A stretch of 64,000 nucleotides of DNA from Streptomyces sp. NBC_01551. GTDB lineage: Bacteria; Actinomycetota; Actinomycetes; Streptomycetales; Streptomycetaceae. Every line of letters begins with the position of its first letter. Within the stretch, counting starts at the first letter, position 1. The position numbers and the translations under genes were made by a program. This document shows positions 1-64,000 of this stretch, in pieces. The stretch is taken from the NCBI RefSeq assembly GCF_026339935.1, contig NZ_JAPEPX010000001.1:6289501-6353500 (forward strand), written 5' to 3'. The notes under the pieces were generated by a model. That model saw nothing but the letters and a program-made list of their open reading frames with translations, searched no databases and was not told the origin of the DNA.

Positions 1-1
1 G

Positions 2-310
2 CGCCTGCGGTCCAACATCGCGCTGTTCGACTCGCTGGTGGCGACCGAGCAGTCCGGCAGCACGTACCCGATCCGGGTGGTGCCGATGACCGACGAGACG
101 GTCGTCGACGGCGCCAAGCAGGTCTTCGCGGCCGGCTTCTACACCTCGCCGGTGTTCTTCCCGATCGTCGCCCGCGGCACCGCCGGACTGCGAGTGATGC
201 TGCGGGCCGGCCAGACCGAGGAGCAGATCAAGCGGCTCTGCTCCGCGCTGGTCAAGGCCGGGGCGCGCCCGGCGACAACAAGGGAGGGAGTGTCGGATGG
301 ACACGCATGA
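2..310 (+). CDS. alpha-oxoamine synthase-like PLP enzyme, C-terminal part
   Basis: This is the 3' end of a gene entering from the left edge, with an open reading frame from base 2 to TGA at 308-310. The 102 visible residues resemble the C-terminal small domain of fold-type I PLP enzymes of the 8-amino-7-oxononanoate synthase / 2-amino-3-ketobutyrate CoA ligase group: the stretch GFYTSPVFFPIVARGTAGLR followed by TEEQIKRLCSAL matches the usual end of that family. The PLP lysine lies outside the window, so the exact reaction (decarboxylative condensation of an amino acid with an acyl thioester is typical) cannot be judged. The next gene starts inside this one (14-bp overlap), so the two are translationally coupled and probably serve one biosynthetic pathway. 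Confidence 0.75.
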   Translation, partial: RLRSNIALFDSLVATEQSGSTYPIRVVPMTDETVVDGAKQVFAAGFYTSPVFFPIVARGTAGLRVMLRAGQTEEQIKRLCSALVKAGARPATTREGVSDGHA

Positions 311-1655
311 GGACCTCGGCACGGGAAACGGGCACCCGTGGTTCGGCCGTCACCGGCTGCGGCCCGCCGCGCCGGCGGACACGATCCGACAGATGCTGCG
401 GCACGAGCTCCGGGACACCGGCTGGCCCTACCAGCGGCTGCTTCCCGCGGCGCCGATGGCGATCCCGCGCGCGTCCTACGCCGAGATCTTCCGGGTGAGC
501 GTCGCGCTGGTCGAGCTGTTGCGCCGTACCGCCCTGGAGAGCGGCCCCACCACCGCCGACAGGCTGACGGCCTACGACATGCCGGCCACCGAGGACCGGC
601 TCTGGGTGCGCGACCCGTTCATCGAGGAGCGGTACTGCGACTCCGTGGTCCGTCCGGATCTGGTCATCGGGCCGAACGGGCCGCAGTTCCTGGAGTTCAA
701 CGTCAGCGGCGCGCTCGGCGGCGTGGTGGAGACGCAGAGCCGGCTGGCGGTGTGGCGCGGGCTCCATGCCGACGAGGAGGGCCGGACCCCGTTCCACTCC
801 CCGAGCCCGTTCGCCGTGCGCGCGCAGATGTTCCGGTCGCTCAGCGCGGAGCTGGCGGTGGCACCGCGGGTTGCCGTCGTCGGCAGTGCCCGGGTGATCG
901 GAGTGGAGCGGCGGTACTTCGAGATGGAGGCCGAGTACTACAACAGCCACGGCCTGACGGCACGCTTCTTCGAGCCTGAGGAGCTGCCCGAGGCGTGGGA
1001 CTGCGCCCCGCATCTGCGTCATCCGATCGGACTGCGGAACTTCACCATCCCGGACTGGCTCGAAGTGGGCCTCGACACCGCACCGGTCCAGGACGCCCTG
1101 GACAACGGCTGCCTGCTGGTGGGCACCCAGACGTCGACCTTCCTGCACAGCAAGCTGACCATGGGGCTGCTGTCGGAAGGGCGGCCCTGGATGACCGATG
1201 CCGACCGCCGGCTCGTCGAGCGGTACTTGCCGTGGACGCGGATCCTCTCGGACCGCAAGACCGACCGCGAGGGCCGCCAGGTCGACCTGCTCCCGTTCGT
1301 ACTGGCGAACCGGGAGCTGCTGGTGCTCAAGGCGGGCCTGGGGGAGAGCGGGAAGCAGGTGGTCATCGGCCGCGAGGTCGACCAGGCCGGGTGGGAGTCG
1401 GCCGTCGGTGACGCCGTCGACGGCGGCACCAGCGTGGTGCAGGCCTTCGTGGAGCCGCAGACCTGCCGGGTCGCGCTGATCGCCGACGGTTCCGACGAGC
1501 CGTACGACGCCGATGTCGCCCCGGTCCTCGGCCCCCTGGTGTTCGGCGGTCGCCCGGCCGGGTTGTTCTGCCGGTTCTTCGGCGACGGTTCCGCCGGGAT
1601 CGTCAGCGTCCGAGGAGGGACGAGCAGCTCCGACAACGTGATGGTGGCCATCTGA
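297..1655 (+). CDS. ATP-grasp-like ligase, circularly permuted type
   Basis: A 452-residue protein starting at ATG 297 with a strong Shine-Dalgarno (AGGGAGGG, 281-288). It resembles circularly permuted ATP-grasp proteins: a PQFLEFNVSGALGG segment near residue 130, LPWTRIL near 310, and LLVLKAGLGESGKQVVIG near 345, where a Lys and Gly-rich loop would bind nucleotide. Such enzymes form amide or peptide bonds through an acyl-phosphate. There is no signal peptide or membrane segment, so it should be cytoplasmic. It overlaps the upstream PLP enzyme by 14 bp, implying one operon in which an amino-ketone or amino acid is made and then coupled to another acid or amine. The substrate is not recognisable from sequence, and the ATP-grasp assignment rests on motif spacing only. 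Confidence 0.6.
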   Translation: MDTHEDLGTGNGHPWFGRHRLRPAAPADTIRQMLRHELRDTGWPYQRLLPAAPMAIPRASYAEIFRVSVALVELLRRTALESGPTTADRLTAYDMPATEDRLWVRDPFIEERYCDSVVRPDLVIGPNGPQFLEFNVSGALGGVVETQSRLAVWRGLHADEEGRTPFHSPSPFAVRAQMFRSLSAELAVAPRVAVVGSARVIGVERRYFEMEAEYYNSHGLTARFFEPEELPEAWDCAPHLRHPIGLRNFTIPDWLEVGLDTAPVQDALDNGCLLVGTQTSTFLHSKLTMGLLSEGRPWMTDADRRLVERYLPWTRILSDRKTDREGRQVDLLPFVLANRELLVLKAGLGESGKQVVIGREVDQAGWESAVGDAVDGGTSVVQAFVEPQTCRVALIADGSDEPYDADVAPVLGPLVFGGRPAGLFCRFFGDGSAGIVSVRGGTSSSDNVMVAI

Positions 1656-1669
1656 CGGCAAAAGAGAAA

Positions 1670-1693
1670 GGCAAGGAGAGCCCTCTCCTTGCC
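1670..1693 (+). terminator. hairpin after the ATP-grasp gene
   Basis: A perfect 11-bp inverted repeat (GGCAAGGAGAG at 1670-1680, CTCTCCTTGCC at 1683-1693) with a 2-base centre lies 15 bases after the stop codon. There is no long T run, as is usual in Streptomyces. It separates the biosynthetic operon from rph. Confidence 0.6.
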
Positions 1694-1716
1694 ACTCTCA
1701 ACTTATAGCGCGCTGG

Positions 1717-1735
1717 GGGGCTTGCCGCAAGACCC
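1717..1735 (+). promoter_or_regulatory. rifamycin-associated element (RAE) upstream of rph
   Basis: The 19-bp imperfect palindrome GGGGCTTGCCGCAAGACCC (arms GGGGCTTGC and GCAAGACCC, one mismatch) sits 67 bp before the rph start. It matches, from memory, the rifamycin-associated element described upstream of actinobacterial rifamycin-inactivating genes and associated with rifamycin-inducible expression. Its position before a rifamycin phosphotransferase makes the match unlikely to be chance. Confidence 0.85.
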
Positions 1736-1801
1736 GGGCCACGGCGCAGAATCGGTCGGCAACCGCACACGGCGGAGCACGGCTGCCTCGGAGGTGCCGC
1801 A

Positions 1802-4405
1802 GTGATCGAGCAGTACGTGTTGGATCTTCAAGAGGTCGACGAGACGCAGGTCGCGGTCGTCGGCGGCAAGGGCGCGCACCTGGGCGGGCTGTCGCGGATC
1901 GAGGGCATCCGCGTGCCGGGTGGCTTTTGCGTGACGACGGAGGCCTTCCGGCGGGTCGTGGCGCAAGCGCCGTCGATCGACGATCTGCTCGATCGGCTGT
2001 CGCGCGTGAACCCGGACGACCGGGAGGCGATCCGCACGCTCAGCGCGCAGATTCGTCGGACCGTCGAAGGGATCGCCGTTCCGGGCGATCTCGCGGCGGC
2101 GATCACCGGCGCTCTCGCCCGGTTCGGCGACCAAGCCGCCTACGCCGTCCGGTCCAGCGCGACGGCGGAGGACCTGCCGACGGCTTCCTTCGCCGGCCAG
2201 CAGGACACGTATCTGAACGTCGTGGGGCCGACGGAGGTCCTCCGGCACGTCAGCCGCTGCTGGGCCTCGCTGTTCACCGAGCGCGCCGTGACCTACCGAC
2301 AGCGGGCCGGCATCGACCACCGTACGGTCCACATGGCCGTGGTCGTGCAGCGGATGGTCTTCCCGCACGCGTCCGGCATCCTGTTCACGGCCGACCCCGT
2401 CACGGGCAACCGGAAGGTCACCACCGTGGACGCCGGCTTCGGCCTCGGCGAGGCCCTGGTCTCCGGCCTGGTGAACCCGGACGTCTTCAAGGTGCGGGAC
2501 GGCGAAATCGTCGCCAAGGCGATCGCCGCCAAACAGCGTGCCGTCCACGCCCTGCCGGCCGGCGGTACGCGGGAGGTGGCGATCGACTCGCGGCGACAGG
2601 AGCAGCCGGCACTGACGGACGCGCAGGTCGTGCGGCTCGCGGGGCTCGGGCGGCTGATCGAAGCGCACTTCGGCCGCCCGCAGGACGTCGAATGGTGCCT
2701 GGTCGACGACGGCTTCCGGATCGTGCAGAGCCGGCCGATCACGACGCTGTTCCCCGTCCCGGAGACCGGCGACGAGGAGAACCACGTCTACGTCTCCGTC
2801 GGCCACGGACAGATGATGACCGACCCCATGAAGCCCCTGGGGTTCTCCATGTGGCAGCTGACGGCCATGGTGGCGATGCACGAGGCCGGCGGGAGGCTGT
2901 TCGTCGACGTCACCGGGCGCCTGGCCGCGCCCGCGAGCCGCGCCGGCCTCCTGGACGTCCTGGGGAAGGGCGATCCGCTGGTCAGGGATGCCCTGGAGAC
3001 CGTCCTCGAACGCGACGACTTCGTCCTCCCGTCGCTCCCGGACGCGGGTCCCGGCGGGCCGCCTGCCGGCGGTGCGCCCGCCCCGATCGAGACGGATCCG
3101 GCCGTCGTCACCGAGCTGATCGAGCGCAGCCGGGTGTCCGTCGCCGCCCTGGAGCGCGACATCCGGTCGAAGAGCGGACCGGCGCTGTTCGACTTCCTGC
3201 TGGAAGCCTTCGAGGAGCACAAGCGGGTGCTCGGCGATCCGCTGAGCATGCAGGCGATCATGGCGGGGATGGAGGCCACGTGGTGGCTGGGCGACAAGCT
3301 GGGGGAGTGGCTCGGCGAGAAGAACGCGGCTGACACGCTGACGCTGTCCGCCCCCGACAACGTCACGTCGGAGATGGGACTGGCGCTGCTCGACGTCGCG
3401 GACGTGATCCGCCCGCATCCGGAGGTGGTGGCGTTCCTACGGGGCGTCGAGGACGACGACTTCCTGGACGGGCTGGCGAAGCTCGCGGGCGGGACCGAAG
3501 CGCGCGACGCCATCGAGGCCTACCTCGACCGGTACGGCATGCGCTGCGTCGGCGAGATCGACATCACGAGGCCACGTTGGCGCGAGCGCCCCGCCACGCT
3601 CGTGCCCGTGATCCTCGACAACGTCAGGAACTTCGGGCCGGGCGCCGCCGAGCGGCGCTTCGAGCAAGGGCGGCACAAGGCGCTGGAGAAGGAACAGGAC
3701 GTGCTGTCCCGCTTGCGGGCCCTGCCGGACGGGGACCGGAAAGCCGAGGAGGCCAAGCGGATGATCGACCGGGTCCGCACCTTCATCGGGTACCGGGAGT
3801 ACCCGAAGTACGGCATCGTCAGCCGCTACTTCGTCTACAAGCAGGCCCTGCTGGAGGAGGCCGGGCGCCTCGTGCGGGCGGGCGTGCTGCCGGAGCAGGA
3901 GGACGCCTTCTACCTCACCTTCCAGGAACTCCACGAGGTCGCGCGCTCGCACCGGCTGGACGACGAGCACCTCATCCAGCGGCGCAAGGAGGCTTTCCGG
4001 GCGCAGCACGCGCTCACACCGCCCCGCGTGCTCACGTCGGACGGCGAGGCACTCACCGGGGCGTACCGGCGCGACGACGTGCCGGCCGACGCCCTGATCG
4101 GCGTGCCGGTCTCCGCCGGGACCGTCGAGGGACGGGCCCGTGTCGTCCTCGACATGGCGCAGGCCGATCTCGAAGCGGGCGACATCCTGGTCACGGCCTT
4201 CACGGACCCGAGCTGGTCGCCGCTGTTCGTCGGAATCGCGGGCCTGGTGACGGAGGTGGGCGGCCTGATGACCCACGGCGCGGTGATCGCCCGGGAGTAC
4301 GGCTTGCCGGCCGTCGTGGGCGTGCAGCAGGCCACCCGGCTGATCCGGGACGGGCAGCGGATCCGCGTGCACGGAACCGACGGGTACGTCGAGATCCTGC
4401 CCTGA
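1802..4405 (+). CDS. rph: rifamycin-inactivating phosphotransferase
   Basis: An 867-residue PEP-synthase-like dikinase, the usual length for rifampin phosphotransferase. The family transfers the beta-phosphate of ATP to the C21 hydroxyl of rifamycins, giving AMP, Pi and inactive drug. The N-terminal ATP-grasp domain (about 1-320) shows VGGKGAHLGGL with Lys23 and AVRSSATAEDLPTASFAGQQ. A central drug-binding region (about 330-760) follows. The swivelling His domain (about 765-867) has GGLMTHGAVIAREYGLPAV; the His is residue 825, the catalytic position I recall for the Listeria enzyme. The start is GTG with GGAGG 7 bases upstream. PEP synthase is the alternative, but length and the RAE argue for Rph. 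The gene converges on the STAS gene with only 6 bases between stops. Confidence 0.93.
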   Translation: MIEQYVLDLQEVDETQVAVVGGKGAHLGGLSRIEGIRVPGGFCVTTEAFRRVVAQAPSIDDLLDRLSRVNPDDREAIRTLSAQIRRTVEGIAVPGDLAAAITGALARFGDQAAYAVRSSATAEDLPTASFAGQQDTYLNVVGPTEVLRHVSRCWASLFTERAVTYRQRAGIDHRTVHMAVVVQRMVFPHASGILFTADPVTGNRKVTTVDAGFGLGEALVSGLVNPDVFKVRDGEIVAKAIAAKQRAVHALPAGGTREVAIDSRRQEQPALTDAQVVRLAGLGRLIEAHFGRPQDVEWCLVDDGFRIVQSRPITTLFPVPETGDEENHVYVSVGHGQMMTDPMKPLGFSMWQLTAMVAMHEAGGRLFVDVTGRLAAPASRAGLLDVLGKGDPLVRDALETVLERDDFVLPSLPDAGPGGPPAGGAPAPIETDPAVVTELIERSRVSVAALERDIRSKSGPALFDFLLEAFEEHKRVLGDPLSMQAIMAGMEATWWLGDKLGEWLGEKNAADTLTLSAPDNVTSEMGLALLDVADVIRPHPEVVAFLRGVEDDDFLDGLAKLAGGTEARDAIEAYLDRYGMRCVGEIDITRPRWRERPATLVPVILDNVRNFGPGAAERRFEQGRHKALEKEQDVLSRLRALPDGDRKAEEAKRMIDRVRTFIGYREYPKYGIVSRYFVYKQALLEEAGRLVRAGVLPEQEDAFYLTFQELHEVARSHRLDDEHLIQRRKEAFRAQHALTPPRVLTSDGEALTGAYRRDDVPADALIGVPVSAGTVEGRARVVLDMAQADLEAGDILVTAFTDPSWSPLFVGIAGLVTEVGGLMTHGAVIAREYGLPAVVGVQQATRLIRDGQRIRVHGTDGYVEILP

Positions 4406-4411
4406 CCGGGT

Positions 4412-4771
4412 CTACGCCGCCGTACCGACCGTGGCCGAGAGCGTGGCGACGGCCGAGTGCACGGTGACGTGGACGTCCGGCGCCCGGACCCCTCCGAGGC
4501 CCGACCTCAGGGTCCGGCGGGCTTCCGCGCCGGCGGCGACCACGGCCGACTGCGTACCCGCGTCGCGGCACATGCGGATCGTCCGGGCGACGGTGCTCAC
4601 GGCCGCCGGACTCGGCGCGGCGTCGGACAGTTGCACCACCACGGGTGAGGACCGGTGGGCGGCCAACAGGCGGTCGATCGCCCAGGCGGTCGCGGCACGG
4701 CTGCCGACGTCGAGGTCGGCCCGCAGAGGGATGATCAGCACACCGCTGTCGGTCACCTTGATGGGCAGCAC
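4412..4771 (-). CDS. STAS-domain protein, possible anti-sigma factor antagonist
   Basis: A 119-residue cytoplasmic protein. The start chosen is GTG at 4771, preceded by GAAGGAG at 5 bases; an upstream in-frame extension exists but reads as Arg/Thr-rich non-conserved sequence. The pattern (VLIIPLRADLDVGSRAATAWAIDRLLA, then VVVQLSDAAPSPAAVSTVARTIRMCRDAG) resembles a STAS/MlaB-like fold, in which a helix end would carry a phosphorylatable Ser; here PSPAAVS occupies that region. It lies just downstream of a membrane protein carrying PP2C phosphatase and HATPase domains. That pairing is typical of partner-switching pathways, where the phosphatase activates the STAS antagonist and the HATPase domain phosphorylates it or sequesters a sigma factor. 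The function is inferred mainly from this context. Confidence 0.6.
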   Translation of the reverse strand: MLPIKVTDSGVLIIPLRADLDVGSRAATAWAIDRLLAAHRSSPVVVQLSDAAPSPAAVSTVARTIRMCRDAGTQSAVVAAGAEARRTLRSGLGGVRAPDVHVTVHSAVATLSATVGTAA

Positions 4772-4886
4772 GGACACTCCTTCGCTACGCGAGCCACGCC
4801 GGGTACCGCTCAGGTGCCCGGCCCTTCGCGTTGTATGCGTGCGGCCGTGGACAACCGCGGTGATCACCTGGAGGCCGCTCCGCCGC

Positions 4887-7580
4887 TCACGGCTCCTGCG
4901 CCGACGTCACGACCTGTTCGGCCCAGATGGTCTTTCCGGTGGCGGTGTAGCGCGTCCCCCACCGGTAGGCCACCTGGGCGATGAGGAACAGGCCCCGGCC
5001 GCCCTCCTCGTCGGTGGCGGCGTGGCGCAGGTGCGGAGCGGTGTGGCCGGTGTCGGAGACCTCGCAGATGAGGTTCTCGTCACGGATCAGCCGGACGTGG
5101 ACGGGCCCGTCGGCGTAGCGGATGGCGTTGGTGACCAGCTCACTGACGATCAGTTCGGTGACGAACGAGAACTCTTCGAGCCCCCACGCGCGCAGTTGCC
5201 CGGCGACGGCGGCGCGGGCGTCGGCGACGACCGCCGGGTCGCCTTCGAGCTCCCAGTCGGACACATCGCGCTCGTCGAGCATCCGGGTGCGGACCAGAAG
5301 CACGGCCACGTCGTCGTCCACTGGTCCGGGCAGCAGCCTCGCCAGCGCGAGGTCGCACAGCTGCTCCAGGGGGCGTCGGCGCTCGGCGAGGGTTTCGGCG
5401 AGGCGGCCGAGGGCCACGTCGGGGTCGTGGCCGACGGCGTGCGTCAGACCGTCGGTGAAGAGGGCCATGAGGCTGCCGGGCGGCAGCTGGAGTTCGATGC
5501 TCTGGAAGGTCTGGCCTCCCAGGCCGAGCGCGGGGCCCGGCGGCAGGTCCGGAAAGGTGACCGCACCGGTGTCCGCCTCGACCACCGCGGGCGGCCAGCC
5601 ACCCGCCCGCGCCATCGCGCAGCGCCCCGACACGGGGTCGTACACGGCGTACAGGCAGGTCACGGCGGCGACGTCCGCGCCGGGGCCGGATCGTGCGCGC
5701 TCTCCACCGAGCTCGCCGTCCCACTCCGCGGAGGTCTGCCGGGCCACGTCGTCCAGGTGGGAGAGGAGCTCGTCCGGTGGCAGGTCCATCCGGGCGAGGA
5801 CGCGCACGCTCGTGCGCAGCAGTCCCATGGCCGCGGCGGCGTGCAGGCCGTGTCCCTTCACGTTTCCGACCACCAGGGCGACGCGCGTGCTGGACAACGG
5901 AACGACGTCGAACCAGTCACCGCCGATTCCGGACCGGCTGTCGGCCGGCACGTAGCGGCTCGCCGCCTCGACAGCCGTCTGCGGCGCCAGTTTGCGCGGC
6001 AGCAGGCTCCGCTGGAGCTTGAGGGCCGCGGTGTGCTCGCGGGTGACGACCAGCATGAGCACGACGCCGATCAGCAGGGCTCCCAGCCCCACCACGGCCA
6101 CCCCGCCCGTCGGCCCGATCAGCGGCAGGTCGATGGAGGTCGCACCGTATCCGGGGTCGGCGTAGACGTGGAAGCCCGCGTAGCAGAACACCGAGAGCAT
6201 CATCAGCCCGCCCAGGCCCGGCAGCAGGCCCTTGGACACGAAGTCCTTCGCGCTGCGGCCGAGCACCTTGCGGTAGTACCAGACGCAGGCGAAGCCGGTC
6301 AGGCCGTAGTAGAAGGCGATCGCCAGGCCGACCGACTCGATGGAGTCGGCGAGCACGTTGTGGCTGATCAGCGACAGCAGGACGTAGAACGCGATCGAGA
6401 CCAGCCCCATGCCCACCGTCGACCAGGTCGGGGTGAGGTATTTCCGGTGGACCCGGGCGAACCCGGCGGGGACGGCCTTGTGCGCGGCCATCGAGAAGAC
6501 GGTCCGCGCCAGGGGCAGGATCGTGGTCTGGGTGGAGGCCGCCGCCGAGGTGAGCACCATGAGGATCAGCAGTCCGGTCAGGAGCCGGCCGATTCCCTGA
6601 TCGCCGAAGACCGCGCTGCCGAGGTCGGAGAGCACGTCGTCGTCGTTGTCCTGGTTGGCCAGGCCGATGCCCTCGGTCCCGACTCCGGCGAAGGCCTGCG
6701 CCGAGGTGGCGACCGCGACGTAGATGACCAGCAGCAGGACGGTCGAGATGACCGCGGCGCGCCCGGGGATGTGTTCGCTGTCAGCGGTCTCCTCGTTGAC
6801 CGTGACGGCGGTGTCCCAGCCCCAGTAGATGAAGACGGCCGCCAGCAGCCCCGCCGTCAGCGCTTCGGCGCTGGGCACGAGCAGCGGGTTGAACCAGGAG
6901 GCGGAGACGCGGATCGCCGTCGCCGGGGGATCCGTGTAGACCTTGGTCATCGCGGTGACGGCGAAGAGGATCAGTACGACCACCTCGACCGTCAGCAGGG
7001 CGCGCTGCAGGGCGGCGGAGATCTCGATGCCGACGTACGAGACGGCGGTCATCACCGCGATCCAGGCGACGCCCGCGACGGTGACCCACAGCCGGCTCTC
7101 CGCCAGCGACTCGTATCCGAACAAGCGGTACGTGTAGATGCCGGCGATCGCCGCGAGGTTCGCCATCACGATGACGTCGGCGACGATGATGCCCCAGCCG
7201 CCCATCCACCCGATGCGGGGGCCGAAGGCCCGGGTCGCCCAGGTGAAGGTGGTCCCGCAGTCCGCGTCGCCGGCGTTGAGCTCCCGGTAGGCGTAGGCGA
7301 TCAGCAGCATCGGGATGAAGGCCAGCATCGTGATGACCGGGGCCTGGGGGCCGACCCTGGTCACGATGAGGCCCAGCGTGGCCGCCAGGCTGTAGGCCGG
7401 AGCGGTGGAGGCCACGCCGATGGCCACGGAGGAGGCCAGGCCCAGGGCGCCGGCCTTGAGGCCCTTCTCCCCGGCTCCAGGACCCGCTGCGATCGCGGCC
7501 ACTGGCTCCTTGTCACCATTGGGCGGCGTCAAAACGGATTCACCGACTTCCTGAGCGGTCCATGGGCTCCGGCAGGGCAT
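4887..7580 (-). CDS. amino-acid permease / PP2C phosphatase / HATPase fusion
   Basis: An 897-residue three-part protein. Residues about 35-505 form an APC-superfamily amino-acid permease with 12 or more hydrophobic segments (AIGVASTAPAYSLAATLGLI is a typical APC TM1). Residues about 512-745 form a SpoIIE/RsbU-type PP2C phosphatase: LQRSLLP linker, GIGGDWFDVV, and ALFTDGLTHA. Residues about 770-897 form an anti-sigma-type HATPase: ELIVSELVTNAIRYA (N box), VSDTGHTAPHL and EGGRGLFLIAQVAYRWG. The join is a continuous reading frame with no stop. In the PP2C part the usual GDVxGHG reads GNVKGHG (Asn573), removing a metal-ligand Asp. The start at 7580 has GAGGGAAG just before ATG; a TTG about 16 codons later is possible. 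The neighbouring STAS gene suggests a partner-switching pathway sensing amino acids or membrane state. Confidence 0.85.
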   Translation of the reverse strand: MPCRSPWTAQEVGESVLTPPNGDKEPVAAIAAGPGAGEKGLKAGALGLASSVAIGVASTAPAYSLAATLGLIVTRVGPQAPVITMLAFIPMLLIAYAYRELNAGDADCGTTFTWATRAFGPRIGWMGGWGIIVADVIVMANLAAIAGIYTYRLFGYESLAESRLWVTVAGVAWIAVMTAVSYVGIEISAALQRALLTVEVVVLILFAVTAMTKVYTDPPATAIRVSASWFNPLLVPSAEALTAGLLAAVFIYWGWDTAVTVNEETADSEHIPGRAAVISTVLLLVIYVAVATSAQAFAGVGTEGIGLANQDNDDDVLSDLGSAVFGDQGIGRLLTGLLILMVLTSAAASTQTTILPLARTVFSMAAHKAVPAGFARVHRKYLTPTWSTVGMGLVSIAFYVLLSLISHNVLADSIESVGLAIAFYYGLTGFACVWYYRKVLGRSAKDFVSKGLLPGLGGLMMLSVFCYAGFHVYADPGYGATSIDLPLIGPTGGVAVVGLGALLIGVVLMLVVTREHTAALKLQRSLLPRKLAPQTAVEAASRYVPADSRSGIGGDWFDVVPLSSTRVALVVGNVKGHGLHAAAAMGLLRTSVRVLARMDLPPDELLSHLDDVARQTSAEWDGELGGERARSGPGADVAAVTCLYAVYDPVSGRCAMARAGGWPPAVVEADTGAVTFPDLPPGPALGLGGQTFQSIELQLPPGSLMALFTDGLTHAVGHDPDVALGRLAETLAERRRPLEQLCDLALARLLPGPVDDDVAVLLVRTRMLDERDVSDWELEGDPAVVADARAAVAGQLRAWGLEEFSFVTELIVSELVTNAIRYADGPVHVRLIRDENLICEVSDTGHTAPHLRHAATDEEGGRGLFLIAQVAYRWGTRYTATGKTIWAEQVVTSAQEP

Positions 7581-7621
7581 CTTCCCTCAGCGGGAGAGGC
7601 CGCCGGATCCGACATGCCGCA

Positions 7622-8437
7622 TCAACTGCGGACCGGGGTGAGGACCACGAAGTCGGCGTTCGACGGGTCGAGGCAGACGGCGAGGCGGCCGACGCCTTCC
7701 GCGTCCTGCGGTCCCATCTGTACGCTGCCGCCGTTCTCGGTGACCTTGGCGACCGCGGCGTCGCAGTCGGCGACGGCGAAGACGGGGTGCCAGTAGGGCC
7801 GTCCGTTCGTGAGGGCGAGGTGCTCCGCGGGCAGCTCCATGAGACCGCCGTGCATGCGCTCCTCGGGCAGCCCGGCGGGAGTGATGAGGGTGTACGTGCC
7901 CCCGCCGCCCGGCAGGCCCATGTCGCTGTACTGCCAGCCGAAGACGCCGCCGTAGAACTGCTTGGCGGACTCGGCGTCGCTCGTGTACAGCTCGGTCCAG
8001 GACAGCGAGCCCGGCTCGTCCACCAGCTCGACGCCCTTGTCCTCTCCCGGCTGCCAGACGGCGAACTGTCCCCCCAGCGGATCGCTGTACTGGGCCATCC
8101 GGCCCCAGTCGCCGAGGTCCCTCGGAGCCACCCGGACCGTGCCGCCCGCGCGCTCCACCGCCTCGGTGGTGGCGTCCGCGTCGGCGACGCTGAAGTAGAT
8201 CATCCAGGCCGAGCGCGCGCCCTCCTCGGTGAGCTTGCCGAGCCCGGCGGCGATCTTGCCGTCCCTGCGGAACATCCCGCCTTCCATGTCCTCCCCCTCG
8301 CCCAAGTCCTCCCCCTCGCCCATGGACTCGTACTCCCATCCGAGCACGGCGGCGTAGAAGGCCGCGGCGGCCCGGACGTCGGGGGTGCCGAGGTCGAGCC
8401 AACAGGGGGAGCCGGGGGCGAAGTCAGTGGTGATCAT
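7622..8437 (-). CDS. VOC/glyoxalase-family protein, two tandem domains
   Basis: A 271-residue cytoplasmic protein with two vicinal-oxygen-chelate modules: first FAPGSPCWLDLGTPDVRAAAAFYAAVLGWEY, second around GSLSWTELYTSDAESAKQFYGGVFGWQYSDMG. The ending NADFVVLTPVRS is typical of VOC proteins. Bacterial two-domain VOC proteins of this size are mostly annotated as 'glyoxalase' without a known substrate, and some bind hydrophobic drugs. The start at ATG 8437 follows a GAAAGG ribosome site. An acidic Gly/Glu-rich insertion (GEGEDLGEGEDMEGG) lies in the first domain and includes a short DNA duplication. It lies 42 bases upstream of the permease fusion on the same strand, so they could be cotranscribed. 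Confidence 0.85.
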   Translation of the reverse strand: MITTDFAPGSPCWLDLGTPDVRAAAAFYAAVLGWEYESMGEGEDLGEGEDMEGGMFRRDGKIAAGLGKLTEEGARSAWMIYFSVADADATTEAVERAGGTVRVAPRDLGDWGRMAQYSDPLGGQFAVWQPGEDKGVELVDEPGSLSWTELYTSDAESAKQFYGGVFGWQYSDMGLPGGGGTYTLITPAGLPEERMHGGLMELPAEHLALTNGRPYWHPVFAVADCDAAVAKVTENGGSVQMGPQDAEGVGRLAVCLDPSNADFVVLTPVRS

Positions 8438-8512
8438 GGCGATTGCCTTTCGCAGGTCCTGTATGACCTCAGCCTGGCACCGCACCCCGGCCGTCGCCCG
8501 TCGGCGCTGCGT

Positions 8513-9307
8513 CTACGACGGCCGGGCGGCGGGTGTTGCCCGGCTGCGGCACAGTTCGACGAGGCGCTCCCAGGCCGGCACCGGTTTGCCCGTTTCGGCT
8601 GCCATCAGGGTGACGGTGACCAGGGCGTCGACGGCCAGGACCGGACCGGCGCCGCCGACCGGACCGGCGCCGTCCTCCGTGCCGGTGCCGTCCTCCGTGC
8701 CCGGCGTGCGGAGTCCGCCGAAGGCGTTCACCTCGTCCGCGAGGGCCTCCAGGCGGGGGTCGTCACGGTCCCAGCCGGCGGCCTGGTCGGCCGTCAGGTA
8801 CAGGCGCTGGAAGGCGGGGTCCTCGAACAGGGCCCGTTTCTGGAGGGCCCACCGCGGCACCTGGTCGGGGTACTGCGCCGCCAGCAGGACCCACGTGTCG
8901 CGCTCGGTCCGTACCGACTCCGGACTGAGGCCGAGCCCGCGGAGCCGGTCCAGGAGGACGACGACCTCCTGCGGCAGGAACAGGGCGTCCCCCGCGGCCA
9001 GTTCGGCGATCCGGCCGCGGCGGCGTCTCAGGTCCCGGATCCGGCCCCTCAGCTCGCTGTCGATGTCCGCGACCGCCGCGGAGAACTCCTCGGGCGAGGC
9101 GCCCATCAGCTCCTCGATCCGCGCCAGCGGGACGCCGGCGTCCGACAGGGTCCTGATGCGGATCAGGGCGACGATCGCGTCCGCTCCGTAGCGCCGGTAG
9201 CCCGAGGCGTCGCGCTCGGGCTCGGGCAGCAGGCCCCTTTGGTGGTAGTGGCGGATGGCCCGCACCGTCACGCCGAGAGCGGTCGCCACCTGGCCGATCG
9301 TCAGCAT
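8513..9307 (-). CDS. MerR-family transcriptional regulator
   Basis: A 264-residue regulator. The N-terminal winged helix (MLTIGQVATALGVTVRAIRHYHQRGLLPEPERDASGYRRYG) is classic MerR, followed by the dimerisation coiled coil (about 75-120) and a longer effector region (about 125-264) with no Cys metal ligands, so it probably senses an organic ligand rather than a metal. A Gly/Thr/Glu repeat (PGTEDGTGTEDGAGPVGGAGP) interrupts the C-terminal part. The start ATG at 9307 is preceded by GGGGGA. It is divergent from the beta-lactamase-like gene, and the 73-bp gap holds a MerR-type operator, so regulation of that gene and itself is likely. Confidence 0.9.
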   Translation of the reverse strand: MLTIGQVATALGVTVRAIRHYHQRGLLPEPERDASGYRRYGADAIVALIRIRTLSDAGVPLARIEELMGASPEEFSAAVADIDSELRGRIRDLRRRRGRIAELAAGDALFLPQEVVVLLDRLRGLGLSPESVRTERDTWVLLAAQYPDQVPRWALQKRALFEDPAFQRLYLTADQAAGWDRDDPRLEALADEVNAFGGLRTPGTEDGTGTEDGAGPVGGAGPVLAVDALVTVTLMAAETGKPVPAWERLVELCRSRATPAARPS

Positions 9308-9342
9308 CCTTGGTCCCCCGGGAAATCGGCGGGCGAAGCCGC

Positions 9343-9374
9343 TTGACCCTGACCCTGCGTCAGGGTCCGACGAT
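9343..9374 (+). promoter_or_regulatory. MerR-type promoter/operator
   Basis: TTGACC (9343-9348) is overlapped by a perfect inverted repeat, ACCCTGAC (9346-9353) and GTCAGGGT (9359-9366), with a 5-base spacer. A weak -10-like GACGAT (9369-9374) lies 20 bases after TTGACC. Dyads placed in over-long 19-20 bp spacers are the hallmark of MerR-activated promoters. Transcription would start about 7 bases later, at or next to ATG 9381. Confidence 0.7.
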
Positions 9375-9380
9375 CTAATC

Positions 9381-10637
9381 ATGAACACGACGACAAGCCG
9401 CCGACAGGCTTCCGAATCCGTCCCTTCCACGGGCAAGGCCAGGTTCGACCGAGTGGTCCACGCGGGCATCCGGCTGTGCATCGCCACGGCGGCGGTGGCG
9501 CAGATCGCCATCGCGGCTCCTTCGGCCTCCGCGGCGCCGGCGTCACACGCCGACCACTTCGCCGCCCAGCGGGCGCTGGGCCGGGCCGTGGCCGACGGGG
9601 GAGTGCCCGGCGTCCTGGCCACGATCCGCGACGGCCGTGACACCTGGGTAGGCGCCGCGGGCGTGGCCGACACCGAGACCGGCCGGCAGCGCCGGCAGCA
9701 GGACCGCTTCCGGGTCGGGAGCACGACGAAGACCTTCACGGCGACCGTGATGCTGCAACTCGCGGCCGAACACCGGCTCAGCCTCGACGACTCGGTCGAG
9801 AAGTGGCTGCCCGGCGTCGTGCGCGGTCCCGGCTACGAGCCCGAGAAGATCACCGTCAGGCAGCTGCTGAACCACACCAGCGGGATCTACGACTACGTCA
9901 ACGACGACGTCATGAGCAAGCGGGGCGCGGGCACGCCGTTCCTCGAACACCGCTTCGACGGCTACCGCCCCGAGGAGATCGTACGGATCGGGCTCTCCCA
10001 CCCGCCCGCGTTCGCTCCCGGCACCGGTTGGGGATACTCCAACACCCCCTACTTCCTCGCCGGGATGATCATCGAGCGGGTGACCGGCCTGCCGCTGGCC
10101 GACGCGATCGCGCAGCGCGTCGCCCGCCCGCTCGGGCTCACGGCGACGTACCTGCCGCGCGGCGACGATCCGCTGATCCACGGTCCGCACGGGCGGCACT
10201 ACTCGAAGCTGATGCTGACCGGCCCCGACGCCGCGGTCTACGACGTGACCGAGCTCAACCCCTCCTGGGGGTGGGCGGCCGGCGGCGTGGTCTCGACGAC
10301 CGCCGACCTCGACCGGTTCTTCGGCGCGCTCCTGGGCGGCCGGCTCCTGCCCCCCGCGCAGCAGCGGGAGATGTTCAGCATGGTCACGACCAAGAACTGG
10401 ATCCCCGACACCACCTACGGCCTCGGTGTCGCCTCGCAGAAGCTGTCGTGCGGAGTGACGGTCTGGGGCATGGGAGGCGCCATCAACGGCTCCTGGACCT
10501 ACACGTTCGGCACCCGCAACGGCACCCGCATGGTCTCGGTCAACTCCAACGGCGACTGGAACCACCCGATCGCCGCGTTCACCGACGTCCTCCAGGCCGA
10601 GTTCTGCCCGGGCCCCACCCCCGCGCCGGCCGCGTAG
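9381..10637 (+). CDS. serine beta-lactamase / D,D-peptidase-like secreted protein
   Basis: A 418-residue member of the class C beta-lactamase/esterase/D-alanyl-D-alanine carboxypeptidase family. The nucleophile motif SxxK is STTK (GSTTKTFTATVML), the Tyr motif is YSN (GWGYSNTPYFLAG) and a QLLNHTSGIYDY segment lies between them, all in the usual order. An N-terminal signal (RLCIATAAVAQIAIAAPSASAAPA) ends in an AxA-like cleavage site, so it should be exported. The start ATG at 9381 lacks a Shine-Dalgarno and sits about 7 bases after a -10-like box, suggesting a leaderless transcript. It is divergent from a MerR regulator with a shared operator. The substrate (peptidoglycan peptide, ester or D-amino-acid compound) cannot be told from sequence. 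Confidence 0.88.
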   Translation: MNTTTSRRQASESVPSTGKARFDRVVHAGIRLCIATAAVAQIAIAAPSASAAPASHADHFAAQRALGRAVADGGVPGVLATIRDGRDTWVGAAGVADTETGRQRRQQDRFRVGSTTKTFTATVMLQLAAEHRLSLDDSVEKWLPGVVRGPGYEPEKITVRQLLNHTSGIYDYVNDDVMSKRGAGTPFLEHRFDGYRPEEIVRIGLSHPPAFAPGTGWGYSNTPYFLAGMIIERVTGLPLADAIAQRVARPLGLTATYLPRGDDPLIHGPHGRHYSKLMLTGPDAAVYDVTELNPSWGWAAGGVVSTTADLDRFFGALLGGRLLPPAQQREMFSMVTTKNWIPDTTYGLGVASQKLSCGVTVWGMGGAINGSWTYTFGTRNGTRMVSVNSNGDWNHPIAAFTDVLQAEFCPGPTPAPAA

Positions 10638-10672
10638 GAGGCCTGACCGCGTACGAGTACGGGCGGGCGGAT

Positions 10673-10687
10673 CCCGCCGGAGGCGGG
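10673..10687 (+). terminator. short hairpin after the beta-lactamase-like gene
   Basis: CCCGCC (10673-10678), GGA loop, then GGCGGG (10682-10687), about 35 bases after the stop codon. It is a plausible but short terminator. The rest of the 267-base gap to ramR shows nothing further that I recognise. Confidence 0.35.
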
Positions 10688-10904
10688 CGGAATCAGCCCA
10701 TCCGGATATTGGCGTTCCGAGGGAGGTGAGGGCGCCTCCCGGGTTCTCCCCGAGGTGAGGCGGCCGCGAGCCGCCCGGGGGTGGCACGGGGGGAGGGCCC
10801 GGCTTCGGCCACGCGCCCCCGCGCGCCTCCCGCCGTGACGTTCCCGCACGGTGGTAGCTGGGAAGCCGCTTGGTGCTGATCGACCGTCACCTGAGGGGAA
10901 CCCG

Positions 10905-11510
10905 ATGACCAAGGTCCTGGTGCTGCACAGCGTGTGCCTCGTGAGGTCCGCCCTGGCCGCGCTGCTGAGATCCGAAGGCGACTTCGACGTCACCTCCTCC
11001 GGCTGGCGCGCCGCCGCGCGCCAGGCGGAGTTCTTACGACCCGACGTGGCGGTCGTGGACCTCGACTGTCCCGGGGCGTCGGCCGCCCTCCTCTCGGACG
11101 CCGGCGCCACCCGCCCGCTGCCCCGCTCCACGTCCCTGCTCGTGCTCGCCCGCGCCGACACGCCCGGCTCGCTGCGCCGCGCCTTGCGGACCCAGGCCCT
11201 CGGCTACGTCGACAAGGACGGCTCGCCCGCACGGCTGGTCCGGGCCATCGCCAAGGTCGCGGCGGGGGAACGCTCCATCGACGCCACGCTCGCCTCGGCC
11301 TTCATGGAGGCCGACCCCATGCCGCTCAGCCCGCGCGAGCTGAGCGTTCTGGCCCGGGCCGCCGAGGGCGACTCGATCGCGGAGATTGCCCGTGCGCTGC
11401 ACCTCGCCAGCGGGACCGTACGGAACTACATGGCAGCCGTGACACGGAAGACCGGCGCCCGAAACCGGATCGACGCCATCCGGATCTCCCGGCGGGCCGG
11501 CTGGGTCTGA
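10905..11510 (+). CDS. ramR: RamR-like orphan response regulator of the SapB cluster
   Basis: A 201-residue NarL/LuxR-type regulator, matching the known size of RamR. The receiver covers about 1-120 with VVDLDCPG (Asp52 or 54). The usual acidic pair near residue 8 is replaced by His-Ser (VLVLHSVCLVRSAL), so phosphorylation may be atypical. The C-terminal HTH is LSPRELSVLARAAEGDSIAE through ASGTVRNYMAAVTRKTGARN. No histidine kinase is adjacent. It converges on ramB of the ramCSAB operon, the classical arrangement in which RamR activates ramCSAB at the onset of aerial growth. Codon 44 is TTA (11034-11036), making expression dependent on the bldA tRNA. The start ATG has GAGGGG 7 bases upstream. 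Confidence 0.85.
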   Translation: MTKVLVLHSVCLVRSALAALLRSEGDFDVTSSGWRAAARQAEFLRPDVAVVDLDCPGASAALLSDAGATRPLPRSTSLLVLARADTPGSLRRALRTQALGYVDKDGSPARLVRAIAKVAAGERSIDATLASAFMEADPMPLSPRELSVLARAAEGDSIAEIARALHLASGTVRNYMAAVTRKTGARNRIDAIRISRRAGWV

Positions 11511-11516
11511 GCCCCC

Positions 11517-11538
11517 GGGTACGGGTTGCCCCGTACCC
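11517..11538. terminator. bidirectional terminator between ramR and ramB
   Basis: A perfect 9-bp stem, GGGTACGGG (11517-11525) and CCCGTACCC (11530-11538), with a 4-base loop. It lies between the convergent stops of ramR and ramB and could end transcription from both sides. Confidence 0.65.
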
Positions 11539-11546
11539 GTAGCCGC

Positions 11547-11590
11547 ACCCCGCCTCACCCGCGCGCGGTACCCCGCCTCACCCGCGCGCG
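11547..11590. repeat. 23-bp-period tandem duplication at the ramB stop
   Basis: Two identical 21-base blocks (11547-11567 and 11570-11590, each beginning ACCCCGCCTCACCCG) are repeated with a 23-base period. The second copy contains the ramB stop codon (complement of 11578-11580), so the last codons of ramB are duplicated into the 3' region. It looks like a slippage or repair duplication. Confidence 0.75.
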
Positions 11591-13356
11591 TCCCACACGC
11601 CCACCAGATCCCGGTACAGGGGCGACCTGGCCGGGAGCTCCGCATGCGTGCCGCACACCGCGCGGGTCCCGTCGAGTACGAGGACCCGGTCGGCCCTGAC
11701 GGCGGAGGAGATGCGGTGCGCGACCACCACCAGGGTGCCGGGGCGCTCGGCGAGCGCCCGCTCCGCGCGTTCCTCGGTCCGGGGGTCGAGGTGGCAGGTG
11801 GCCTCGTCGAGCAGCAGCAGGGGGGCGGGGGAGAGGTAGGCGGCGGTGAGGGCGAGGTGCTGCCGCTCGCCCTGGGAGAGCCGGCCCGGGTCGAGGACCG
11901 CGTCCAGCCCGCCGAGCCGGGCCACGAGTCCGTCCGCGCCGAGGGCGGCCGCGGCCCGCTCCACCTCGTCCCCGGGGACCGGGCCGGGGCACAGGTGGGT
12001 CAGGTTCTCGCGGACCGAGCCCGTGAACACGTACGCCTGCTGGGGCAGCAGCGTCCGGCGGACGTCGGGGCCGCGCCCCCGGGCGTCCCGCGCGGCGGCG
12101 CCCGCCACCCGTACGGTGCCCAGGCCGGGCGGCAGCAGGCCGGCGATCAGAGCGGTGAGGGTGGACTTGCCGATGCCGCTCGGCCCCACCACGGCCAGGT
12201 GTTCGCCCGGCCCGACCACCAGGTCGAGGCCGTCGATCACGGGGTGCGCGCAGGGGCCGTAGGCGAAGCGGACCCGCCGGAGTTCGACGGCGGGCGACGG
12301 CGCGGGCGCGGGTGCCGGCTCCGGCTGCGGCGCGGCCACCTCCGTCACGGCGGGAGCCTCCTGTTCCGGGGCCTCCGGTTCCGGGCCCTCCGGTTCCGGA
12401 TCGCAGAACCGGTCCAGTACCACCAGCAGCCTCGTGCCCGCCGCCCCCAGTGCCGTCATCAGCGCGTCCAGGGCGGGGAGCAGCGACTGCACGAGGTAGG
12501 TGAGGGCCCCGGCCACCGCCCCCGCGCTCACCCCGCGGCCGAGCAGCCAGGGCGTTCCGGCCAGCAGGACGACGACCGGCAACCGGCCTGCGACGCCCAG
12601 CGCCAGGGTGCGCAGCGCGGTCCACCGCGAGAGGCGTCCGGTCAGCCGCTCCTGCTCGGCGATCAGCAGCTCCACCGGGGCTCCGGCACTCGCCCCGCCC
12701 CCGCACGCGACGACGTCGCGCAGCCCCGCCGCCAGTTCGCCGGCGCGTGCGGACAGCGCCTCGTCGGCGTCGAGCGCCGCCCGCTGCACGCGCGCCATGG
12801 GGTGCAGCGTGGCCAGGAAGGCGGCCGTACCCAGGAGCAGCGCGGGCAGTACGAGGACCAGCAGGACCGGATCCAGCGCGGCCAGCCCGAGCAGCGCGCC
12901 CAGGGCGGTGAAGACGAACGACCGGGCCACCAGGACCAGTCCGGCGAAGGAGTCCCGGGCCATCTCGGTCTGCTGCGTGAGCCGGGAGACGGCGCCCGCG
13001 TCACCGGCCCGCCCGGGATCGGCGACGGCCCGCCCGATCGCCTGGCGCACGCAGCGCCGCACCAGGCCGTCCCGCAGCGGTTCGACCAGGTCCGCCAGTC
13101 CGCCGAACACCCCGCGCAGGGCGACGGCGCCGAGCAGGGCCCCCGCGCCGGCCACGGCCAGCCAGCCGAGCCCGGTGCCGGTGCGGCCGGCGAGGAAGCC
13201 GTCGTCGAGGGCGCGGGCCACGGCGTAGCCGCCGAGGAAGGTGTGCGCGGACTCCAGCAGGGACCAGAGCGCGAGCCGGCGCAACGCCCGGCCGCGCCCG
13301 CGCAGGAAACGCCGCCCCTCGCCGGACACCCGGCGCCAAGTCCCGTACTCGCTCAT
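11578..13356 (-). CDS. ramB: RamB-like ABC exporter subunit
   Basis: A 592-residue half-transporter: an ABC transmembrane domain (about 20-320, six hydrophobic segments) and a C-terminal nucleotide-binding domain (about 370-592). Walker A is GPSGIGKST, the signature is LSQGERQ (degenerate) and Walker B is LLLLDEATCHLD with the catalytic Glu. A Pro/Glu/Ala-rich linker (PEPEGPEPEAPEQEAPA and beyond) joins the domains. It starts at ATG 13356, overlapping the ramA stop by 4 bases (ATGA), so the two subunits are coupled and probably form a RamA-RamB heterodimer. By position and family it should export the SapB peptide or clear its leader. A tandem duplication covers its stop codon. Confidence 0.85.
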   Translation of the reverse strand: MSEYGTWRRVSGEGRRFLRGRGRALRRLALWSLLESAHTFLGGYAVARALDDGFLAGRTGTGLGWLAVAGAGALLGAVALRGVFGGLADLVEPLRDGLVRRCVRQAIGRAVADPGRAGDAGAVSRLTQQTEMARDSFAGLVLVARSFVFTALGALLGLAALDPVLLVLVLPALLLGTAAFLATLHPMARVQRAALDADEALSARAGELAAGLRDVVACGGGASAGAPVELLIAEQERLTGRLSRWTALRTLALGVAGRLPVVVLLAGTPWLLGRGVSAGAVAGALTYLVQSLLPALDALMTALGAAGTRLLVVLDRFCDPEPEGPEPEAPEQEAPAVTEVAAPQPEPAPAPAPSPAVELRRVRFAYGPCAHPVIDGLDLVVGPGEHLAVVGPSGIGKSTLTALIAGLLPPGLGTVRVAGAAARDARGRGPDVRRTLLPQQAYVFTGSVRENLTHLCPGPVPGDEVERAAAALGADGLVARLGGLDAVLDPGRLSQGERQHLALTAAYLSPAPLLLLDEATCHLDPRTEERAERALAERPGTLVVVAHRISSAVRADRVLVLDGTRAVCGTHAELPARSPLYRDLVGVWDARG

Positions 13357-15617
13357 CGAACCGCCTCCCGCCCGGGCGCCTCCAACGCGCGGCGCCGCAA
13401 CCCGCCGCCGCCCCGCCCGGCGGGCCCCCCGCCCGGTCCCGCCCCTGCCCCCTCGGCGCCCGGCTCCGGCTCCGCGCCCGGCTCCGGGTCCGGCTCCGCG
13501 CCCGGCTCCGCGCCCGGGTCCGGGTCCGCATCCGTGCCCGTGCCCGTGCCCGGGTCCGCGTCCGCATCCAGGTCCGCGCCCGGCTCCAGCTCCGGGCCCG
13601 TGCCCGGGTCCGCGTCCGCATCCAGGTCCGGGCCCTGCTCCGCGCCCGTGCCCGGCTCCGGGTCGGCATCCGGGTCCGCGCCCGCGCCCCTGCCCGGGTC
13701 CGCATTCAGGTCCGCGCCCGGACCCGGGTTCGCGTCCGGCTCCGGTGCCGGCCGAAGGTCCGGACCCGTGCCCGGGTTCGCGGCCGGACCCGCGGCCGGA
13801 CCCGCGGCCGGACCCGCGGCCGGGATCGGGGCCGGTGTCGGGGCCGCGCTTGTTTCTGCGGCCGGTGTCGGCGGCGGCTGCGTGTCCGGGGCCGCTGCGG
13901 CGCCGAACACCGCACGGTAGGCGGGGTCCCGCCACAGGTCCGCGTGTGTGCCCGTCGCCCGGATCCGGCCCGCGTCGAGCCATACGACGAGGTCGGCGCC
14001 GGCGGCCGAGGAGACGCGGTGGGCGACGACGAGACGGGTGCCCGGCCGGACGTCGCGGGCCAGGGCCCGCTCCACCTCCCGGGCGGTGACGGTGTCCAGG
14101 CTCGACAGCGCGTCGTCCAGGACGAGCAGCCGCCCGGCGTGGCAGAACGCCCTGGCCAGGCCGAGGCGTTGCAGCTCCCCGCCGGACATCGGCGCGTCCG
14201 CGAGCGCCGTGCCGTAACCCTCGGGCAGCCGGCGCACGAAGGTGTCGGCCCCGGCCGCCCGCGCGGCGGCGCGCACGGTCTCCGGGGCCGGCTGCGGCCC
14301 GCTGCCGAACGCGACGGCAGCCGCGACGCTCTCGCCGAAGAGGGCAGGCCGTTCGAAGGCGTGGCCGACCTCGCGGCGCAGCTCCCCGGCGGACAGTTCG
14401 TCCAGCGGCACGCCGTCGAGCAGGACCTCGCCCTCGTCGCACGCGGTGAGCCGCCCGGCCACGGCGGCCAGCGTCGTCTTGCCGGAGCCCGAGCGGCCGA
14501 CGACGGCGGCGGTCGTCCCGCCGGGGATCCTCAGGTCGACGTCGCACAACACCACGGCGCCCGCGCGGACGACCCGTACCCCGCGCAGCTCCAGCGTGCC
14601 CGGCCCGGCCCCGGGCAACCGGCGCACCCCTTGCGGGAGTTCGGGCAGGTCGAAGAGGGCCGCCGTGCGGCGGGCGGCGGCCCGGCCGCGCACCACGGCC
14701 GCCAGCCGCCCCGTCACGGCGCCGACCCCGGCCGCGAGGCCCGCGTAGCGGACCGCGGCGAGGAGCCCTCCGACGCCCAGGGCCCCCTCGGCGAGGCGGA
14801 TCCCGCCCACGCCGAGGACGACGTACAGCAGCAGGGGCATGAGGGCGCTCGTACGGGCCATCGTGGTGCCGTAGATCCGCCAGGTCCGCCGCCCCTCGGA
14901 GCCGAGCTCCGGCAACCGGCCCAGCACGCGCGCCTGTTCGCGCTCGGCGGTGCCGGCGGCGGCGATGGTACGGGCGCCCGCGAGGGCCTCCACGAGGAGG
15001 CCGGCCATCGCGAGCTGCACCTCCTGGTAGCGGCTGACGCTGGCGCCGGAGTCGCGGGCGAACGCCCTCAACAGCACGGCGAGCAGCGGGAGTCCGGCGA
15101 GGAAGGCCAGCGCGGTCCACACGTCGACCAGGACCAGCGCCACGAGTCCGCCGAACGGGGGGAGCAGGGCCACGGCCGCGCCCACGACGGCCGCCGGCAC
15201 GGCGCCGGCGGTGGTGGCCTGCGAGGTCAGCCGGGCGGAGAGTTCGCCGGGGGAGTGCCGGGCGGCGTGGTGCGGCGCGGTGCGCAGCAGGCGGCCGAGC
15301 CCAAGGCGCCGCAGCCAGGCGGTGGAGCGGGCGTCGACGCCGCCGGTGAGCCGGGCCGTCGCCGCGTCGAGCAGCACCTCGGCGGCGATCACCACCGCGC
15401 ACCATGCGGTCCACCGGGCGCCGCCGGGGTCCTGGCGCAGCAGCAGGTCGAGGGTGTGGCCGAGGACCGCCGGTTCGGCCAGGGCCGCGCCGGCGGCGCC
15501 CACCGAGCAGGCGGACACGGCCGCGAGGCGGCCGGCGCTGTGTCGCGCGGCCGCCCGCAGAGCCCGGTCGGCGCCGCGCGCGGCCGCCGCCTCGCCGGTG
15601 GCATCGGGTGCGGTCAT
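13353..15617 (-). CDS. ramA: RamA-like ABC exporter subunit with repetitive acidic tail
   Basis: A 754-residue half-transporter. Residues about 20-330 form the ABC transmembrane domain and about 350-572 the nucleotide-binding domain: Walker A GRSGSGKTTLA, signature SGGELQRLGLARA, Walker B LLVLDDALSSLD, where Asp replaces the usual catalytic Glu. The conserved part ends near residue 572 (DPAYRAVFG). A tail of about 180 residues rich in Pro, Gly, Ala, Asp and Glu follows, with 18-residue repeats; a normal RamA lacks such a tail, as far as I know. The start ATG 15617 has a GGAG 9 bases upstream. The tail runs straight into the ATGA overlap with ramB, so it is in frame and translated. Its function is unknown; a flexible acidic linker is one option. 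Confidence 0.85.
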   Translation of the reverse strand: MTAPDATGEAAAARGADRALRAAARHSAGRLAAVSACSVGAAGAALAEPAVLGHTLDLLLRQDPGGARWTAWCAVVIAAEVLLDAATARLTGGVDARSTAWLRRLGLGRLLRTAPHHAARHSPGELSARLTSQATTAGAVPAAVVGAAVALLPPFGGLVALVLVDVWTALAFLAGLPLLAVLLRAFARDSGASVSRYQEVQLAMAGLLVEALAGARTIAAAGTAEREQARVLGRLPELGSEGRRTWRIYGTTMARTSALMPLLLYVVLGVGGIRLAEGALGVGGLLAAVRYAGLAAGVGAVTGRLAAVVRGRAAARRTAALFDLPELPQGVRRLPGAGPGTLELRGVRVVRAGAVVLCDVDLRIPGGTTAAVVGRSGSGKTTLAAVAGRLTACDEGEVLLDGVPLDELSAGELRREVGHAFERPALFGESVAAAVAFGSGPQPAPETVRAAARAAGADTFVRRLPEGYGTALADAPMSGGELQRLGLARAFCHAGRLLVLDDALSSLDTVTAREVERALARDVRPGTRLVVAHRVSSAAGADLVVWLDAGRIRATGTHADLWRDPAYRAVFGAAAAPDTQPPPTPAAETSAAPTPAPIPAAGPAAGPAAGPAANPGTGPDLRPAPEPDANPGPGADLNADPGRGAGADPDADPEPGTGAEQGPDLDADADPGTGPELEPGADLDADADPGTGTGTDADPDPGAEPGAEPDPEPGAEPEPGAEGAGAGPGGGPAGRGGGGLRRRALEAPGREAVR
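13356..13902 (-). repeat. low-complexity repeat region encoding the RamA tail
   Basis: About 550 bases built from short CCGG(A/G)TC/GCCCGG-type units. Two identical 31-base blocks lie at 13546-13576 and 13600-13630 with a 54-base (18-codon) period, encoding repeated DLDADADPGTG in the protein. Further out, GGACCCGCGGCC repeats (around 13780-13820) give AAGPAAGP. All repeats keep the reading frame. Confidence 0.85.
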
Positions 15618-15641
15618 GGGCGGCGGCTCCAGGGTGTGGTG

Positions 15642-15671
15642 CGGGCCCGGGCGGTGAACCGCCCGGGCCCG
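15642..15671 (-). terminator. ramS-ramA intergenic hairpin
   Basis: A perfect 14-bp inverted repeat (arms 15642-15655 and 15658-15671, beginning CGGGCCCGGGCGGT) with a 2-base centre lies between ramS and ramA. A stem-loop between ramS and ramA is known in Streptomyces coelicolor and attenuates ramAB so that more precursor than exporter is made; this one is placed the same way. Confidence 0.8.
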
Positions 15672-15682
15672 GAAGGACCTGA

Positions 15683-15826
15683 TCAGTGACAGGTCGTGAT
15701 GCTCAGGCTGCTGTCGCCGCACAGGAGCAGGCTGGCCCGGCTGCCGCCACCGCCGCCGCCGCCGTGCGCGACCTCGGTGGTCTCTTCCTTCGGGGTGTCC
15801 ATCGACTGCAGGTCGAGAAGCGTCAT
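15683..15826 (-). CDS. ramS: SapB precursor peptide RamS (class III lanthipeptide)
   Basis: A 47-residue peptide starting MTLLDLQSMDTPKEETTEVA and ending SRASLLLCGDSSLSITTCH. The leader LLDLQSM is the recognition motif of class III leaders. The core matches SapB (ending SRASLLLCGDSSLSITTCN in S. coelicolor, from memory) except for the last residue. Two S-x3-C units, SLLLC and SITTC, supply the two lanthionine rings; remaining serines can become dehydroalanine. Unusually, a run of seven Gly (residues 22-28) lies at the leader/core junction. The ATG overlaps the ramC stop (ATGA), giving translational coupling, and an AGAGGA ribosome site precedes it. SapB is a secreted surfactant that lets aerial hyphae break surface tension. 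Confidence 0.95.
   Translation of the reverse strand: MTLLDLQSMDTPKEETTEVAHGGGGGGGSRASLLLCGDSSLSITTCH
15743..15763 (-). repeat. GGC triplet run encoding Gly7 in RamS
   Basis: Seven consecutive Gly codons, six GGC and one GGT. Triplet runs of this kind expand or contract by polymerase slippage in frame, so the length may vary between strains. Confidence 0.8.
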
Positions 15827-18558
15827 GTCCGATTCCTCTTCACTGTGGTGTTCCGATGGGTCACGGCCCCCGCCAGGGGGACCGGCTCTGGGGCCGCCGC
15901 GGCCGACCGCGGCGGCGGGAGGAACGGCAGGTGCGCGCGCCCGCCGGGCGCGGCGCTGCCGAGGGCGAGGAGCGCGCCGGCCGTGCCCGTGGACAGGTCC
16001 ATGGACAGGCGCATCATCTGCTCGCCGGGGAAGGCCAGGAAGCCTTGGTACGGGACCGCGTGCCGGGCCAGGGCCGACACCTGCCGGGCGATGTCCTCGG
16101 GGGCGGAGCCCGGGCCCGGCGTGGTGGTCCGCGCCAGGTGCAGGATCATTCCGGCGGCGCCGCGGAACAGGCCGGGCTGCGCGTAGAAGGTCGCCTGGGC
16201 GGCGCGGACGATCTCCGGCCGGGCCCGTTCGAAGCGGTCGTCCGCAGCATGCTCCAGCCAGTCGTCCAACACCATGCCGATCCCCACGCTGCCGGCCCCG
16301 AGGTAGGGCATCGTGCGCCACCCCTCGTCGACCTGGAGGGTGCCGAAGGCGCTGGTCACGCAGCGGTCGAGATCGCGGTGCAGGGCCCTGGCGGCCCGGA
16401 GCAGGAACTCCCGGTCGCCGGTGCGTTCGAACAGCCGCAGGTGGAGCAGCGCGGGTCCGCTGTGCCCGTGGAGCAGGCCGGCCCGTTTCGGGCTGACGGG
16501 GGCTGCGGCCCCGGACCCGGCCCCGGCCCCGGACCCGGACCCGGACCCGGCCTTGGACCCGGCCTTGGACCCGCTCCCGGAGAGGAGGTCGGCGCAGCGC
16601 AGGGCCGCGGCGTGCAGTGCGCTCTCGCCGGTGGCCGTGCCCAGGGAGTCCAGGGCCAGCCCGATGCCGGCGAGCCCGCTGTGCAGGTCGGGTCCGACCG
16701 ACTGCCAGGCCTGGCCCAGCAGTTGCTCGGCGAGCGCGAGCGCGCGGTCGCGGTGGCCGAGGCGCTCCAGGGTCCACGCCAGACCGGCGAGGCCGTCGTA
16801 GAAGCCCAGCGGCATGCCGGAGGCCGGTTCCTTCGTCCGGGCCAGCAGCCATTCCTCGGCTTCGGGCCACGGGTCGGCGCCGGTCTCGGCGAGCGCGTAC
16901 AGCACGCCGGCCGCTCCGTAGCCGAAACCGGTGCCGCCGCCGGCGGTCGCGAACTGGGCCGTGTCCCCGGGGAAGAGGCGGTCGTCGCGGTCGAAGGTCG
17001 CGCTCGCCCGCAGCGCCGCCGTCATCGAGGCGCGGGCCGCGTCCCAGTCGCCCGGCTCGACCGGCAGGTAGGGGCGCCGGGCCACCACCGCGCGAGCGCC
17101 GTCCCCCGAGGACCCCGACACGGCCCCCGACCCGGCCTCGGATCCGGCGAGGATCTCCCGTACCGCCTCGTCGAGGAACTCACGGGGTACGGGGAACTGC
17201 TCGGCGGCGATGTCGGCCAGGTGCGCCGCCTTGGCCCGGTCCATCACCAGCAGGCTGGTCAGCGGCAGGAACAAGGCCAGGCGCAGACAGGCCAGGGCGT
17301 ACCGGTCGACCCCGAAACCACGCCGGTCGGCGGGGGCGACGAACGCCGGGTTGGCGACGGTCTGGCGCAGCCCCTCGTCGACGTGGGCGGCGGCCTCGAA
17401 GTCGAGCAGTGCCACCGACGGTTCGCCGGTCTCCTCGTCCTCCGCGACCATGACGTTGAACAGGTGCAGGTCGTTGAAGACGATCCCGCGGGCGTGCACC
17501 TCCTCCACGGCCTCGGTCACCCGCCGGTGGACCTCCAGCGCCCACCGGGTGTACTCCGCGAGCTCCGCGGGATCCGGGTCCGCCTCGATCAGCGGGTGCC
17601 GGCGGGCGAAGTAGGTGTTGAGGGGCTTGCCCTCCAGGTGCTGCATCACCAGGAAGTGGTGGTCCCCGACGGTGAAGGTGCCGTGGACCGAGGGCACGCA
17701 GTCCAGGCCGGCGAGCTGCTCCAGGTCCCTGCGTTCGCGGTGCAGCCGGGTCACGGCGTCCGCTCCGTCGGCCGCGAGCCCAGCGAAGGGGCGCGCTTCC
17801 TTGAGGACGACCGGCTCGCCGGTGCGGACGTCGCGGCCGGCGTAGACCCCGCCCCCGTTGGAGAAGTGCAGGGCCCGCTCGACGGTGTACGGGAGGCCTT
17901 CGAGGGTGACGGCGGCCCGCCGGGCCAGATGGGGCGCCAGGAAGTCGGGCAACTCGACCCACTCCGGCGGCTGGAACACCGGACCCCGGGGGTCCGGGAC
18001 CAGCCGGCCGTCCGGGGCCTCGATCGCCGGGACCAGCTCGCCGCGGTCGTCGTAGCAGTGCCGCAGGGTGAAACTGCCGTAACGCAGGTGCACGGGACCG
18101 TCGTTCCAGCGCAGGTCGCTCAGGATGTACGGGCCGGGCTCGCCGGCCAGCAACGCGTCCAGCTCCTCGGCGATGGTCCGGCACTGCTCCTCGTCCGCAG
18201 GGTAGACGGTGAGGAACTTGCCGCTCGCCGCGCGGTCGGCGTACTTCGCGTTGCGCAGGTGCAGCAGGTACCGGCTCGGCACGAACTTGAACGCGATCCG
18301 ACGCTCCACGCAGTAGCGGTGGACCCGTTCGAGGACGGACTCGGCGTTGTCCAGGCACGCCGAGACGTGGATCTTCCAGCCCTGCGGGGGCAGCCGGACG
18401 TCGACGGGGCGCAGCGCCAGCCAGTCCCCGCTGCGGTGCGTCTGCCACCCCGCCGGCACGGGGGCGAGCGCGGCCCGGTAGCTCTCCTCGGCCCGCCGGT
18501 ACGGCGCGTCGTAGAACCAGCGGTCGGCGTCGCAGAAGGCGGCGTACCCCTTGTTCAC
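15823..18558 (-). CDS. ramC: class III lanthipeptide synthetase RamC
   Basis: A 911-residue, three-domain enzyme that dehydrates Ser/Thr in RamS and closes the thioether rings. The N-terminal lyase-like domain (about 1-210) eliminates phosphate. The kinase domain (about 220-480) phosphorylates Ser: VVLKEARP (Lys253), GIVFNDLHLFNVM (Asp363) and LLDFEAA (Asp386). The C-terminal cyclase-like domain (about 560-911) keeps SGLAGIGLAL and LLHGHSGP but lacks the zinc-binding Cys/His set, which separates class III from class IV synthetases. A Gly/Ser/Ala/Lys repeat (residues about 660-683) interrupts this domain. The start is GTG 18558 with GAGGGAG 6 bases upstream. It is the first gene of ramCSAB and overlaps ramS by 4 bases. 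Confidence 0.93.
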   Translation of the reverse strand: MNKGYAAFCDADRWFYDAPYRRAEESYRAALAPVPAGWQTHRSGDWLALRPVDVRLPPQGWKIHVSACLDNAESVLERVHRYCVERRIAFKFVPSRYLLHLRNAKYADRAASGKFLTVYPADEEQCRTIAEELDALLAGEPGPYILSDLRWNDGPVHLRYGSFTLRHCYDDRGELVPAIEAPDGRLVPDPRGPVFQPPEWVELPDFLAPHLARRAAVTLEGLPYTVERALHFSNGGGVYAGRDVRTGEPVVLKEARPFAGLAADGADAVTRLHRERRDLEQLAGLDCVPSVHGTFTVGDHHFLVMQHLEGKPLNTYFARRHPLIEADPDPAELAEYTRWALEVHRRVTEAVEEVHARGIVFNDLHLFNVMVAEDEETGEPSVALLDFEAAAHVDEGLRQTVANPAFVAPADRRGFGVDRYALACLRLALFLPLTSLLVMDRAKAAHLADIAAEQFPVPREFLDEAVREILAGSEAGSGAVSGSSGDGARAVVARRPYLPVEPGDWDAARASMTAALRASATFDRDDRLFPGDTAQFATAGGGTGFGYGAAGVLYALAETGADPWPEAEEWLLARTKEPASGMPLGFYDGLAGLAWTLERLGHRDRALALAEQLLGQAWQSVGPDLHSGLAGIGLALDSLGTATGESALHAAALRCADLLSGSGSKAGSKAGSGSGSGAGAGSGAAAPVSPKRAGLLHGHSGPALLHLRLFERTGDREFLLRAARALHRDLDRCVTSAFGTLQVDEGWRTMPYLGAGSVGIGMVLDDWLEHAADDRFERARPEIVRAAQATFYAQPGLFRGAAGMILHLARTTTPGPGSAPEDIARQVSALARHAVPYQGFLAFPGEQMMRLSMDLSTGTAGALLALGSAAPGGRAHLPFLPPPRSAAAAPEPVPLAGAVTHRNTTVKRNRT
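16510..16580 (-). repeat. in-frame GSGS-type repeat inside ramC
   Basis: Short tandem units of the form CCCGGA and two copies of GGACCCGGCCTT encode a Gly/Ser/Ala/Lys-rich linker inside the cyclase-like domain. Unit length is a multiple of three, so the frame is kept. Confidence 0.75.
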
Positions 18559-18588
18559 TCGTGCTCCCTCGGTCGGTGACGTGCCAAC

Positions 18589-18630
18589 GCTGTCACGCGG
18601 GCCGAGGGCCGCGACAGTCACGGCTGTCAC
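18589..18630. promoter_or_regulatory. repeated motif upstream of ramC
   Basis: GCTGTCAC occurs at 18589-18596 and again at 18623-18630 on the plus strand, 34 bp apart (about three helical turns), 31-72 bp upstream of the ramC start. Between them GACAG/CTGTC forms an inverted repeat (18613-18617 and 18624-18628). This is a candidate binding site for RamR or another developmental regulator; the assignment rests on position only. Confidence 0.4.
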
Positions 18631-18681
18631 CTGTGGGGTGTGCAGTACGCACGAGTCACAACGGGCGCGCCGCCGCGCCGC

Positions 18682-19944
18682 TCAGTCCTTGCTCGCCGAC
18701 TGCCAGCTCATGCCCCAGTCGTACGCGAGGTCCGCCGCCTGCTGTTTGAAGACGCCGGGGGGCAGGACGAGGTACTTCGCCTCGCGCCGGACGATCAGTT
18801 CCCCGCCCACGTTCTCGATCAGGGCGATCGCTGCCACCGGCGCGGGCACCGTGCACTCGTCCAGGCGCACCTCGATCGGCGGGCCGACGGGCGGGTACAG
18901 CGTGGCGACGCCCTGGAGCCCCGCGAAGCTGTCGGCCCCGGAGTAGATGACGACGAACACCAGGAGGCGCTTGATCTCGGCCGCGTGATCAAGGTTGATC
19001 GTGAGGTTCTCGCCGGCCTCGCTCGCGCCGGTCCGGTCGTCGTGGTCCAGCTGGACGTACGGCGGCTGGTCGAACGAGCCGAACTGGTTGCCGATGGGGT
19101 GGACGATCCCCGCCGTCCCGTCGCGCAGCTCCCACAGGCAGGAGAGGTCCAGGTCGACGTCCTCCAGCCGGACGGAGTCCCGTCCCTTCCTCATCCAGCC
19201 GCGCGGCGGCTTGGCGGCGCTCCAGGTGAGGTTGACCCGCATGGCCCCGGAGGTGGCCCCCTGCTTGCTCAGCGACACCGTGGGCGCCGCCTTCGTCAGA
19301 GTGATCTTCGACAGCCGCACCGGCTGGGCAGGCGCGGGCTGCGCCGGCACCGGCGCGGGCGCGGGCGCCGGCGTGGGTGCAAGTGCGGGCGGAGTCGGAG
19401 TCGGGGCCGGAGCAGGCGCCGGGTCGTCGACCGTGATGCCGAAGTCGGTGGCGAGCCCCGCCAGGCCGGAGGCGTACCCCTGGCCCACCGCCCGGAACTT
19501 CCACGCGCCGGCCCGCCGGTACAGCTCCCCGAGCAGGAAGGCGGTCTCCGTGGTGGCGCCCGTGGCGTCGAACCTCGCCGTCTCGGCGCCGCTCTGCGCG
19601 TCCAGCACGCGCACGAAGAGACCGGACACGTCACCGAAGGTGCCGTCGGTGGAGGCGGCGACCACCACGGTGCCGATCTCCTGCTCCACCGCGGACAGCG
19701 TCACCCCGATCGTTTCGAGCGTGCCCGAGCCGTCCTCGCGCCTCCCCTCGTGGCGCACGGCGCCGCTGGGATGCACGGGCTGGTTGTAGAAGACGAAGTC
19801 GTCGTCCGAGCGCACCTTGCCGGCCGCCGTCAGCAGCAGGGCCGACACGTCCACGTCAGGTGCTCCGGGACCGCCCCGCCACCCCAGTTCCACCCGGACA
19901 CCGGCACTCGGTACCGGCACGTTGGCACCTTTTTGCAAGGACAC
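18682..19944 (-). CDS. TerD-family protein with two TerD-like domains
   Basis: A 420-residue protein starting at GTG 19944 ([22 protein letters not shown]), which is the standard TerD beginning; a G-rich ribosome site precedes it. The first TerD domain covers about 1-175 ([27 protein letters not shown], with acidic Ca2+-binding residues). A Pro/Ala/Thr linker (about 178-208) leads to a second, more divergent domain (about 210-420) with [15 protein letters not shown] and [19 protein letters not shown]. TerD proteins are calcium-binding and common in Streptomyces, linked to tellurite and stress resistance and to morphological differentiation. There is no signal peptide, so it is cytoplasmic. 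It lies 123 bp upstream of ramC on the same strand; the gap suggests separate promoters. Confidence 0.85.
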
Positions 19945-20066
19945 GTGGGCCCCCCTTCCGTGGCTTCTCCTGCTCCCGCAGCGTACGAGGCCCTGGCGTG
20001 CCGCGTTCCCCGAAGACGGAAATGATGGAGCCACGACGGTCCGGGTCACGACACGAGGGGGGTCTC

Positions 20067-20810
20067 ATGCCCCGCAGCACCCCCGAAGACGCCCGGCGCC
20101 GGCGCCGGTGCCGACGGCCGATCGGCACCTGGCCGGCCGTGGGGGTCACGGTGGCCGTCCTCGTCGCCGCCAACCTGGCCGTGCACCGCTGGTCGGGCCT
20201 GTGGGGTGTGGTGACCGCGGTCGTGGTCAGCGGTGTGCTGCTCGGTGTGCTCCGCTGGGCCGGCGGCACCCTCGCGGACGCGGGTCTGGCGCCTGGCACG
20301 CTGGCCCGCGGGGCCCGTTGGGCGCTGGCCCTGATCGGCCTGGTCGGCGTCGTCTACCTGGCCGGGGCCCTGCTGCCCGCCACCAGGACGCTGTTCGAGG
20401 ACCGGCGGTACGCCGGGATGGACGGCGGCGAGGTGATGCTGCGCGTCTTCGTGCTGGTCCCTGTCGGCACGGTCCTGGTGGAGGAGATCGCCTTCCGGGG
20501 CGTGCTCTACGGTCTGGTGCGCCGCGCCCGCGGGGCGGTGTGGGCGACCGTCGTGTCGAGCGTGTTGTTCGGCCTGTGGCACGTGCTGCCGTCGCTGCAC
20601 CTGGCGACCGCGAAGCCGGCCCTGGGCTCGGTCTTCGGTCAATCCGGCCTCGGGGCCGCCTTGGCGGTCGTGGGGGCCGTGCTGTTCACGGCGGCGGCGG
20701 GCGTCCTGTTCTGCGAACTGCGCCGCCGCAGCGGCAGCCTGCTGGCTCCCATGGGGCTGCACTGGGCGGTCAACGCGTTCGGCTACGTCGTCGGGTTCCT
20801 GCTGCGTTGA
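20067..20810 (+). CDS. CPBP-family intramembrane metalloprotease
   Basis: A 247-residue membrane protein with about seven hydrophobic segments. It shows the three CPBP/Abi motifs in order: VEEIAFRG (EExxxR), FGLWHV (FxxxH) and HWAVNA (HxxxN). These residues form the zinc-type active site that cleaves substrates in the membrane. In bacteria the family is linked to prenylated-protein processing, bacteriocin immunity or anti-sigma cleavage; nothing here fixes the substrate. The start at ATG 20067 has GAGGGGGG upstream. It is divergent from the TerD gene and convergent with the hydrolase gene. Confidence 0.87.
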   Translation: MPRSTPEDARRRRRCRRPIGTWPAVGVTVAVLVAANLAVHRWSGLWGVVTAVVVSGVLLGVLRWAGGTLADAGLAPGTLARGARWALALIGLVGVVYLAGALLPATRTLFEDRRYAGMDGGEVMLRVFVLVPVGTVLVEEIAFRGVLYGLVRRARGAVWATVVSSVLFGLWHVLPSLHLATAKPALGSVFGQSGLGAALAVVGAVLFTAAAGVLFCELRRRSGSLLAPMGLHWAVNAFGYVVGFLLR

Positions 20811-20846
20811 ACGCGCGGCGGGGCCGGCGGCGGCCCTGCGGCGGAC

Positions 20847-22526
20847 TCACTTCTGCGGCGAGACGACGTCCTTCAGGTGGTCCAGTTCCTGCGCGGTGAA
20901 TCCGGTGGGCCGCATGACGGAGTTCCAGGCGTCGACGTAGGCCGCCTTGTACGTGTGCCCGTGGCCGTCCGGCACCCCCGTGGAGAACGGCAGGTCGGCG
21001 GTGACCTGCCAGAAGGTCACGAACGGGATCCACACCATCGCCCCGAGCACGTCCGAGCCGGGCCGATCTCCGATCCAGTCGGGTTCGGAGAGGGCCAGCC
21101 GGGGGCTCCACCAGACGATCGGGTCGGACGGGTGCATGAGGTAGAGCACCCGCGGGCCGTCCCAGGGACGGTCGGCGGGAGGGATCGCGGCGGCCGGGTC
21201 GTCGGTGAACCGGACGGTCCGGCCCTCCCGGTAGACGGGCTCGATCTCGGGGCTTCCCGCGTCGCGGTGGTCGCTGAACTCGCGGAAGAGCGTGTTGAAG
21301 TTGGGCGGGCCGGCGAACAGGGTGCCCGCGGTGCGGTTGCGCAGGTCGTGCTCCCCGCTGAAGGCCGTCTCACCGCCGAACGAGCCCAGGCTCTCGCCCG
21401 CCACGAACAGGCGCGGACGCCGGTCCTGGGGCAGCTGGGACCACTTGTCGTAGACCGCGTCGAAGAGATCGCGGCCGGCCTCGCGCGCCTTGGACTGGTC
21501 GACCAGGTACGACATCCACGACGGCAGGTACGAGTACTGGATCGCCACGCTGGCCGCGTCGCCGTTGGCGAGGTACTCGAACGAGTCCACCGCGGCGGGA
21601 TCGACCCAGCCGCTGCCCGTGGTGGTCATCACGAGCAGGTTCTCGCGTGCGAAGCCGCCCGCCCGTTCGAGATCCGCGACGGCCCGGGCCGCCCGGGTCT
21701 CCGTGCTGTCGGAGGTCTCCAGTCCGGCGTAGGCCCGGACGGGCTCCTGCGCCGTGCGGTGGGTGAAGGCGCCGATGGCCTGCGCCGTCGGACCACTGCC
21801 GGTGAACGCCCGGCCCTGGTAGCCCAGCGAGTCCCACGGCACCAGTGAGCCGGGCCCGCCCGAGCGCAGCGCAGACGTCGGCTGGTGCACGCCTTCCGGG
21901 GTCTGGGTGTCACGCAGCGAGAACGCCTCGTTGGCGGCGTTCACGATGCCGCTCAGCAGTAGCCCGGAGAACGCGGCCCACGCCAGACCCGCCACCAACA
22001 GCCAGCCGACCACCCGGGCCGCCCGCCCGCCGATCCGGCGCCCGAGCAGCCGGGCGGCCCAGCGGTAGAGGGCCCGCAGTCCCCGCCCGGCCGCGAGCAG
22101 GAGGAGGAAGACGAGAGCGGCGACGAAGGGGCAGGCGATGGCCGTGAGGACGTTGAAGTCGGTGACGCCCATGAGCCGGCGGATCTCGTGCTGCCAGTAC
22201 TGCCCGAGCCCGAACGAGACGCCGAAGAGCACGAGCGCGCTGACGAGCAGGATGAGCCATGACCTGCGCGAGGGGCTGCGCGCCTCCCGGTCGGCGAAAG
22301 CGCGCCACACACAGGCCGCGAGCACGCCCAGCCCGTACCCGATGGCCGCGCTGATTCCGCAGATCAGCCCTTGGAGGACGCCGCCGCGGGGGAGCAGTGA
22401 CGGGGTGAACGACAGGCACGCCAGGACCAGCGCGCCCCAGCAGCCGGGGAGCGTCAGCTGGAGCCGCCGACGCCGCTCGCGCGGGGCCGGCCCTTCCGAC
22501 GGAGGTACCGGCGGGTCATCGGTCAT
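20847..22526 (-). CDS. integral-membrane alpha/beta-hydrolase
   Basis: A 559-residue protein. The N-terminal 210 residues contain about five membrane segments (LILLVSALVLFGVSFGLGQY and others). The C-terminal half is an alpha/beta-hydrolase domain with the nucleophile elbow FVAGESLGSFGGE and a late His in PDGHGHTYKAAYV, matching the two-part actinobacterial family often called 'alpha/beta-hydrolase, N- and C-terminal' (DUF2319). The substrate is unknown; esters or lipids in the envelope are likely. The start ATG 22526 is preceded by GGAGG. Promoters for this and the divergent lipid kinase gene must share the 187-bp gap. Confidence 0.85.
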   Translation of the reverse strand: MTDDPPVPPSEGPAPRERRRRLQLTLPGCWGALVLACLSFTPSLLPRGGVLQGLICGISAAIGYGLGVLAACVWRAFADREARSPSRRSWLILLVSALVLFGVSFGLGQYWQHEIRRLMGVTDFNVLTAIACPFVAALVFLLLLAAGRGLRALYRWAARLLGRRIGGRAARVVGWLLVAGLAWAAFSGLLLSGIVNAANEAFSLRDTQTPEGVHQPTSALRSGGPGSLVPWDSLGYQGRAFTGSGPTAQAIGAFTHRTAQEPVRAYAGLETSDSTETRAARAVADLERAGGFARENLLVMTTTGSGWVDPAAVDSFEYLANGDAASVAIQYSYLPSWMSYLVDQSKAREAGRDLFDAVYDKWSQLPQDRRPRLFVAGESLGSFGGETAFSGEHDLRNRTAGTLFAGPPNFNTLFREFSDHRDAGSPEIEPVYREGRTVRFTDDPAAAIPPADRPWDGPRVLYLMHPSDPIVWWSPRLALSEPDWIGDRPGSDVLGAMVWIPFVTFWQVTADLPFSTGVPDGHGHTYKAAYVDAWNSVMRPTGFTAQELDHLKDVVSPQK

Positions 22527-22713
22527 GGCTTGCCTCCGTGGTCATGGTCGCAAGGCCGGGGGGTTCGTGCCATCCGGCGCGGGAGGCAGGCGTGGGAGGC
22601 GACGGGAGAGCACGCGTGGCCGCGGCCGGCAGGCTGCGCGGGGGCGGCCTGCGTAGCCTGAAGTGGGTGCCGGCTCGTGTCCGGCAGCGGGTGAAGCGGC
22701 GGGAGGTCGTCCC

Positions 22714-24054
22714 ATGAGCAGACGTTGGACCGCTCGTCTGGCCCTGGCGACGGGCCTGGCGGCGCTCGTCGTGCTGGTGGTCTTCGGCGGCCTCGCGAGC
22801 CTCCTGCTGATGGGGGTGGGATGGGCCGGGCTGGCGCTGACCGCGGCGGGCGTGTGGTGGATGCTGACGCACACCGGCTGGATCAGGGCGCTGGCCGTGC
22901 TGCTGGTGGTCGTCGCACCGATCGCCGTCCTGGTCCTGTACGCCTCCGCAGGGCTGCTGTGGGTCGTGCTGGTCTCGCTCGCACTGTGGGCGCTGGCCGT
23001 TGCCGCGGGCAGTGCCGCTCTCGCCCAGGACAGCGCGTCGGGCATGCCGGAGCGCTCCGTGGTCCGCGCCGAGCGGCCCTACCTGATCATGAATCCGCGC
23101 TCGGGCGGCGGAAAGGTCGAGAGGTTCCGCCTGGCGGAGCGGGCCAGGGCCCTGGGCGCCGAGGTCGTCGTCCTGGATCCGGACCACCGGCAGGACGTGG
23201 CCGAGCTGGCGCGGCGGGCCGTTGCGGACGGGGCCGACCTGCTCGGCGTCGCGGGCGGTGACGGGACGCAGGCCCTGGTCGCCGCCGTGGCCGTGGAGCA
23301 CGACGTTCCGTTCATGGTGATCAGCGCCGGCACCCGCAACCACTTCGCCATGGACCTGGGCCTGGACCGGCAGGACCCCTCCCGGTGCCTGGATGCACTG
23401 ACCGACGGCGTCGAACTGCGCGTCGACCTCGGCTACATCCACGAGGGACAACCGGCTGACGGGGATCCCGGGCGCGTCTTCGTCAACAGTGCCTCGTTCG
23501 GCGTGTACGCGGAAGTCGTGCAGAGTCCGGCCTACCGCGACGACAAGGCCCGCACCATCCTGGAGATGCTCCCGGCGCTGCTCACCCATGCGGGCGGCTC
23601 GCTGCTGAGCGTCCGGGCGGACGAGCTGGCCCTGGACGGCCCCCAGGCCGTACTGGTGAGCAACAACCCCTATCAGAGGGGAGACTCGGCGGGGCTCGGG
23701 CGCCGGGAGCGACTGGACTCCGGCGTGTTGGGGGTGCTGGGCGTCGAGGTCGCGAACGCCGCCGAGGCGGCGCAGCTCCTGCTGCCCGGCGGGCAGGGCC
23801 GCGGACTGACCGCCGTCACCGCCCGCGAGGTCGTCGTCGACGCGGACGCTCCCGTCATCCCCGTCGGGGTCGACGGCGAGGCCCTGACGCTGTCCACTCC
23901 GGTGCGCTGCCGCATCGCGGCGGGCGCGCTGCGCGTGCGCGTGCCGCGGAACCGTCCCGGGGTGCCGCGCGGCTCGGTGCCGATGGACTGGCGCCGGGTG
24001 CGGCGGCTGGCGCTGACCATGGGGCGGACCGCCGCGGGACGCGGCGCCGCCTGA
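22714..24054 (+). CDS. diacylglycerol/sphingosine kinase-family protein
   Basis: A 446-residue protein. Residues about 1-110 hold three or four membrane segments. The DAGK catalytic domain (about 125-446) starts YLIMNPRSGGGKVERFRLAE, followed by the nucleotide-binding GVAGGDGTQALVAAVA, ISAGTRNHFAMDLGL and FVNSASFGVYAEVVQ. The family phosphorylates lipid hydroxyls such as diacylglycerol or related polyprenols using ATP. The start ATG 22714 has GGGAGG 8 bases upstream. It converges on the SulP gene with 33 bases between stops. Confidence 0.87.
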   Translation: MSRRWTARLALATGLAALVVLVVFGGLASLLLMGVGWAGLALTAAGVWWMLTHTGWIRALAVLLVVVAPIAVLVLYASAGLLWVVLVSLALWALAVAAGSAALAQDSASGMPERSVVRAERPYLIMNPRSGGGKVERFRLAERARALGAEVVVLDPDHRQDVAELARRAVADGADLLGVAGGDGTQALVAAVAVEHDVPFMVISAGTRNHFAMDLGLDRQDPSRCLDALTDGVELRVDLGYIHEGQPADGDPGRVFVNSASFGVYAEVVQSPAYRDDKARTILEMLPALLTHAGGSLLSVRADELALDGPQAVLVSNNPYQRGDSAGLGRRERLDSGVLGVLGVEVANAAEAAQLLLPGGQGRGLTAVTAREVVVDADAPVIPVGVDGEALTLSTPVRCRIAAGALRVRVPRNRPGVPRGSVPMDWRRVRRLALTMGRTAAGRGAA

Positions 24055-24087
24055 GCGGCGCACCGTGCCGGGACGGCGGCCGGGCCG

Positions 24088-25857
24088 TCACTTCCCGCCG
24101 GTCGGCGGGGGATCGGCGGCTCCGGGGCCGGACGTCCACTGCGCTCCGGTGCGCCGGCGGAAGGCGGCGACGGCGGCCTCCACGGTGGGGAAGAAGTGCG
24201 CGGGGTCGATGGTCCGGGTGAGTCCGTACCGCTCGATCTTCCGCCGCACGGGGTCCTTGATCTCCGCGAACACGAGGTGGACGCCGTCCGCGTTGAGCGC
24301 CTCGTCGAGGTCTTCCAGGATGTCGGCGGCGGTGGTGTCCACGTCGGTCATGGGCTCCGCCGCGACCACGATCCAGCTCGGCCGCGGGTCCGCGCCGGCC
24401 AGCCGCCTGATCTCGTCCCGGAAGGTCTTGGCGTTGGCGAAGAAGAGCGGGGCGTCGAACCGGTAGATCACCAGCCCCGGCAGCTGCTCGGCCCGCGGGT
24501 AGGAGCGGATGTCGTGGAAGCCCTCCAGACCCCGAACCCGCCCCAGCACGGTGTCGTACGGCCACCAGGCGCGGCGGAACACGTTGAGGACCGACAGGCC
24601 CACGGCGATGGCGATCCCGGGCAGCACGCCGAGCAGGGCCACCCCGGCGAACGCCGCGAAGCAGAGCAGGAACTCCGTCCGGCGCTGGCGCCACAGCCGT
24701 ACGGCTCCCGGGATGTCGGCCAGGGACAGCGACGCGGTGATGACCACGGCGGCCAGGGCCGGCTGGGGGAGGTTGCGGAACAGTCCCGGGGCCAGCACGA
24801 GCATCAGGACGATGAGCGCCGCTCCGACGACCCCGGTGAGCTGGCTCCTCGCCCCCGCACGCTCCGCGACCGCCGTACGGGACCCGCTCGTGCTGACGGG
24901 GAAGCCCTGGAAGAGGGCGGCCGCCAGGTTGGCCGCGCCGACGCCCGCCATCTCCTGGTTGCCGCGGACCTCCTGCCCCGTGCGGGCGGCGAAGGCGGAC
25001 GCGTTGGAGATCGTGTCGGCCAGGGACACCAGGGCGATGCCCAGCGCACCGCCGAGCAGCGGCGCGAGGTCGGAGAGCCGCACGTCGGGCACCGTGAACG
25101 GCGGGAAGCCCTCGGGCAGTACCCCGACCAGGCCGACGCCGTGCTCGCCCAGGTCGAAGGCGGAGGCCGCGGCGATCGCCAGGACCACCATCACGAGCAC
25201 CGCCGGGATCTTCGGCAGGAAGCGCTGCAGGACCAGGATCAGCGCGATGCCGCCGAGACCCACCACGGCGGCGGCCGGTACCGCCGCCCCGTCGGCGACG
25301 CTGCGCACGAGGCCGACGCACTCGCCGATCAGGTTGTCCGCCTCGACCTTGAAGCCGAGCAGCTTGGGCAGCTGACCGATCAGGATGGTCAGGGCCAGGC
25401 CGTTCATGTAGCCGATCATCGTCGGCTTGGAGACCAGGTCCGCGATGAAGCCGAGCTTCGCCACCGAGGCCAGGATCATGACGGCCGCCACCATGACCGC
25501 GAGCATCGACGCGAGCGCGACGGCCCGGTCGGGATCCCCGTCGGCCGCCACCAGCGGCAGCACGGTGGCGGCGATCATCGGCCCCAGCGAGGAATCCGGG
25601 CCCAGCACCAGGATCCGGGACGGCCCGAACACCGCGTACCCGAGCATGCAGAGGATCGTCGTGTACAGGCCGGTGATGGCCGGCAGGCCCGCCAGCTCGG
25701 CGTACGCCATGCCCTGCGGCACCAGCAGCGTGGTCAGGACGATTCCCGCGACCAGGTCCTTGACCAGCCACTCGCGCCGGTACGACGCGACCGCGCGGAC
25801 CCCGGGAACTCCCCGGAAGAGGGAGCGGACCCCGTGCCCGTCGTGCCGGGTGGTCAC
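24088..25857 (-). CDS. SulP-family anion transporter with STAS domain
   Basis: A 589-residue SLC26/SulP transporter. The membrane part (about 25-420) begins LVKDLVAGIVLTTLLVPQGMAYAELAGLP, the family signature, and includes PVSTSGSRTAVAERAGARSQLTG. The cytoplasmic STAS domain (about 445-560) has VIYRFDAPLFFANAKTFRDEI. It transports an inorganic or organic anion (sulfate, bicarbonate or dicarboxylate); the substrate cannot be read from sequence. The start is GTG 25857 with GGGAGG upstream. The stop of the P-type ATPase gene is only 12 bases away, so the genes are cotranscribed, possibly balancing cation and anion movement. Confidence 0.9.
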   Translation of the reverse strand: MTTRHDGHGVRSLFRGVPGVRAVASYRREWLVKDLVAGIVLTTLLVPQGMAYAELAGLPAITGLYTTILCMLGYAVFGPSRILVLGPDSSLGPMIAATVLPLVAADGDPDRAVALASMLAVMVAAVMILASVAKLGFIADLVSKPTMIGYMNGLALTILIGQLPKLLGFKVEADNLIGECVGLVRSVADGAAVPAAAVVGLGGIALILVLQRFLPKIPAVLVMVVLAIAAASAFDLGEHGVGLVGVLPEGFPPFTVPDVRLSDLAPLLGGALGIALVSLADTISNASAFAARTGQEVRGNQEMAGVGAANLAAALFQGFPVSTSGSRTAVAERAGARSQLTGVVGAALIVLMLVLAPGLFRNLPQPALAAVVITASLSLADIPGAVRLWRQRRTEFLLCFAAFAGVALLGVLPGIAIAVGLSVLNVFRRAWWPYDTVLGRVRGLEGFHDIRSYPRAEQLPGLVIYRFDAPLFFANAKTFRDEIRRLAGADPRPSWIVVAAEPMTDVDTTAADILEDLDEALNADGVHLVFAEIKDPVRRKIERYGLTRTIDPAHFFPTVEAAVAAFRRRTGAQWTSGPGAADPPPTGGK

Positions 25858-25869
25858 GGACAGCCTCCC

Positions 25870-28590
25870 TCAGACAGTCCTCGACCGGCGGGCCACGAGC
25901 TTGCCCAGCTCCCACACGAGCAGAAGGACCAGGGCGGCCAGCAGCGCCCAGCCGAACTGCCTCGCGTTGACCTCGGTCGTCCCCAGCACCCGGCGGAAGC
26001 CGTCCATCTGGGTCACCATCACCGAGAGGACGAACTGTGCCAGGGCGACCCAGTTCATCTGCTTGCTGTCGAACGTGGACGGCGTCAGCACGGATTCCGT
26101 CTCGCTGCGGCATTCGAAGGCGGCCACGATCAGGCACAGCGAGAAGGCCGTGAACGCGATCGACTGGCCCGTCGCGGCGCTGTCGTAGCGGCTCTGGCCG
26201 AGCTGGATCAGCCCGAGCAGGAGGACGGTGATCGCCAGCCCGCCCAGTGCGACCGTGACCAGCACGGGCCGCGTGAGCACCGATTCCCCGCGAGGACGCG
26301 GCCTGCGCCGCATGAGTCCGGCGCTCTCCCGGTCGAAGCCGAGCGCGAAGCCGAACGAGGCGTTGACGACGAAGTGGATCCACAGCACCTGCGGCGGGGT
26401 GAAGGGCTCGCCCGCGGCGATGTTGAAGACGGTGGCCCCGAGGAACGTCAGCACGAAGGTGACCAGCAGGAGCAGCACGAACCGGATGTACTTCGTGAGG
26501 TTGTCGTAGATCGTCCGGCCCTGCTCCACGGCGTAGACGATGGTGGCGAAGTTGTCGTCGGAGAGGATCATGCGTCCGGCGTTCTTCGCCACGTCCGTGC
26601 CGCTGCCCATGGCGATGCCGATGTCGGCGGCCTTGATGGCGGGAGCGTCGTTGACGCCGTCCCCCGTCATCGCCACGACCTCGCCCTTCTTCTTGAGCGT
26701 GTTCGCGAGCAGCACCTTGTGCTCCGGTGCGACCCGCCCCACCACGCCGATCCCCTCGATGCGGGCGAGCTGCTCCTCCTCGCTCATGGCGGCGAAATCG
26801 GCGCCGAGCACCGCCTCGCCGGGGATGCCGATCTGCCGGGCGATCGCCGCCCCGGTGGTGACGTCGTCCCCCGTCACCAACCGGACCCGGATGTGGGCCG
26901 CCTGAGCGTCGGCCACCGCGGCCCTCGCCTCCTCACGGGGCGGATCGACCATGCCGACGAGACTGGTCATGCGCAGCTCGGTGACGTACGTGAGCAGGTC
27001 GCCCTCCGGGTCGAAGCCGGCCGGGTCCAGGTCACGCGTGGCCGCGGCCATCACCCGGCGCCCCTCGCCGCCCATCCGCTCGCTCTGTTCCTCGGCGCGG
27101 CGGAGCAGACCGGAGTCCCACGGGACGGTTTCGCCTGCCGCGAGCGCGGTGGCTGCCCGCGCCATCACCGCCGGCGCGGCTCCCTTGACGAAGCAGCGCA
27201 CGACCGGCCGGCCGGAGGCGTCGAGCGCCGAGTGGAAGGTGGCCATCAGCTTGTACTCGGGGTCGAACGGGAGCGTCGCGAGCCGGGGGAGGGCGTCCCT
27301 GGTGGCGTCGGTGTCCAGGCCGGCCTTGTGCGCGAGCACCAGCAACGCGCCCTCGGTGGGATCGCCCACGACCTCGCCACCCACCAGCTTGGCGTCGCTG
27401 GCCACCACGTACGGCAGGATCGCGTCCTCGATCCCCGCGGCGGACCCGGCGGCATGATGGACCTTGCCTTCGAGTCCGTATCCCGTGCCCGACACGGTGT
27501 ACCGGCCGGTGGGGCTCAGTACTTCGACGGCCGTCATCTGGTTCATCGTCAGGGTGCCGGTCTTGTCCGAGTTGATCGCCGACGTGAACGCCAGCGTCTC
27601 GACCGACGGAAGTTCCTTCACGATGGCGTGCCGCTTCGCCAGGTTCAGGCTCCCGACGGACAGGATCGCCTGGGTCACGGTCGGCAGGGCCTCGGGGATC
27701 GCCGCGATGGCCAGCGACACCGCGCTGACGAACAGCACGTCCCAGGCCTGGTCCCGCTGGCGTCCCAGGGCGAACATCACGATCATGGTGAGGCCCGCCG
27801 CCGCCGTGATCCACAGGGTCAGCCGGTCGAGTTCCCTGGTCAGCGGCGGCACCTCCTTCTCGGTGGCCGACAGCATCCCGGAGATCTTGCCGAGTTCGGT
27901 GTCCGCACCGGTCGCGGTGACGACCATGACGCCGCTGCCGTGTGTGACCGGGGTGTTCATGAACGCCGTGTTGGTCTGGTCGCCGGGCGACAGCCGGCTG
28001 CCGGGCAGCGCGCCGGTCTCCTTCGCGGCGGGGACGCTCTCCCCGGTGAGCGCCGACTCGTCGATCTGCAGGGCGTTGGCCTCGATCAGACGGCCGTCCG
28101 CGGGCACCTGGTCCCCGGCGGAGATGAGCACGACATCGCCGTCCACGAGCTGTTCGGCGGGGATCTCGGCCTCCCGGCCGTCCCTGCGCACCCGCGCCGT
28201 CGCCTTCAGCATCGACTTCAGCGCGTTCATGGCGCTCTCGGCCTTGCCCTCCTGGCGAAGCCCCACGACCGCGTTCAGCAGTGTCAGCACGATGAGCAGG
28301 ACCGCGGTGGTCCACTCCCGGATGGCCAGCGAGACGATCGCCGCGGCCACCAAGACGATCTGCATGTAGCTGCGGTACTGCACGAGGAACCGGCGCCAGG
28401 CCGGAGTCCGCTGCTCCTCGGGCAGCGCGTTCGGGCCGTGCGCGGCCAGGAGCTCGGCGGCCCGCGCCGCGGACAGACCGACCGCGGCGTCGACCCCGAA
28501 CGCCGCCACGACCTCCTCGGGAGATCGCGCGTACCAGCCGTCCCCGGCGGCGCGGGGCTCTTCTCCCACGGCATCCGACCCCACCGTCAT
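25870..28590 (-). CDS. P-type cation-transporting ATPase, type II-like
   Basis: A 906-residue pump with the full P-type layout: N-terminal cation ATPase domain (SPEEVVAAFGVDAAVGLSAARAAELL), actuator ALTGESVPA, phosphorylation loop SDKTGTLTMNQM, hinge TGDGVNDAPAIKAADIGIAMG and about ten membrane segments. TM4 reads AAIPEALPTVTQAIL, as in type IIA Ca2+ pumps. In TM6, however, the Asn/Thr-Asp ligands of Ca2+ ATPases are replaced (WIHFVVNASFGFALGFD; His739, Val742, Asn743), so Ca2+ specificity is doubtful. The start ATG 28590 has GGAGG upstream; an in-frame ATG 33 bases earlier lacks one. It sits between ppk2 and sulP in one operon. Confidence 0.88.
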   Translation of the reverse strand: MTVGSDAVGEEPRAAGDGWYARSPEEVVAAFGVDAAVGLSAARAAELLAAHGPNALPEEQRTPAWRRFLVQYRSYMQIVLVAAAIVSLAIREWTTAVLLIVLTLLNAVVGLRQEGKAESAMNALKSMLKATARVRRDGREAEIPAEQLVDGDVVLISAGDQVPADGRLIEANALQIDESALTGESVPAAKETGALPGSRLSPGDQTNTAFMNTPVTHGSGVMVVTATGADTELGKISGMLSATEKEVPPLTRELDRLTLWITAAAGLTMIVMFALGRQRDQAWDVLFVSAVSLAIAAIPEALPTVTQAILSVGSLNLAKRHAIVKELPSVETLAFTSAINSDKTGTLTMNQMTAVEVLSPTGRYTVSGTGYGLEGKVHHAAGSAAGIEDAILPYVVASDAKLVGGEVVGDPTEGALLVLAHKAGLDTDATRDALPRLATLPFDPEYKLMATFHSALDASGRPVVRCFVKGAAPAVMARAATALAAGETVPWDSGLLRRAEEQSERMGGEGRRVMAAATRDLDPAGFDPEGDLLTYVTELRMTSLVGMVDPPREEARAAVADAQAAHIRVRLVTGDDVTTGAAIARQIGIPGEAVLGADFAAMSEEEQLARIEGIGVVGRVAPEHKVLLANTLKKKGEVVAMTGDGVNDAPAIKAADIGIAMGSGTDVAKNAGRMILSDDNFATIVYAVEQGRTIYDNLTKYIRFVLLLLVTFVLTFLGATVFNIAAGEPFTPPQVLWIHFVVNASFGFALGFDRESAGLMRRRPRPRGESVLTRPVLVTVALGGLAITVLLLGLIQLGQSRYDSAATGQSIAFTAFSLCLIVAAFECRSETESVLTPSTFDSKQMNWVALAQFVLSVMVTQMDGFRRVLGTTEVNARQFGWALLAALVLLLVWELGKLVARRSRTV

Positions 28591-28653
28591 GGTTCTGCCT
28601 CCGATCCGCGGCCGCGGACGCATCCGGGCCGGTCGCGCGCCGTCCGAGGGCCG

Positions 28654-29628
28654 CTAGCCACGCTTCTTCTTCGGCTTGCTCCTCGGCTTGCCGTGCCGGG
28701 CGGCGTACGGGTCGGCCTGGGCTCCGGCGGGCGCCTCCTTCTCCAGCGCCCGTTTGGTGACGAGCAGGTCCTTGCGAGCCTCTTCCCCCACATCGGGGTA
28801 CTGCGGATCGATGTCCATCAGGGTGTGCGCGAGGATCGCCCCCGCGCAGAGCCGCGCGAACCACTTCCGGTCCGCCGGCACGACGTACCACGGCGCCCAC
28901 TGCGTACTCGTGGCCGACAGCATCTCGGAGAACGCATGCTGGTAGTCATCCCAGCGGCGCCGCTCCCGAACGTCCGCCGCGGAGAACTTCCAGTTCTTCT
29001 CCGGCAGGTCGATCCGCTTCAGGAAGCGGGTGCGCTGCTCCTCCTTGGACAGGTTCAGGAAGATCTTCACCACCTTGAACCCGTTGTCCGTGAGGTAGCG
29101 CTCCCAGCGGTTGATCTCCCGGTAGCGCCGGTCCCAGACGCCCGGCCCGATCGAGCCCGCGGGCAGCTTCTGCCGGACGAGGTTCTCGGGGTGGACCCGC
29201 ACGACGAGGACCTCCTCGTAGTGCGAGCGGTTGAAGATGGCGATCTCGCCGCGCGCCGGCAGCCGCCGGGCGTAGCGCCACAGGTAGTCGTGGTCGAGTT
29301 CCTCGGTGGAGGGCACCTTGAAGCTGCTGACGCGTACACCCTGAGGGTTGACGCCGCTCATCACATGGCGGATCGTCCCGTCCTTGCCTCCGGCGTCGAG
29401 CGCCTGGAGACAGAGCAGTACGCCGTACGTGTCCTGTGCGGCGAGCCGCTCCTGGTACTCGGCCAGCAACGACACCCCGGTCCGCAGCAGCTCCATCCCC
29501 TCGCGCTTCTTCAGACCGGCCTTGTAGCGGGGATCGAAGTCCCGGTCCAGGCGCACCTTCGACCCCGGTCGCACCCGTAGCGGCTCGATGAAATCCGCGA
29601 TGCGTTCGGCTCTCTCGTCCGACATCAC
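28654..29628 (-). CDS. ppk2: polyphosphate kinase 2
   Basis: A 324-residue PPK2-family enzyme moving phosphate between polyphosphate and nucleoside mono- or diphosphates. Walker A is DAGGKDGTIRHVMSGVNPQG; other conserved blocks are FNRSHYEEVLVVRVHPE and RRYREINRWERYLTDNG, with the lid-region RTRFLKRIDLPEKNWKFS. The C-terminus is strongly basic (KPRSKPKKKRG). The start is GTG 29628 or the next codon ATG 29625; GAGGTGA lies 6-9 bases upstream and fits either. It is 63 bases before the P-type ATPase gene and could supply ATP from polyphosphate for the pump, which is inference from adjacency only. Confidence 0.9.
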   Translation of the reverse strand: MMSDERAERIADFIEPLRVRPGSKVRLDRDFDPRYKAGLKKREGMELLRTGVSLLAEYQERLAAQDTYGVLLCLQALDAGGKDGTIRHVMSGVNPQGVRVSSFKVPSTEELDHDYLWRYARRLPARGEIAIFNRSHYEEVLVVRVHPENLVRQKLPAGSIGPGVWDRRYREINRWERYLTDNGFKVVKIFLNLSKEEQRTRFLKRIDLPEKNWKFSAADVRERRRWDDYQHAFSEMLSATSTQWAPWYVVPADRKWFARLCAGAILAHTLMDIDPQYPDVGEEARKDLLVTKRALEKEAPAGAQADPYAARHGKPRSKPKKKRG

Positions 29629-29659
29629 CAGTCACCTCGCGTGAGGATGTCCTTCGTGG

Positions 29660-31072
29660 TCATTCTGTGCTCGGCCGGGCATGATCGCCTTCCAGCCGCG
29701 GCTTCCTCGGAAGGAGCACCGCGGCGGCGAGCCCGGCGAGTCCGATCACGGCCAGCGTGATCATCGCGGCGGCGTACGCGCCGCTGGTGAGGCCGGCGAC
29801 GAGGATGGTGCCGGCGACCGCCGTGCCGAGCGAGGAACCGAGGTTGGACACGCTGCGCGAGAGGCCGGAGATCTCGCCCTGCCGCTCTTCGGGGAAGCTC
29901 GACTGGACGAGGTTGACCGAGGGGGTCAGCATCACGCCGAGGCCCAGTCCGATCAGCAGGAGTCCGGGGGTGAGGGCCCAGGGGTTCGGGGAGCCGCCGG
30001 CCATCGCGACCAGGATGCCGATGCCTGCGATGGTGACGACGAAGCCGGTCATGATGAGCGTCCGCTGGGGCCGCCGCTTGGCGAGGCGTTCGGCGGCGAG
30101 CGAGGACACCAGCAGGCCGAGCGTGGCGGCGGTGAAGATGACGCCGGTCTGGACGGAATCGTAGCCGCGCACGACTTGGAGGTAGGCCGCGACGGTGAAC
30201 GAGGAACCCATCAGCAGCAGCCACTGCACGTTCTGCGTGACGAGGCCGAGGTTCGACGTGCGGTCGCGGAACAGGCTGGTGGACAGCAGGGGTTCCTTGC
30301 CCGCCCGCTCCTTGGCCCGTACGGAGAGGAAGAACCACAGGAGCACGAGCGCGCCGGCGGCGAGCAGGCCGAGCATGAGCCAGACGTTGTTGTCGGCCGC
30401 GAGGATGCCCATGACGACGAGGATGAGACCGGCGGCCGACAGGACCGCTCCGGTGGTGTCGAACGGGCGCGTCGGATCGGCTGGCAGCGGGTCCTTGAGG
30501 TTCCGGCTCAGCACGATGATCACGACGATGACCAGGGCCTGGAACACGAAGGCCGCACGCCAGCTCAGCCACGAGGTGATGAGCCCGCCGATCAGCGGCC
30601 CGGCTGCGGCGCCGATGCCGCCGAGCGCCATGATGACGCCGAAGGCGCGGGCCCGTGAGGTCAGGTCCGTGAACAGGAGCGTCGTGAGGATGTAGACGGG
30701 CGGGATGAGCAGGGCCGTCCCGATGCCCTCCAGGATCGAGTTCCCGAGGATCAGCACGCCCAGTCCCGGGGCGGCGGCGCTCAGCAGGGCGCCGACGCCG
30801 TAGACGACGAGGCCGACCAGGAGGCAGCGCTTGCGGCCGTAGCGGTCGGTCAGCTTGCCGCCGGGGATCATCAGCGCGGCCATGACCAGGAGGAAGATCG
30901 TGATGGCGATCTGCACCCCCTGGACGGTGGTGTCCAGGTCCTCGCTGATGTCGTTGATCATCACGTTCATGTTGGACCCGGCGAAGCTGCAGATGAACTG
31001 CGCCAGCGCCAGCGGGGCGAGGACCCGCCGCTGAGCGCTGGACGGCCGCTGCGGGGCTCGTGTGCCGGCCAC
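29660..31072 (-). CDS. MFS drug transporter, DHA2 (14-TM) family
   Basis: A 470-residue exporter with about 14 hydrophobic segments. Motif A appears as GGKLTDRYGRKRCLL after TM2, and the TM5 'motif C'-like GIGAAAGPLIGGLI is present, which marks proton-coupled antiporters. The start chosen is GTG 31072, 7 bases after GGAGG; a longer frame to 31138 begins with ATG but reads as Arg-rich sequence and lacks a ribosome site. It heads the minus-strand series MFS-ppk2-ATPase-sulP, with ppk2 31 bases downstream. The cargo is unknown. Confidence 0.87.
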   Translation of the reverse strand: MAGTRAPQRPSSAQRRVLAPLALAQFICSFAGSNMNVMINDISEDLDTTVQGVQIAITIFLLVMAALMIPGGKLTDRYGRKRCLLVGLVVYGVGALLSAAAPGLGVLILGNSILEGIGTALLIPPVYILTTLLFTDLTSRARAFGVIMALGGIGAAAGPLIGGLITSWLSWRAAFVFQALVIVVIIVLSRNLKDPLPADPTRPFDTTGAVLSAAGLILVVMGILAADNNVWLMLGLLAAGALVLLWFFLSVRAKERAGKEPLLSTSLFRDRTSNLGLVTQNVQWLLLMGSSFTVAAYLQVVRGYDSVQTGVIFTAATLGLLVSSLAAERLAKRRPQRTLIMTGFVVTIAGIGILVAMAGGSPNPWALTPGLLLIGLGLGVMLTPSVNLVQSSFPEERQGEISGLSRSVSNLGSSLGTAVAGTILVAGLTSGAYAAAMITLAVIGLAGLAAAVLLPRKPRLEGDHARPSTE

Positions 31073-31231
31073 CGTCACCACCTCCGCACATCGGTCCGGC
31101 CGGACGGTCACGCCGCGCCACCCGAGCCGCCGCTCCATCTCAGAGTGCGCCGCCCCGCCGCCCCGCGCATGCCGGGGCGGCGGGGCGGTCAGGCTACGAG
31201 GTGGGGATTCTTCGAGCCGGCCGCGGGGAGG

Positions 31232-32476
31232 TCAGGCCTCGTCCCAGGTGACCGGCAGGCGGTGCACGCCGTAGATGTTCATGTCGGTCCGCAGCGGCAC
31301 CTCCTCGGCCGGCACGGCCAGCCGCAGCGTGGGGAACCGTCGGAGCAGCGCGGGGAGCGCCACCGTCATCTCGACGCGTGCCAACTGCTGGCCCAGGCAC
31401 TGGTGGATGCCGTGGCCGAGGCCCAAGTGGCCGGTGGCCTTGCGGTGCAGGTCGAGGGCGTCCGGGTGGTCCGGGAAGCGCTCGGGATCCCGGTTGGCGG
31501 CTTCGAGCGAGAGGGTGACGGTGTCGCCCGCCTCGATCAGCCGGCCGTCCAGCTCGACGTCCTCCAGCGCGCTCTTCACGCTGGTGTGGGCGATGGTGAG
31601 GTAGCGCATCAGCTCCTCGACGGCCTGCGGGGCGAGCTCCGGGTCCGTGCGCAGGGCCTCGGCCTGGGCCGGGTTGACGAGGAGCGCGAAGGTGCCGTGG
31701 GCGATCATGTTGGTGGTGGTGTCGAGCCCGGCGGCGAGCAAGAAGCCGCCGACGCCGGTCAGTTCCTCGTCGGTGAGGTCGGAGTCCCGGGCCAGGTCGC
31801 CGAGCAGGTCGTCGGAGGGGTCGGCGCGCTTGGCGGCGACGAGCGTCGCCATGTAGTCCTGGAGCCCGACCATGGCGCCGTACCGCTCCTCGGGCGTCAC
31901 GGCCAGGCTCATCGCCGTGTGCGCGTAGCTCTGGAAACGCTCGCGGTCGGCGTATGGCACCCCGAGCAGCTCGCAGATCATCAGCGCGGGGACGGGCCGG
32001 GCGAACGCCTCGACCAGGTCGGTCCCGGGCCCCCGGCGCTCCATCGCGTCCAGGTGCTCGGCGGTGATCTCCTCGACGCGCTCGGTGAGCCGGCGCATCC
32101 GGCGGACGGTGAACTTGCCCATGAGGAGCCGTCGGAAGCGGGTGTGCTCGGGCGCGTCCATCCCGGTCATGTCACCGGCGGGCGCGGGCGGCAGCGGGCC
32201 CTCGGGCCCGCCGGGGAACGGGTAGTGCATCAGCTCGTAGCGCGAACTGAAGCGGGAGTCGCCCATGATCGAGCGGACGGTGTCGTAGCCCGTGGCCAGC
32301 CAGCCGACGTGCCCGTCGGGGTACGCCATCCGGGTCAGCGGCCGCTCGTCGCGCAGCTCCGCCAGACCGGCGGGCGGGTCGAAGGGACAGCCGGCGGCGC
32401 GCCGCGTGGGTAAGGTGACGGGCTCGGTGCTGTCGGTCCGGGGCCCGGGGCGGTTCGACGGGGTGTTGTTCTGCAC
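31232..32476 (-). CDS. cytochrome P450
   Basis: A 414-residue soluble bacterial P450. The I-helix is [12 protein letters not shown], the K-helix ExxR is EELMRY and the heme loop is [18 protein letters not shown] with the Cys thiolate ligand. In the heme motif the usual Phe seven residues before Cys is Leu. No ferredoxin gene lies next to it. The start is GTG 32476 with GGAGG in front. Codon 22 is TTA (complement of 32411-32413), so translation should depend on the bldA tRNA. It is 73 bases downstream of the ABC permease gene on the same strand, and a modified product might be exported by that transporter. The substrate is unknown. Confidence 0.92.
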
Positions 32477-32549
32477 GGTGTCCTCCGTGGTGGGTGACGT
32501 GTGTGTGGTCGTCGGTGTGAAGTGGCTCGGCGGGATCCGCGCCCACCGC

Positions 32550-33341
32550 CTACCGCCTGGCGGTGCGTCCGAAGGCGGAACGCGCCCAGAGGTAGCCGAC
32601 CAGGGTGAGGCCGCCGCACCAGGCGAGCGCGATGTATCCGCTGTTGCCGATTCCGGTGCCCGTCAGCAGGCCGCGCAGGGTCTCGATGACCGGGGTGAAG
32701 GGCTGGTACTCGGCGAACCAGCGCAGTCCCGTCGGCATCGAGTCGGTCGGGACGATGGCGCTGCCGAGGAAGGGCAGGAAGGTCAGCGGCATGGGCGCGT
32801 TGCTCGCGGACTCGGGGGTCTTGGCCACCAGGCCCATCCCGGCCGACAGCCAGGTCAGGGCCAGGGTGAGCAGCGTGAGGAGGCCGATCGCGGCGATCCA
32901 CTCGACGGCGGTGGCGTCGGGGCGGAAACCGATGGCGAGCGCGACGCCGATCACCAGGGCGATGGCGACCAGGGTCTGGAGGGCGCTGCCGACGACGTGC
33001 CCGGTGAGGAAGGCGGCGCGGGAGATCGACATCGTACGGAACCGGTTGACGATGCCCTCGGTCATGTCGACGCACACGCTGACCGCGGTGGCCACCGCCC
33101 CGGCCGTCGCGGCCATGAGGATGATGCCGGGGGCGACGTAGTCGATGTACGCGCCGCCGCCGGTGGGCGCGCCCGAGATTCCGCTGCCGAGGGCGCCGCC
33201 GAACGCGTAGTTGAACAGCAGCAGCATCATCACGGGCATGACGACGACGGAGAGGGTCATCGTCGGATAGCGCAGCGCGTGCTTGAGGTTGCGCCGCAGC
33301 ATGGTCATCGAGTCGCTGACGGCGTACGCGAGGGTGCTCAT
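32550..33341 (-). CDS. ABC-2 type permease (DrrB-like)
   Basis: A 263-residue membrane protein with six predicted segments, the usual length of DrrB-type permeases. It begins [28 protein letters not shown] and includes [24 protein letters not shown], characteristic of the ABC-2 daunorubicin-resistance family, and the late [16 protein letters not shown]. The ATG overlaps the stop of the ATPase gene by 4 bases (ATGA). Together they form a two-subunit exporter of a drug-like or lipid compound. Confidence 0.9.
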
Positions 33342-34318
33342 CGGGTCATCTCCGTGGCGTTGCCGGGGGTGCTGTGGCCGGTGAGGGTGAGGAACACGTC
33401 GTCGAGGTCCGGTGTGTGCACGGTCAGCGACTCGGCCTGCACCGCCGCGTCGTCCAGGACGTCGAGTACGGTCCGCAGGTTCGGGATGCTTCCGTCGCTC
33501 GGGATGCGCAGCGTGAGCTCTTCGAGGTCGCGCGCCGCCGCGCCGAAGTGCCGTGCCGCGGTGTCGAGTTCGCCGACGGTGGCGAACCGCAGCCGGATGT
33601 GCCCGCCGGGGATGAGGCGCTTGAGTTCGTCGGACGTGCCCTCGGCCACCAGCCGGCCCTGGTCGAGGACCGCGATGCGGTCGGCGAGCTGGTCGGCCTC
33701 CTCCAGGTACTGCGTGGTGAGGAAGACGGTCACGCCGTCCTCGACGACCAGCCCGCGGATGATCTCCCACATGGTGCGGCGGCTGCGGGGATCGAGCCCG
33801 GTGGTCGGTTCGTCGAGGAAGATGACCCGAGGTTCGCCGACCAGGGTCATCGCCAGATCGAGCTTGCGGCGCATGCCGCCGGAGAGGGTGCTGACGTGCT
33901 TGCGGGCGGCTTCGGTCAGGTCGAACCGGCGCAGCAGCGCGTTTGCGCGCCGCCTGCCCTCGGGGCCGGGCAGGTGTCGCAGGTCCGCCATCAGCATCAG
34001 GTTCTCCTCGGCGGTGAGGAGGTTGTCGACGGCGGAGAACTGGCCGGTGACGCCGATGGCGGCGCGCACGCCCTCGGGCCGCAGGGCGAGGTCGTGACCG
34101 GCGATCCGGGCCTGACCGGCGTCCGGGGCGATGAGGGTGGAGAGGATCTCGACGGTGGTGGTCTTCCCGGCGCCGTTGGGGCCGAGCAGGGCGAAGACCG
34201 TGCCTTCGGGGATGTGCAGGTCGATGCCGTCCAGGACGACCTTGTCGCCGTACGACTTGCGCAGCCCCTGGGCCGAGATCGCCGGCGCGGTGGTGGTGAC
34301 GCTGGTGGTCGCTGTCAT
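33338..34318 (-). CDS. ABC transporter ATPase (DrrA-like)
   Basis: A 326-residue nucleotide-binding subunit: Walker A LLGPNGAGKTTTVEIL, Q-loop IGVTGQFSAVDNLLTAEEN, signature STLSGGMRRKLDLAM, Walker B RVIFLDEPTTGLDPRSRRTMW and the switch-region Gln in FLTTQYLEEAD. The C-terminal 80 residues match the DrrA extension (TPDLDDVFLTLTG). The start ATG is at 34318. It pairs with the downstream permease through a 4-base overlap and is preceded on the same strand by the DUF4097 and ribbon-helix-helix-like genes. Confidence 0.92.
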   Translation of the reverse strand: MTATTSVTTTAPAISAQGLRKSYGDKVVLDGIDLHIPEGTVFALLGPNGAGKTTTVEILSTLIAPDAGQARIAGHDLALRPEGVRAAIGVTGQFSAVDNLLTAEENLMLMADLRHLPGPEGRRRANALLRRFDLTEAARKHVSTLSGGMRRKLDLAMTLVGEPRVIFLDEPTTGLDPRSRRTMWEIIRGLVVEDGVTVFLTTQYLEEADQLADRIAVLDQGRLVAEGTSDELKRLIPGGHIRLRFATVGELDTAARHFGAAARDLEELTLRIPSDGSIPNLRTVLDVLDDAAVQAESLTVHTPDLDDVFLTLTGHSTPGNATEMTR

Positions 34319-34455
34319 GGTCGTGTCTCCCAACAGGTGCAATGTCACCCGTGAAATGGCATGCCTAGATCCGGGTCGGCCTTTCTGCCGGCCGGCACGG
34401 GGAGGCGGTGTGAGAGGAGCGAGGGGGAGCGAGGGGGAGCGGGGGCGACAGGAGG

Positions 34456-35292
34456 TCAGGCGCGACGGATCACGACGTTGCCGGCCCCGGTGCGGGCATG
34501 GACCTCGACGGTCTCGTCGGAGGCGCCGGGGCCCTCGGCCGCGCCGAGCGCGTTGCGGACGGTGCCGAAGCGGGAGTTGACGTCCAGCCAGGCCGCGGTG
34601 GACTGGCGGATGCCGATCTCCAGGTCGCCGACGGCGGTCTGGAGCCGGATGACACCCCGGGCCACCTCGTCGACGCGGATGCTGCCGTTGGCGGACTTGG
34701 CCTCCACGGAGGCGTGTGCCGTGCCGACCGCGATGCGGCCGTTGGCGGAGTTGGCCGACAGATCGCCGGTGATCTCGCCGATGGTGGTCTCGCCGTTGCC
34801 GTTCTTGACGGTGGCCGAGCCCGTGATCGTGCCGATCTCGATCCGGCCCGACCCGCTGATCTCGGCGGTGCCGACGGCCCGGTCGATGGCGATGTCCCCG
34901 TGATCCGTGCGCAGGTTCGCGACGCCCGCCTCGGCGAGGCGGATGTCGCCGAGCGAGGTCTTGACCCGGCAGTCCCCGAGCGGCCCCTCGCCGGTGTAGT
35001 CCCCCATGGGGGAGGCGCACTGGAGGTGCGAGCCGGCGGGCAGTTCGACGGTCACGTCGATCGATCCGTGCCTGCCGAACAGGGAGCGCTTCTTGGGCCC
35101 CTTCACGGTCAGGACGCCGTTGGCGTAGGTGACCTTGGTCTGCTGCACGGCCCGTACGTCGGTCTCCTCGGCGCCGTTGCTCGGCAGGACCTCGACGACC
35201 GTGTTCGTGCGCTTGCTCGCGGTGATCCGGACGTCGCCGACCTCGAACTCGATGATCGCGGTGATGGGTTCGGGCGTGTCGTAAGAAGGCAT
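34456..35292 (-). CDS. DUF4097-family beta-helix protein
   Basis: A 278-residue protein of repeated short beta-strand units such as LRTDHGDIAIDRAVGTAEIS, ATVKNGNGETTIGEITGDLS and VEAKSANGSIRVDEVARG, the pattern of the DUF4097 family. There is no signal peptide or membrane segment, so it is likely cytoplasmic. No enzyme motif is visible. In Streptomyces such proteins recur between a small DNA-binding protein and an ABC exporter, as here, which suggests a regulatory or sensing role for the exporter. The start ATG is at 35292. Confidence 0.82.
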   Translation of the reverse strand: MPSYDTPEPITAIIEFEVGDVRITASKRTNTVVEVLPSNGAEETDVRAVQQTKVTYANGVLTVKGPKKRSLFGRHGSIDVTVELPAGSHLQCASPMGDYTGEGPLGDCRVKTSLGDIRLAEAGVANLRTDHGDIAIDRAVGTAEISGSGRIEIGTITGSATVKNGNGETTIGEITGDLSANSANGRIAVGTAHASVEAKSANGSIRVDEVARGVIRLQTAVGDLEIGIRQSTAAWLDVNSRFGTVRNALGAAEGPGASDETVEVHARTGAGNVVIRRA

Positions 35293-35370
35293 GGCTGTCC
35301 CGTCCTCTTGGCTCTGGTGGGTGTTGCGCGGTCGCGGTCGCTGTCGGCGGATCCGGCGCGGGTCACTGCA

Positions 35371-35910
35371 CTAGCGGACCCAGCCCCGGAAGCTCTGGCC
35401 GTGGCGCGGGGCGCGGGCGGCGGGCTGGGCCGGGCCGGCGCCCGGTTCGAGGGCCAGGGACACCGCCCGCACGAGCCAGGCGTTGACCGACAGGCCCTCC
35501 TGGGCCGCCGCGTGCTCCACGCGGGCCTTGAGGTGCGCCGGGAGCCGGAAGTTGATGCGGGCCGTACCGCCTTCGTCGCCGTCCCCTGCGAGTGGCGCCA
35601 CTGGTGCCACAGGTGGTGCCATCGGTGTGTCAACCTCGGCCGCGCCCTCGCCGGGCGCCTCCGGCGCGGGCGGCGCCGTCACCACGAACTCGGGGTCGAG
35701 CCCCCGCAGCCGCACGTCCACCGAGCCCGGCGCCAGCTCGCGCGTGATCTCGTCCGAGGCGGCGGAGAGGGCGTTCAGCAGCGTCAGGCGGGCGGCCGAC
35801 TCCAGCGGCGCGGTCAGCCGTTCGGCCAGGGCGCGGGCTTCGTCCCCGCCGGCGTTCGCGGCGACCGCGAGTTCGTGGCGGAGGTGATCGACGTAGGGGG
35901 TCAGGTCCAT
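35371..35910 (-). CDS. ribbon-helix-helix / HicB-like regulator
   Basis: A 179-residue protein. The N-terminal 70 residues are helical (MDLTPYVDHLRHELAVAANAGG). A Pro/Ala-rich linker (PMAPPVAPVAPLAG) leads to a C-terminal ribbon-helix-helix: ARINFRLPAHLKARVEHAAAQEGLSVNAWLVRAVSLAL, the fold used by Arc/MetJ and HicB-type proteins. No toxin gene is adjacent, so it is more likely a transcriptional regulator than an antitoxin. Upstream lie three exact and one partial TGGCGCCA octamers spaced by helical turns, a plausible autoregulatory operator. The start ATG is 35910. It heads the DUF4097-ABC group. Confidence 0.75.
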   Translation of the reverse strand: MDLTPYVDHLRHELAVAANAGGDEARALAERLTAPLESAARLTLLNALSAASDEITRELAPGSVDVRLRGLDPEFVVTAPPAPEAPGEGAAEVDTPMAPPVAPVAPLAGDGDEGGTARINFRLPAHLKARVEHAAAQEGLSVNAWLVRAVSLALEPGAGPAQPAARAPRHGQSFRGWVR

Positions 35911-35920
35911 GTAGCCATGG

Positions 35921-35970
35921 TGGCGCCATTGTGGCGCCACGTCAAGCGATTGTGGCGCCATGTGGCGCTC
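35921..35970. promoter_or_regulatory. octamer array TGGCGCCA, candidate operator
   Basis: Palindromic TGGCGCCA occurs at 35921-35928, 35932-35939 and 35953-35960, with a partial copy TGGCGCTC at 35963-35970. Start-to-start spacings are 11, 21 and 10 bp, placing all sites on one face of the helix. This suits cooperative binding by ribbon-helix-helix dimers. It lies 10-60 bp upstream of the ribbon-helix-helix gene and next to the L33 promoter. Confidence 0.65.
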
Positions 35971-35980
35971 CCCACCCCTA

Positions 35981-36008
35981 TTGAAAATGGCAACCATTTC
36001 CGTATACT
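35981..36008 (+). promoter_or_regulatory. promoter of L33/L31 genes with Zur-like palindrome
   Basis: TTGAAA (35981-35986), a 16-base spacer and TATACT (36003-36008) form a strong promoter, with the start site expected about 36015, exactly the L33 ATG. The spacer carries the imperfect palindrome GAAAATGG-CAA-CCATTTCC (35982-36000), which resembles Zur boxes of actinobacteria. Zinc repression of zinc-free L33/L31 paralogues is well known in Streptomyces; this site's identity is inferred from position and shape. Confidence 0.65.
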
Positions 36009-36014
36009 GGCCGC

Positions 36015-36179
36015 ATGGCACGCAACGAGATTCGCCCGATCATCAAACTGCGCTCCACCGCGGGCACCGGCTTCACCTACGTGACCCGCAAGAACCGGCG
36101 CAACGACTCCGACCGGCTGGTGCTGCGCAAGTACGACGCCGTCGCCCGGCGGCACGTCGACTTCCGCGAAGAGCGCTGA
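36015..36179 (+). CDS. rpmG: 50S ribosomal protein L33, cysteine-free paralogue
   Basis: A 54-residue protein, [19 protein letters not shown] followed by [22 protein letters not shown], clearly L33. The two CxxC zinc knuckles of the standard form are absent, so this is the zinc-independent paralogue used when zinc is scarce. It has no Shine-Dalgarno and its ATG coincides with the expected transcription start, so it may be translated from a leaderless mRNA. The L31 paralogue follows after 30 bases, as in other Streptomyces zinc-responsive ribosomal operons. Confidence 0.95.
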
Positions 36180-36209
36180 CCGGCCCCACCTCACTGGAAG
36201 GACATCGCC

Positions 36210-36455
36210 ATGAAATCCGGTATCCACCCCGCCTACGGCCCCGTCGTCTTCCGCGACAGCGCCAGTGGCACCGCGTTCCTCACCCGCTCCACCATGACCA
36301 GCCACAAGACGATCGACTGGGAGGACGGCCAGACCTACCCCGTGGTCGACGTCGAGATCTCCTCGGCGAGCCACCCCTTCTACACCGGCACCGCCCGCGT
36401 CATGGACACCGCCGGCCGCGTCGAACGCTTCGAGCGCCGCTACGGAGCCCGTTGA
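36210..36455 (+). CDS. rpmE2: 50S ribosomal protein L31 type B, cysteine-free
   Basis: An 81-residue type B L31: [42 protein letters not shown] and [30 protein letters not shown] are family-typical. It has no Cys, so no zinc site. GGAAGG lies before the ATG. It is cotranscribed with the L33 paralogue and would replace the zinc-binding L31 on ribosomes, releasing zinc. It converges on the zinc-finger gene. Confidence 0.95.
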
Positions 36456-36507
36456 CGGAGCGGGACCGCGGACTGGCCGTCGTGATCGCCGCCGCGGTCG
36501 AGAGCGG

Positions 36508-36861
36508 TCAGCTGTGCAGCCGGTCCGGCCAGTCCTGCGGGACCCGGTCGGCCGGGCCCGGGGCCGGCTGGTCCGCCGGATGGCCGCTCGGCGGGGTCAG
36601 CTCGGGGCCCGAGTCGTACAGGGCGTTGGTGTCGTAGTTCCAGAACCACTCCTCGCCCGGCTCGAAGCTCTGCACCAGGGGATGGCCGGAGGCCTTCCAA
36701 TGTGCGGTGGCGTGCTGGGCCGGTGAGGAGTCGCAGCAGCCGATGTGGCCGCACTGGGCGCAGCGCCGCAGGTGGAACCACCAGCCGCCCACCGCGTCGC
36801 AGTCGCCGCAGCCGGTGCCGGTGGGCGGGACGTTCGGGTCGATGCCGTCGATGCCTGTCAT
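36508..36861 (-). CDS. UBP-type zinc-finger protein
   Basis: A 117-residue protein with a ubiquitin-hydrolase-type (ZnF-UBP) domain: CGDCDAVGGWWFHLRRCAQCGHIGCCDSSPAQHATAHWKASGHPLVQSF across about 17-68, with the full Cys/His set. In eukaryotes the fold binds the ubiquitin C-terminus; the bacterial role is unknown. The ATG (36861) overlaps the histidine-kinase stop by 4 bases (ATGA), so it is translated as part of that signalling operon. A C-terminal Pro-rich tail follows the domain. Confidence 0.88.
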   Translation of the reverse strand: MTGIDGIDPNVPPTGTGCGDCDAVGGWWFHLRRCAQCGHIGCCDSSPAQHATAHWKASGHPLVQSFEPGEEWFWNYDTNALYDSGPELTPPSGHPADQPAPGPADRVPQDWPDRLHS

Positions 36862-38381
36862 ACGGGATCCTCCGCGGTGTCGGTGTCGGTGTCGGTGCCG
36901 GTGTTGTTGTCCGGGCCGGGCTCCGGGTCGCTCCCGGTCTCGCTCTCGGGGTCCGGGGCGGTCAGCGGGAGCAGCACCTGGAACCGGGTGTCGCCCGGTG
37001 CGGACTCGACCTGGAGGCTGCCGTGGTGCTTGTTCACGACGATCCGCCAGGAGATGTCGAGGCCGAGACCGGTGCCCTCGCCGACCGGCTTGGTGGTGAA
37101 GAAGGGATCGAAGATGCGGCTGCGGATCTCCGCCGGGACGCCGGGCCCCGTGTCCCGGAACTCCACCAGAAGCCTGTCGCCCTCCCGCGCCGTGCGGACG
37201 GTCAGTGTGCCGTCGCCGCCGGTGTCGGCGATGGCGAACACCGCGTTGTCGATGAGGTTGGTCCACACCTGGTTGAGCTCCGCCGGGTAGGCGGGCACGT
37301 CCGGCAGGGAGCGGTCGTAGTCCTTGACCACGCGTACCCGGGAGCCGATCTTCCCGGACAGCATCAGCAGGGTGCTGTCGAGGAGTTCGTGCACGTCCAC
37401 GACGCGGTGCGGGGCGCGGTCCAGCTGCGAGTACTGCTTCGCCGCGTCCACCAGGTGGGAGATGCGGGTGGTGGAGTCGTCGATCTCGTCCATCAGAAGC
37501 TCGGTCTCGACCGTGTAGTTGAGCCAGCCGATGGCCCCCGGCAGGATGTCCTCGGCCACGGTCGCCGCGACCTGCTCCAGCCAGTCCGTGTCCAGCCCGG
37601 CCTGTACGAAGACCGGCGCGATCCGCCAGCCCTCCTGGATGCCGTGGTCGTCGAGCCAGTCCGCCAGCTCGTCCTCCCGGTCGGAGGCCTCCAGCGGGCT
37701 CAACACCGGTGCTTTCGCGACCCGTTCGGCGGTCCGCTCCTGGATCTCGATGAGCTCGGCGAGCGCCTCGCGCGAGTAGGGGCCCTGGGCGATGACGGCC
37801 AGCTTGTGCCGCATCTTGCCCACCCGCTCCCGCAGCGTCGCCGTGGCCCGTACGGCCGCCGCGGCCGGGTTGTTGAGCTCATGGGTGAGCCCGGCGGACA
37901 ACGACCCCAGCGCCAGCAGCCGTTCGCGCTGGCCGATGGCCCGCTGCGTGTTCCTCGAACCGAAGAAGAGCCCCTCCAGCAGGTGCGCCGCCATCGGGAA
38001 CCAGTCGCGCATGATGTCCGCGAACGACTGCGCGGGCAGGACGAAGAAGCGCGTCGGCTCGGTCACCCGCATGGAGTTGTTGTACGTCTGCGGCACCTGG
38101 TCGCCCAGGTACGCCTGCATCGCCCCCGCGTACACGCCGCGCTGCGAGGTGCGGCTCACCTCGACGTCGTCGCCGCCGACCCGGCGGGACAGCACGACGG
38201 TGCCCTCGATCATCACGTAGAAGCAGGTGGCCGGGTCGCCCTCGGTGTACACGGCGCCGGGTTCGAACCGCTCCACCCGCCCCTCGCCGCACAGCCGCCC
38301 GAGCTGCTCCGGGGAGAGCTTCTCGAACAGGAACAGCGAGGCGATCTCCTGCGGGCTGCACGGCAGCGGCTGCCCGCTCAC
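36858..38381 (-). CDS. histidine kinase with cyclic-nucleotide-binding domain
   Basis: A 507-residue cytoplasmic protein without membrane segments. Residues about 10-125 form a cNMP-binding-like domain (LFLFEKLSPEQLGRLCGEGRVERFEPGAVYTEGDPATCFYVMIEG). The dimerisation region has LGSLSAGLTHELNNPAAAAVR with the phospho-accepting His. The ATPase domain shows NQVWTNLIDNAVFAI (N box), FRDTGPGVPAEI (G1) and GTGLGLDISWRIV (G2). A repetitive Asp/Thr/Pro tail (DPESETGSDPEPGPDNN...) ends the protein. The start is GTG 38381, overlapping the stop of the response-regulator/reductase gene by 4 bases (GTGA). It is the natural partner of that receiver domain. Confidence 0.9.
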   Translation of the reverse strand: MSGQPLPCSPQEIASLFLFEKLSPEQLGRLCGEGRVERFEPGAVYTEGDPATCFYVMIEGTVVLSRRVGGDDVEVSRTSQRGVYAGAMQAYLGDQVPQTYNNSMRVTEPTRFFVLPAQSFADIMRDWFPMAAHLLEGLFFGSRNTQRAIGQRERLLALGSLSAGLTHELNNPAAAAVRATATLRERVGKMRHKLAVIAQGPYSREALAELIEIQERTAERVAKAPVLSPLEASDREDELADWLDDHGIQEGWRIAPVFVQAGLDTDWLEQVAATVAEDILPGAIGWLNYTVETELLMDEIDDSTTRISHLVDAAKQYSQLDRAPHRVVDVHELLDSTLLMLSGKIGSRVRVVKDYDRSLPDVPAYPAELNQVWTNLIDNAVFAIADTGGDGTLTVRTAREGDRLLVEFRDTGPGVPAEIRSRIFDPFFTTKPVGEGTGLGLDISWRIVVNKHHGSLQVESAPGDTRFQVLLPLTAPDPESETGSDPEPGPDNNTGTDTDTDTAEDPV

Positions 38382-40054
38382 GACTGCTCCAGGTACCGGT
38401 GGACGAGCATCACGGCCATGGCTCCCTCTCCGACGGCGGACGCGACGCGCTTCGCGGACTGGGCGCGCGCGTCGCCCGCGACGAACACACCGGGAATGTT
38501 GGTCTCCAGGTGGTAGGGCGGCCGGTCCAGTTCCCACTCCGCCGGCGGCCGCCCGTCCGGCGTGAGGTCCGGCCCGGCCAGGATGAAACCGTGCTCGTCG
38601 CGCAGCACCGTGCCGTCCAGCCAGTCCGTCAGCGGGGCCGCGCCGATGAAGACGAACATCCACTGCGCGTCGACGAGTTCGGTCGTACCGCTGTCCACGT
38701 CCCGCAGCGTCAGCTGCTCCAGGTGTCCCTCGCCGTGAGCCGACTCGACGACGGTCCGGGTCCGCACCGTGATGTTCGGCGCCTCCTCGATCTGCTGGAT
38801 CAGGTAGTACGACATCGACGCCCGCAGGGACTCGCCGCGCACCAGCAGCGTCACCGACTTCGCGCCCCGCGCCAGGTACATCGCCGCCTGGCCGGCCGAG
38901 TTGGCGCCGCCCACGATGTACACGTCCTGCCCCTGGCAGGAGGCCGCCTCGGTCAGCGAGGAGCCGTAGTACACCCCGCAGCCGGTCAGCTGGTCGCAGC
39001 CCGGCGCGTGGAGCTGCCGGTACGAGACGCCGGTCGCCAGGATGACGCTGTGCGCCGCGACCGCCGAGCCGTCGGAGAAGCGCACGACGCGCGACGCGCC
39101 GTTGACCTCCAGGCCCGTGACCTCGCGCGCCGTGAGGATCTCGGCGCCGAACCGGCCGGCCTGGCGGCGGGCGCGGTCGGTGAGCTGCGCGCCCGATACG
39201 CCGTCGGGGAAGCCGAGGTAGTTCTCGATGCGGGAACTCTGGCCGGCCTGCCCGCCGGTCGCCGACCGCTCGACCAGTACGGTACGCAGCCCCTCGGAGG
39301 CCCCGTACACCGCCGAGCCGAGCCCGGCGGGGCCGCCGCCGATGACGACGAGGTCGTAGAAATCGGCGGTCGGAGTCGTCGCGAGCCCCACGTGGGCGGC
39401 CAGATCGGGCACCTCCGGCTCGATCAGCACCGTGCAGTCCGGGGTGACCACCAGGGGCAGCCGCTGTCCGTCGGCCCCGGCCGCCGCCAGCAGCCGCTGC
39501 CCCTCGGGCTCGTCGGAGGAGTACCAGCGGTACGGAACCTGGTTGCGGGCGAGGAACTCCCGCACCTGCGAGGAGCGCGCCGACCAGCGGTGCCCGACCA
39601 CCTTGGTGGCGGGGACCGGACGGTAGTCGCTGGAGCGCCAGGCCGTGAGCAGATCGTCCAGGACCGGGTAGAGCTTCTCCTCCGGCGGGTCCCAGGGCTT
39701 GAGCAGGTAGTGGTCGAGGTCGACGACGTTGATGGCGTCGATGGCCGCGTTGGTGTCGGCGTACGCGGTCAGCAGCACGCGCCGCGCGCCCGGGTACACG
39801 CCGAGGGCCTGTTCCAGGAACTCGATGCCGTTCATCTGCGGCATGCGGTAGTCGGCCAGGATCACCGCCACCAGGTCGCCCCGCAGCTTCAGCTCGCGCA
39901 GCGCCTCCAGCGCCGACTCGCCGGACTCGGCGCGCACGATCCGGTAGTCGGCGCCGTAGTGGCGCCGCAGGTCACGGGCGATGGCTCGGGAGACTCCCGG
40001 GTCGTCGTCCACGGTCAGGATGACGGTCCGCGCAGTGTCGGCGGGCTGTGCCAT
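38378..40054 (-). CDS. response-regulator / thioredoxin-reductase-like fusion
   Basis: A 558-residue fusion. The receiver (about 10-135) has TVDDDPG, Asp68 in VILADYRMPQ and LLKPWD. A linker domain (about 150-235) resembles a thioredoxin/Grx-like fold (RWSARSSQVREFLARNQVPYRWYS). The C-terminal part (about 238-558) is a two-dinucleotide-fold flavoprotein: VVIGGGPAGLGSAVYGASEGL (FAD), VYIVGGANSAGQAAMYLARGA (NAD(P)H) and GVFVAGDARAQSAKRVASAVGEGAM. Where thioredoxin reductases have CxxC before the second fold, the sequence is CGVYYGSSLTEAASCQG, with no CxxC. It therefore cannot work as a classical thioredoxin reductase. The start ATG is 40054. Gene fusions of this kind recur in Streptomyces next to cNMP-domain kinases. 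Confidence 0.88.
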   Translation of the reverse strand: MAQPADTARTVILTVDDDPGVSRAIARDLRRHYGADYRIVRAESGESALEALRELKLRGDLVAVILADYRMPQMNGIEFLEQALGVYPGARRVLLTAYADTNAAIDAINVVDLDHYLLKPWDPPEEKLYPVLDDLLTAWRSSDYRPVPATKVVGHRWSARSSQVREFLARNQVPYRWYSSDEPEGQRLLAAAGADGQRLPLVVTPDCTVLIEPEVPDLAAHVGLATTPTADFYDLVVIGGGPAGLGSAVYGASEGLRTVLVERSATGGQAGQSSRIENYLGFPDGVSGAQLTDRARRQAGRFGAEILTAREVTGLEVNGASRVVRFSDGSAVAAHSVILATGVSYRQLHAPGCDQLTGCGVYYGSSLTEAASCQGQDVYIVGGANSAGQAAMYLARGAKSVTLLVRGESLRASMSYYLIQQIEEAPNITVRTRTVVESAHGEGHLEQLTLRDVDSGTTELVDAQWMFVFIGAAPLTDWLDGTVLRDEHGFILAGPDLTPDGRPPAEWELDRPPYHLETNIPGVFVAGDARAQSAKRVASAVGEGAMAVMLVHRYLEQS

Positions 40055-40136
40055 ACGTCTCCACCCCGAGTGTTCTGGGCGGGCGGCACGGCGAAGCGCC
40101 CGCGCCGGTTCCCGCCCATCGTATGTTCGATCGTCC

Positions 40137-40158
40137 GGAACCGCTTCGGAACCGCTTC
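40137..40158. repeat. 11-bp direct repeat upstream of the reductase operon
   Basis: GGAACCGCTTC is repeated exactly at 40137-40147 and 40148-40158, followed by a decayed third copy (GGGAC). It lies 83-104 bp upstream of the operon's first ATG. A period of one helical turn suits a regulator binding in tandem; no protein is assigned. Confidence 0.5.
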
Positions 40159-40216
40159 GGGACGGCGCCGGCCGGGCGCTCCCCGTACCCGCCCGGTCGC
40201 TCCCGGTCGCCTCCGG

Positions 40217-41413
40217 TCAGAGGGGCGTCGTCCCCTCCTTGACCCACCCGTCGCCGCCGAGGGGGAATTCGTAGCCGGGCCGCCCGTTGTGGCCACTGGT
40301 ACGGAAGGGCTTGCCGTTGTGGTCGATCTTGAGGGTGCCGTGGCGGGAACCGCTGGACCAGGACAGCTCCAGGTACCAGCTCACGTCGTAGGCGGAGGCG
40401 TCGGCCTTGATGTAGAAGACCTCCGGCTCGGACTCGCTCACCTTGAACGGGAAGTTCGGCTGCCCTGCCTCGGGTGCGACGGCCGGGTGGGCGGCGTCGA
40501 GGGCCACGGTGAAGGAGCGGGCCGGAACGCCGGCGCCGCAGCCGACGCCCGGGTAGCCCATGGCGTAGTCGTTCCAGGCCAGGGGCGTGCGCTTGCCCGC
40601 CGTACGGACGGTGAGGCTGTCCAGGACCACCGTCTCCTTGCCGGAGCCCTGGAGGGTGAGCGTCACGTACTGCTCGCCCGCGGAGACCGCTCCGGACGAG
40701 GCCACCCATGCGGGCGCGTCCCGTTCCACGGGAGGCGGGCCCACCTGGGTCGGGGGCTTGTCGATCAGGTAGTGCTGGCCGCAGGGCGACTCCCAGGTGT
40801 AGGGCTGGGTGGTCACCTTCACCGGCGTGCCCTGCGCGGAGTCGTCGGCGCCGCGGCCGACGGGGCTGTCCCGGACGTCGCCATCGCCTGCCGCCAGGTT
40901 CGACGTGAGCGCGACCGCCCCGGCGACGGCGGCCGCGGCGATCCCGGCGAGGACGGCCCTGCGCAGCCGGCGCCGTTGCCTGGGCACGGGAGGGGCGGAG
41001 GGGGCGGGTGCCCGCTCCGTGGGTGCGGGCTCCTTCGCCAAGCTCGGCTCGGCGGGCTCGGCGGGCTCGGCGGGCTCGGCCACCTCCTCCGGTGAGCGCC
41101 GGGGCGCGCCGGCGGAGGCGGGGCCGGCCTGTGCCTTGCCGCCCGCGTCGCCGCCCTTGCGGGGGCGGTTGGTGTCCGCGAGCACCCAACTCCGGTGCAG
41201 CTCGACGAGTTCCTCGGGCGATGCCTTGCAGAGGCGGGCGAGCCGTTCGACCGGTGCGTACTCCGTCGGGACGACGTCGCCGGTGCAGTACCGGTGCAGC
41301 GTCGACGTACTCATGTGGAGCCGTTTGGCGAGCGTTCCGTAGCTGAGACCGGACCGGTCCTTCAACTCCCGCAACAGCCGGGCGAACCCGGCCTCAGCAG
41401 TGTCTTCCGACAC
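40217..41413 (-). CDS. membrane-anchored helix-turn-helix protein
   Basis: A 398-residue protein. The N-terminal HTH (about 5-70) reads ARLLRELKDRSGLSYGTLAK then RLHMSTSTLHRYCTGDVVPT, an XRE-type fold common in Streptomyces. A Pro/Ala/Glu linker (EPAEPAEPAEP) leads to one membrane segment (AVLAGIAAAAVAGAVALTS, about 160-180). The C-terminal 210 residues lie outside and hold no recognised enzyme motif; CGQHYLIDKPPTQV and the paired Cys may form a ligand-binding domain. This layout suits a one-component sensor or RodZ-like scaffold. The start is GTG 41413 with GGGAGGGA upstream; a longer frame exists. An inverted repeat upstream may be its operator. Confidence 0.8.
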   Translation of the reverse strand: MSEDTAEAGFARLLRELKDRSGLSYGTLAKRLHMSTSTLHRYCTGDVVPTEYAPVERLARLCKASPEELVELHRSWVLADTNRPRKGGDAGGKAQAGPASAGAPRRSPEEVAEPAEPAEPAEPSLAKEPAPTERAPAPSAPPVPRQRRRLRRAVLAGIAAAAVAGAVALTSNLAAGDGDVRDSPVGRGADDSAQGTPVKVTTQPYTWESPCGQHYLIDKPPTQVGPPPVERDAPAWVASSGAVSAGEQYVTLTLQGSGKETVVLDSLTVRTAGKRTPLAWNDYAMGYPGVGCGAGVPARSFTVALDAAHPAVAPEAGQPNFPFKVSESEPEVFYIKADASAYDVSWYLELSWSSGSRHGTLKIDHNGKPFRTSGHNGRPGYEFPLGGDGWVKEGTTPL

Positions 41414-41450
41414 TGTCCCTCCCACCCCGTGGTCCCGTTCCGTGTCCCAG

Positions 41451-41483
41451 GAACAGGTTGTTTCAGCAGCTCAGAGCCTGTTC
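41451..41483. promoter_or_regulatory. inverted repeat upstream of the HTH gene
   Basis: GAACAGG (41451-41457) and CCTGTTC (41477-41483) form a perfect 7-bp inverted repeat with a 19-base spacer, 38-70 bp upstream of the HTH gene start. It is a candidate operator; the rest of the 213-base gap to the lipoprotein gene shows no other clear signal. Confidence 0.4.
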
Positions 41484-41626
41484 ATGCGTCCCAGCATCCC
41501 TGATCGCCCATCAAGTGTGGCGGCTGGGACGGATCACGGCACAGGCTGATGCCATCCAAGCACACCACTCCCGGCGGCCCGTCCCGACCGGCCGCCGGGG
41601 CCATGTCACATGAGGGGCAATCAGCC

Positions 41627-42403
41627 ATGACCGCCTTCCGCAGCACCCCCACCACGAACAGCGCCCGCACGTCCCGTCGACTCGCGAGTGCGGTCGTCGT
41701 CGCCCTCGCCGCGCTCGCCCTCACCGCGTGCCAGGACGGTACGGGCCTCAAGGACAACGGAGCCGCCCCCGCCGCGGACTCCGCCACCGCCACTCCCTCG
41801 GCGACGGGCGGTACGGGCGACACCCAGGGCGCCGCGGGCACCCCGGCTCCGGGCTCCGCGACCACGACCGGCGGAGGGAAGGCGACCGGCGGGGGGAAGG
41901 CGACCGGCGGCGCGAAGACCGGCGCCCCCGGGCAGGGCGACGCGAAGGGCTCGTCGGACCCGTCCGCGGAGGGGAACCGCGTCGCGTGCAACGGCTCCAA
42001 CACCGCGGTCACCGTCCAGACGCTCTCCCGCCCGCTCAACCACATGCTGATCACGGTGAAGAACACCGGCAAGAAGACCTGCGACCTGACGTACTACCCG
42101 GTGCTCCGCTTCGACGAGATGCAGTGGGCCCCGGCCGCGCGCAAGGAGACCCAGCCGCAGGCCGTGGTGTCCCTCGCACCCGGCGAGTCGGGCTACGCGG
42201 CGGCCATGCTGTCGGCGGCCGACGGCAGCGGCGACGGCGGTACGACCGGTCACCGGCTCGCGATCGCCTTCCAGGGCCGCACGCCCAACAGCAGCGGCGG
42301 CGCGTCCGCGACCCCGTCGCTGCCGGCGAAGGGCGTCTACTACGACAGCTCGCTGACGGTCACGTACTGGCAGCGGGACATGGAGGACGCCCTCGGCTCG
42401 TGA
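41627..42403 (+). CDS. DUF4232-type lipoprotein
   Basis: A 258-residue lipoprotein. The signal ends in the lipobox ALTAC (Cys near residue 36), followed by a long Thr/Gly/Ala/Pro linker (TGGGKATGGGKATGGAKTG) and a C-terminal domain (about 120-258) with NRVACNGSNTAVTVQ, MLITVKNTGKKTCDLTYYPVLRFD and PGESGYAAAML, matching the DUF4232 family found on actinobacterial cell surfaces. The function is unknown. The start ATG 41627 has GAGGGG upstream; earlier in-frame ATGs lack ribosome sites. Confidence 0.85.
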   Translation: MTAFRSTPTTNSARTSRRLASAVVVALAALALTACQDGTGLKDNGAAPAADSATATPSATGGTGDTQGAAGTPAPGSATTTGGGKATGGGKATGGAKTGAPGQGDAKGSSDPSAEGNRVACNGSNTAVTVQTLSRPLNHMLITVKNTGKKTCDLTYYPVLRFDEMQWAPAARKETQPQAVVSLAPGESGYAAAMLSAADGSGDGGTTGHRLAIAFQGRTPNSSGGASATPSLPAKGVYYDSSLTVTYWQRDMEDALGS

Positions 42404-42560
42404 GTCCGCGTCACGCACCTCACCCGTCGGCGCCGTCAAGCCCTGCCCCACCCCCGCCCGGCTCGTGTTCCGCGAGAACGGAGGGCTCCGGCGGCTCCGG
42501 CTGGTCTTCCCCGAGCCGGCGGCGTGAGCGGTGCCCGACGGGGTGGCGGCAGGGCGAGTC

Positions 42561-43784
42561 TCAGAGGCGCCCGGACGCGGGGGCCTTGCCCAGCGCCGTC
42601 ACCGCCAGGGCCGCCGCGGCGAGCCCGCCGCCCAGCCACATCACCGCGGTGACCCCCGCGCCGTCCGCGGCCAGTCCTCCGGCCAGCGCGCCCAGTGCGA
42701 TCGCCCCGTTGAAGACACCGACGAACAGTGCGGACGCGGCCTCGCGCGCCCGGGGAGCCGAGGCCAGCAGCCAGGTCTGCGCGCTGACCGACACCCCTCC
42801 GTAGGACAGCCCCCAGACGGCGAGCAGCACCCCGGCGGCCGGGACGGATCCCCCGAGCACCGCCACCAGCGCGACCGTCGCCGCCAGCACCGCGCCGATC
42901 ACCAGCAGGGTGGAGCGCGGCGACCGCGCGGCGCCCGCCCCGGCCGCGAAGTTGCCGGCCACGCCGGCGACTCCGTACACCAGCAGCAGCGCGCCGATCG
43001 TGCCGGCGCTCGCACCGGAGGCTTCCTCGAGTACGGGGCGTACGTACGTGTAGGCGGCGAAGTGGCCGGTGACCAGCAGCGCCACCACGGCCAGACCGGT
43101 CCGCACCCGCGGCTCGCCGACCAGCCGCACCACACCGCCGAGGCGCACGTCCCGCTCGGCCGGCAGCCGCGGCAGCAGGACCGCGAGGGCGGCCAGGACG
43201 ACCAGCGCCAGCGCGCCGACCGACACGAACGCCGTCCGCCAGCCGGCCAGTTCGCCGAGGTACGTACCCGCCGGGACACCGAGCACCGACGCCACCGCGA
43301 TCCCGCTGAAGATCAACGAGGTCGCGGCCCCGATCGACTCCGGCGGCACCAGACGTACCGCCAAGCCCGCCGCTATCGCCCAGACGCCGCCCATGCCGAT
43401 GCCGACCAGCACGCGGGCGGCCACCAGCACCGCGAAGTCCGGCGACCACGCGGCGAGCAGGTTGCCCGCGGCCAGGACCGCCATCAGAGCGCACAGCACC
43501 GCCCGCCGGTCGAACCGGCCCGACAAGGGGGTCAGCAGCGGCGCCGACACCGCGCCCACCAGTCCGGTGACGGTCAGGGTCAGCCCGGCCGTGCCCTCGC
43601 TCACCTCCAACGCGTCCCCGATGGGCGTCAGCAGACCCACGGGCAGCATCTCGGACGTCACCACCGTGAACGTCGCGCCCGCGACCGCCGCGACGCCCAG
43701 CCGGCCACGAGCCGCCGATCGCCGCGACGCCCCACCGCGCCCCGCGATCTCGTCGCTCTCCTCGATTTCCCCGATCCGTGTCAT
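42561..43784 (-). CDS. MFS transporter, DHA1 (12-TM) family
   Basis: A 407-residue exporter with 12 hydrophobic segments. It begins GVAAVAGATFTVVTSEMLPVGLLTPIGDAL, typical of the AraJ/Cmr sugar or drug efflux group, with motif A-like PLSGRFDRRAVL after TM2. The start ATG 43784 is chosen; an earlier in-frame TTG is less likely. It is divergent from a LysR regulator with a 112-bp gap, a standard pairing in which the LysR protein controls the exporter. The cargo is unknown. Confidence 0.88.
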   Translation of the reverse strand: MTRIGEIEESDEIAGRGGASRRSAARGRLGVAAVAGATFTVVTSEMLPVGLLTPIGDALEVSEGTAGLTLTVTGLVGAVSAPLLTPLSGRFDRRAVLCALMAVLAAGNLLAAWSPDFAVLVAARVLVGIGMGGVWAIAAGLAVRLVPPESIGAATSLIFSGIAVASVLGVPAGTYLGELAGWRTAFVSVGALALVVLAALAVLLPRLPAERDVRLGGVVRLVGEPRVRTGLAVVALLVTGHFAAYTYVRPVLEEASGASAGTIGALLLVYGVAGVAGNFAAGAGAARSPRSTLLVIGAVLAATVALVAVLGGSVPAAGVLLAVWGLSYGGVSVSAQTWLLASAPRAREAASALFVGVFNGAIALGALAGGLAADGAGVTAVMWLGGGLAAAALAVTALGKAPASGRL

Positions 43785-43896
43785 GCCGCCAGCCAACCCG
43801 TCACGACCTGTGGGAACAACGGCCGATCCCTCATCCTTCGATAAGCGGGACTACTCGATCGGCCGCACGGAGCGGCGGCGTGGAAGGGCGAGGACG

Positions 43897-44805
43897 ATGA
43901 GCGGCATCGAGATCCGCGAGCTGGAGGCGTTCCTCGCGCTCGCCCGGGAGTTGCACTTCGGACGGGCGGGCGAGCGGCTGTACGTCTCCCAGAGCCGGGT
44001 CAGCCAGCTGCTGCGCTCCCTGGAGAGCCGCATCGGCGCCCCGCTCGTCGAACGCACCAGCCGCCGGGTGCGCCTGACCCCGCTGGGCGAGAGCTTCCTC
44101 GCCGGCCTGCGCCCCGCGTACGACGCCCTGCGCGCCACGGTCGACGAGGCCCGGGCCGCCGCGCGGGGCACGGGCGGGGAGCTCCGCATCGGCTTCCAGG
44201 GCACCGTCGAGGACCACCTCGGCCGCGCGATCGCCCGGTTCGGGGACCGCTACCCCGACTGTGCGATCGACCTCGTCGAGATCCCGCTCTCCGACCCCTT
44301 CGGGCCGTTGCGCCGCCGGGAGGTGGACTGCGCGGTGGTCCTGCTGCCCGTGGCGGAGGACGACCTCGTCGTCGGCCCGGTCTTCTCCCGCCGGCCGCAG
44401 ACCCTCGCGGTGTCCGTCCGGCACCCGTTCGCCGCCCGGGACTCGCTGTCAGCCGAGGAACTCGCCGAGTGCCGGCTCATCGGCCCCGACGGCGACGCCC
44501 CCGCGTACTGGCGCCGGGCCCAAGCCCCCGACCAGACCCCGGGCGGCCTCCCCGTACCGGCCGGACCCGGCGTCAACACGCTCCAGGAAGGCCTGAGCCT
44601 GACGGCGGCCAACCGCGGCGCCATGCTGCTGTGCCGCGCCACCGCCGACTACCACGCCCGCCACGACTCCCTCGCCTTCGTCCCGGTGCGGGGCCTGCCC
44701 GACTCCGAGCTCTGCCTCATCCGCCCCCGCCTCCACCCCTCTCCCCAGGCGGAGGCCTTCGCGCGGGAGATCCGCGGGCGACCGCGGGATCCCGCACGTC
44801 GATGA
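43897..44805 (+). CDS. LysR-family transcriptional regulator
   Basis: A 302-residue LysR regulator: HTH ELEAFLALARELHFGRAGERLYVSQSRVSQLLRSLE, then an effector domain (about 90-295) with ELRIGFQGTVEDHLGRAI and VDCAVVLLPVAEDD. The start ATG 43897 has AAGGGCGAGGA upstream. It probably controls the divergent MFS gene; the ligand is not evident. Confidence 0.92.
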   Translation: MSGIEIRELEAFLALARELHFGRAGERLYVSQSRVSQLLRSLESRIGAPLVERTSRRVRLTPLGESFLAGLRPAYDALRATVDEARAAARGTGGELRIGFQGTVEDHLGRAIARFGDRYPDCAIDLVEIPLSDPFGPLRRREVDCAVVLLPVAEDDLVVGPVFSRRPQTLAVSVRHPFAARDSLSAEELAECRLIGPDGDAPAYWRRAQAPDQTPGGLPVPAGPGVNTLQEGLSLTAANRGAMLLCRATADYHARHDSLAFVPVRGLPDSELCLIRPRLHPSPQAEAFAREIRGRPRDPARR

Positions 44806-44867
44806 CCTGCCGGTGTGGTCCCTGTGGTCCCCGTGGCGCATCCGGGTACGCGGCGTAGGCTCGGTCC

Positions 44868-45440
44868 GTGATCAGTCAACGCCTCGTCCGGACCTGGGAC
44901 GTCCACCCCAGCGAGGGGTACTCGACCGCCTGGGCCGAAGTCACCGGGCGTCGGCTCGCCGCGCGCGGGCGGGCCGTCGGGGTGGTGCCCGAGCCCTACT
45001 GGCTTGCGTACACGCTGGAGACCGGGGACGACTACGTGACCTCCCGACTGCGCGTCAGCGTGGAGACCGGGAGCGCCGCCCGCGGCCTCGACCTGCGCAA
45101 CGACGCGGGCCGCTGGAGCGTCGACGGGACGTACCGCCCCGACCTCGACGGCGCGCTCGACTGCGACCTGGGGCTGTGTCCGCTGACCAACACCATGCCC
45201 GTCCTGCGCCACGGCCTGCACCGGCGGCCCGATGCCGGCCCGCACGACTTCCTCATGGCCTGGGTCTCGGTGCCCGATCTGACGGTCAGCGCGAACCGGC
45301 AGACGTACACGCCGCTCGCGGGCACGGGAGACGCGGCCCGCATCCGGTACGCGTCCGGCGACTTCCGCAGCGACGTCGAGTTCGACGGGCAGGGGCTGGT
45401 CCTCGACTACCCGGAACTGGCGACCGCGCTCACCCGGTGA
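44868..45440 (+). CDS. putative glycolipid-binding protein
   Basis: A 190-residue cytoplasmic protein of the family called putative glycolipid-binding (Pfam Glycolipid_bind). The family pattern is visible in YWLAYTLETGDDYVTSRLRV, GRWSVDGTYRPDLDGALDCDLGLCPLTNTMPVLR and DFLMAWVSVPDLTV. Start GTG 44868. No partner gene is evident; the LysR gene upstream ends 62 bases before it, so it may be cotranscribed. Confidence 0.8.
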   Translation: MISQRLVRTWDVHPSEGYSTAWAEVTGRRLAARGRAVGVVPEPYWLAYTLETGDDYVTSRLRVSVETGSAARGLDLRNDAGRWSVDGTYRPDLDGALDCDLGLCPLTNTMPVLRHGLHRRPDAGPHDFLMAWVSVPDLTVSANRQTYTPLAGTGDAARIRYASGDFRSDVEFDGQGLVLDYPELATALTR

Positions 45441-45443
45441 GGC

Positions 45444-46160
45444 TCAGGCGATGCCCACCGTGTACGCGGCTCGGTATCCGGTGCCGTCGGGGACGGGGGC
45501 CAGCGTCATCGTGGCTCCGGAGGCGCGGTAGCGGCTGTCGCGGGCGTTGGGGTGCTCCGGCGCGCGGCGGTCGTCGTACGGCGGGCGGGCGTACACCTTC
45601 ACCAGCAGGTCCTCGGGGAAGAAGAACTGCGAGACCGACTCGGCGCGGCTGTCGGGGCGCACCTTGAAGTGGATGTGCGGAGCCAGCCCCGCGTACCAGC
45701 CGGGCACGATCGTGAGGAACGAGCAGCGGCCGGCGGCGTCCGTGACCTGCGTACCGCGCAGGAAGGTGGCCCCGCCGGTGGAGTAGGTGCCCGAGGGGTC
45801 GGCGTGCCAGACGTCGACTGCGGCGTTCGCCAGCGGGCGGCAGCCCACCGGCACCCGCACGACGGTCAGGTCCAGCCGGAACGGCACACCCCGGCGGCCT
45901 TCCGTGATGTCGGAGCGGACCCGGTCCAGGTCGAGGTAGTACGGGCCGGCTCCCGCTTCCGTGGCGAGCACGCAGGCCGGGGTCGGGGTCGCGGCGCCGG
46001 GGGAGCGCGGGGGCGACGGCGTCGCGGTCGGCGCTGCCGCGCCGCGGGTCGCGGCCGGGCCGGCGCAGGCCGCCGCCAGCGCCGCGACCCCGGCCGATCC
46101 GGCGGCCAGCAGGAGCGTGCGGCGGCTGGTGGGGGCCGGGGAACTGCCGTTCTCGCTCAT
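45444..46160 (-). CDS. Tat-exported intradiol ring-cleavage dioxygenase-like lipoprotein
   Basis: A 238-residue protein. The N-terminus has a twin-arginine signal (TSRRTLLLAAGSAGVAALAAAC) with a lipobox-like AAAC, suggesting a Tat-exported lipoprotein. The catalytic domain (about 65-238) follows intradiol dioxygenases: ANAAVDVWHADPSGTYS, GRCSFLTIVPGWYAGLAPHIHFKV (Tyr and HxH-type iron ligands) and FPEDLLVKVYARPPYDD. Family members split catechol rings using Fe3+, but secreted members often act on unknown substrates. The start ATG has GGGAGAGG upstream. The gene converges on the glycolipid-binding gene with 3 bases between stops. Confidence 0.87.
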   Translation of the reverse strand: MSENGSSPAPTSRRTLLLAAGSAGVAALAAACAGPAATRGAAAPTATPSPPRSPGAATPTPACVLATEAGAGPYYLDLDRVRSDITEGRRGVPFRLDLTVVRVPVGCRPLANAAVDVWHADPSGTYSTGGATFLRGTQVTDAAGRCSFLTIVPGWYAGLAPHIHFKVRPDSRAESVSQFFFPEDLLVKVYARPPYDDRRAPEHPNARDSRYRASGATMTLAPVPDGTGYRAAYTVGIA

Positions 46161-46307
46161 GCGAACCTCTCCCGCGCGCTGCGCGACCGTCGTACGGGAC
46201 GGCCACCGACGGCGCCCACCGTGCCGGACGGAACGCGCCCCGGCCGCGACCGACACGCCCGGCCGGGGAGACCTCACCGCCGTGGGGGAGCGGCCTACGC
46301 TGGGGGA

Positions 46308-46664
46308 ATGCCGCTTGAGTGGGAGCAGACCGTCGTGGACGCCCGGGACCCGGTCGCGCTGGGCAGTTGGTGGGCGCGGGCGCTGGGGTGGGCCGTCGTC
46401 AACGACGCCCAGGACGAGTACGAGATCCGCGCCGAGCCCGACCGGCTGCCCGGGCTGCTCTTCGTACCGGTGCCGGAGCCCAAGACGTCGAAGGACCGCC
46501 TCCACCTCGACTTCCGCCCCGACGACCAAGAGGCCGAGGTACGGCGCCTGCTGGCGCTCGGCGCGCGCCATGCCGACGTCGGGCAGGGCGCCGAGGCGAC
46601 GTGGGTCGTGCTCGCCGACCCCGAGGGCAACGAGTTCTGCGTCCTGTCCTCCCGGCGCACCTGA
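46308..46664 (+). CDS. single-domain VOC-family protein
   Basis: A 118-residue VOC (glyoxalase/bleomycin-resistance) protein: LEWEQTVVDARDPVALGSWWARALGW, then KDRLHLDFRP and the ending VVLADPEGNEFCVLSS. Functions range from antibiotic binding to isomerisation; none can be assigned. The start ATG has GGGGGA directly upstream. Confidence 0.85.
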   Translation: MPLEWEQTVVDARDPVALGSWWARALGWAVVNDAQDEYEIRAEPDRLPGLLFVPVPEPKTSKDRLHLDFRPDDQEAEVRRLLALGARHADVGQGAEATWVVLADPEGNEFCVLSSRRT

Positions 46665-46709
46665 GAGGGCAGGGGTCCGAACTCGGTGCGACTCCGTCAC
46701 TATGGTGGC

Positions 46710-47309
46710 GTGCACCGCTTCCGCTTCCCGCGCTACCTGCTCATATGGGTCTCCTGTACGGCCGCCAGCGTGACGGCCGTCATGGCCACCGTCGACTTCG
46801 TGGCGGGCTCGACACGGCCGAAACCCCCGGTCGCGCGGTCGGCGCCGACGGTGTTCCCCTCGCCCAGCCCGTCCGGCTCCGGTTCGGGTCCGGGTTCCGC
46901 TTCTGCTTCCGCGAGCGCGTCGGCCTCGCCCTCGGCCTCCGGCCCGCAGAGCTCCTCCCCTTCGGTCTCCGCGACGAGCGCCTCCCGCTCGCCCGCCCCG
47001 GGCACCCGGGCCTCCGGATCCCCTTCCGCCCCGGTCGGCGCGCCCCGCACCACGCCGAAGCAGAGCTGCGACGACGGCGGGTCCGGTCCGCACACCGTCC
47101 CGTCGACGGGCGGCAAGGCGACCGTGCGCTACGGCAGCGACGGGGTGTGCCTGGTCTCCGCCGTCCCGGCGCCCGGGTTCAAGGTGAGCACGGCCCAGAG
47201 CGCGGACCACACGCTGACCGTCACCTTCACCGGCAGCGGACACCGCTCGCAGATCACGGCGACCATCGTGCCGTCGGCGCGGGCCAGCGTCCGCGAGACC
47301 TCCTTCTGA
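46710..47309 (+). CDS. secreted or membrane-anchored Ser-rich protein
   Basis: A 199-residue protein of unknown function. An N-terminal hydrophobic segment (RYLLIWVSCTAASVTAVMATVDFVAG) is a signal or anchor. A long Ser/Ala/Pro linker (about 45-110, SASASASASASPSAS) is followed by a small domain of about 75 residues with two Cys (CDDGG and GVCLVSAVPAPGFKVS), probably a disulfide-bonded beta domain outside the cell. The start could be GTG 46710 or GTG 46686; neither has a good ribosome site. Confidence 0.65.
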   Translation: MHRFRFPRYLLIWVSCTAASVTAVMATVDFVAGSTRPKPPVARSAPTVFPSPSPSGSGSGPGSASASASASASPSASGPQSSSPSVSATSASRSPAPGTRASGSPSAPVGAPRTTPKQSCDDGGSGPHTVPSTGGKATVRYGSDGVCLVSAVPAPGFKVSTAQSADHTLTVTFTGSGHRSQITATIVPSARASVRETSF

Positions 47310-47612
47310 CCGGACGACGGAGGACCCGGTTGTCCGGATTCCGCGCGGCTTCGGGCCCCGCGCGGCTTCGCCCCCGCTTTGCGGGGTTGCGCCCGGGAGT
47401 CCGGCGAAGCGGAATCTGCGGGCTTCCTTAAGGGCACCTCAAGATCGCGCCCAACGGCTTTCGGCCACTCCCGACCGGCCTAAGCTCGCGGTCACCGAAG
47501 GGCAGGCGGCGGCCGGCCGCCCCGCTGCCCGGGCAGTTCAGGCCACCGGCGTCCGTCCGGCGGACGCTGATTCCGCCTTCCCGAACCCACACAACCCAGG
47601 GGTGGCTTCACC
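47310..47612. other. 303-base intergenic region with terminator and promoter signals
   Basis: The left part holds a direct repeat of CCGCGCGGCTTCG (47341-47353 and 47358-47370), a hairpin CCCCGC-TTT-GCGGGG (47372-47386) and, around both, GATTCCGC (47337-47344) pairing with GCGGAATC (47409-47416), together forming a large stem-loop that probably ends transcription of the upstream gene. The right part has the motif at 47424-47439 and a -10-like TAAGCT at 47481-47486. I see no coding potential. Confidence 0.6.
47424..47439 (+). promoter_or_regulatory. 16-bp motif TTCCTTAAGGGCACCT, copy 1
   Basis: It lies 57 bp before a -10-like TAAGCT and 189 bp before the thioredoxin-like gene. The same motif, one base different, is found upstream of the CAP-domain gene at 52773-52788. 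The conserved distance to the -10 suggests an activator site. Confidence 0.55.
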
Positions 47613-48443
47613 ATGACTTCTCGCGCTCACCGCTCAGCCCGCCACGGCCGCCGCACCCGGCGGGCCGTACGGATACCCGTCATCGCCGGAGCGGTGGCGA
47701 CCGTCGCCGCCCTGGGCGCCGCCTGGGCGGGTACGCAGGCGCTCCAGTCGCCGGCCTCGTCCGCTTCCGCGTCGTCCGCGGCCGCTTCCTCGGCCGGCAC
47801 CAAGTCCGAGGCTCTGGCGGAGGGTGAGCTTCCGCCCGGCACGGTCGTCGTCCCGCCCGCCGACGCCGCGTCCGCTTCGGCGGAGCCCTCGGCGTCCTCC
47901 GCGTCGGCCTCGCCCGCCCCGGGGCAGAGTGCCCCGAGTGCCGGCCCCGCCCCGGCGGGCTCGAAGTCGGCCGCCGCCGGGCGCGGCGCGACCGGGGCGA
48001 CGCCGGCGGCCAAGCCCAAGCAGGCGGCTCCCGCGCCGAAGACGGCGGCCAAGGCCTTCGCCCCCGGCTACGACTCCTCGGCCGACGGACAGCAGGCCCT
48101 CGACGCCGCGCTGCGTGCCGCGGCGGCCGACGGGAAGCAGGTCCTGCTCGACTTCGGCGCCAACTGGTGCGGCAACTGCAAGGCGGCGGACAAGGTGTTC
48201 GGCCAGACGGCGACGAACGCGCTGCTGGGCGACTCGTACCACCTCGTGAAGATCGACATAGGCAGCCAGAGCTCCGCGAACTTCTCGATCCTGCGCAAGT
48301 ACTCCACAGGTGGCGGAAGTTACAAAATGCCCGTACTGATCGTGCTCAGCCCGTCCGGGTCGGTCCGCACGGACACCCACCAGACCGGAAACCCCGCGAT
48401 GACGGCGGACGGCCTGGGCGCCTTCCTGCGCCAGTGGTCGTGA
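47613..48443 (+). CDS. exported thioredoxin-like protein (DsbD-gamma-like)
   Basis: A 276-residue protein. A basic N-terminus and hydrophobic segment (IPVIAGAVATVAALGAAWAG) export or anchor it; a Ser/Ala/Pro linker (about 45-145) follows. The C-terminal domain (about 150-276) is thioredoxin-like: KQVLLDFGANWCGNCKAADKVF with the redox CxxC, and the cis-Pro in SYKMPVLIVLSPSG. The fold resembles the C-terminal (gamma) domain of DsbD. The gene starts an operon of four redox genes; its stop overlaps the TlpA-like gene start (GTGA). Confidence 0.9.
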   Translation: MTSRAHRSARHGRRTRRAVRIPVIAGAVATVAALGAAWAGTQALQSPASSASASSAAASSAGTKSEALAEGELPPGTVVVPPADAASASAEPSASSASASPAPGQSAPSAGPAPAGSKSAAAGRGATGATPAAKPKQAAPAPKTAAKAFAPGYDSSADGQQALDAALRAAAADGKQVLLDFGANWCGNCKAADKVFGQTATNALLGDSYHLVKIDIGSQSSANFSILRKYSTGGGSYKMPVLIVLSPSGSVRTDTHQTGNPAMTADGLGAFLRQWS

Positions 48444-49048
48444 CCACGCGGGCCGCGGGCCGCGGCCCGTGCCGTCGGGCGCCCCTGGCCGCCGTACTCG
48501 CCGCCACCCTGGCGGCGGCGACCGGCTGTACGTCGGCCGCCGCCGGCCCAGCGGACGCGGACGGGCCGCCCTCGGCGGGCCCCCAGGCGGTGGTCATCGC
48601 GGCGCAGGAGCGCCGGGACGCCCCCGAGCTGTCGGGGGCGGACCTCCGGGGCGGCCGGGCCGGCCTGGCACCGCTGCGCGGCCGGGTGGTGGTGCTCAAC
48701 GTGTGGGGCTCCTGGTGCGGCCCGTGCTGGACCGAGGCCGCCGGGCTGGAGGCCGTACACCGGGAGACCGAGGGTCAGGGCGTACGGTTCCTCGGGATCA
48801 ACACCCGCGACCGGGACCGGGAGGCGGCCCGCGCCTTCGAGGAGCGGTACGAGCTGACGTACCCCAGCCTGCACGACCCCCGGGGCGACCTGCTGCTCCG
48901 CTTCCCCGAGGGCACGCTCAACCCGCAGGCCGTCCCCTCCACCCTGCTCCTCGACCGGCGCGGCCGCGTCGCGGCGAGCATCGCGGGGCCGGTGACTCCC
49001 GCCGAACTGCGGCCGCTGATCGCCCGGCTGGCGGGTGAGCCCGAGTGA
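48440..49048 (+). CDS. TlpA/ResA-like thiol-disulfide lipoprotein
   Basis: A 202-residue lipoprotein with lipobox AAATGC (about residue 31) and a TlpA-type thioredoxin domain: APLRGRVVVLNVWGSWCGPCWTEAAGLEAVH with the CxxC, FLGINTRDRDREAARAFEERY and AVPSTLLLDRRGRV (cis-Pro). Such proteins reduce disulfides outside the membrane, often in cytochrome c maturation. It begins with GTG overlapping the stop of the gene before it, and its own stop overlaps the CcdA start (GTGA). Confidence 0.92.
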   Translation: MTTRAAGRGPCRRAPLAAVLAATLAAATGCTSAAAGPADADGPPSAGPQAVVIAAQERRDAPELSGADLRGGRAGLAPLRGRVVVLNVWGSWCGPCWTEAAGLEAVHRETEGQGVRFLGINTRDRDREAARAFEERYELTYPSLHDPRGDLLLRFPEGTLNPQAVPSTLLLDRRGRVAASIAGPVTPAELRPLIARLAGEPE

Positions 49049-49827
49049 CCCCGGTGCCCGAGGGAGTGCTCGCCCTCCAGGACGCCCCGGGACTCGTCTC
49101 GGGCGCGCTGATCGTCGCCGCTCCCGTGGCCTTCGCCGCGGGCCTGGTCTCCTTCCTGTCTCCCTGCGTCCTCCCGCTGGTGCCGGGATACCTGAGCTAC
49201 GTCACCAGCCTCTCGGTGGAGGACCTCGCCGGAGCCCGGGGCGGGCGCAGGGGCCGCATGCTGGCGGGCGCCTCGCTGTTCGTCCTCGGCTTCTCCGCGG
49301 TCCTCGTCTCCGGCGGCGCTCTCTTCGGCTTCTTCGGGCGCCGGCTGCTGGCGCACCAGGAGGTCATCACGACGGTGCTCGGCGCCGTCACGATCGCGAT
49401 GGGCCTCGCCTTCATGGGCTTCCTTCCGGGATTCGCCCAGCGGGAGTTGCGCAGCCACCGCCGTCCCGTCCTGGGCCTGGCCGGGGCGCCCCTGCTGGGG
49501 GTCGTCTTCGGGGTCGGGTGGACACCGTGCATCGGGCCGACGCTGGCCGCGGTGCAGGCGCTGGCGTGGAACGAGGCCAGCGCGGCGCGGGGCGCCCTGC
49601 TGATGGTCGCCTACTGCCTGGGGCTGGGCCTCCCGTTCGTCCTCGCGGGGCTGGCGTTCCGCCGCGCGCTGGGGGCCTTCGGCTGGGTCAAGCGCCACTA
49701 CCAGTGGGTCCTGCGGACCGGCGGCGGGCTGCTCGTCCTCGTCGGTCTGCTGCTGGTCACCGGGGTGTGGGACGACCTCGTGTACCGGATGCAGCTGTGG
49801 GCCGCGGACTCCGCCGCGTTCATCTAG
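49045..49827 (+). CDS. ccdA: CcdA-like transmembrane thiol transporter
   Basis: A 260-residue protein with six hydrophobic segments. The two redox Cys are in LVSFLSPCVLPLVPGYLSYV and FGVGWTPCIGPTLAAVQ, the CcdA/DsbD-beta signature. It carries reducing equivalents from cytoplasmic thioredoxin across the membrane to exported thiol proteins. The GTG start overlaps the stop of the TlpA gene, so partner and transporter are translationally coupled. Confidence 0.93.
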   Translation: MTPVPEGVLALQDAPGLVSGALIVAAPVAFAAGLVSFLSPCVLPLVPGYLSYVTSLSVEDLAGARGGRRGRMLAGASLFVLGFSAVLVSGGALFGFFGRRLLAHQEVITTVLGAVTIAMGLAFMGFLPGFAQRELRSHRRPVLGLAGAPLLGVVFGVGWTPCIGPTLAAVQALAWNEASAARGALLMVAYCLGLGLPFVLAGLAFRRALGAFGWVKRHYQWVLRTGGGLLVLVGLLLVTGVWDDLVYRMQLWAADSAAFI

Positions 49828-49902
49828 GGGCCGTCCGAGCCGATCGCCCCGTCTCCCGCCCGTGAGGGCACACGTACACCACCACGGAAAGACCGGACCA
49901 CC

Positions 49903-50502
49903 ATGAGCCACACCATCCCCCGATCCACGCCGTCCGCCCCCTACGCACGGCGGTTGGCCGGCGCCGCCGTCGTGCTGCTCGCCGCGGCCGGGCTGACCTC
50001 CTGCGCGCCCGAGGAGTCGAAGGCGAGTGCCCCGCCGGTCGCCCGGTTCACCGAGAACGGGGTGACGGTGACGCTCGGCGTCGCCGACTGGAAGGACGCG
50101 AAGGGCACCCTGACGGCCACCTTCACCCCGACCGAGGCGGGCTACCACCTCTACAGCACCGACCTGCCCGCCGAGGGCGTGGAGGGGGTGGGCCGACCCA
50201 CCTCCGTCAAGGTGGCCGGGGCCCTCGCGGCGACCGGGCCCGTCGCGGCCGGCGCCGAGGTGCTACGGATCAACCTGCCCGGCGTCGACAGCGCGGTCCC
50301 CGTCTACCCGGACGGGCCGGTCACGGTGAAGCTGCCGATCCGGGCCGAGAACGCGGGCGCGAGTTCCGGCGAAAGCGCCGGCGGCACGGCGAAGGCCCTC
50401 ATCAGTTACGCGAGCTGCAACGCGGAAGAGGGCTGCAACATACCGGTGATGGACCATCCGGTCATTCTCAACGTCACCGGAAAAGGCGTGACATTCCAGT
50501 GA
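49903..50502 (+). CDS. DsbD alpha-domain-like lipoprotein
   Basis: A 199-residue lipoprotein (lipobox LTSC near residue 28). The mature part resembles the N-terminal periplasmic domain of DsbD: beta-rich with ISYASCNAEEGCNIPVMD, where two Cys separated by five residues match the C-x5-C of E. coli nDsbD. It would pass electrons from CcdA to folded substrates. The start ATG 49903 has GGAAAG upstream; 75 bases separate it from ccdA. Confidence 0.78.
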   Translation: MSHTIPRSTPSAPYARRLAGAAVVLLAAAGLTSCAPEESKASAPPVARFTENGVTVTLGVADWKDAKGTLTATFTPTEAGYHLYSTDLPAEGVEGVGRPTSVKVAGALAATGPVAAGAEVLRINLPGVDSAVPVYPDGPVTVKLPIRAENAGASSGESAGGTAKALISYASCNAEEGCNIPVMDHPVILNVTGKGVTFQ

Positions 50503-50594
50503 CCGACATCCAGGGGAATGCCGGAAAAAGCTGTGGAAAATAACACCTGACTCGTCGGCTCCGCTTAATTCCCCCGCTGGATATGGTGTCCCGC

Positions 50595-51320
50595 ATGCCC
50601 CGTGTACTCGTCGTCGAGGACGACCCCCGCATTCGCACGTTCCTGATCGAGATCCTGACGGAACACGGGTTCACCGTTCACAACTCCGGCGACGGTTTCG
50701 GTGCTTTGCGGGAAATCACCCGGATGTCGTTCGACGCGGTCGTCCTCGACCTCGGACTGCCGGACCTGGACGGGGCCGACGCGCTCCGCATGATCCGAGG
50801 ACTCTCCCCGGTGCCCGTCGTGGTGGCCACCGCCCGGGACGACGAGGCGGAAATCATCCGGCTGCTGAACGCGGGCGCCGACGACTACCTCGTCAAACCC
50901 TTCTCGGGTGGCCAGCTCGTCGCCCGGCTGTCCGCGGTGCTGCGCCGCACGGCCGGGGCGCACACCCCGGACCCGGGCGGCGGCTCCCGGACCGCCGCGG
51001 CGCCCGCCGACCTGATGAGGCCGGTGTCCGTCGGGCAGCTGACCCTGGATCCCGTGGCGCGGACCGCCGTCCTCGCCGGCCAGGAACTCCGCTTCACCCG
51101 CCGGGAGTTCGACCTCCTGGCGTTCCTCGCCCATCACGCGGGGCAGGTCGTCTCCAAACGACGGCTCCTGAGCGAGGTGTGGCGCGAGCCCTACGTCGAT
51201 GACCAGACGGTCGACGTGCACCTGTCGGCCCTGCGCCGCAAGCTCGGGGAGAGCGCGGCCGCGCCGCGCTACCTGCGGACCGTACGGGGCGTCGGCATCA
51301 AGCTGGTGGAGCCCCGTTGA
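50595..51320 (+). CDS. OmpR-family response regulator
   Basis: A 241-residue regulator: receiver with VVEDDPR, Asp52 in VVLDLGLPDLDG and YLVKPF; winged-helix DNA-binding domain with LRFTRREFDLLAFLAHHAGQVVSKRRLLSEVW through YLRTVRGVGIKLVEP. The start is ATG 50595 or, 12 bases earlier, ATG 50583; neither has a ribosome site. The stop overlaps the kinase start (TTGA). It may control the adjoining redox and CAP-domain genes, which share an upstream motif. Confidence 0.88.
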   Translation: MPRVLVVEDDPRIRTFLIEILTEHGFTVHNSGDGFGALREITRMSFDAVVLDLGLPDLDGADALRMIRGLSPVPVVVATARDDEAEIIRLLNAGADDYLVKPFSGGQLVARLSAVLRRTAGAHTPDPGGGSRTAAAPADLMRPVSVGQLTLDPVARTAVLAGQELRFTRREFDLLAFLAHHAGQVVSKRRLLSEVWREPYVDDQTVDVHLSALRRKLGESAAAPRYLRTVRGVGIKLVEPR

Positions 51321-52732
51321 GACGCTCCCTGGCGGGAGTGGCCCTCGCCGTCACCTCGATGGTCGCCCTCTCCTTCCTCATACCGCTGGCCGTCCTCGTC
51401 ATGTCGCTGGCCAGGCAGCAGAGCATCACGGCGGCCGAACAGCCGGCCGCCGCCATGGCTCCCATCCTGACCCTGACCACCGACCCGGACGACCTGCGCG
51501 AATCCATGGCGGGCCTGGACCGGGCGGAGCACCTCGTCATCCACCTGCCCGGTTCCGGGGCCATCGGCACCAGCCACGCACCGGCCGAGCTGCTCGAACG
51601 GGCCGAGCGCGGCCGGGAGTCCATCTCCCAGGACGTGCCCGACGGCGGCTGGATCTACCTCCAGCCGGTCGTGCTCCCGCAGGACCGGGTCGCCGTCGTG
51701 GAGAACTACGTCCCCGAGTCCGACCTGACCAGGGGCGTCGCCGCCTCCTGGACGGTCATGGTGGTCTTGGCGGTCGGGCTGCTCATCGGCTCCGTGCTCG
51801 TCGCCGACCGCCTCGGCGCGAAGGTCGTCCGGTCCTCGAAGGAGCTCGCGCAGGCGTCGTACGTACTGGGGGAGGGGAACCTCAGCACCCGGGTCGTCCC
51901 GATGGGCCCGAGCGAACTGCGGGACGCGGGCGTGGCCTTCAACGCCATGGCCGACCGCATGACGGAGCTGCTCGCCATCGAGCGGGAGCTCGTCGCGGAC
52001 CTCTCACACCGGTTGCGCACGCCGCTGACGGCCCTGCACCTCGCCACCGAGCGGATGGGGCCGAGCCCGGAATCGGGCAGGGTCGAGGCGGCGGTCTGCG
52101 CGCTGGAGGCGGAACTCCAGGCGATCATCACCACCGCGCGCACGCCGTTGGCGATGGGGCCGATGGGACGCGCCCTGCGCGACGCGGGGTCGCCGCCGTC
52201 GCCGTCTTCGTCCGGCGCTTCTGCCGGCCGGCCGCCGGGCGAGCGGTCCGAGGCGGGTGAGGTGATCCGCCGCCGGGCGGGCTTCTGGGCCGTACTGGCC
52301 GAACAGCAGGACCGGTGCTGCACGCTGGACATCGCCGAGGAGGCCACCACCGTCGACCTCGCGGACGACGACATCGCCGCCGTCGTCGACGCGCTGGTCG
52401 GCAACGTCTTCCGGTACACGGCGGACGGCACGGCGTTCGCCATCTCCGTCGACCGCACCGCGCAGGCCGTGGAACTGCTGGTGGAGGACGCGGGTCCCGG
52501 CATCCCCGATCCGGACCTGGCCCTGGCGCGCGGGAGCAGCACCAGCTCGACGGGCCTGGGCCTGGACATCGTCCGTCGTGCGGCCGCGGCGACGGGCGGC
52601 AGCGTGCACATCGGGCGCGGCGCGCTGGGCGGCGCCTCGGTCCGCGTCACCTTCGGCCTCTCCACGGACATCCCCCGAAACCCCCTGCGCGGCCGCCGCC
52701 GTCGCGGCAACAAGCGCCGCCGGCCGAGCTGA
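51317..52732 (+). CDS. membrane histidine kinase
   Basis: A 471-residue sensor kinase: two membrane segments (about 8-30 and 148-168) bracket a 115-residue extracellular sensor with no known fold. A HAMP domain follows, then LVADLSHRLRTPLTALHL with the His, DIAAVVDALVGNVFRYT (N box), VEDAGPGIPDP (G1) and SSTGLGLDIVRRAA (G2). The start is TTG 51317, overlapping the response-regulator stop. A basic tail (RGRRRRGNKRRR) ends it. Confidence 0.9.
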   Translation: MRRSLAGVALAVTSMVALSFLIPLAVLVMSLARQQSITAAEQPAAAMAPILTLTTDPDDLRESMAGLDRAEHLVIHLPGSGAIGTSHAPAELLERAERGRESISQDVPDGGWIYLQPVVLPQDRVAVVENYVPESDLTRGVAASWTVMVVLAVGLLIGSVLVADRLGAKVVRSSKELAQASYVLGEGNLSTRVVPMGPSELRDAGVAFNAMADRMTELLAIERELVADLSHRLRTPLTALHLATERMGPSPESGRVEAAVCALEAELQAIITTARTPLAMGPMGRALRDAGSPPSPSSSGASAGRPPGERSEAGEVIRRRAGFWAVLAEQQDRCCTLDIAEEATTVDLADDDIAAVVDALVGNVFRYTADGTAFAISVDRTAQAVELLVEDAGPGIPDPDLALARGSSTSSTGLGLDIVRRAAAATGGSVHIGRGALGGASVRVTFGLSTDIPRNPLRGRRRRGNKRRRPS

Positions 52733-52772
52733 CCCGGCCCGAGCCCTCCCGCCCGACGTCGAGCCTGAGCGG

Positions 52773-52788
52773 TTCCTTAAGAGCACCT
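52773..52788 (+). promoter_or_regulatory. 16-bp motif TTCCTTAAGAGCACCT, copy 2
   Basis: It differs at one base from the copy at 47424-47439 and lies 58 bp before a -10-like TAGGGT (52831-52836). A degenerate half-copy (TTCCTTCAGGGGGC) starts at 52795, 22 bp downstream, about two helical turns, as in OmpR-type tandem sites. Confidence 0.55.
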
Positions 52789-52926
52789 GCGGGGTTCCTT
52801 CAGGGGGCGTCCGGCGGACGGTGTGCCTCGTAGGGTCATACCGGAGCCGGCCGACTTCGGCGCGGCGCTCACTCTTCCAGCGCGGCTCGGCCTGCGCGCC
52901 ACCTGTCACCTACGGAGGCCTCTGCC

Positions 52927-53736
52927 ATGGATTCCCCCCACGCCCGCATACCCGGCGGCCACCGCGCCGCGCGTCATCCGCGGGCCCGGCGCGTGGTCCT
53001 GACCGCCGTCGGGACGCTGGCGGCCGGCGCCGTGGGAGTGCTGGCGGTGAACGTGGCCGCCCAGCCCTCGGGGAAGTCCGGGGCGGCGGCCGGCCTGCGG
53101 GGGAGCGGGGATGCCTCCGGCGGAGCGGTCTCGCCGGGCGCGCAGCCGACGGAGTCCGCCTCGCCTTCCGCCTCCACCTCCGCCTCGGGTACCCCGAGCC
53201 CCGGCGCATCCTCGGCGTCCGCGTCGGCCTCCGCGGCCCCCGCGAAGTCCGCTTCGGGCGACCCGGTCGCCAAGGCGGCCGCTCCCGCCGCCCCCAAGCC
53301 CTCGGCCACGGCGAAGAAGCCCGCTCCCCGGGACCCGGCACCGGCGCCGGCCCCCGCCGGCGAGGCGGCCGAGGTGATCAGGCTGGTGAACGTCGAGCGC
53401 GGCAAGGCCGGCTGCGGCGCCCTGACGTCCAACGCCAAGCTCACGCAGGCGGCCCAGTCGTACACCGAGGTGATGGCCCGGTCCGGCGAGCTCTCCCACA
53501 CCGGACCGGACGGCTCCACCATGTCGGGCCGCATCAGCGCGACCGGCTACAAGTGGTCCGCGACGGGCGAGAACATCGCCAAGGGCCAGGCGAACGCGGC
53601 CGAGGTGGTCGACGCCTGGATGAAGAGCCCCGGGCACCGCGCGAACATCCTCAACTGCAAGTTCACCGAGATCGGCGTCGGCGTCCAGAAGGCCGGCGGA
53701 CCGTGGTGGACCCAGGACTTCGCCCGGCCCCAGTGA
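52927..53736 (+). CDS. secreted CAP-domain (SCP/PR1) protein
   Basis: A 269-residue secreted protein: basic start and hydrophobic segment (RRVVLTAVGTLAAGAVGVLAVNVAA), a Ser/Ala/Pro linker (about 45-145), then a CAP domain (about 150-269) with EVIRLVNVERGKAGCGALTS, SGELSHTG, ATGENIAKGQ and WMKSPGHRANILNCKFTEIGVG, all CAP signatures. Bacterial CAP proteins act in the cell envelope but their reaction is unsettled. GGAGG lies before the ATG. It carries the shared upstream motif and follows the two-component genes. Confidence 0.92.
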   Translation: MDSPHARIPGGHRAARHPRARRVVLTAVGTLAAGAVGVLAVNVAAQPSGKSGAAAGLRGSGDASGGAVSPGAQPTESASPSASTSASGTPSPGASSASASASAAPAKSASGDPVAKAAAPAAPKPSATAKKPAPRDPAPAPAPAGEAAEVIRLVNVERGKAGCGALTSNAKLTQAAQSYTEVMARSGELSHTGPDGSTMSGRISATGYKWSATGENIAKGQANAAEVVDAWMKSPGHRANILNCKFTEIGVGVQKAGGPWWTQDFARPQ

Positions 53737-53793
53737 GCGTGACTCGACCTGACGCGGGGTACACCCTCGGGCAACTGACGTCGGGGGGCGCTG

Positions 53794-55329
53794 ATGGGCC
53801 GGGCACTGAAGACCGGGTTACCCGTACTGCTGGTGGGTCTGTTCCTCTGGTGGGCCTCGTACTTCACCACCATCGTGGTCTGGGAGGCGCGGAAGATCTT
53901 CGCCTGGCTGGCCGCGCCGCTGCTGGCCGCCGCCTTCGTCGCGGTGGTGTGGCTGGTGGTGAGGCTGATCCGGGGCAAGGGGCGCGCCTCGGTCGGCGGG
54001 GGCGCGGCGGTGGCCCTCGTCTGGCTGGGCGGCGTCCTCGGGCTGGGGATCGCCGTCTGGTGGCTGGTGTACGGGTCGTACCTCCAGGACCGGGCGTACA
54101 TGGACAACGTGAAGATCGTGTCCGAGGCGGTGCCCGAGTTCTCGGCGCGGGCGCCCTACGTCGTCGGCAAGGCGCAGGCCGCCCCGCACCTGGGCGATGT
54201 CACCGGCGAGATCTCCGACATCACCTACCTTCCGGACTCGGACCGGTTCGCGACCCTGGTGGAGCGGCGCGGCTGGCTGGCCGGGTACGAGGTCGGCCTC
54301 GTGCAGGACATCCCGCTCGGCGGCAGCAGCCGTAGCCAGCAGCGCTGCGCGTTCGACGTGGACACGGCGGACGCGCGGATCGGCGGCTGGTTCAACCACA
54401 ACCTCGGCCGCAAGATCTCGGCCCAGCGGCGCTGGCTGCGGTTCGATCCCGGCGACGCCTATGTGACCTGCTCGGACGACACCCCGATCGTGGTCGTCCC
54501 CCTCAAGCGCCAGACCGGCCTCCTGGTGGTGACCGAACGGCCCGCCGGACTCGCGCTCTACAACGGGCGGACCGGAAAGCTCACGATCACCGGCGACAGT
54601 TCCGCGGTGCCCGGCCCGTCCTATCCGCTGAGTCTCGCGGCCCGGCAGCGGGAGGGCACCGCCGCGGTCGGCAGCTTCAGCGACTGGTGGTTCGAGCGCA
54701 GCGGCTGGGACGCCTCCGAGGACGGCGCCAACGAGGGCAACGAGTCGGAGTTCACCCTGAAGTACCGGGACGCGAGCGGGGACAGCGCGTACGTCACCCC
54801 GCTGACCCCGCAGGGGGAGGCCAGTTCGGTCGTGGCCGTGTCGACCGTACCCACGCGCCACAAGGGCGGCGGGCTCGCGCCGGTCACCGTCCACCGGCTC
54901 AGTCCGACGTGGTCGTCGCCGAAGGCGCTCGTAGCGCTGATCAAGGCCGAGTACCGGGACGTCTGTTGCTACAACGACGACCAGGTGTTCGAGGTCGTGC
55001 CCACCGGCGGCAGCACCTGGACCGCCACGGTCGGAAGCGAGCAGAACATCCGCTACCGGGTCGAGGGCCGGGGCCAGGTGGACGGCCGCGAGGCGACCTG
55101 CCTGAAGGCGGCCGACGGGGCGCTCATCCGGTGCGCGTACGCGGCGCCCGGCTCGCCGGAGGAGCGCGAACTCAAACGCAGGGAGGAGGAGAAGCAGCAG
55201 AAGCCCGAGGAGAAGGGAACGGCTCCGCCCGGGGACGTCGGCGATCTGACGGCGTACACACCCGAGCAACTCGCCGAACTACAGCGACGAGTCTCGGAGG
55301 AGGTCGTCCGCCGCCTGAAGGCCGGCTAG
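53794..55329 (+). CDS. membrane protein of unknown function, TTA-containing
   Basis: A 511-residue protein with three membrane segments near the N-terminus (LPVLLVGLFLWWASYFTTIV and two more by residue 95) and a large outer domain (about 105-450). I do not recognise the family. Acidic and Gly-rich turns with paired Cys (DVCCYNDD, REATCLKAADGALIRCAY) suggest an extracellular, disulfide-bonded domain. The C-terminus is a charged helix (EERELKRREEEKQQKPEEK). Codon 9 is TTA (53818-53820), implying bldA dependence. GGGGGG precedes the ATG. Confidence 0.7.
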   Translation: MGRALKTGLPVLLVGLFLWWASYFTTIVVWEARKIFAWLAAPLLAAAFVAVVWLVVRLIRGKGRASVGGGAAVALVWLGGVLGLGIAVWWLVYGSYLQDRAYMDNVKIVSEAVPEFSARAPYVVGKAQAAPHLGDVTGEISDITYLPDSDRFATLVERRGWLAGYEVGLVQDIPLGGSSRSQQRCAFDVDTADARIGGWFNHNLGRKISAQRRWLRFDPGDAYVTCSDDTPIVVVPLKRQTGLLVVTERPAGLALYNGRTGKLTITGDSSAVPGPSYPLSLAARQREGTAAVGSFSDWWFERSGWDASEDGANEGNESEFTLKYRDASGDSAYVTPLTPQGEASSVVAVSTVPTRHKGGGLAPVTVHRLSPTWSSPKALVALIKAEYRDVCCYNDDQVFEVVPTGGSTWTATVGSEQNIRYRVEGRGQVDGREATCLKAADGALIRCAYAAPGSPEERELKRREEEKQQKPEEKGTAPPGDVGDLTAYTPEQLAELQRRVSEEVVRRLKAG

Positions 55330-55369
55330 TGCTGTGACCGTCTCCCCCGGCCCCATGACCCCGCGATAC

Positions 55370-55395
55370 GCATATGTCGGCGAACGGCATATAGT
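55370..55395 (+). promoter_or_regulatory. promoter with GCATAT repeats
   Basis: GCATATGTCGGCGA (from 55370) and GCATATAGTGGCGA (from 55387) form a direct repeat of 17-bp period, and TATAGT (55390-55395) is a good -10 box placed 7 bases before ATG 55402. CATATGTCGG recurs at the padR promoter (57541-57550), so PadR may act here. Confidence 0.5.
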
Positions 55396-55401
55396 GGCGA
55401 C

Positions 55402-55461
55402 ATGAAGTCGCGCCGCGGCGGCGGTCAACAGCGTGCCGTCCGCCGGGACATCGGCGTGTGA
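55402..55461 (+). CDS. possible 19-residue leader peptide before the methyltransferase
   Basis: A short ORF, MKSRRGGGQQRAVRRDIGV, begins at the ATG expected to be the transcription start and ends with TGA overlapping the GTG at 55458 (GTGA) that can start the methyltransferase. The arrangement would couple its translation to the enzyme. It is Arg-rich and has no known relatives; it could be chance. Confidence 0.35.
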   Translation: MKSRRGGGQQRAVRRDIGV

Positions 55462-56255
55462 CCGAGATGGAGTCAGACATGGCCAGCAAGAAGAACCTCG
55501 TCGCCAACCGGGCGTCGCTCGCCCACAAGGTCCGGTACGCCGCGAGCCGTCCGAATCGGATAGCCCCCTATCTGAAGCGGGCGGCCCGTGACCGGTGGCT
55601 GTCCTTCAAGCACCCCGACCACGTCGGCTACTACCGCGCCGTGATGGCCTCGGACACCCGGCGAAACCCCGAGGCGGCCGTGGGCAGTCAGACGCACGAG
55701 CGGTGGCTGGCGCTGGGGCGGATGCAGTTCGACTATCTGCTGCGGCACGGGCTGGAGCCCGGCGCCCGGATGCTGGACATCGGCTGCGGCAACCTCCGCG
55801 CGGGGTGGCGCTTCATCGACTACCTGGAGGCGGGCCACTACTACGGCATCGACATCTCGCCCGACATCCTCATCGCGGCGAAGGAGACGCTCACCACGCA
55901 GGGGCTCCAGGCCAAGGTCCCGCACCTGACCCTCACCAAGAACCTGACGCTGGACTTCCTGCCGGACGACCACTTCGACGTCGTCCACGCACACAGCGTG
56001 TTCTCGCACTCGCCGATCGAGGTCATCGACGAATGCCTCGCCCACGTGGGCCGGATCCTGGCCCCGGGCGGCCACTTCGACTTCACCTTCGACCGCACCA
56101 CCGGCGCCGAACACCAGGTGCTGCGCGAGGACTTCTACTACCGCACCGAGACCCTGATCGCGCTCGCCGCCCGGCACGGCCTGACGGCGCGGTTCATGGA
56201 GGACTGGGAGGAACTCGGACACGGCCAGTCCAAGATCCGGGTCACGGCCGGCTGA
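55458..56255 (+). CDS. SAM-dependent methyltransferase
   Basis: A 265-residue class I methyltransferase. The SAM-binding motif I is ARMLDIGCGNLRAGWRFIDYL, followed by YYGIDISPDILIAAKE (motif II acidic residue) and FDVVHAHSVFSHSPIEVIDECLAHVGRILAPGGHFDFTF. The N-terminal 80 residues are basic and helical. The substrate is unknown. The start could be GTG 55458, ATG 55467 or ATG 55479; the first overlaps the leader ORF stop, and none has a strong ribosome site. Confidence 0.87.
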   Translation: MTEMESDMASKKNLVANRASLAHKVRYAASRPNRIAPYLKRAARDRWLSFKHPDHVGYYRAVMASDTRRNPEAAVGSQTHERWLALGRMQFDYLLRHGLEPGARMLDIGCGNLRAGWRFIDYLEAGHYYGIDISPDILIAAKETLTTQGLQAKVPHLTLTKNLTLDFLPDDHFDVVHAHSVFSHSPIEVIDECLAHVGRILAPGGHFDFTFDRTTGAEHQVLREDFYYRTETLIALAARHGLTARFMEDWEELGHGQSKIRVTAG

Positions 56256-56283
56256 GCCCGCCGCGCCCGCCGCGCCCGCCGTG

Positions 56284-57180
56284 TTACGTGGGCGTCGCCG
56301 TGCCGGAGTTCCGGCGCCGCCACGACCGCACGGTCAGGCCCGCCACGGCGGTCACCGCGAGGGCCGGGAGCAGGGTCGTGTCGTCCAGGACGCCGGAGAG
56401 GAACCCGGTGCCCAGGAACGGGGCCGCCGCGAGGGTGAACTGGCCGGCGGTGCGGATCCCGGACCAGGCCGAACGGCCCGCCAGGGCCAGCGCCGCCGCC
56501 ACGGGCACCACGTAGCGGAGGTGGAAGAAGGAGCCGCTCCAGATCTCCGCCGAGTCGAGCAGGGCGAACAGGGCCACGCACAGCGGCGCCCACAGCGCCA
56601 CGGCCACGATCCCCGGAGCGCCGCCGATCCTGCGGGGCGGACGCAGGTCCGGCGGGCAGGCCAGGGGAACGGCCGCGAACACCACGGGCGCCAGCAGAAC
56701 GGCAGTGAACTCCCACGGCAGCAGCAGGGCGCGTGCCGGCAGTACCGTGAGGAAGCAGGTCAGGACGCCGGCCATGCCCGCGAGGGCCCAGAGTGCGCCG
56801 GTGAACCGCCCGCACAGGGCGAGGACCGCGCCGATGAGGGCCGCCAGGTAGCAGCCGCCGGTGACGTAGCTGAGCGGCACGAGGAAGTCGGGGTTGCCGC
56901 TGATGCGCCAGTCGGAGAGCGTCGAGACGAGGTTGAAGGCGGCCTCCGCGGCCGTGCCCGCCAGCGCGAAGGGCGCCGCGGCCGCGAAGAGCCGGCCGCC
57001 CCGCTGCGCCGAACCCAGCCCCAGGCGCAGCCGCAGCGCGTGCGCCGCGATGTCGAACCCCTCGCGGAACCGGGTCAGAGGGCCCGCCCCTTCGGTCGCC
57101 TCCCGGTACGCCTCGGCGATCTCGTCGCCGAACTCGCGGCGAAACCGTGCCGGGTACAGCCGCAACAGGGGCGGGCTCAC
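56284..57180 (-). CDS. PadR-linked membrane protein
   Basis: A 298-residue protein. The N-terminal 60 residues (LLRLYPARFRREFGDEIAEAYRE) match the cytoplasmic prefix found in actinobacterial permease-like proteins next to PadR regulators. About seven to eight hydrophobic segments follow. No transport motif is visible. GTG 57180 overlaps the padR stop (GTGA), so the two are coupled. Confidence 0.8.
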   Translation of the reverse strand: MSPPLLRLYPARFRREFGDEIAEAYREATEGAGPLTRFREGFDIAAHALRLRLGLGSAQRGGRLFAAAAPFALAGTAAEAAFNLVSTLSDWRISGNPDFLVPLSYVTGGCYLAALIGAVLALCGRFTGALWALAGMAGVLTCFLTVLPARALLLPWEFTAVLLAPVVFAAVPLACPPDLRPPRRIGGAPGIVAVALWAPLCVALFALLDSAEIWSGSFFHLRYVVPVAAALALAGRSAWSGIRTAGQFTLAAAPFLGTGFLSGVLDDTTLLPALAVTAVAGLTVRSWRRRNSGTATPT

Positions 57181-57515
57181 GCCGTGGCCGACTCTCCGGC
57201 GGCCTTCAGGCGTCGGGTCGCCTCGCGCGCCGTGGCGGCGATCCGCCGTGCCTCGGCGGCGAGGCTCTGCCGGCCGGCGGTGGTGAGCGTGTACGTGCGC
57301 CGCAGCCGGCTGTCCACGATCTCTTCCTCGAACACCTCGATCAGCCCCTGCCCGAGGAGCCTCTCCAGGGCCCCGTACAGGGTGCCGGTGCGCAGCTTGA
57401 CCCGCCCGTCCGAGATCTTCTCCACCTCGCGGGCGATCGCGTAGCCGTGCCGGGGCTCGTCCGCCAGCGCGGTCAGAAGGAGAAGGGTGGGTTCCTGCAT
57501 CGCACGATCACTCAT
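57177..57515 (-). CDS. PadR-family transcriptional regulator
   Basis: A 112-residue regulator from ATG 57515. The winged helix is LLLLTALADEPRHGYAIARE, then LRTGTLYGALERLLGQGLIEV and SRLRRTYTLTTAGRQSLAAE, the core of PadR s1-type proteins. The ATG lies about 7 bases after TACGAT, suggesting a leaderless mRNA; a GTG at 57533 and ATG at 57500 are other options. It probably represses its own operon through the palindrome at 57537-57550. Confidence 0.88.
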   Translation of the reverse strand: MSDRAMQEPTLLLLTALADEPRHGYAIAREVEKISDGRVKLRTGTLYGALERLLGQGLIEVFEEEIVDSRLRRTYTLTTAGRQSLAAEARRIAATAREATRRLKAAGESATA

Positions 57516-57521
57516 ACCGGC

Positions 57522-57550
57522 ATCGTAAGTCACCCACCGGCATATGTCGG
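57522..57550 (-). promoter_or_regulatory. padR promoter with CCGACATATGCCGG palindrome
   Basis: On the minus strand, CCGACA (-35-like, 57550-57545), 17 bases, then TACGAT (57527-57522) form a promoter. A 14-bp near-palindrome (57537-57550, 12 of 14 symmetric) covers the -35, a good place for PadR autorepression. Confidence 0.55.
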
Positions 57551-57588
57551 CCGCCCGCGATCCCCGCGGGCGGGACGCCGGGCGTGGC

Positions 57589-58320
57589 TCACGGCTCGAT
57601 GAGGCCGACGCGGATGGCGTAGCGGGTCAGTTCGAGGCGGTCGCGCAGGCCGAGCTTCTGGAGGAGGTTGGCCCGGTGGCGTTCGACGGTCTTGGCGCTG
57701 ATGACGAGGATGTCGCCGATCTCCTTCGAGGTGTGGCCCTCGGCGACGAGTTTGAGTATCTCCTCCTCGCGCTCGGTGACGGGCCGCTCGGGCAGCGTCC
57801 CGCCGGTGCGCGCGCGGTCGAGGTACGTGCGGATGAGGGTGGTCTCGGCGCCCGGGTAGATGAAGGGCTCGTCGCGCAGCGCGGACCGGCAGGCTTCGAC
57901 GAGGTCGCGGTCGGCGACCGACTTGGGGACGTAGCCGCTGGCGCCGGCCTTCAGGGCCTCGAAGAAGTACTGCTCGTTGTCGTACATGGTCAGCATCAGG
58001 ATCCGCAAGGCCGGCCGGAGGCGGGAGAGTTCCCGGGCGGCCTGGAGGCCGGTCTGGCGGGGCATCGCTATGTCGAGGATGGCCAGGTCGATCGCCGGGT
58101 CGCGGCGGGCGAGGACGACCGCGTCGGCGCCGTCGTCGGCCTCGGCGACCACGGACAGGTCCGGCTCGGCGTCGAGGATCAGCCGTACGCCGCTGCGGAC
58201 GAGGGCGTGGTCGTCGGCGAGCAGGATGCGGGCCGGCGGTCTCGAGGGCGGTGTGCCCATGGGCTGTTTGCCCGTGCCCGGTGTGCCCGTGCCCGGTGTG
58301 TCCTTGGCCGGTGTTCTCAT
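57589..58320 (-). CDS. NarL-type response regulator
   Basis: A 243-residue regulator. A Thr/Pro/Gly leader (about 1-30, TPGTGTPGTGKQPMGTP) precedes the receiver: ILLADDHALVRSG, Asp in LAILDIAMPRQTG, GASGYVPKS. The LuxR HTH is VTEREEEILKLVAEGHTSKE through VERHRANLLQKLGLRDR. The ATG overlaps the kinase stop (ATGA), so the pair forms a two-component system. Confidence 0.92.
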   Translation of the reverse strand: MRTPAKDTPGTGTPGTGKQPMGTPPSRPPARILLADDHALVRSGVRLILDAEPDLSVVAEADDGADAVVLARRDPAIDLAILDIAMPRQTGLQAARELSRLRPALRILMLTMYDNEQYFFEALKAGASGYVPKSVADRDLVEACRSALRDEPFIYPGAETTLIRTYLDRARTGGTLPERPVTEREEEILKLVAEGHTSKEIGDILVISAKTVERHRANLLQKLGLRDRLELTRYAIRVGLIEP

Positions 58321-59279
58321 GTCCGGTTCCCCCCGGGCTGCTGTGCAGTGACGTTCAGGCACACCTCGGTGCCGCCGTCCGCCCCGGCCGCGACGAGGAG
58401 TTCGGCGCTGATCAGCAGGGCGCGCTCGCGCATGCCCTGGATCCCCGCTCCCTCCGGCGCCGCCCCGATGCCGCCGCCGTCGTCGCGGACCAGCAGCCGC
58501 ACGCCGGCGCCTCCCGCCGACGCCAGCAGGTGCACCTCGACGCGGCCGGCGCCGGAGTGGCGGGCCGCGTTGGTCAGGCTCTCCTGGGCGACGCGGTAGA
58601 GGACCAGCTCGGTGGCCGGGTCGAGCGTCGGCAGGCCCGGGGTGATGCGGGCGGTCACCCCGAGGCGGGTGCTGGTGAACTCGGCGGCCAGGGCGCGGAT
58701 CGCGCTGTGCAGGCCGAGCTCCTCCAAGACGCCGGGGCGCAGCCGGCGCGCGATGCGGCGGATCTCGTCCAGGCTCGCCCGGGTGGTCTCCTGCGCCTGG
58801 TGCAGGTCGGCCCGTACGGGTTCGGGGACGCGGTCGGCGGCGTGTTTGAGCTGTAGCAGGACGGCGGTGAGGGTCTGGCCGACCTCGTCGTGCAGTTCCT
58901 GGGCGATGCGCCGGCGTTCGTCTTCGAGCGCGGACAGCACCCGGCCGCTGCTGGTGGCCCGCTCGGCTTCGAGCCGGTCGAGCATGGTGTTGAACGTCGC
59001 GGTGAGCGCGGCGATCTCGCCCTGGCCGGTGACGGCGGGCCTGGCGTCGGGCCTCAGCAGGTCGGCGGTGGCCATGGCCCGGTTCAGGCGCGCGAGCGGG
59101 GCGAGCCCGATCCGCAGCAGGACCGCGTTGGCAACGAGCACGGCGGCCAGCCCGCCGAGCAGGACGAGCGCCTCGCCGAGCAGGATGGGCGTGGAGACGG
59201 TGACCGGGCCGATCAGCAGTGCCACCGCGACGACGAGCACGACGGCGTTCAGCAGGAAGATCCGCCCGTACAGCGACAT
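58317..59279 (-). CDS. NarL-partner histidine kinase (HisKA_3)
   Basis: A 320-residue sensor kinase: two membrane segments near the N-terminus (LLNAVVLVVAVALLIGP and ILLGEALVLLGGLAAVLVAN), almost no outer loop, a HAMP domain, then ERRRIAQELHDEVGQTLTAV with the His, and an ATPase domain with VAQESLTNAARHSGA and LLVRDDGGGIG. The start ATG 59279 gives a normal family N-terminus; a frame to 59528 extends upstream but reads as Arg/Gly-rich sequence. The signal may be sensed in or at the membrane. Confidence 0.87.
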   Translation of the reverse strand: MSLYGRIFLLNAVVLVVAVALLIGPVTVSTPILLGEALVLLGGLAAVLVANAVLLRIGLAPLARLNRAMATADLLRPDARPAVTGQGEIAALTATFNTMLDRLEAERATSSGRVLSALEDERRRIAQELHDEVGQTLTAVLLQLKHAADRVPEPVRADLHQAQETTRASLDEIRRIARRLRPGVLEELGLHSAIRALAAEFTSTRLGVTARITPGLPTLDPATELVLYRVAQESLTNAARHSGAGRVEVHLLASAGGAGVRLLVRDDGGGIGAAPEGAGIQGMRERALLISAELLVAAGADGGTEVCLNVTAQQPGGNRT

Positions 59280-59497
59280 GGCCCCGAGCCTTTCCAGCCG
59301 GTCCCCCTCAATCCCTGGCCGCCGACTCGCGGCCCCGGCTCCCATACGGCCTGAACTGCGGCGGAACCTACTTCCCCGCCCCATCCTCACCGGCCCGGAC
59401 CCCTCCTGTCCATCCGTGCCGACACCCATATTCCGGCCACGCCGAACGTGGCACCATGACCCCCGCCGCACCGGACGAACAACGAGGGGGATGGGCT

Positions 59498-59983
59498 GTG
59501 CCCGCACCACGGATGCGTACGACGCCACTGCCCGGCATCGGCGTCCAGTACGACCTCACCACCCGCGAAAGACGGCACCTGTCGGTGATAGCCCACCGCG
59601 ACGGGACGCGCACGGTGAACCTGTACCGCGCCGACGACCCCGACGCCTGCGCCCAGTCGCTCCACCTCACCGGCGCGGAGGCGACCTCGCTGATCGACGC
59701 GCTGATGCCGGCCCACCACAGCCCGAACCTCCTGCACACCACCGACCTCGGCCTCGTCGCCGAGCGGATCGAGCTGTCGGCGCACTCCTACTGGAACGGC
59801 CGGGTGCTGGGGGAGACCCGGATGCGCACCGAGACCGGCGTCTCCGTGGTCGCCGTACTGCGCCGGGCGGAGGCCCGCCCCTCCCCGGCGCCGGACTTCC
59901 GGCTGGCCGGCGGGGACACCCTCATCGTCATCGGCACCCGCGAGGGCGTGGACGCCGCCGCCGCGATACTCGGGCGGGAGTGA
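59498..59983 (+). CDS. khtT: KhtT-like K+/H+ antiporter regulatory subunit
   Basis: A 161-residue cytoplasmic protein. The N-terminal part (PLPGIGVQYDLTTRERRHLSVIAHRDG) matches KhtT-type subunits, and the C-terminal RCK_C/TrkA-C domain (about 75-160) has SYWNGRVLGETRMRTETGVSVVAV and GDTLIVIGTREGVDAA, which binds a nucleotide-type ligand in relatives. The start GTG 59498 has GAGGGGGA 7 bases upstream. It lies 4 bases before the antiporter gene and should gate it. Confidence 0.88.
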   Translation: MPAPRMRTTPLPGIGVQYDLTTRERRHLSVIAHRDGTRTVNLYRADDPDACAQSLHLTGAEATSLIDALMPAHHSPNLLHTTDLGLVAERIELSAHSYWNGRVLGETRMRTETGVSVVAVLRRAEARPSPAPDFRLAGGDTLIVIGTREGVDAAAAILGRE

Positions 59984-59987
59984 GCGG

Positions 59988-61205
59988 ATGCACTCTGCCG
60001 TCTTCCTCATCGAGTTCGGCGCGATCATCCTCGGCCTCGGCCTGCTGGGCCGGGTCGCGGGCAGACTCAAGTTCTCGCCCATACCCCTGTACCTGCTGGC
60101 CGGGCTCGCGTTCGGCACCGGTGGCCTGCTCCCGCTCGGAGCGAGCGAGGAGTTCGTCGCCATCGGCGCCGAGATCGGCGTCATCCTGCTGCTGTTGATG
60201 CTCGGCTTGGAGTACACGGCGACCGATCTGGTCTCCAACCTCAAGACCCAGTACCCGGCCGGACTCGTCGACTTCACCCTCAACGCGCTGCCCGGCGCCG
60301 GCGCCGCGCTGCTGATGGGGTGGGGACCGGTGGCCGCCGTGGTGCTCGCCGGGGTCACCTGGATCTCCTCCTCCGGCGTCATCGCCAAGGTCATGGGCGA
60401 CCTCGGACGCCTCGGCAACCGGGAGACCCCGGTGATCCTCAGCATCCTCGTGCTCGAAGACCTGGCCATGGCCGTCTACCTGCCGATCATCACGGCGCTG
60501 CTCGCCGGCGTCAGCCTCGCCGCCGGCAGTCTCACCCTCGCCATCGCGCTCGGCGTCGCCGGGGCCGTGCTGTTCGTCGCCGTCCGCTACGGGCGCCTGA
60601 TCTCCCGCTTCGTCTCCAGCGACGACCCGGAGAAGCTCCTCCTCGTCGTCCTCGGGCTGACCCTGCTGGTCGCGGGCATCGCGCAGCAGCTCCAGGTCTC
60701 GGCCGCCGTCGGCGCGTTCCTCGTCGGCATCGCCCTCTCCGGGGAGGTCGCCGAGGGCACGCACACCCTGCTCAGCCCGCTGCGGGACCTGTTCGCGGCC
60801 GTGTTCTTCGTCTTCTTCGGCCTGCACACCGACCCGGCCAGCGTTCCCCCGGTCCTGCTGCCCGCCCTGGCGCTGGCCGTGGTCACGGCGGCCACGAAGA
60901 TCGCCACCGGGTACTGGGCCGCGCGGCGCGCCGGGATCGGCGTCAAGGGCCGCTGGCGGGCGGGCGGCACGCTGGTCGCGCGCGGCGAGTTCTCCATCGT
61001 GATCGCGGGCCTGGCCGTTACCGCCGGCATCGAACCGGCCTTGGGGCCGCTGGCCACCGCGTACGTACTGATCCTCGTGGTCCTCGGCCCGCTGACCGCC
61101 CGCTTCACGCAGCCCCTGGCGGCCTGGTTCGCCTCCCGGCACGCGGCCCGGCGCACGGCGGACCGGTCCGTGGCGTCCCCGCCGGAGCACGAACCGGTCC
61201 CGTGA
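59988..61205 (+). CDS. khtU: CPA2-family K+/H+ antiporter (KhtU-like)
   Basis: A 405-residue transporter with about 12 membrane segments. Family landmarks are LAGLAFGTGGLLPL, GAEIGVILLLLMLGLEY, TWISSSGVIAKVMGDLGRLGNRETP and GAFLVGIALSGEVAEGTHTLLSPLRDLFAAVFFVFFGLHTDP. It exports K+ (or NH4+) in exchange for protons, helping recovery from alkaline or osmotic stress. GGGAG lies within the end of khtT. It converges on the SHOCT gene. Confidence 0.9.
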   Translation: MHSAVFLIEFGAIILGLGLLGRVAGRLKFSPIPLYLLAGLAFGTGGLLPLGASEEFVAIGAEIGVILLLLMLGLEYTATDLVSNLKTQYPAGLVDFTLNALPGAGAALLMGWGPVAAVVLAGVTWISSSGVIAKVMGDLGRLGNRETPVILSILVLEDLAMAVYLPIITALLAGVSLAAGSLTLAIALGVAGAVLFVAVRYGRLISRFVSSDDPEKLLLVVLGLTLLVAGIAQQLQVSAAVGAFLVGIALSGEVAEGTHTLLSPLRDLFAAVFFVFFGLHTDPASVPPVLLPALALAVVTAATKIATGYWAARRAGIGVKGRWRAGGTLVARGEFSIVIAGLAVTAGIEPALGPLATAYVLILVVLGPLTARFTQPLAAWFASRHAARRTADRSVASPPEHEPVP

Positions 61206-61212
61206 CGTACGT

Positions 61213-61500
61213 CTAACCGAGGAGGCGTCGCTTCTGCTCGGCGAACTCCTCCTCCGTCAGGACGCCCTGCTCCTTGAGGGTGCTGAGCTGCTTCAGCTGC
61301 TCGATCTTGGTGGTCATGTCATCGGCCAGCGGTGCTGCGGCGGGCGGCGGCGCGGCGGGCGGCGGGGGAGCGGCCGCCTGCTGCTGGGCTTCCTGTTGCG
61401 CCCATCGGCCGCCCTGGCGGCGTGACACGCGGTTGGACACCGCGGTGGCGGTGCCCGCGACCACGGCGGTGCGGGCGACCCCGCGAAGAAGTCCGGGCAT
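61213..61500 (-). CDS. SHOCT-domain protein
   Basis: A 95-residue protein: a short hydrophobic N-terminus (MPGLLRGVARTAVVAGTATAVS), a Gln/Pro/Ala linker and the SHOCT helix pair at the end (KIEQLKQLSTLKEQGVLTEEEFAEQKRRLLG). SHOCT domains are oligomerisation modules in actinobacterial membrane proteins. ATG 61500 has GGAG 8 bases upstream; an ATG 9 bases earlier is less likely. It is 47 bases after the DUF6325 gene. Confidence 0.88.
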   Translation of the reverse strand: MPGLLRGVARTAVVAGTATAVSNRVSRRQGGRWAQQEAQQQAAAPPPPAAPPPAAAPLADDMTTKIEQLKQLSTLKEQGVLTEEEFAEQKRRLLG

Positions 61501-61547
61501 GATGCTCATCTCCAGGCTGTGGGTGTGGGCCCCACTCGTCGTGGGCC

Positions 61548-62021
61548 TCACTCGTCGGCGGGCAGGTCCTCCAGGGCGTCCAGCGATGCCAGGAGGGCCT
61601 GGACGGGAATGCGTCCGGCCGCCACGAGCTGCGCTCCGCCGCGTCGCAGGGCCCGGGCGAAGGGCGCCGCCCAGGTGTTCTCGTACACGATGATCCCGGC
61701 CGAGCTCCCGGGCTCCAGGGCGCCGGCGGCGTCCTGGATGTCACCGTGGTCGAGCAGCCCGGACGAGGCTCCCTCGAAGACGGTCAGGTCGACCTCGCCG
61801 CCGAGGTCCTGGAGCTCCACCGCGGTCACCGTGCCGTCCTCCTCCTTGCGGATGAAGGCGAAGTCGAAGATGCGGATGATGCCCCGGTCCACGAGATCGA
61901 CGAGAAGGGGAAATCCCTCGCCCGTCATCCGGTTGCCCGGGAACTCGACCACGATGTAGTCGACCGGGCCCAGTTCCTCGACGTTGCCGAAATCGGCCCG
62001 TGCCTCGGTTTCGCTGCTCAT
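61548..62021 (-). CDS. DUF6325-family protein
   Basis: A 157-residue cytoplasmic protein: GPVDYIVVEFPGNRMTGEGFPLLVDLVDRGIIRIFDFAFIRKEEDGTV, then GLLDHGDIQDAAGALEPGSSAGIIVYENTWAAPFARALRRGGAQLVAAGRIP. It matches actinobacterial DUF6325 proteins, which travel with SHOCT-domain genes as here. The function is unknown. Start ATG 62021. Confidence 0.85.
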   Translation of the reverse strand: MSSETEARADFGNVEELGPVDYIVVEFPGNRMTGEGFPLLVDLVDRGIIRIFDFAFIRKEEDGTVTAVELQDLGGEVDLTVFEGASSGLLDHGDIQDAAGALEPGSSAGIIVYENTWAAPFARALRRGGAQLVAAGRIPVQALLASLDALEDLPADE

Positions 62022-62125
62022 GGCAGCTCCTGTCGGGAGAGCGGGAATGTCCTTTTCATTCCAGCACGCTGCCCGCGCCCGCGCATGTCTGCGGACGCCC
62101 GCGCACCGGTCACCCGTGCGACGGC

Positions 62126-62815
62126 TCATCCGGTCAGCTCGTAGATGCTCTGCGCGGTCAGCCACAGGCCCAGCAGCAGGCAGACGAACACGATGGCCTC
62201 GTCCTTGTGCCCCTCCATCCACGTCCGCATCCGCAGCAGCCGTGCCTGCGCGGCCTCGGGTGCGAACACCATGTAGAGCTCGGCGGCCAGCAGGCCGGAG
62301 CTGGCGAGCAGGCAGAAGCCGAGCAGGGCGATGTACGTCGTCGCGTGCGAGGTGTCGGCCTGGATCACCGTCGTCGCGCCCGCCGCGACCATGCCCCAGG
62401 GCTGGAGCAGCACGGCCAGGCCCGCCGCCGCCCATGCCGAGCCGACGTCCACCCGGGAGGGCTTCGGGTCCCGCGCCTCGGTGGCGCCCGGGGCGCGGGA
62501 CCGCGCCAGCCGGCGGCGGTAGCGGCGCACCCCGTAGATCACCAGCGCCACCCCGATGGCCAGCTTGACCGCGAGCGCCGCCACGCTGGGCGGGGAACGG
62601 GGCGCCGGCGGCTCCCCGCCGGTCAGCGCCAGCACGATCGCGATCACCGCGACGAGACAGGCGAGCCACGCCAGGAGGAAGGCCAGCCCCTTCCACACGC
62701 CTCTGGCGGACGACACCACGAGGATGAACGCCATCATCGGCAGCGGGTAGAGGGCGATGGCCAACGCGATCAGCATGAGGTCGAGGACCATGGTGCCCCA
62801 ATCGTGTGACGACAT
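62126..62815 (-). CDS. GAP/Sap-family membrane protein
   Basis: A 229-residue membrane protein with six hydrophobic segments (LMLIALAIALYPLPMMAFILVV at the start, LLGFCLLASSGLLAAELYMV later). It resembles the mycobacterial GAP (Sap) family involved in glycolipid or sulfolipid export. The start is ATG 62815. It may form a transcription unit with DUF6325 and SHOCT (104-base gap). Confidence 0.8.
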   Translation of the reverse strand: MSSHDWGTMVLDLMLIALAIALYPLPMMAFILVVSSARGVWKGLAFLLAWLACLVAVIAIVLALTGGEPPAPRSPPSVAALAVKLAIGVALVIYGVRRYRRRLARSRAPGATEARDPKPSRVDVGSAWAAAGLAVLLQPWGMVAAGATTVIQADTSHATTYIALLGFCLLASSGLLAAELYMVFAPEAAQARLLRMRTWMEGHKDEAIVFVCLLLGLWLTAQSIYELTG

Positions 62816-62924
62816 ACGACATTACGCACCAGACCTGGCCCCGACACCTTTTGCCCGGCGCCCTCCGAGATGCCGCGCCCGGCCGCGTCCCCCAACCTGG
62901 ACGCACACGAAGGAGACCCCGCTG

Positions 62925-63818
62925 ATGCCGTCGAAGAGGAAGGCGCGCTGGCAGGCCCGCTCCCGGGAGCTGGTGGCGACGGGCAACCGACTGCGGGGGC
63001 GGGCCGAGACCCGGTTCCCCGTGATCACCCATGTCGCGGAGCGGATGGTCGTCGTGAACATCTTCGACTCCGCCACCCGGCTGGCCGCCCAGTGCTTCCT
63101 GACCGCCGTGCCGCTGTTCTTCGTCGTCGCCTCGTTCGCCCCGGAGGGCGTACAGGAGCAGCTGGTCGAGTCCGTACGCACGATGTTCGGGCTCACCGGG
63201 CAGGCGAGCGACCAGCTGAGCGACATCTTCGGCGGCTCCGACGACGACACCCGCAACGCCGTGGGCGCGGCGGGCGCCGTGATCGTGCTGCTGTCGGCGA
63301 CCGCCGTGAGCCGCGCCATGCAGCGGCTGTGCCGGCGCGCCTGGGAGATCCCGCGGGCCGGGGCGCGGATCGTGATCTGGCGCTGGTTCGCCTGGATCGC
63401 CGTCTGGATGGTCCTGCTGATCCTCCAGGGACCGGTGCGCGACGGTTTCGGACTCGGCCTGTGGCTCGGGATCCCCCTCACCCTCCTGTTCCAGACGCTG
63501 GTGTGGTGGTGGAGCCAGCACCTGCTGCTGGGCGGTGTGATCCCGTGGCCCCCGCTTCTGCCCGGCGCCCTGCTGACATCCGCCGCGATCACCGCGCTGT
63601 CGCTGGGCGCACGCGTCTACATGCCGATCGCGCTCAACCGTTCCATCGCCGCCTACGGGTCCACCGGCTCGGTGTTCGTCATCCTGTCGTGGCTGATCGT
63701 GCTGTGCGTGGCCGTCGCCATCGGGATCAGCACGGGCGCCGCCGTGGCTCAGGAGCCGTACCTGGCCCGGCGGCTGGGCAGCCCGGCCCCGGGCCGGCTG
63801 CGGGACGATCCGCTCTGA
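62925..63818 (+). CDS. YihY/BrkB-family membrane protein
   Basis: A 297-residue protein with five to six membrane segments: FDSATRLAAQCFLTAVPLFFVV early, VIVLLSATAVSRAMQRLCRRAWEIPRAG and GSTGSVFVILSWLIVLCVAVAIG late. This matches the YihY/virulence factor BrkB family, a possible lipid or metabolite transporter not linked to a reaction. The start ATG 62925 has AGGAG 9 bases upstream; an earlier in-frame ATG overlaps the divergent gene. Confidence 0.87.
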   Translation: MPSKRKARWQARSRELVATGNRLRGRAETRFPVITHVAERMVVVNIFDSATRLAAQCFLTAVPLFFVVASFAPEGVQEQLVESVRTMFGLTGQASDQLSDIFGGSDDDTRNAVGAAGAVIVLLSATAVSRAMQRLCRRAWEIPRAGARIVIWRWFAWIAVWMVLLILQGPVRDGFGLGLWLGIPLTLLFQTLVWWWSQHLLLGGVIPWPPLLPGALLTSAAITALSLGARVYMPIALNRSIAAYGSTGSVFVILSWLIVLCVAVAIGISTGAAVAQEPYLARRLGSPAPGRLRDDPL

Positions 63819-63917
63819 CCGCCGCCCCGCGCGCCGCCGCGGCACACGTGGGGCAGGGGTGTGGCGTGAGTGCCATGCTGGGAGGCGGGGGCCCCGGTGG
63901 CCGGAAGGTTCACGACG

Positions 63918-64000
63918 ATGACGAAGCGCGAGAAGACCGCGTCCGCGAAGGGCCGCGAGCAGACCGCGACCGCGAAGGGTGGCGGCGGGCCACGGCTCTC
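63918..64000 (+). CDS. start of an unknown gene, cut by the window edge
   Basis: An open frame from ATG 63918 runs off the right edge: MTKREKTASAKGREQTATAKGG, a Lys/Thr/Ala-rich, repetitive N-terminus (TASAKGREQTATAKG). GAAGG lies before the ATG. Too little is visible to name it. Confidence 0.5.
   Translation, partial: MTKREKTASAKGREQTATAKGGGGPRL

Follow-up and report, generated by a model that had tools for sequence, protein, structure and literature searches.

Domain architecture and location of the fusion gene

We identified a gene that joins a transporter to two signalling domains on the minus strand of the window, by which we mean the whole 64,000-nucleotide stretch of Streptomyces sp. 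NBC_01551 that was analysed. The gene (4887..7580) was defined by its open reading frame and translation, by Pfam matches and by 70 other distinct fusions of the same kind. It is one uninterrupted frame, read from 7580 to 4887 and encoding 897 amino acids, with an uncertain start codon (ATG at 7580 or GTG at 7502). The predicted protein contains, in this order, a 12-TM APC permease, a PP2C-type phosphatase (SpoIIE) domain and a HATPase_c_2 domain. Five Pfam families in total matched it at E 0.001, including AA_permease_2 (residues 47–471, E 4e-26), SpoIIE (PF07228, residues 564–765, E 1e-42, 146.8 bits) and HATPase_c_2 (PF13581, residues 780–886, E 2e-11), and the permease exceeded the curated cut-offs of PF13520 and PF00324 (92.3 and 59.9 bits). 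The permease occupies about residues 45–512 (6045..7448), with 12 TM helices by our count and breaks in TM1 and TM6. It is followed by the PP2C domain (residues 531–769, 5274..5990), recognised by PF07228 and predicted from its metal-ligand Asp set to be a pseudophosphatase, and by the HATPase_c_2 domain of the RsbW/SpoIIAB type (residues 775–891, 4908..5258), recognised by PF13581 and keeping the four ATP-site residues that we checked. These and all other features described below are on the minus strand; plus-strand translation of 4887..7580 contained no domain recognisable by eye. The first-pass annotation, which gave no strand, had proposed an APC permease, a PP2C phosphatase and a HATPase in one frame, and this was confirmed for the minus strand. 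A match spanning residues 440–768 had suggested a second transporter–PP2C fusion in the same genome, but the gene concerned (L260) is, by eye, a PAS/GAF-type PP2C protein without a transporter.

The junction between permease and PP2C lies at approximately base 6045 (residue 512/513), close to base 6050, near which the first-pass annotation had allowed for a sequencing or assembly error splitting the gene. A T[RH][EG][HY] motif occupies residues 513–516 in all 71 distinct fusions, which come from many assemblies. The presence of the same junction in 70 other sequences rules out such an error and, as these are independent genomes, refutes the idea that an assembly or frame artefact joins two genes. 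We found no evidence in favour of an artefact and regard its probability as negligible.

An AlphaFold2 model of the fusion (mean pLDDT 84.8, pTM 0.69) contained, by our count, 12 TM helices, with breaks in TM1 (at residue 60) and TM6 (residues 252–254); in the model, the permease half thus has the broken TM1 and TM6 of the LeuT/APC fold. One unbroken helix of the model, residues 493–526 (6003..6104; TREHTAALKLQRSLLP), crosses the junction and carries TM12 into the PP2C linker, with mean pLDDT dropping to 71 at residues 511–520 within it. The VIA-align rows cover model residues 38–528 only. Foldseek matches of the C-terminal half were 3ke6 and RssB of P. aeruginosa.

Distribution and origin of the fusion

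The full-length fusion was detected in 21 of 295 same-genus genomes sampled (the window's own included), in 17 of the 200 genomes of the family sample and in 17 of the 245 genomes of the order sample, all 17 belonging to the same genus. In the class and phylum samples (296 genomes each), it was found at the E limits used only in the window's own genome, and matches elsewhere covered one half, mostly the permease. No fusion was seen outside Streptomycetaceae in the order, class and phylum samples. Among 72,556 plasmid records, no site covered 80% of the fusion, and the halves were found only separately. In the genome searches, strict E limits applied (1e-140 to 1e-170) and only the best few candidates per genome were scored, so that fusions that are distant or arose independently may have escaped detection. 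Among the named carriers are S. avidinii, S. griseofuscus, S. hygroscopicus, and Kitasatospora and Streptantibioticus strains. After duplicate removal, our set consisted of 71 fusions (distinct by their last 300 residues, the window's copy included), 40 unfused PP2C-HATPase relatives and 50 unfused permeases. The 40 relatives are near relatives, own paralogues and flank genes rather than a random sample, and L135, a fusion truncated at the end of a contig, was excluded, which lowers the number of unfused permeases from 51 to 50. The architecture defines a conserved family that apparently has a single origin. The first-pass annotation knew of no characterised protein of this architecture; we likewise found none in the PMC literature, by searches not all aimed at this architecture.

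Phylogenetic analyses placed the C-terminal halves of the fusions in one clade (SH-aLRT 99) and the permease halves in one clade (SH-aLRT 100), both trees being quick ones with long-branch warnings and the three Asp columns having been blanked before the C-terminal tree was built. Each half being a single clade points to one fusion event, which apparently occurred within Streptomycetaceae. In the C-terminal tree, the fusion was nested among unfused PAS/GAF-headed regulators. Two near unfused relatives, L213 and L214 (genes of L035 and L185), are PAS-PAS-GAF-PP2C-HATPase proteins, and in the near relatives a TREH.AAL.LQRSLLP-type linker directly follows GAF. The junction reads ...IDNARRF-TREHAAAL.LQRSLLP in unfused L034 and L185 and ...GVVLMLVV-TREHTAALKLQRSLLP in the fusion; the tails of unfused permeases are like ...GVVLMLI-QWAVQGSWFRHPDVP. 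From these sequences, a permease lacking its short tail took over the position of the PAS/GAF input immediately ahead of the PP2C linker helix. Judged from the sequences, the fusion is by descent a GAF-PP2C-HATPase regulator with a new input.

Split permease/phosphatase gene pairs were also considered and were not used as the ancestral state. A same-strand PP2C gene lies directly downstream of a permease in L069, L058/L155 (one genome twice), L152/L238 (one genome twice), L059 and L060. The partner in L069 falls outside the clade that is sister to the fusion, and the other split-pair partners are 32–34% identical.

Genomic neighbourhood and the signalling partner

Downstream of the fusion gene, also on the minus strand, is a gene for a degenerate STAS protein without the usual phosphoacceptor (4412..4777). 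Alignment with the small STAS proteins of the genome placed Pro-Ala at its canonical phosphosite, in a region that is gapped, so that the register could be off by one or two residues; four of the five other small STAS proteins have Ser at this site and the fifth has Ala then Thr. Of the 10 STAS matches in the genome, the neighbour scored lowest (22.8 bits), and a solved-structure search with it returned a chance match only. The small STAS proteins of the genome are encoded by open frames of 119–131 aa. Of 31 fusion-bearing genomes, five contain a relative at E 1e-5, which is close in three (100, 73 and 68%) and at 32–35% in the other two. Only in the window does the STAS gene adjoin the fusion; two close relatives are approximately 3 kb and 34 kb away. 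Neither an adjacent cognate STAS gene with a Ser/Thr phosphosite nor an adjacent sigma gene, as in a classical partner-switch operon, was found at the locus. The first-pass proposal that the signal passes through the adjacent STAS protein finds no support, given the Pro-Ala aligned at the phosphosite, the weak STAS match and the occurrence of close relatives in only 3 of 31 genomes, and this neighbour is probably not the cognate partner.

Gene neighbours were first compared for 20 fusion loci against the window's genes only, and then all against all for 64 distinct fusion loci with four genes on each side. No gene within four genes was common to more than 11 of the 64 loci. The widest sharing, an adjacent gene pair in 11 loci, looks like plain synteny, and a gene family including PP2C-HATPase paralogues was common to six. 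As the STAS protein is degenerate and rarely present and no neighbour is widely shared, the partner is probably encoded in trans.

Changes in the PP2C metal site and conservation of the ATP site

Four Asp positions of the PP2C domain were followed: 555 (GGD), 573 (VGD), 710 (TDG) and 756 (DD), with the register checked on Rv1364c. Residues 573, 710 and 756 presumably correspond to SpoIIE D628, D746 and D795, a match made by motif order rather than by alignment. The three SpoIIE residues are described as putative metal ligands (PMC5468089). The window protein has an incomplete Asp set, D555, N573, D710 and D756 (D-N-D-D). Its codon 573 (5862..5864) encodes Asn, where the metal-ligand Asp is found in 39 of 40 unfused relatives and Glu in the remaining one, and this Asn is present in all six fusions of the window's clade (the window and five others). 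Codon 661 (5598..5600) encodes Gly in place of the His of an AGH motif present in at least 95% of unfused relatives. All four metal-ligand Asp residues were kept in 18 of 71 fusions compared with 37 of 40 unfused relatives (Fisher p 2e-12, relatedness ignored). At least one was missing in the other 53 fusions, at three different positions, and 10 of these 53 differed only by Asp-to-Glu at 573; D555 was kept in all 71. Within the fusions, the minimum number of changes on the tree was at least four at 573, at least 11 at 710, at least three at 756 and none at 555.

Among the PP2C columns that are at least 95% conserved in unfused proteins, 8 of 56 dropped below 80% in fusions, including those of three Asp residues and of the AGH His, whereas none of the 36 corresponding HATPase columns did so (five were at 85%–94%); the contrast is modest (p 0.02, relatedness ignored). 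The N-box Glu and Asn (E814 and N818), the G1 Asp (D843) and the G2 Arg (R862) were present in all 71 fusions. These ATP-site residues are therefore intact, and kinase activity is predicted for this domain. For the window, the first-pass reading of two catalytic modules finds no support: the metal Asp set of its PP2C domain is incomplete, while the HATPase keeps the ATP-site residues checked.

Asn in place of one metal Asp in the window protein, and the absence of at least one Asp in most members of the family, suggest that the phosphatase of the window protein is probably dead or weak. RssB provides a precedent for a pseudophosphatase PP2C in stress signalling, according to PMC12143880. With a single Asp-to-Asn change, residual activity could be present in the window protein, and some members of the fusion family may have a working phosphatase, namely the 18 all-Asp proteins and the 10 with Glu only. 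The all-Asp fusions, mostly from genera coded g13 and g14 and relatives of S. cinnamoneus, the 10 with Glu only and the invariant D555 would fit a bifunctional sensor, in which the state of the permease balances an active PP2C phosphatase against an active kinase on the same STAS protein. We consider such a sensor unlikely, given Asn573 and the Gly for the conserved His in the window and the 53 fusions that lack at least one Asp.

Ratios of dN/dS in 32 non-overlapping fusion pairs were 0.15–0.63 for the permease, 0.08–0.99 for PP2C and 0.04–0.73 for HATPase. As all PP2C values were below 1, selection still acts on this domain. The eight all-Asp pairs (PP2C dN/dS 0.24–0.81) were like the remaining pairs; PP2C dN/dS gave no sign of relaxation tied to Asp loss, and these rates speak neither for nor against a loss of catalysis. 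The recurrent loss of catalytic Asp, the patchy occurrence in the genus and the scarcity of shared neighbours might alternatively be read as the piecemeal decay of a chance fusion without selected function. This is quite improbable in view of the full-length open frame in 71 distinct sequences, the checked ATP-site residues kept in every one of them, and the dN/dS ratios below 1.

The permease half and its putative ligand

Polyamine/GABA-type genes were found within three genes of unfused permeases of the family in 7 of 49 distinct loci, a raw count for which the markers (carboxynorspermidine-synthase-like saccharopine dehydrogenase, DAO-type oxidase and flavin amine oxidase) were chosen after they were seen. 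No such marker was found within three genes in 64 distinct fusion loci. The 49 and 64 loci are the distinct ones of an earlier tally of 54 unfused and 74 fusion loci. One of the seven, L154, is among the two unfused sisters that lie closest to the fusion clade. Two saccharopine-dehydrogenase-like genes were tested against the carboxynorspermidine synthase model, and both scored under its cut-off.

Of the permease matches outside the family, 15 loci were taken for comparison, and L257, with no permease in its gene list, was left out. Polyamine/GABA-type genes were within three genes of the permease in 8 of the 14 readable loci. They included an agmatinase (L246), an aminobutyraldehyde dehydrogenase (L251), and an aminotransferase with two aldehyde dehydrogenases and an alanine dehydrogenase (L248 and L256). 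The carboxynorspermidine-synthase-like saccharopine dehydrogenase type was present in L253 and L258, in L250 with two aldehyde dehydrogenases, and in L247 with a GABA-transaminase-like gene, below cut-off. When ten enzymes from six of these eight loci were compared with NCBIfam, nine were over the family cut-off, which gives six of the eight loci NCBIfam support; L256 was assigned by 77–89% identity to the genes of L248, and L253 by local BLAST. L252 is a close copy of the L251 region in which the aldehyde dehydrogenase is further off, and L245, L249, L254, L255 and L259 had no polyamine/GABA-type genes by eye. From this gene context of the unfused relatives, our guess for the ligand class is a diamine, polyamine or omega-amino acid. 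Amino-acid availability, the signal suggested by the first-pass annotation, gains no support from the same context, which points to polyamines/GABA.

Of 175 permease columns that are near-invariant in unfused proteins, 141 were retained in 95% of fusions or more. The window departs from the unfused consensus at seven of the other 34, and three of these seven (106, 271 and 357) are among 14 tabulated positions. This well-kept core would suit a reversed flow, in which the C-terminal module regulates the transporter without involvement of a sigma factor, e.g., by gating uptake in an ATP- or STAS-dependent manner. However, the C-terminal half branches within a group of PAS/GAF-headed regulators in which the N-terminal domain presumably provides the input, and in a large derived clade the Tyr at 424 is replaced by Gln or His in 32 of 38 rows, many of which are also changed at 60, 135 and 350. 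We therefore judge reversed flow to be rather improbable. In the model, positions 424, 60, 135 and 350 are in TM10, TM1, TM3 and TM8, and such changes look like those of a transporter on its way to a receptor role. The transport core is most changed in the clade whose PP2C domain is also the most changed; this coupled change fits the same view and is suggestive only.

A proposed mechanism

The fusion has a transporter fold covalently joined to a signalling output, which is the working concept of a transceptor. The permease occupies the place of a PAS/GAF input and is connected to PP2C, in the model, by a continuous helix, and the most economical reading is that the transporter acts as the sensor. 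To this extent the first-pass view of the transporter as sensor gains from its position and, in the model, from the helix, with sensing itself presumed. In RsbU, the linker ahead of the PP2C domain is described as controlling activity: it brings the phosphatase domains together as a dimer by way of their switch helices, and linker control of this type is argued to apply to many input domains (PMC12143880). By analogy, we propose that an RsbU-like linker coupling may operate in the fusion.

In the proposed mechanism, an APC permease, probably of the polyamine/omega-amino-acid type, has replaced the PAS/GAF input of a GAF-PP2C-HATPase regulator. Binding or transport of the ligand would move TM12, which continues as the helix that would set the PP2C switch. 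In the window lineage, the catalytically crippled PP2C domain would act as a relay linking the membrane helix to the RsbW-like ATPase at the C-terminus, and the latter would then bind a sigma factor or phosphorylate a STAS antagonist encoded elsewhere. We give an even chance to the reading that the protein is a transceptor controlling an RsbW-type ATPase via a pseudophosphatase relay, with a polyamine/omega-amino-acid-type APC permease as its input; within it we infer sensing, ligand class, signalling direction, phosphatase loss, kinase activity, partner and output. A bolder version, which we offer tentatively and with some doubt, is that a polyamine-type APC transporter was turned into a membrane receptor that drives an anti-sigma kinase through a pseudophosphatase, making this the first partner-switching transceptor.

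If true, nutrient uptake and sigma control would be united in one polypeptide, and the transceptor idea would extend beyond histidine kinases. The family would also form a natural series from active-looking (DDDD) to clearly dead (e.g., DDGV) phosphatases, in which the change from a bifunctional switch to a pure kinase could be watched in living species. To our knowledge, most streptomycete PP2C-HATPase relatives have unknown inputs; among the 25 genomes listed, relatives of this half numbered 1 to 18 per same-genus genome (E 1e-80). The fusion family offers a directly testable input, a transporter with a guessable ligand class, as well as a one-helix coupling of transporter to PP2C switch and phosphatase ligands that have changed repeatedly next to an ATP site that is intact.

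Comparison with known systems

The PAS/GAF-PP2C-HATPase regulators of actinobacteria (L185/L214, L035/L213 and L069) have the same PP2C-HATPase order and linker motif, and Rv1364c (PDB 3ke6) is a comparator for this part. The fusion differs from these regulators in its APC permease input and in the change of PP2C metal Asp residues in most of its members. RssB of E. coli acts in sigma-S proteolysis; its response-regulator input binds sigma-S. Like the window protein as we predict it, RssB has a pseudophosphatase PP2C domain, and is described as serving general stress control (PMC12143880). Another likeness involves 5TMR-SpoIIE proteins, said to be prevalent in archaea, in which a transporter-related membrane fold (S-component fold) is placed on a SpoIIE-type PP2C domain; the membrane fold is a different one, and the description of these proteins mentions neither APC nor HATPase (PMC11109136).

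In CbrA of Pseudomonas (SLC5-STAC-PAS-histidine kinase), a nutrient transporter is likewise fused to a signalling output (PMC7096432, PMC13022988), but the transporter is SLC5 rather than APC, the linker is STAC and the output is a histidine kinase with a response regulator. No Pfam match to SLC5, STAC or the histidine-kinase dimerisation core of the CbrA/CrbS type was found in the fusion at E 0.001, and the only overlap with the SLC5/STAC histidine kinases is the shared HATPase_c superfamily. Histidine was reported to have no significant effect on the measured activities of CbrA (PMC7096432), so fusion alone does not prove sensing. Ks-Amt5, an ammonium transporter–histidine kinase with an Amt fold, is also a transporter recruited as a sensor, and is described as binding and not translocating ammonium ions (PMC5764959). 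By analogy, CbrA and Ks-Amt5 are the known systems closest to the fusion in their predicted working.

PP2C genes adjoining permeases, regulators and fusions

In several unfused relatives of the permease (L058/L155 and L152/L238, each pair representing one genome entered twice, and L059, L060 and L069), a separate PP2C gene was located immediately downstream on the same strand. These downstream genes possibly connect the permease family to PP2C signalling in a second way, without fusion. Among the closest unfused GAF-PP2C-HATPase genes, some (L212, L214, L218 and L220) were immediately preceded by a second PP2C gene with 34–35% identity. Upstream neighbors were also found for fusions: at L079 (genome G240) and L160, a PP2C-HATPase paralogue immediately preceded the fusion on the same strand. 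A second fusion was also present in G240 (L018 and L036).

Additional genes in the window

All of the following genes are on the minus strand. A SulP-type sulfate permease which carries its own STAS domain (24088–25857) accounted for one of the genome's ten STAS matches. An adjoining trio (36508–40054) consisted of a receiver domain fused in one gene with a pyridine-nucleotide-disulphide oxidoreductase (38378–40054), a gene with a cNMP-binding domain and a histidine-kinase-type ATPase (36858–38381), and a zf-UBP protein gene (36508–36861); it looks like a redox-linked signalling cluster. Another region (11578–18558) contained a gene for a RamC-like protein with RamC_N, Pkinase and LANC_like domains (15823–18558), adjoining two large genes judged by eye to be ABC-exporter-like (11578–15617), and is perhaps a SapB/Ram-type lanthipeptide cluster.
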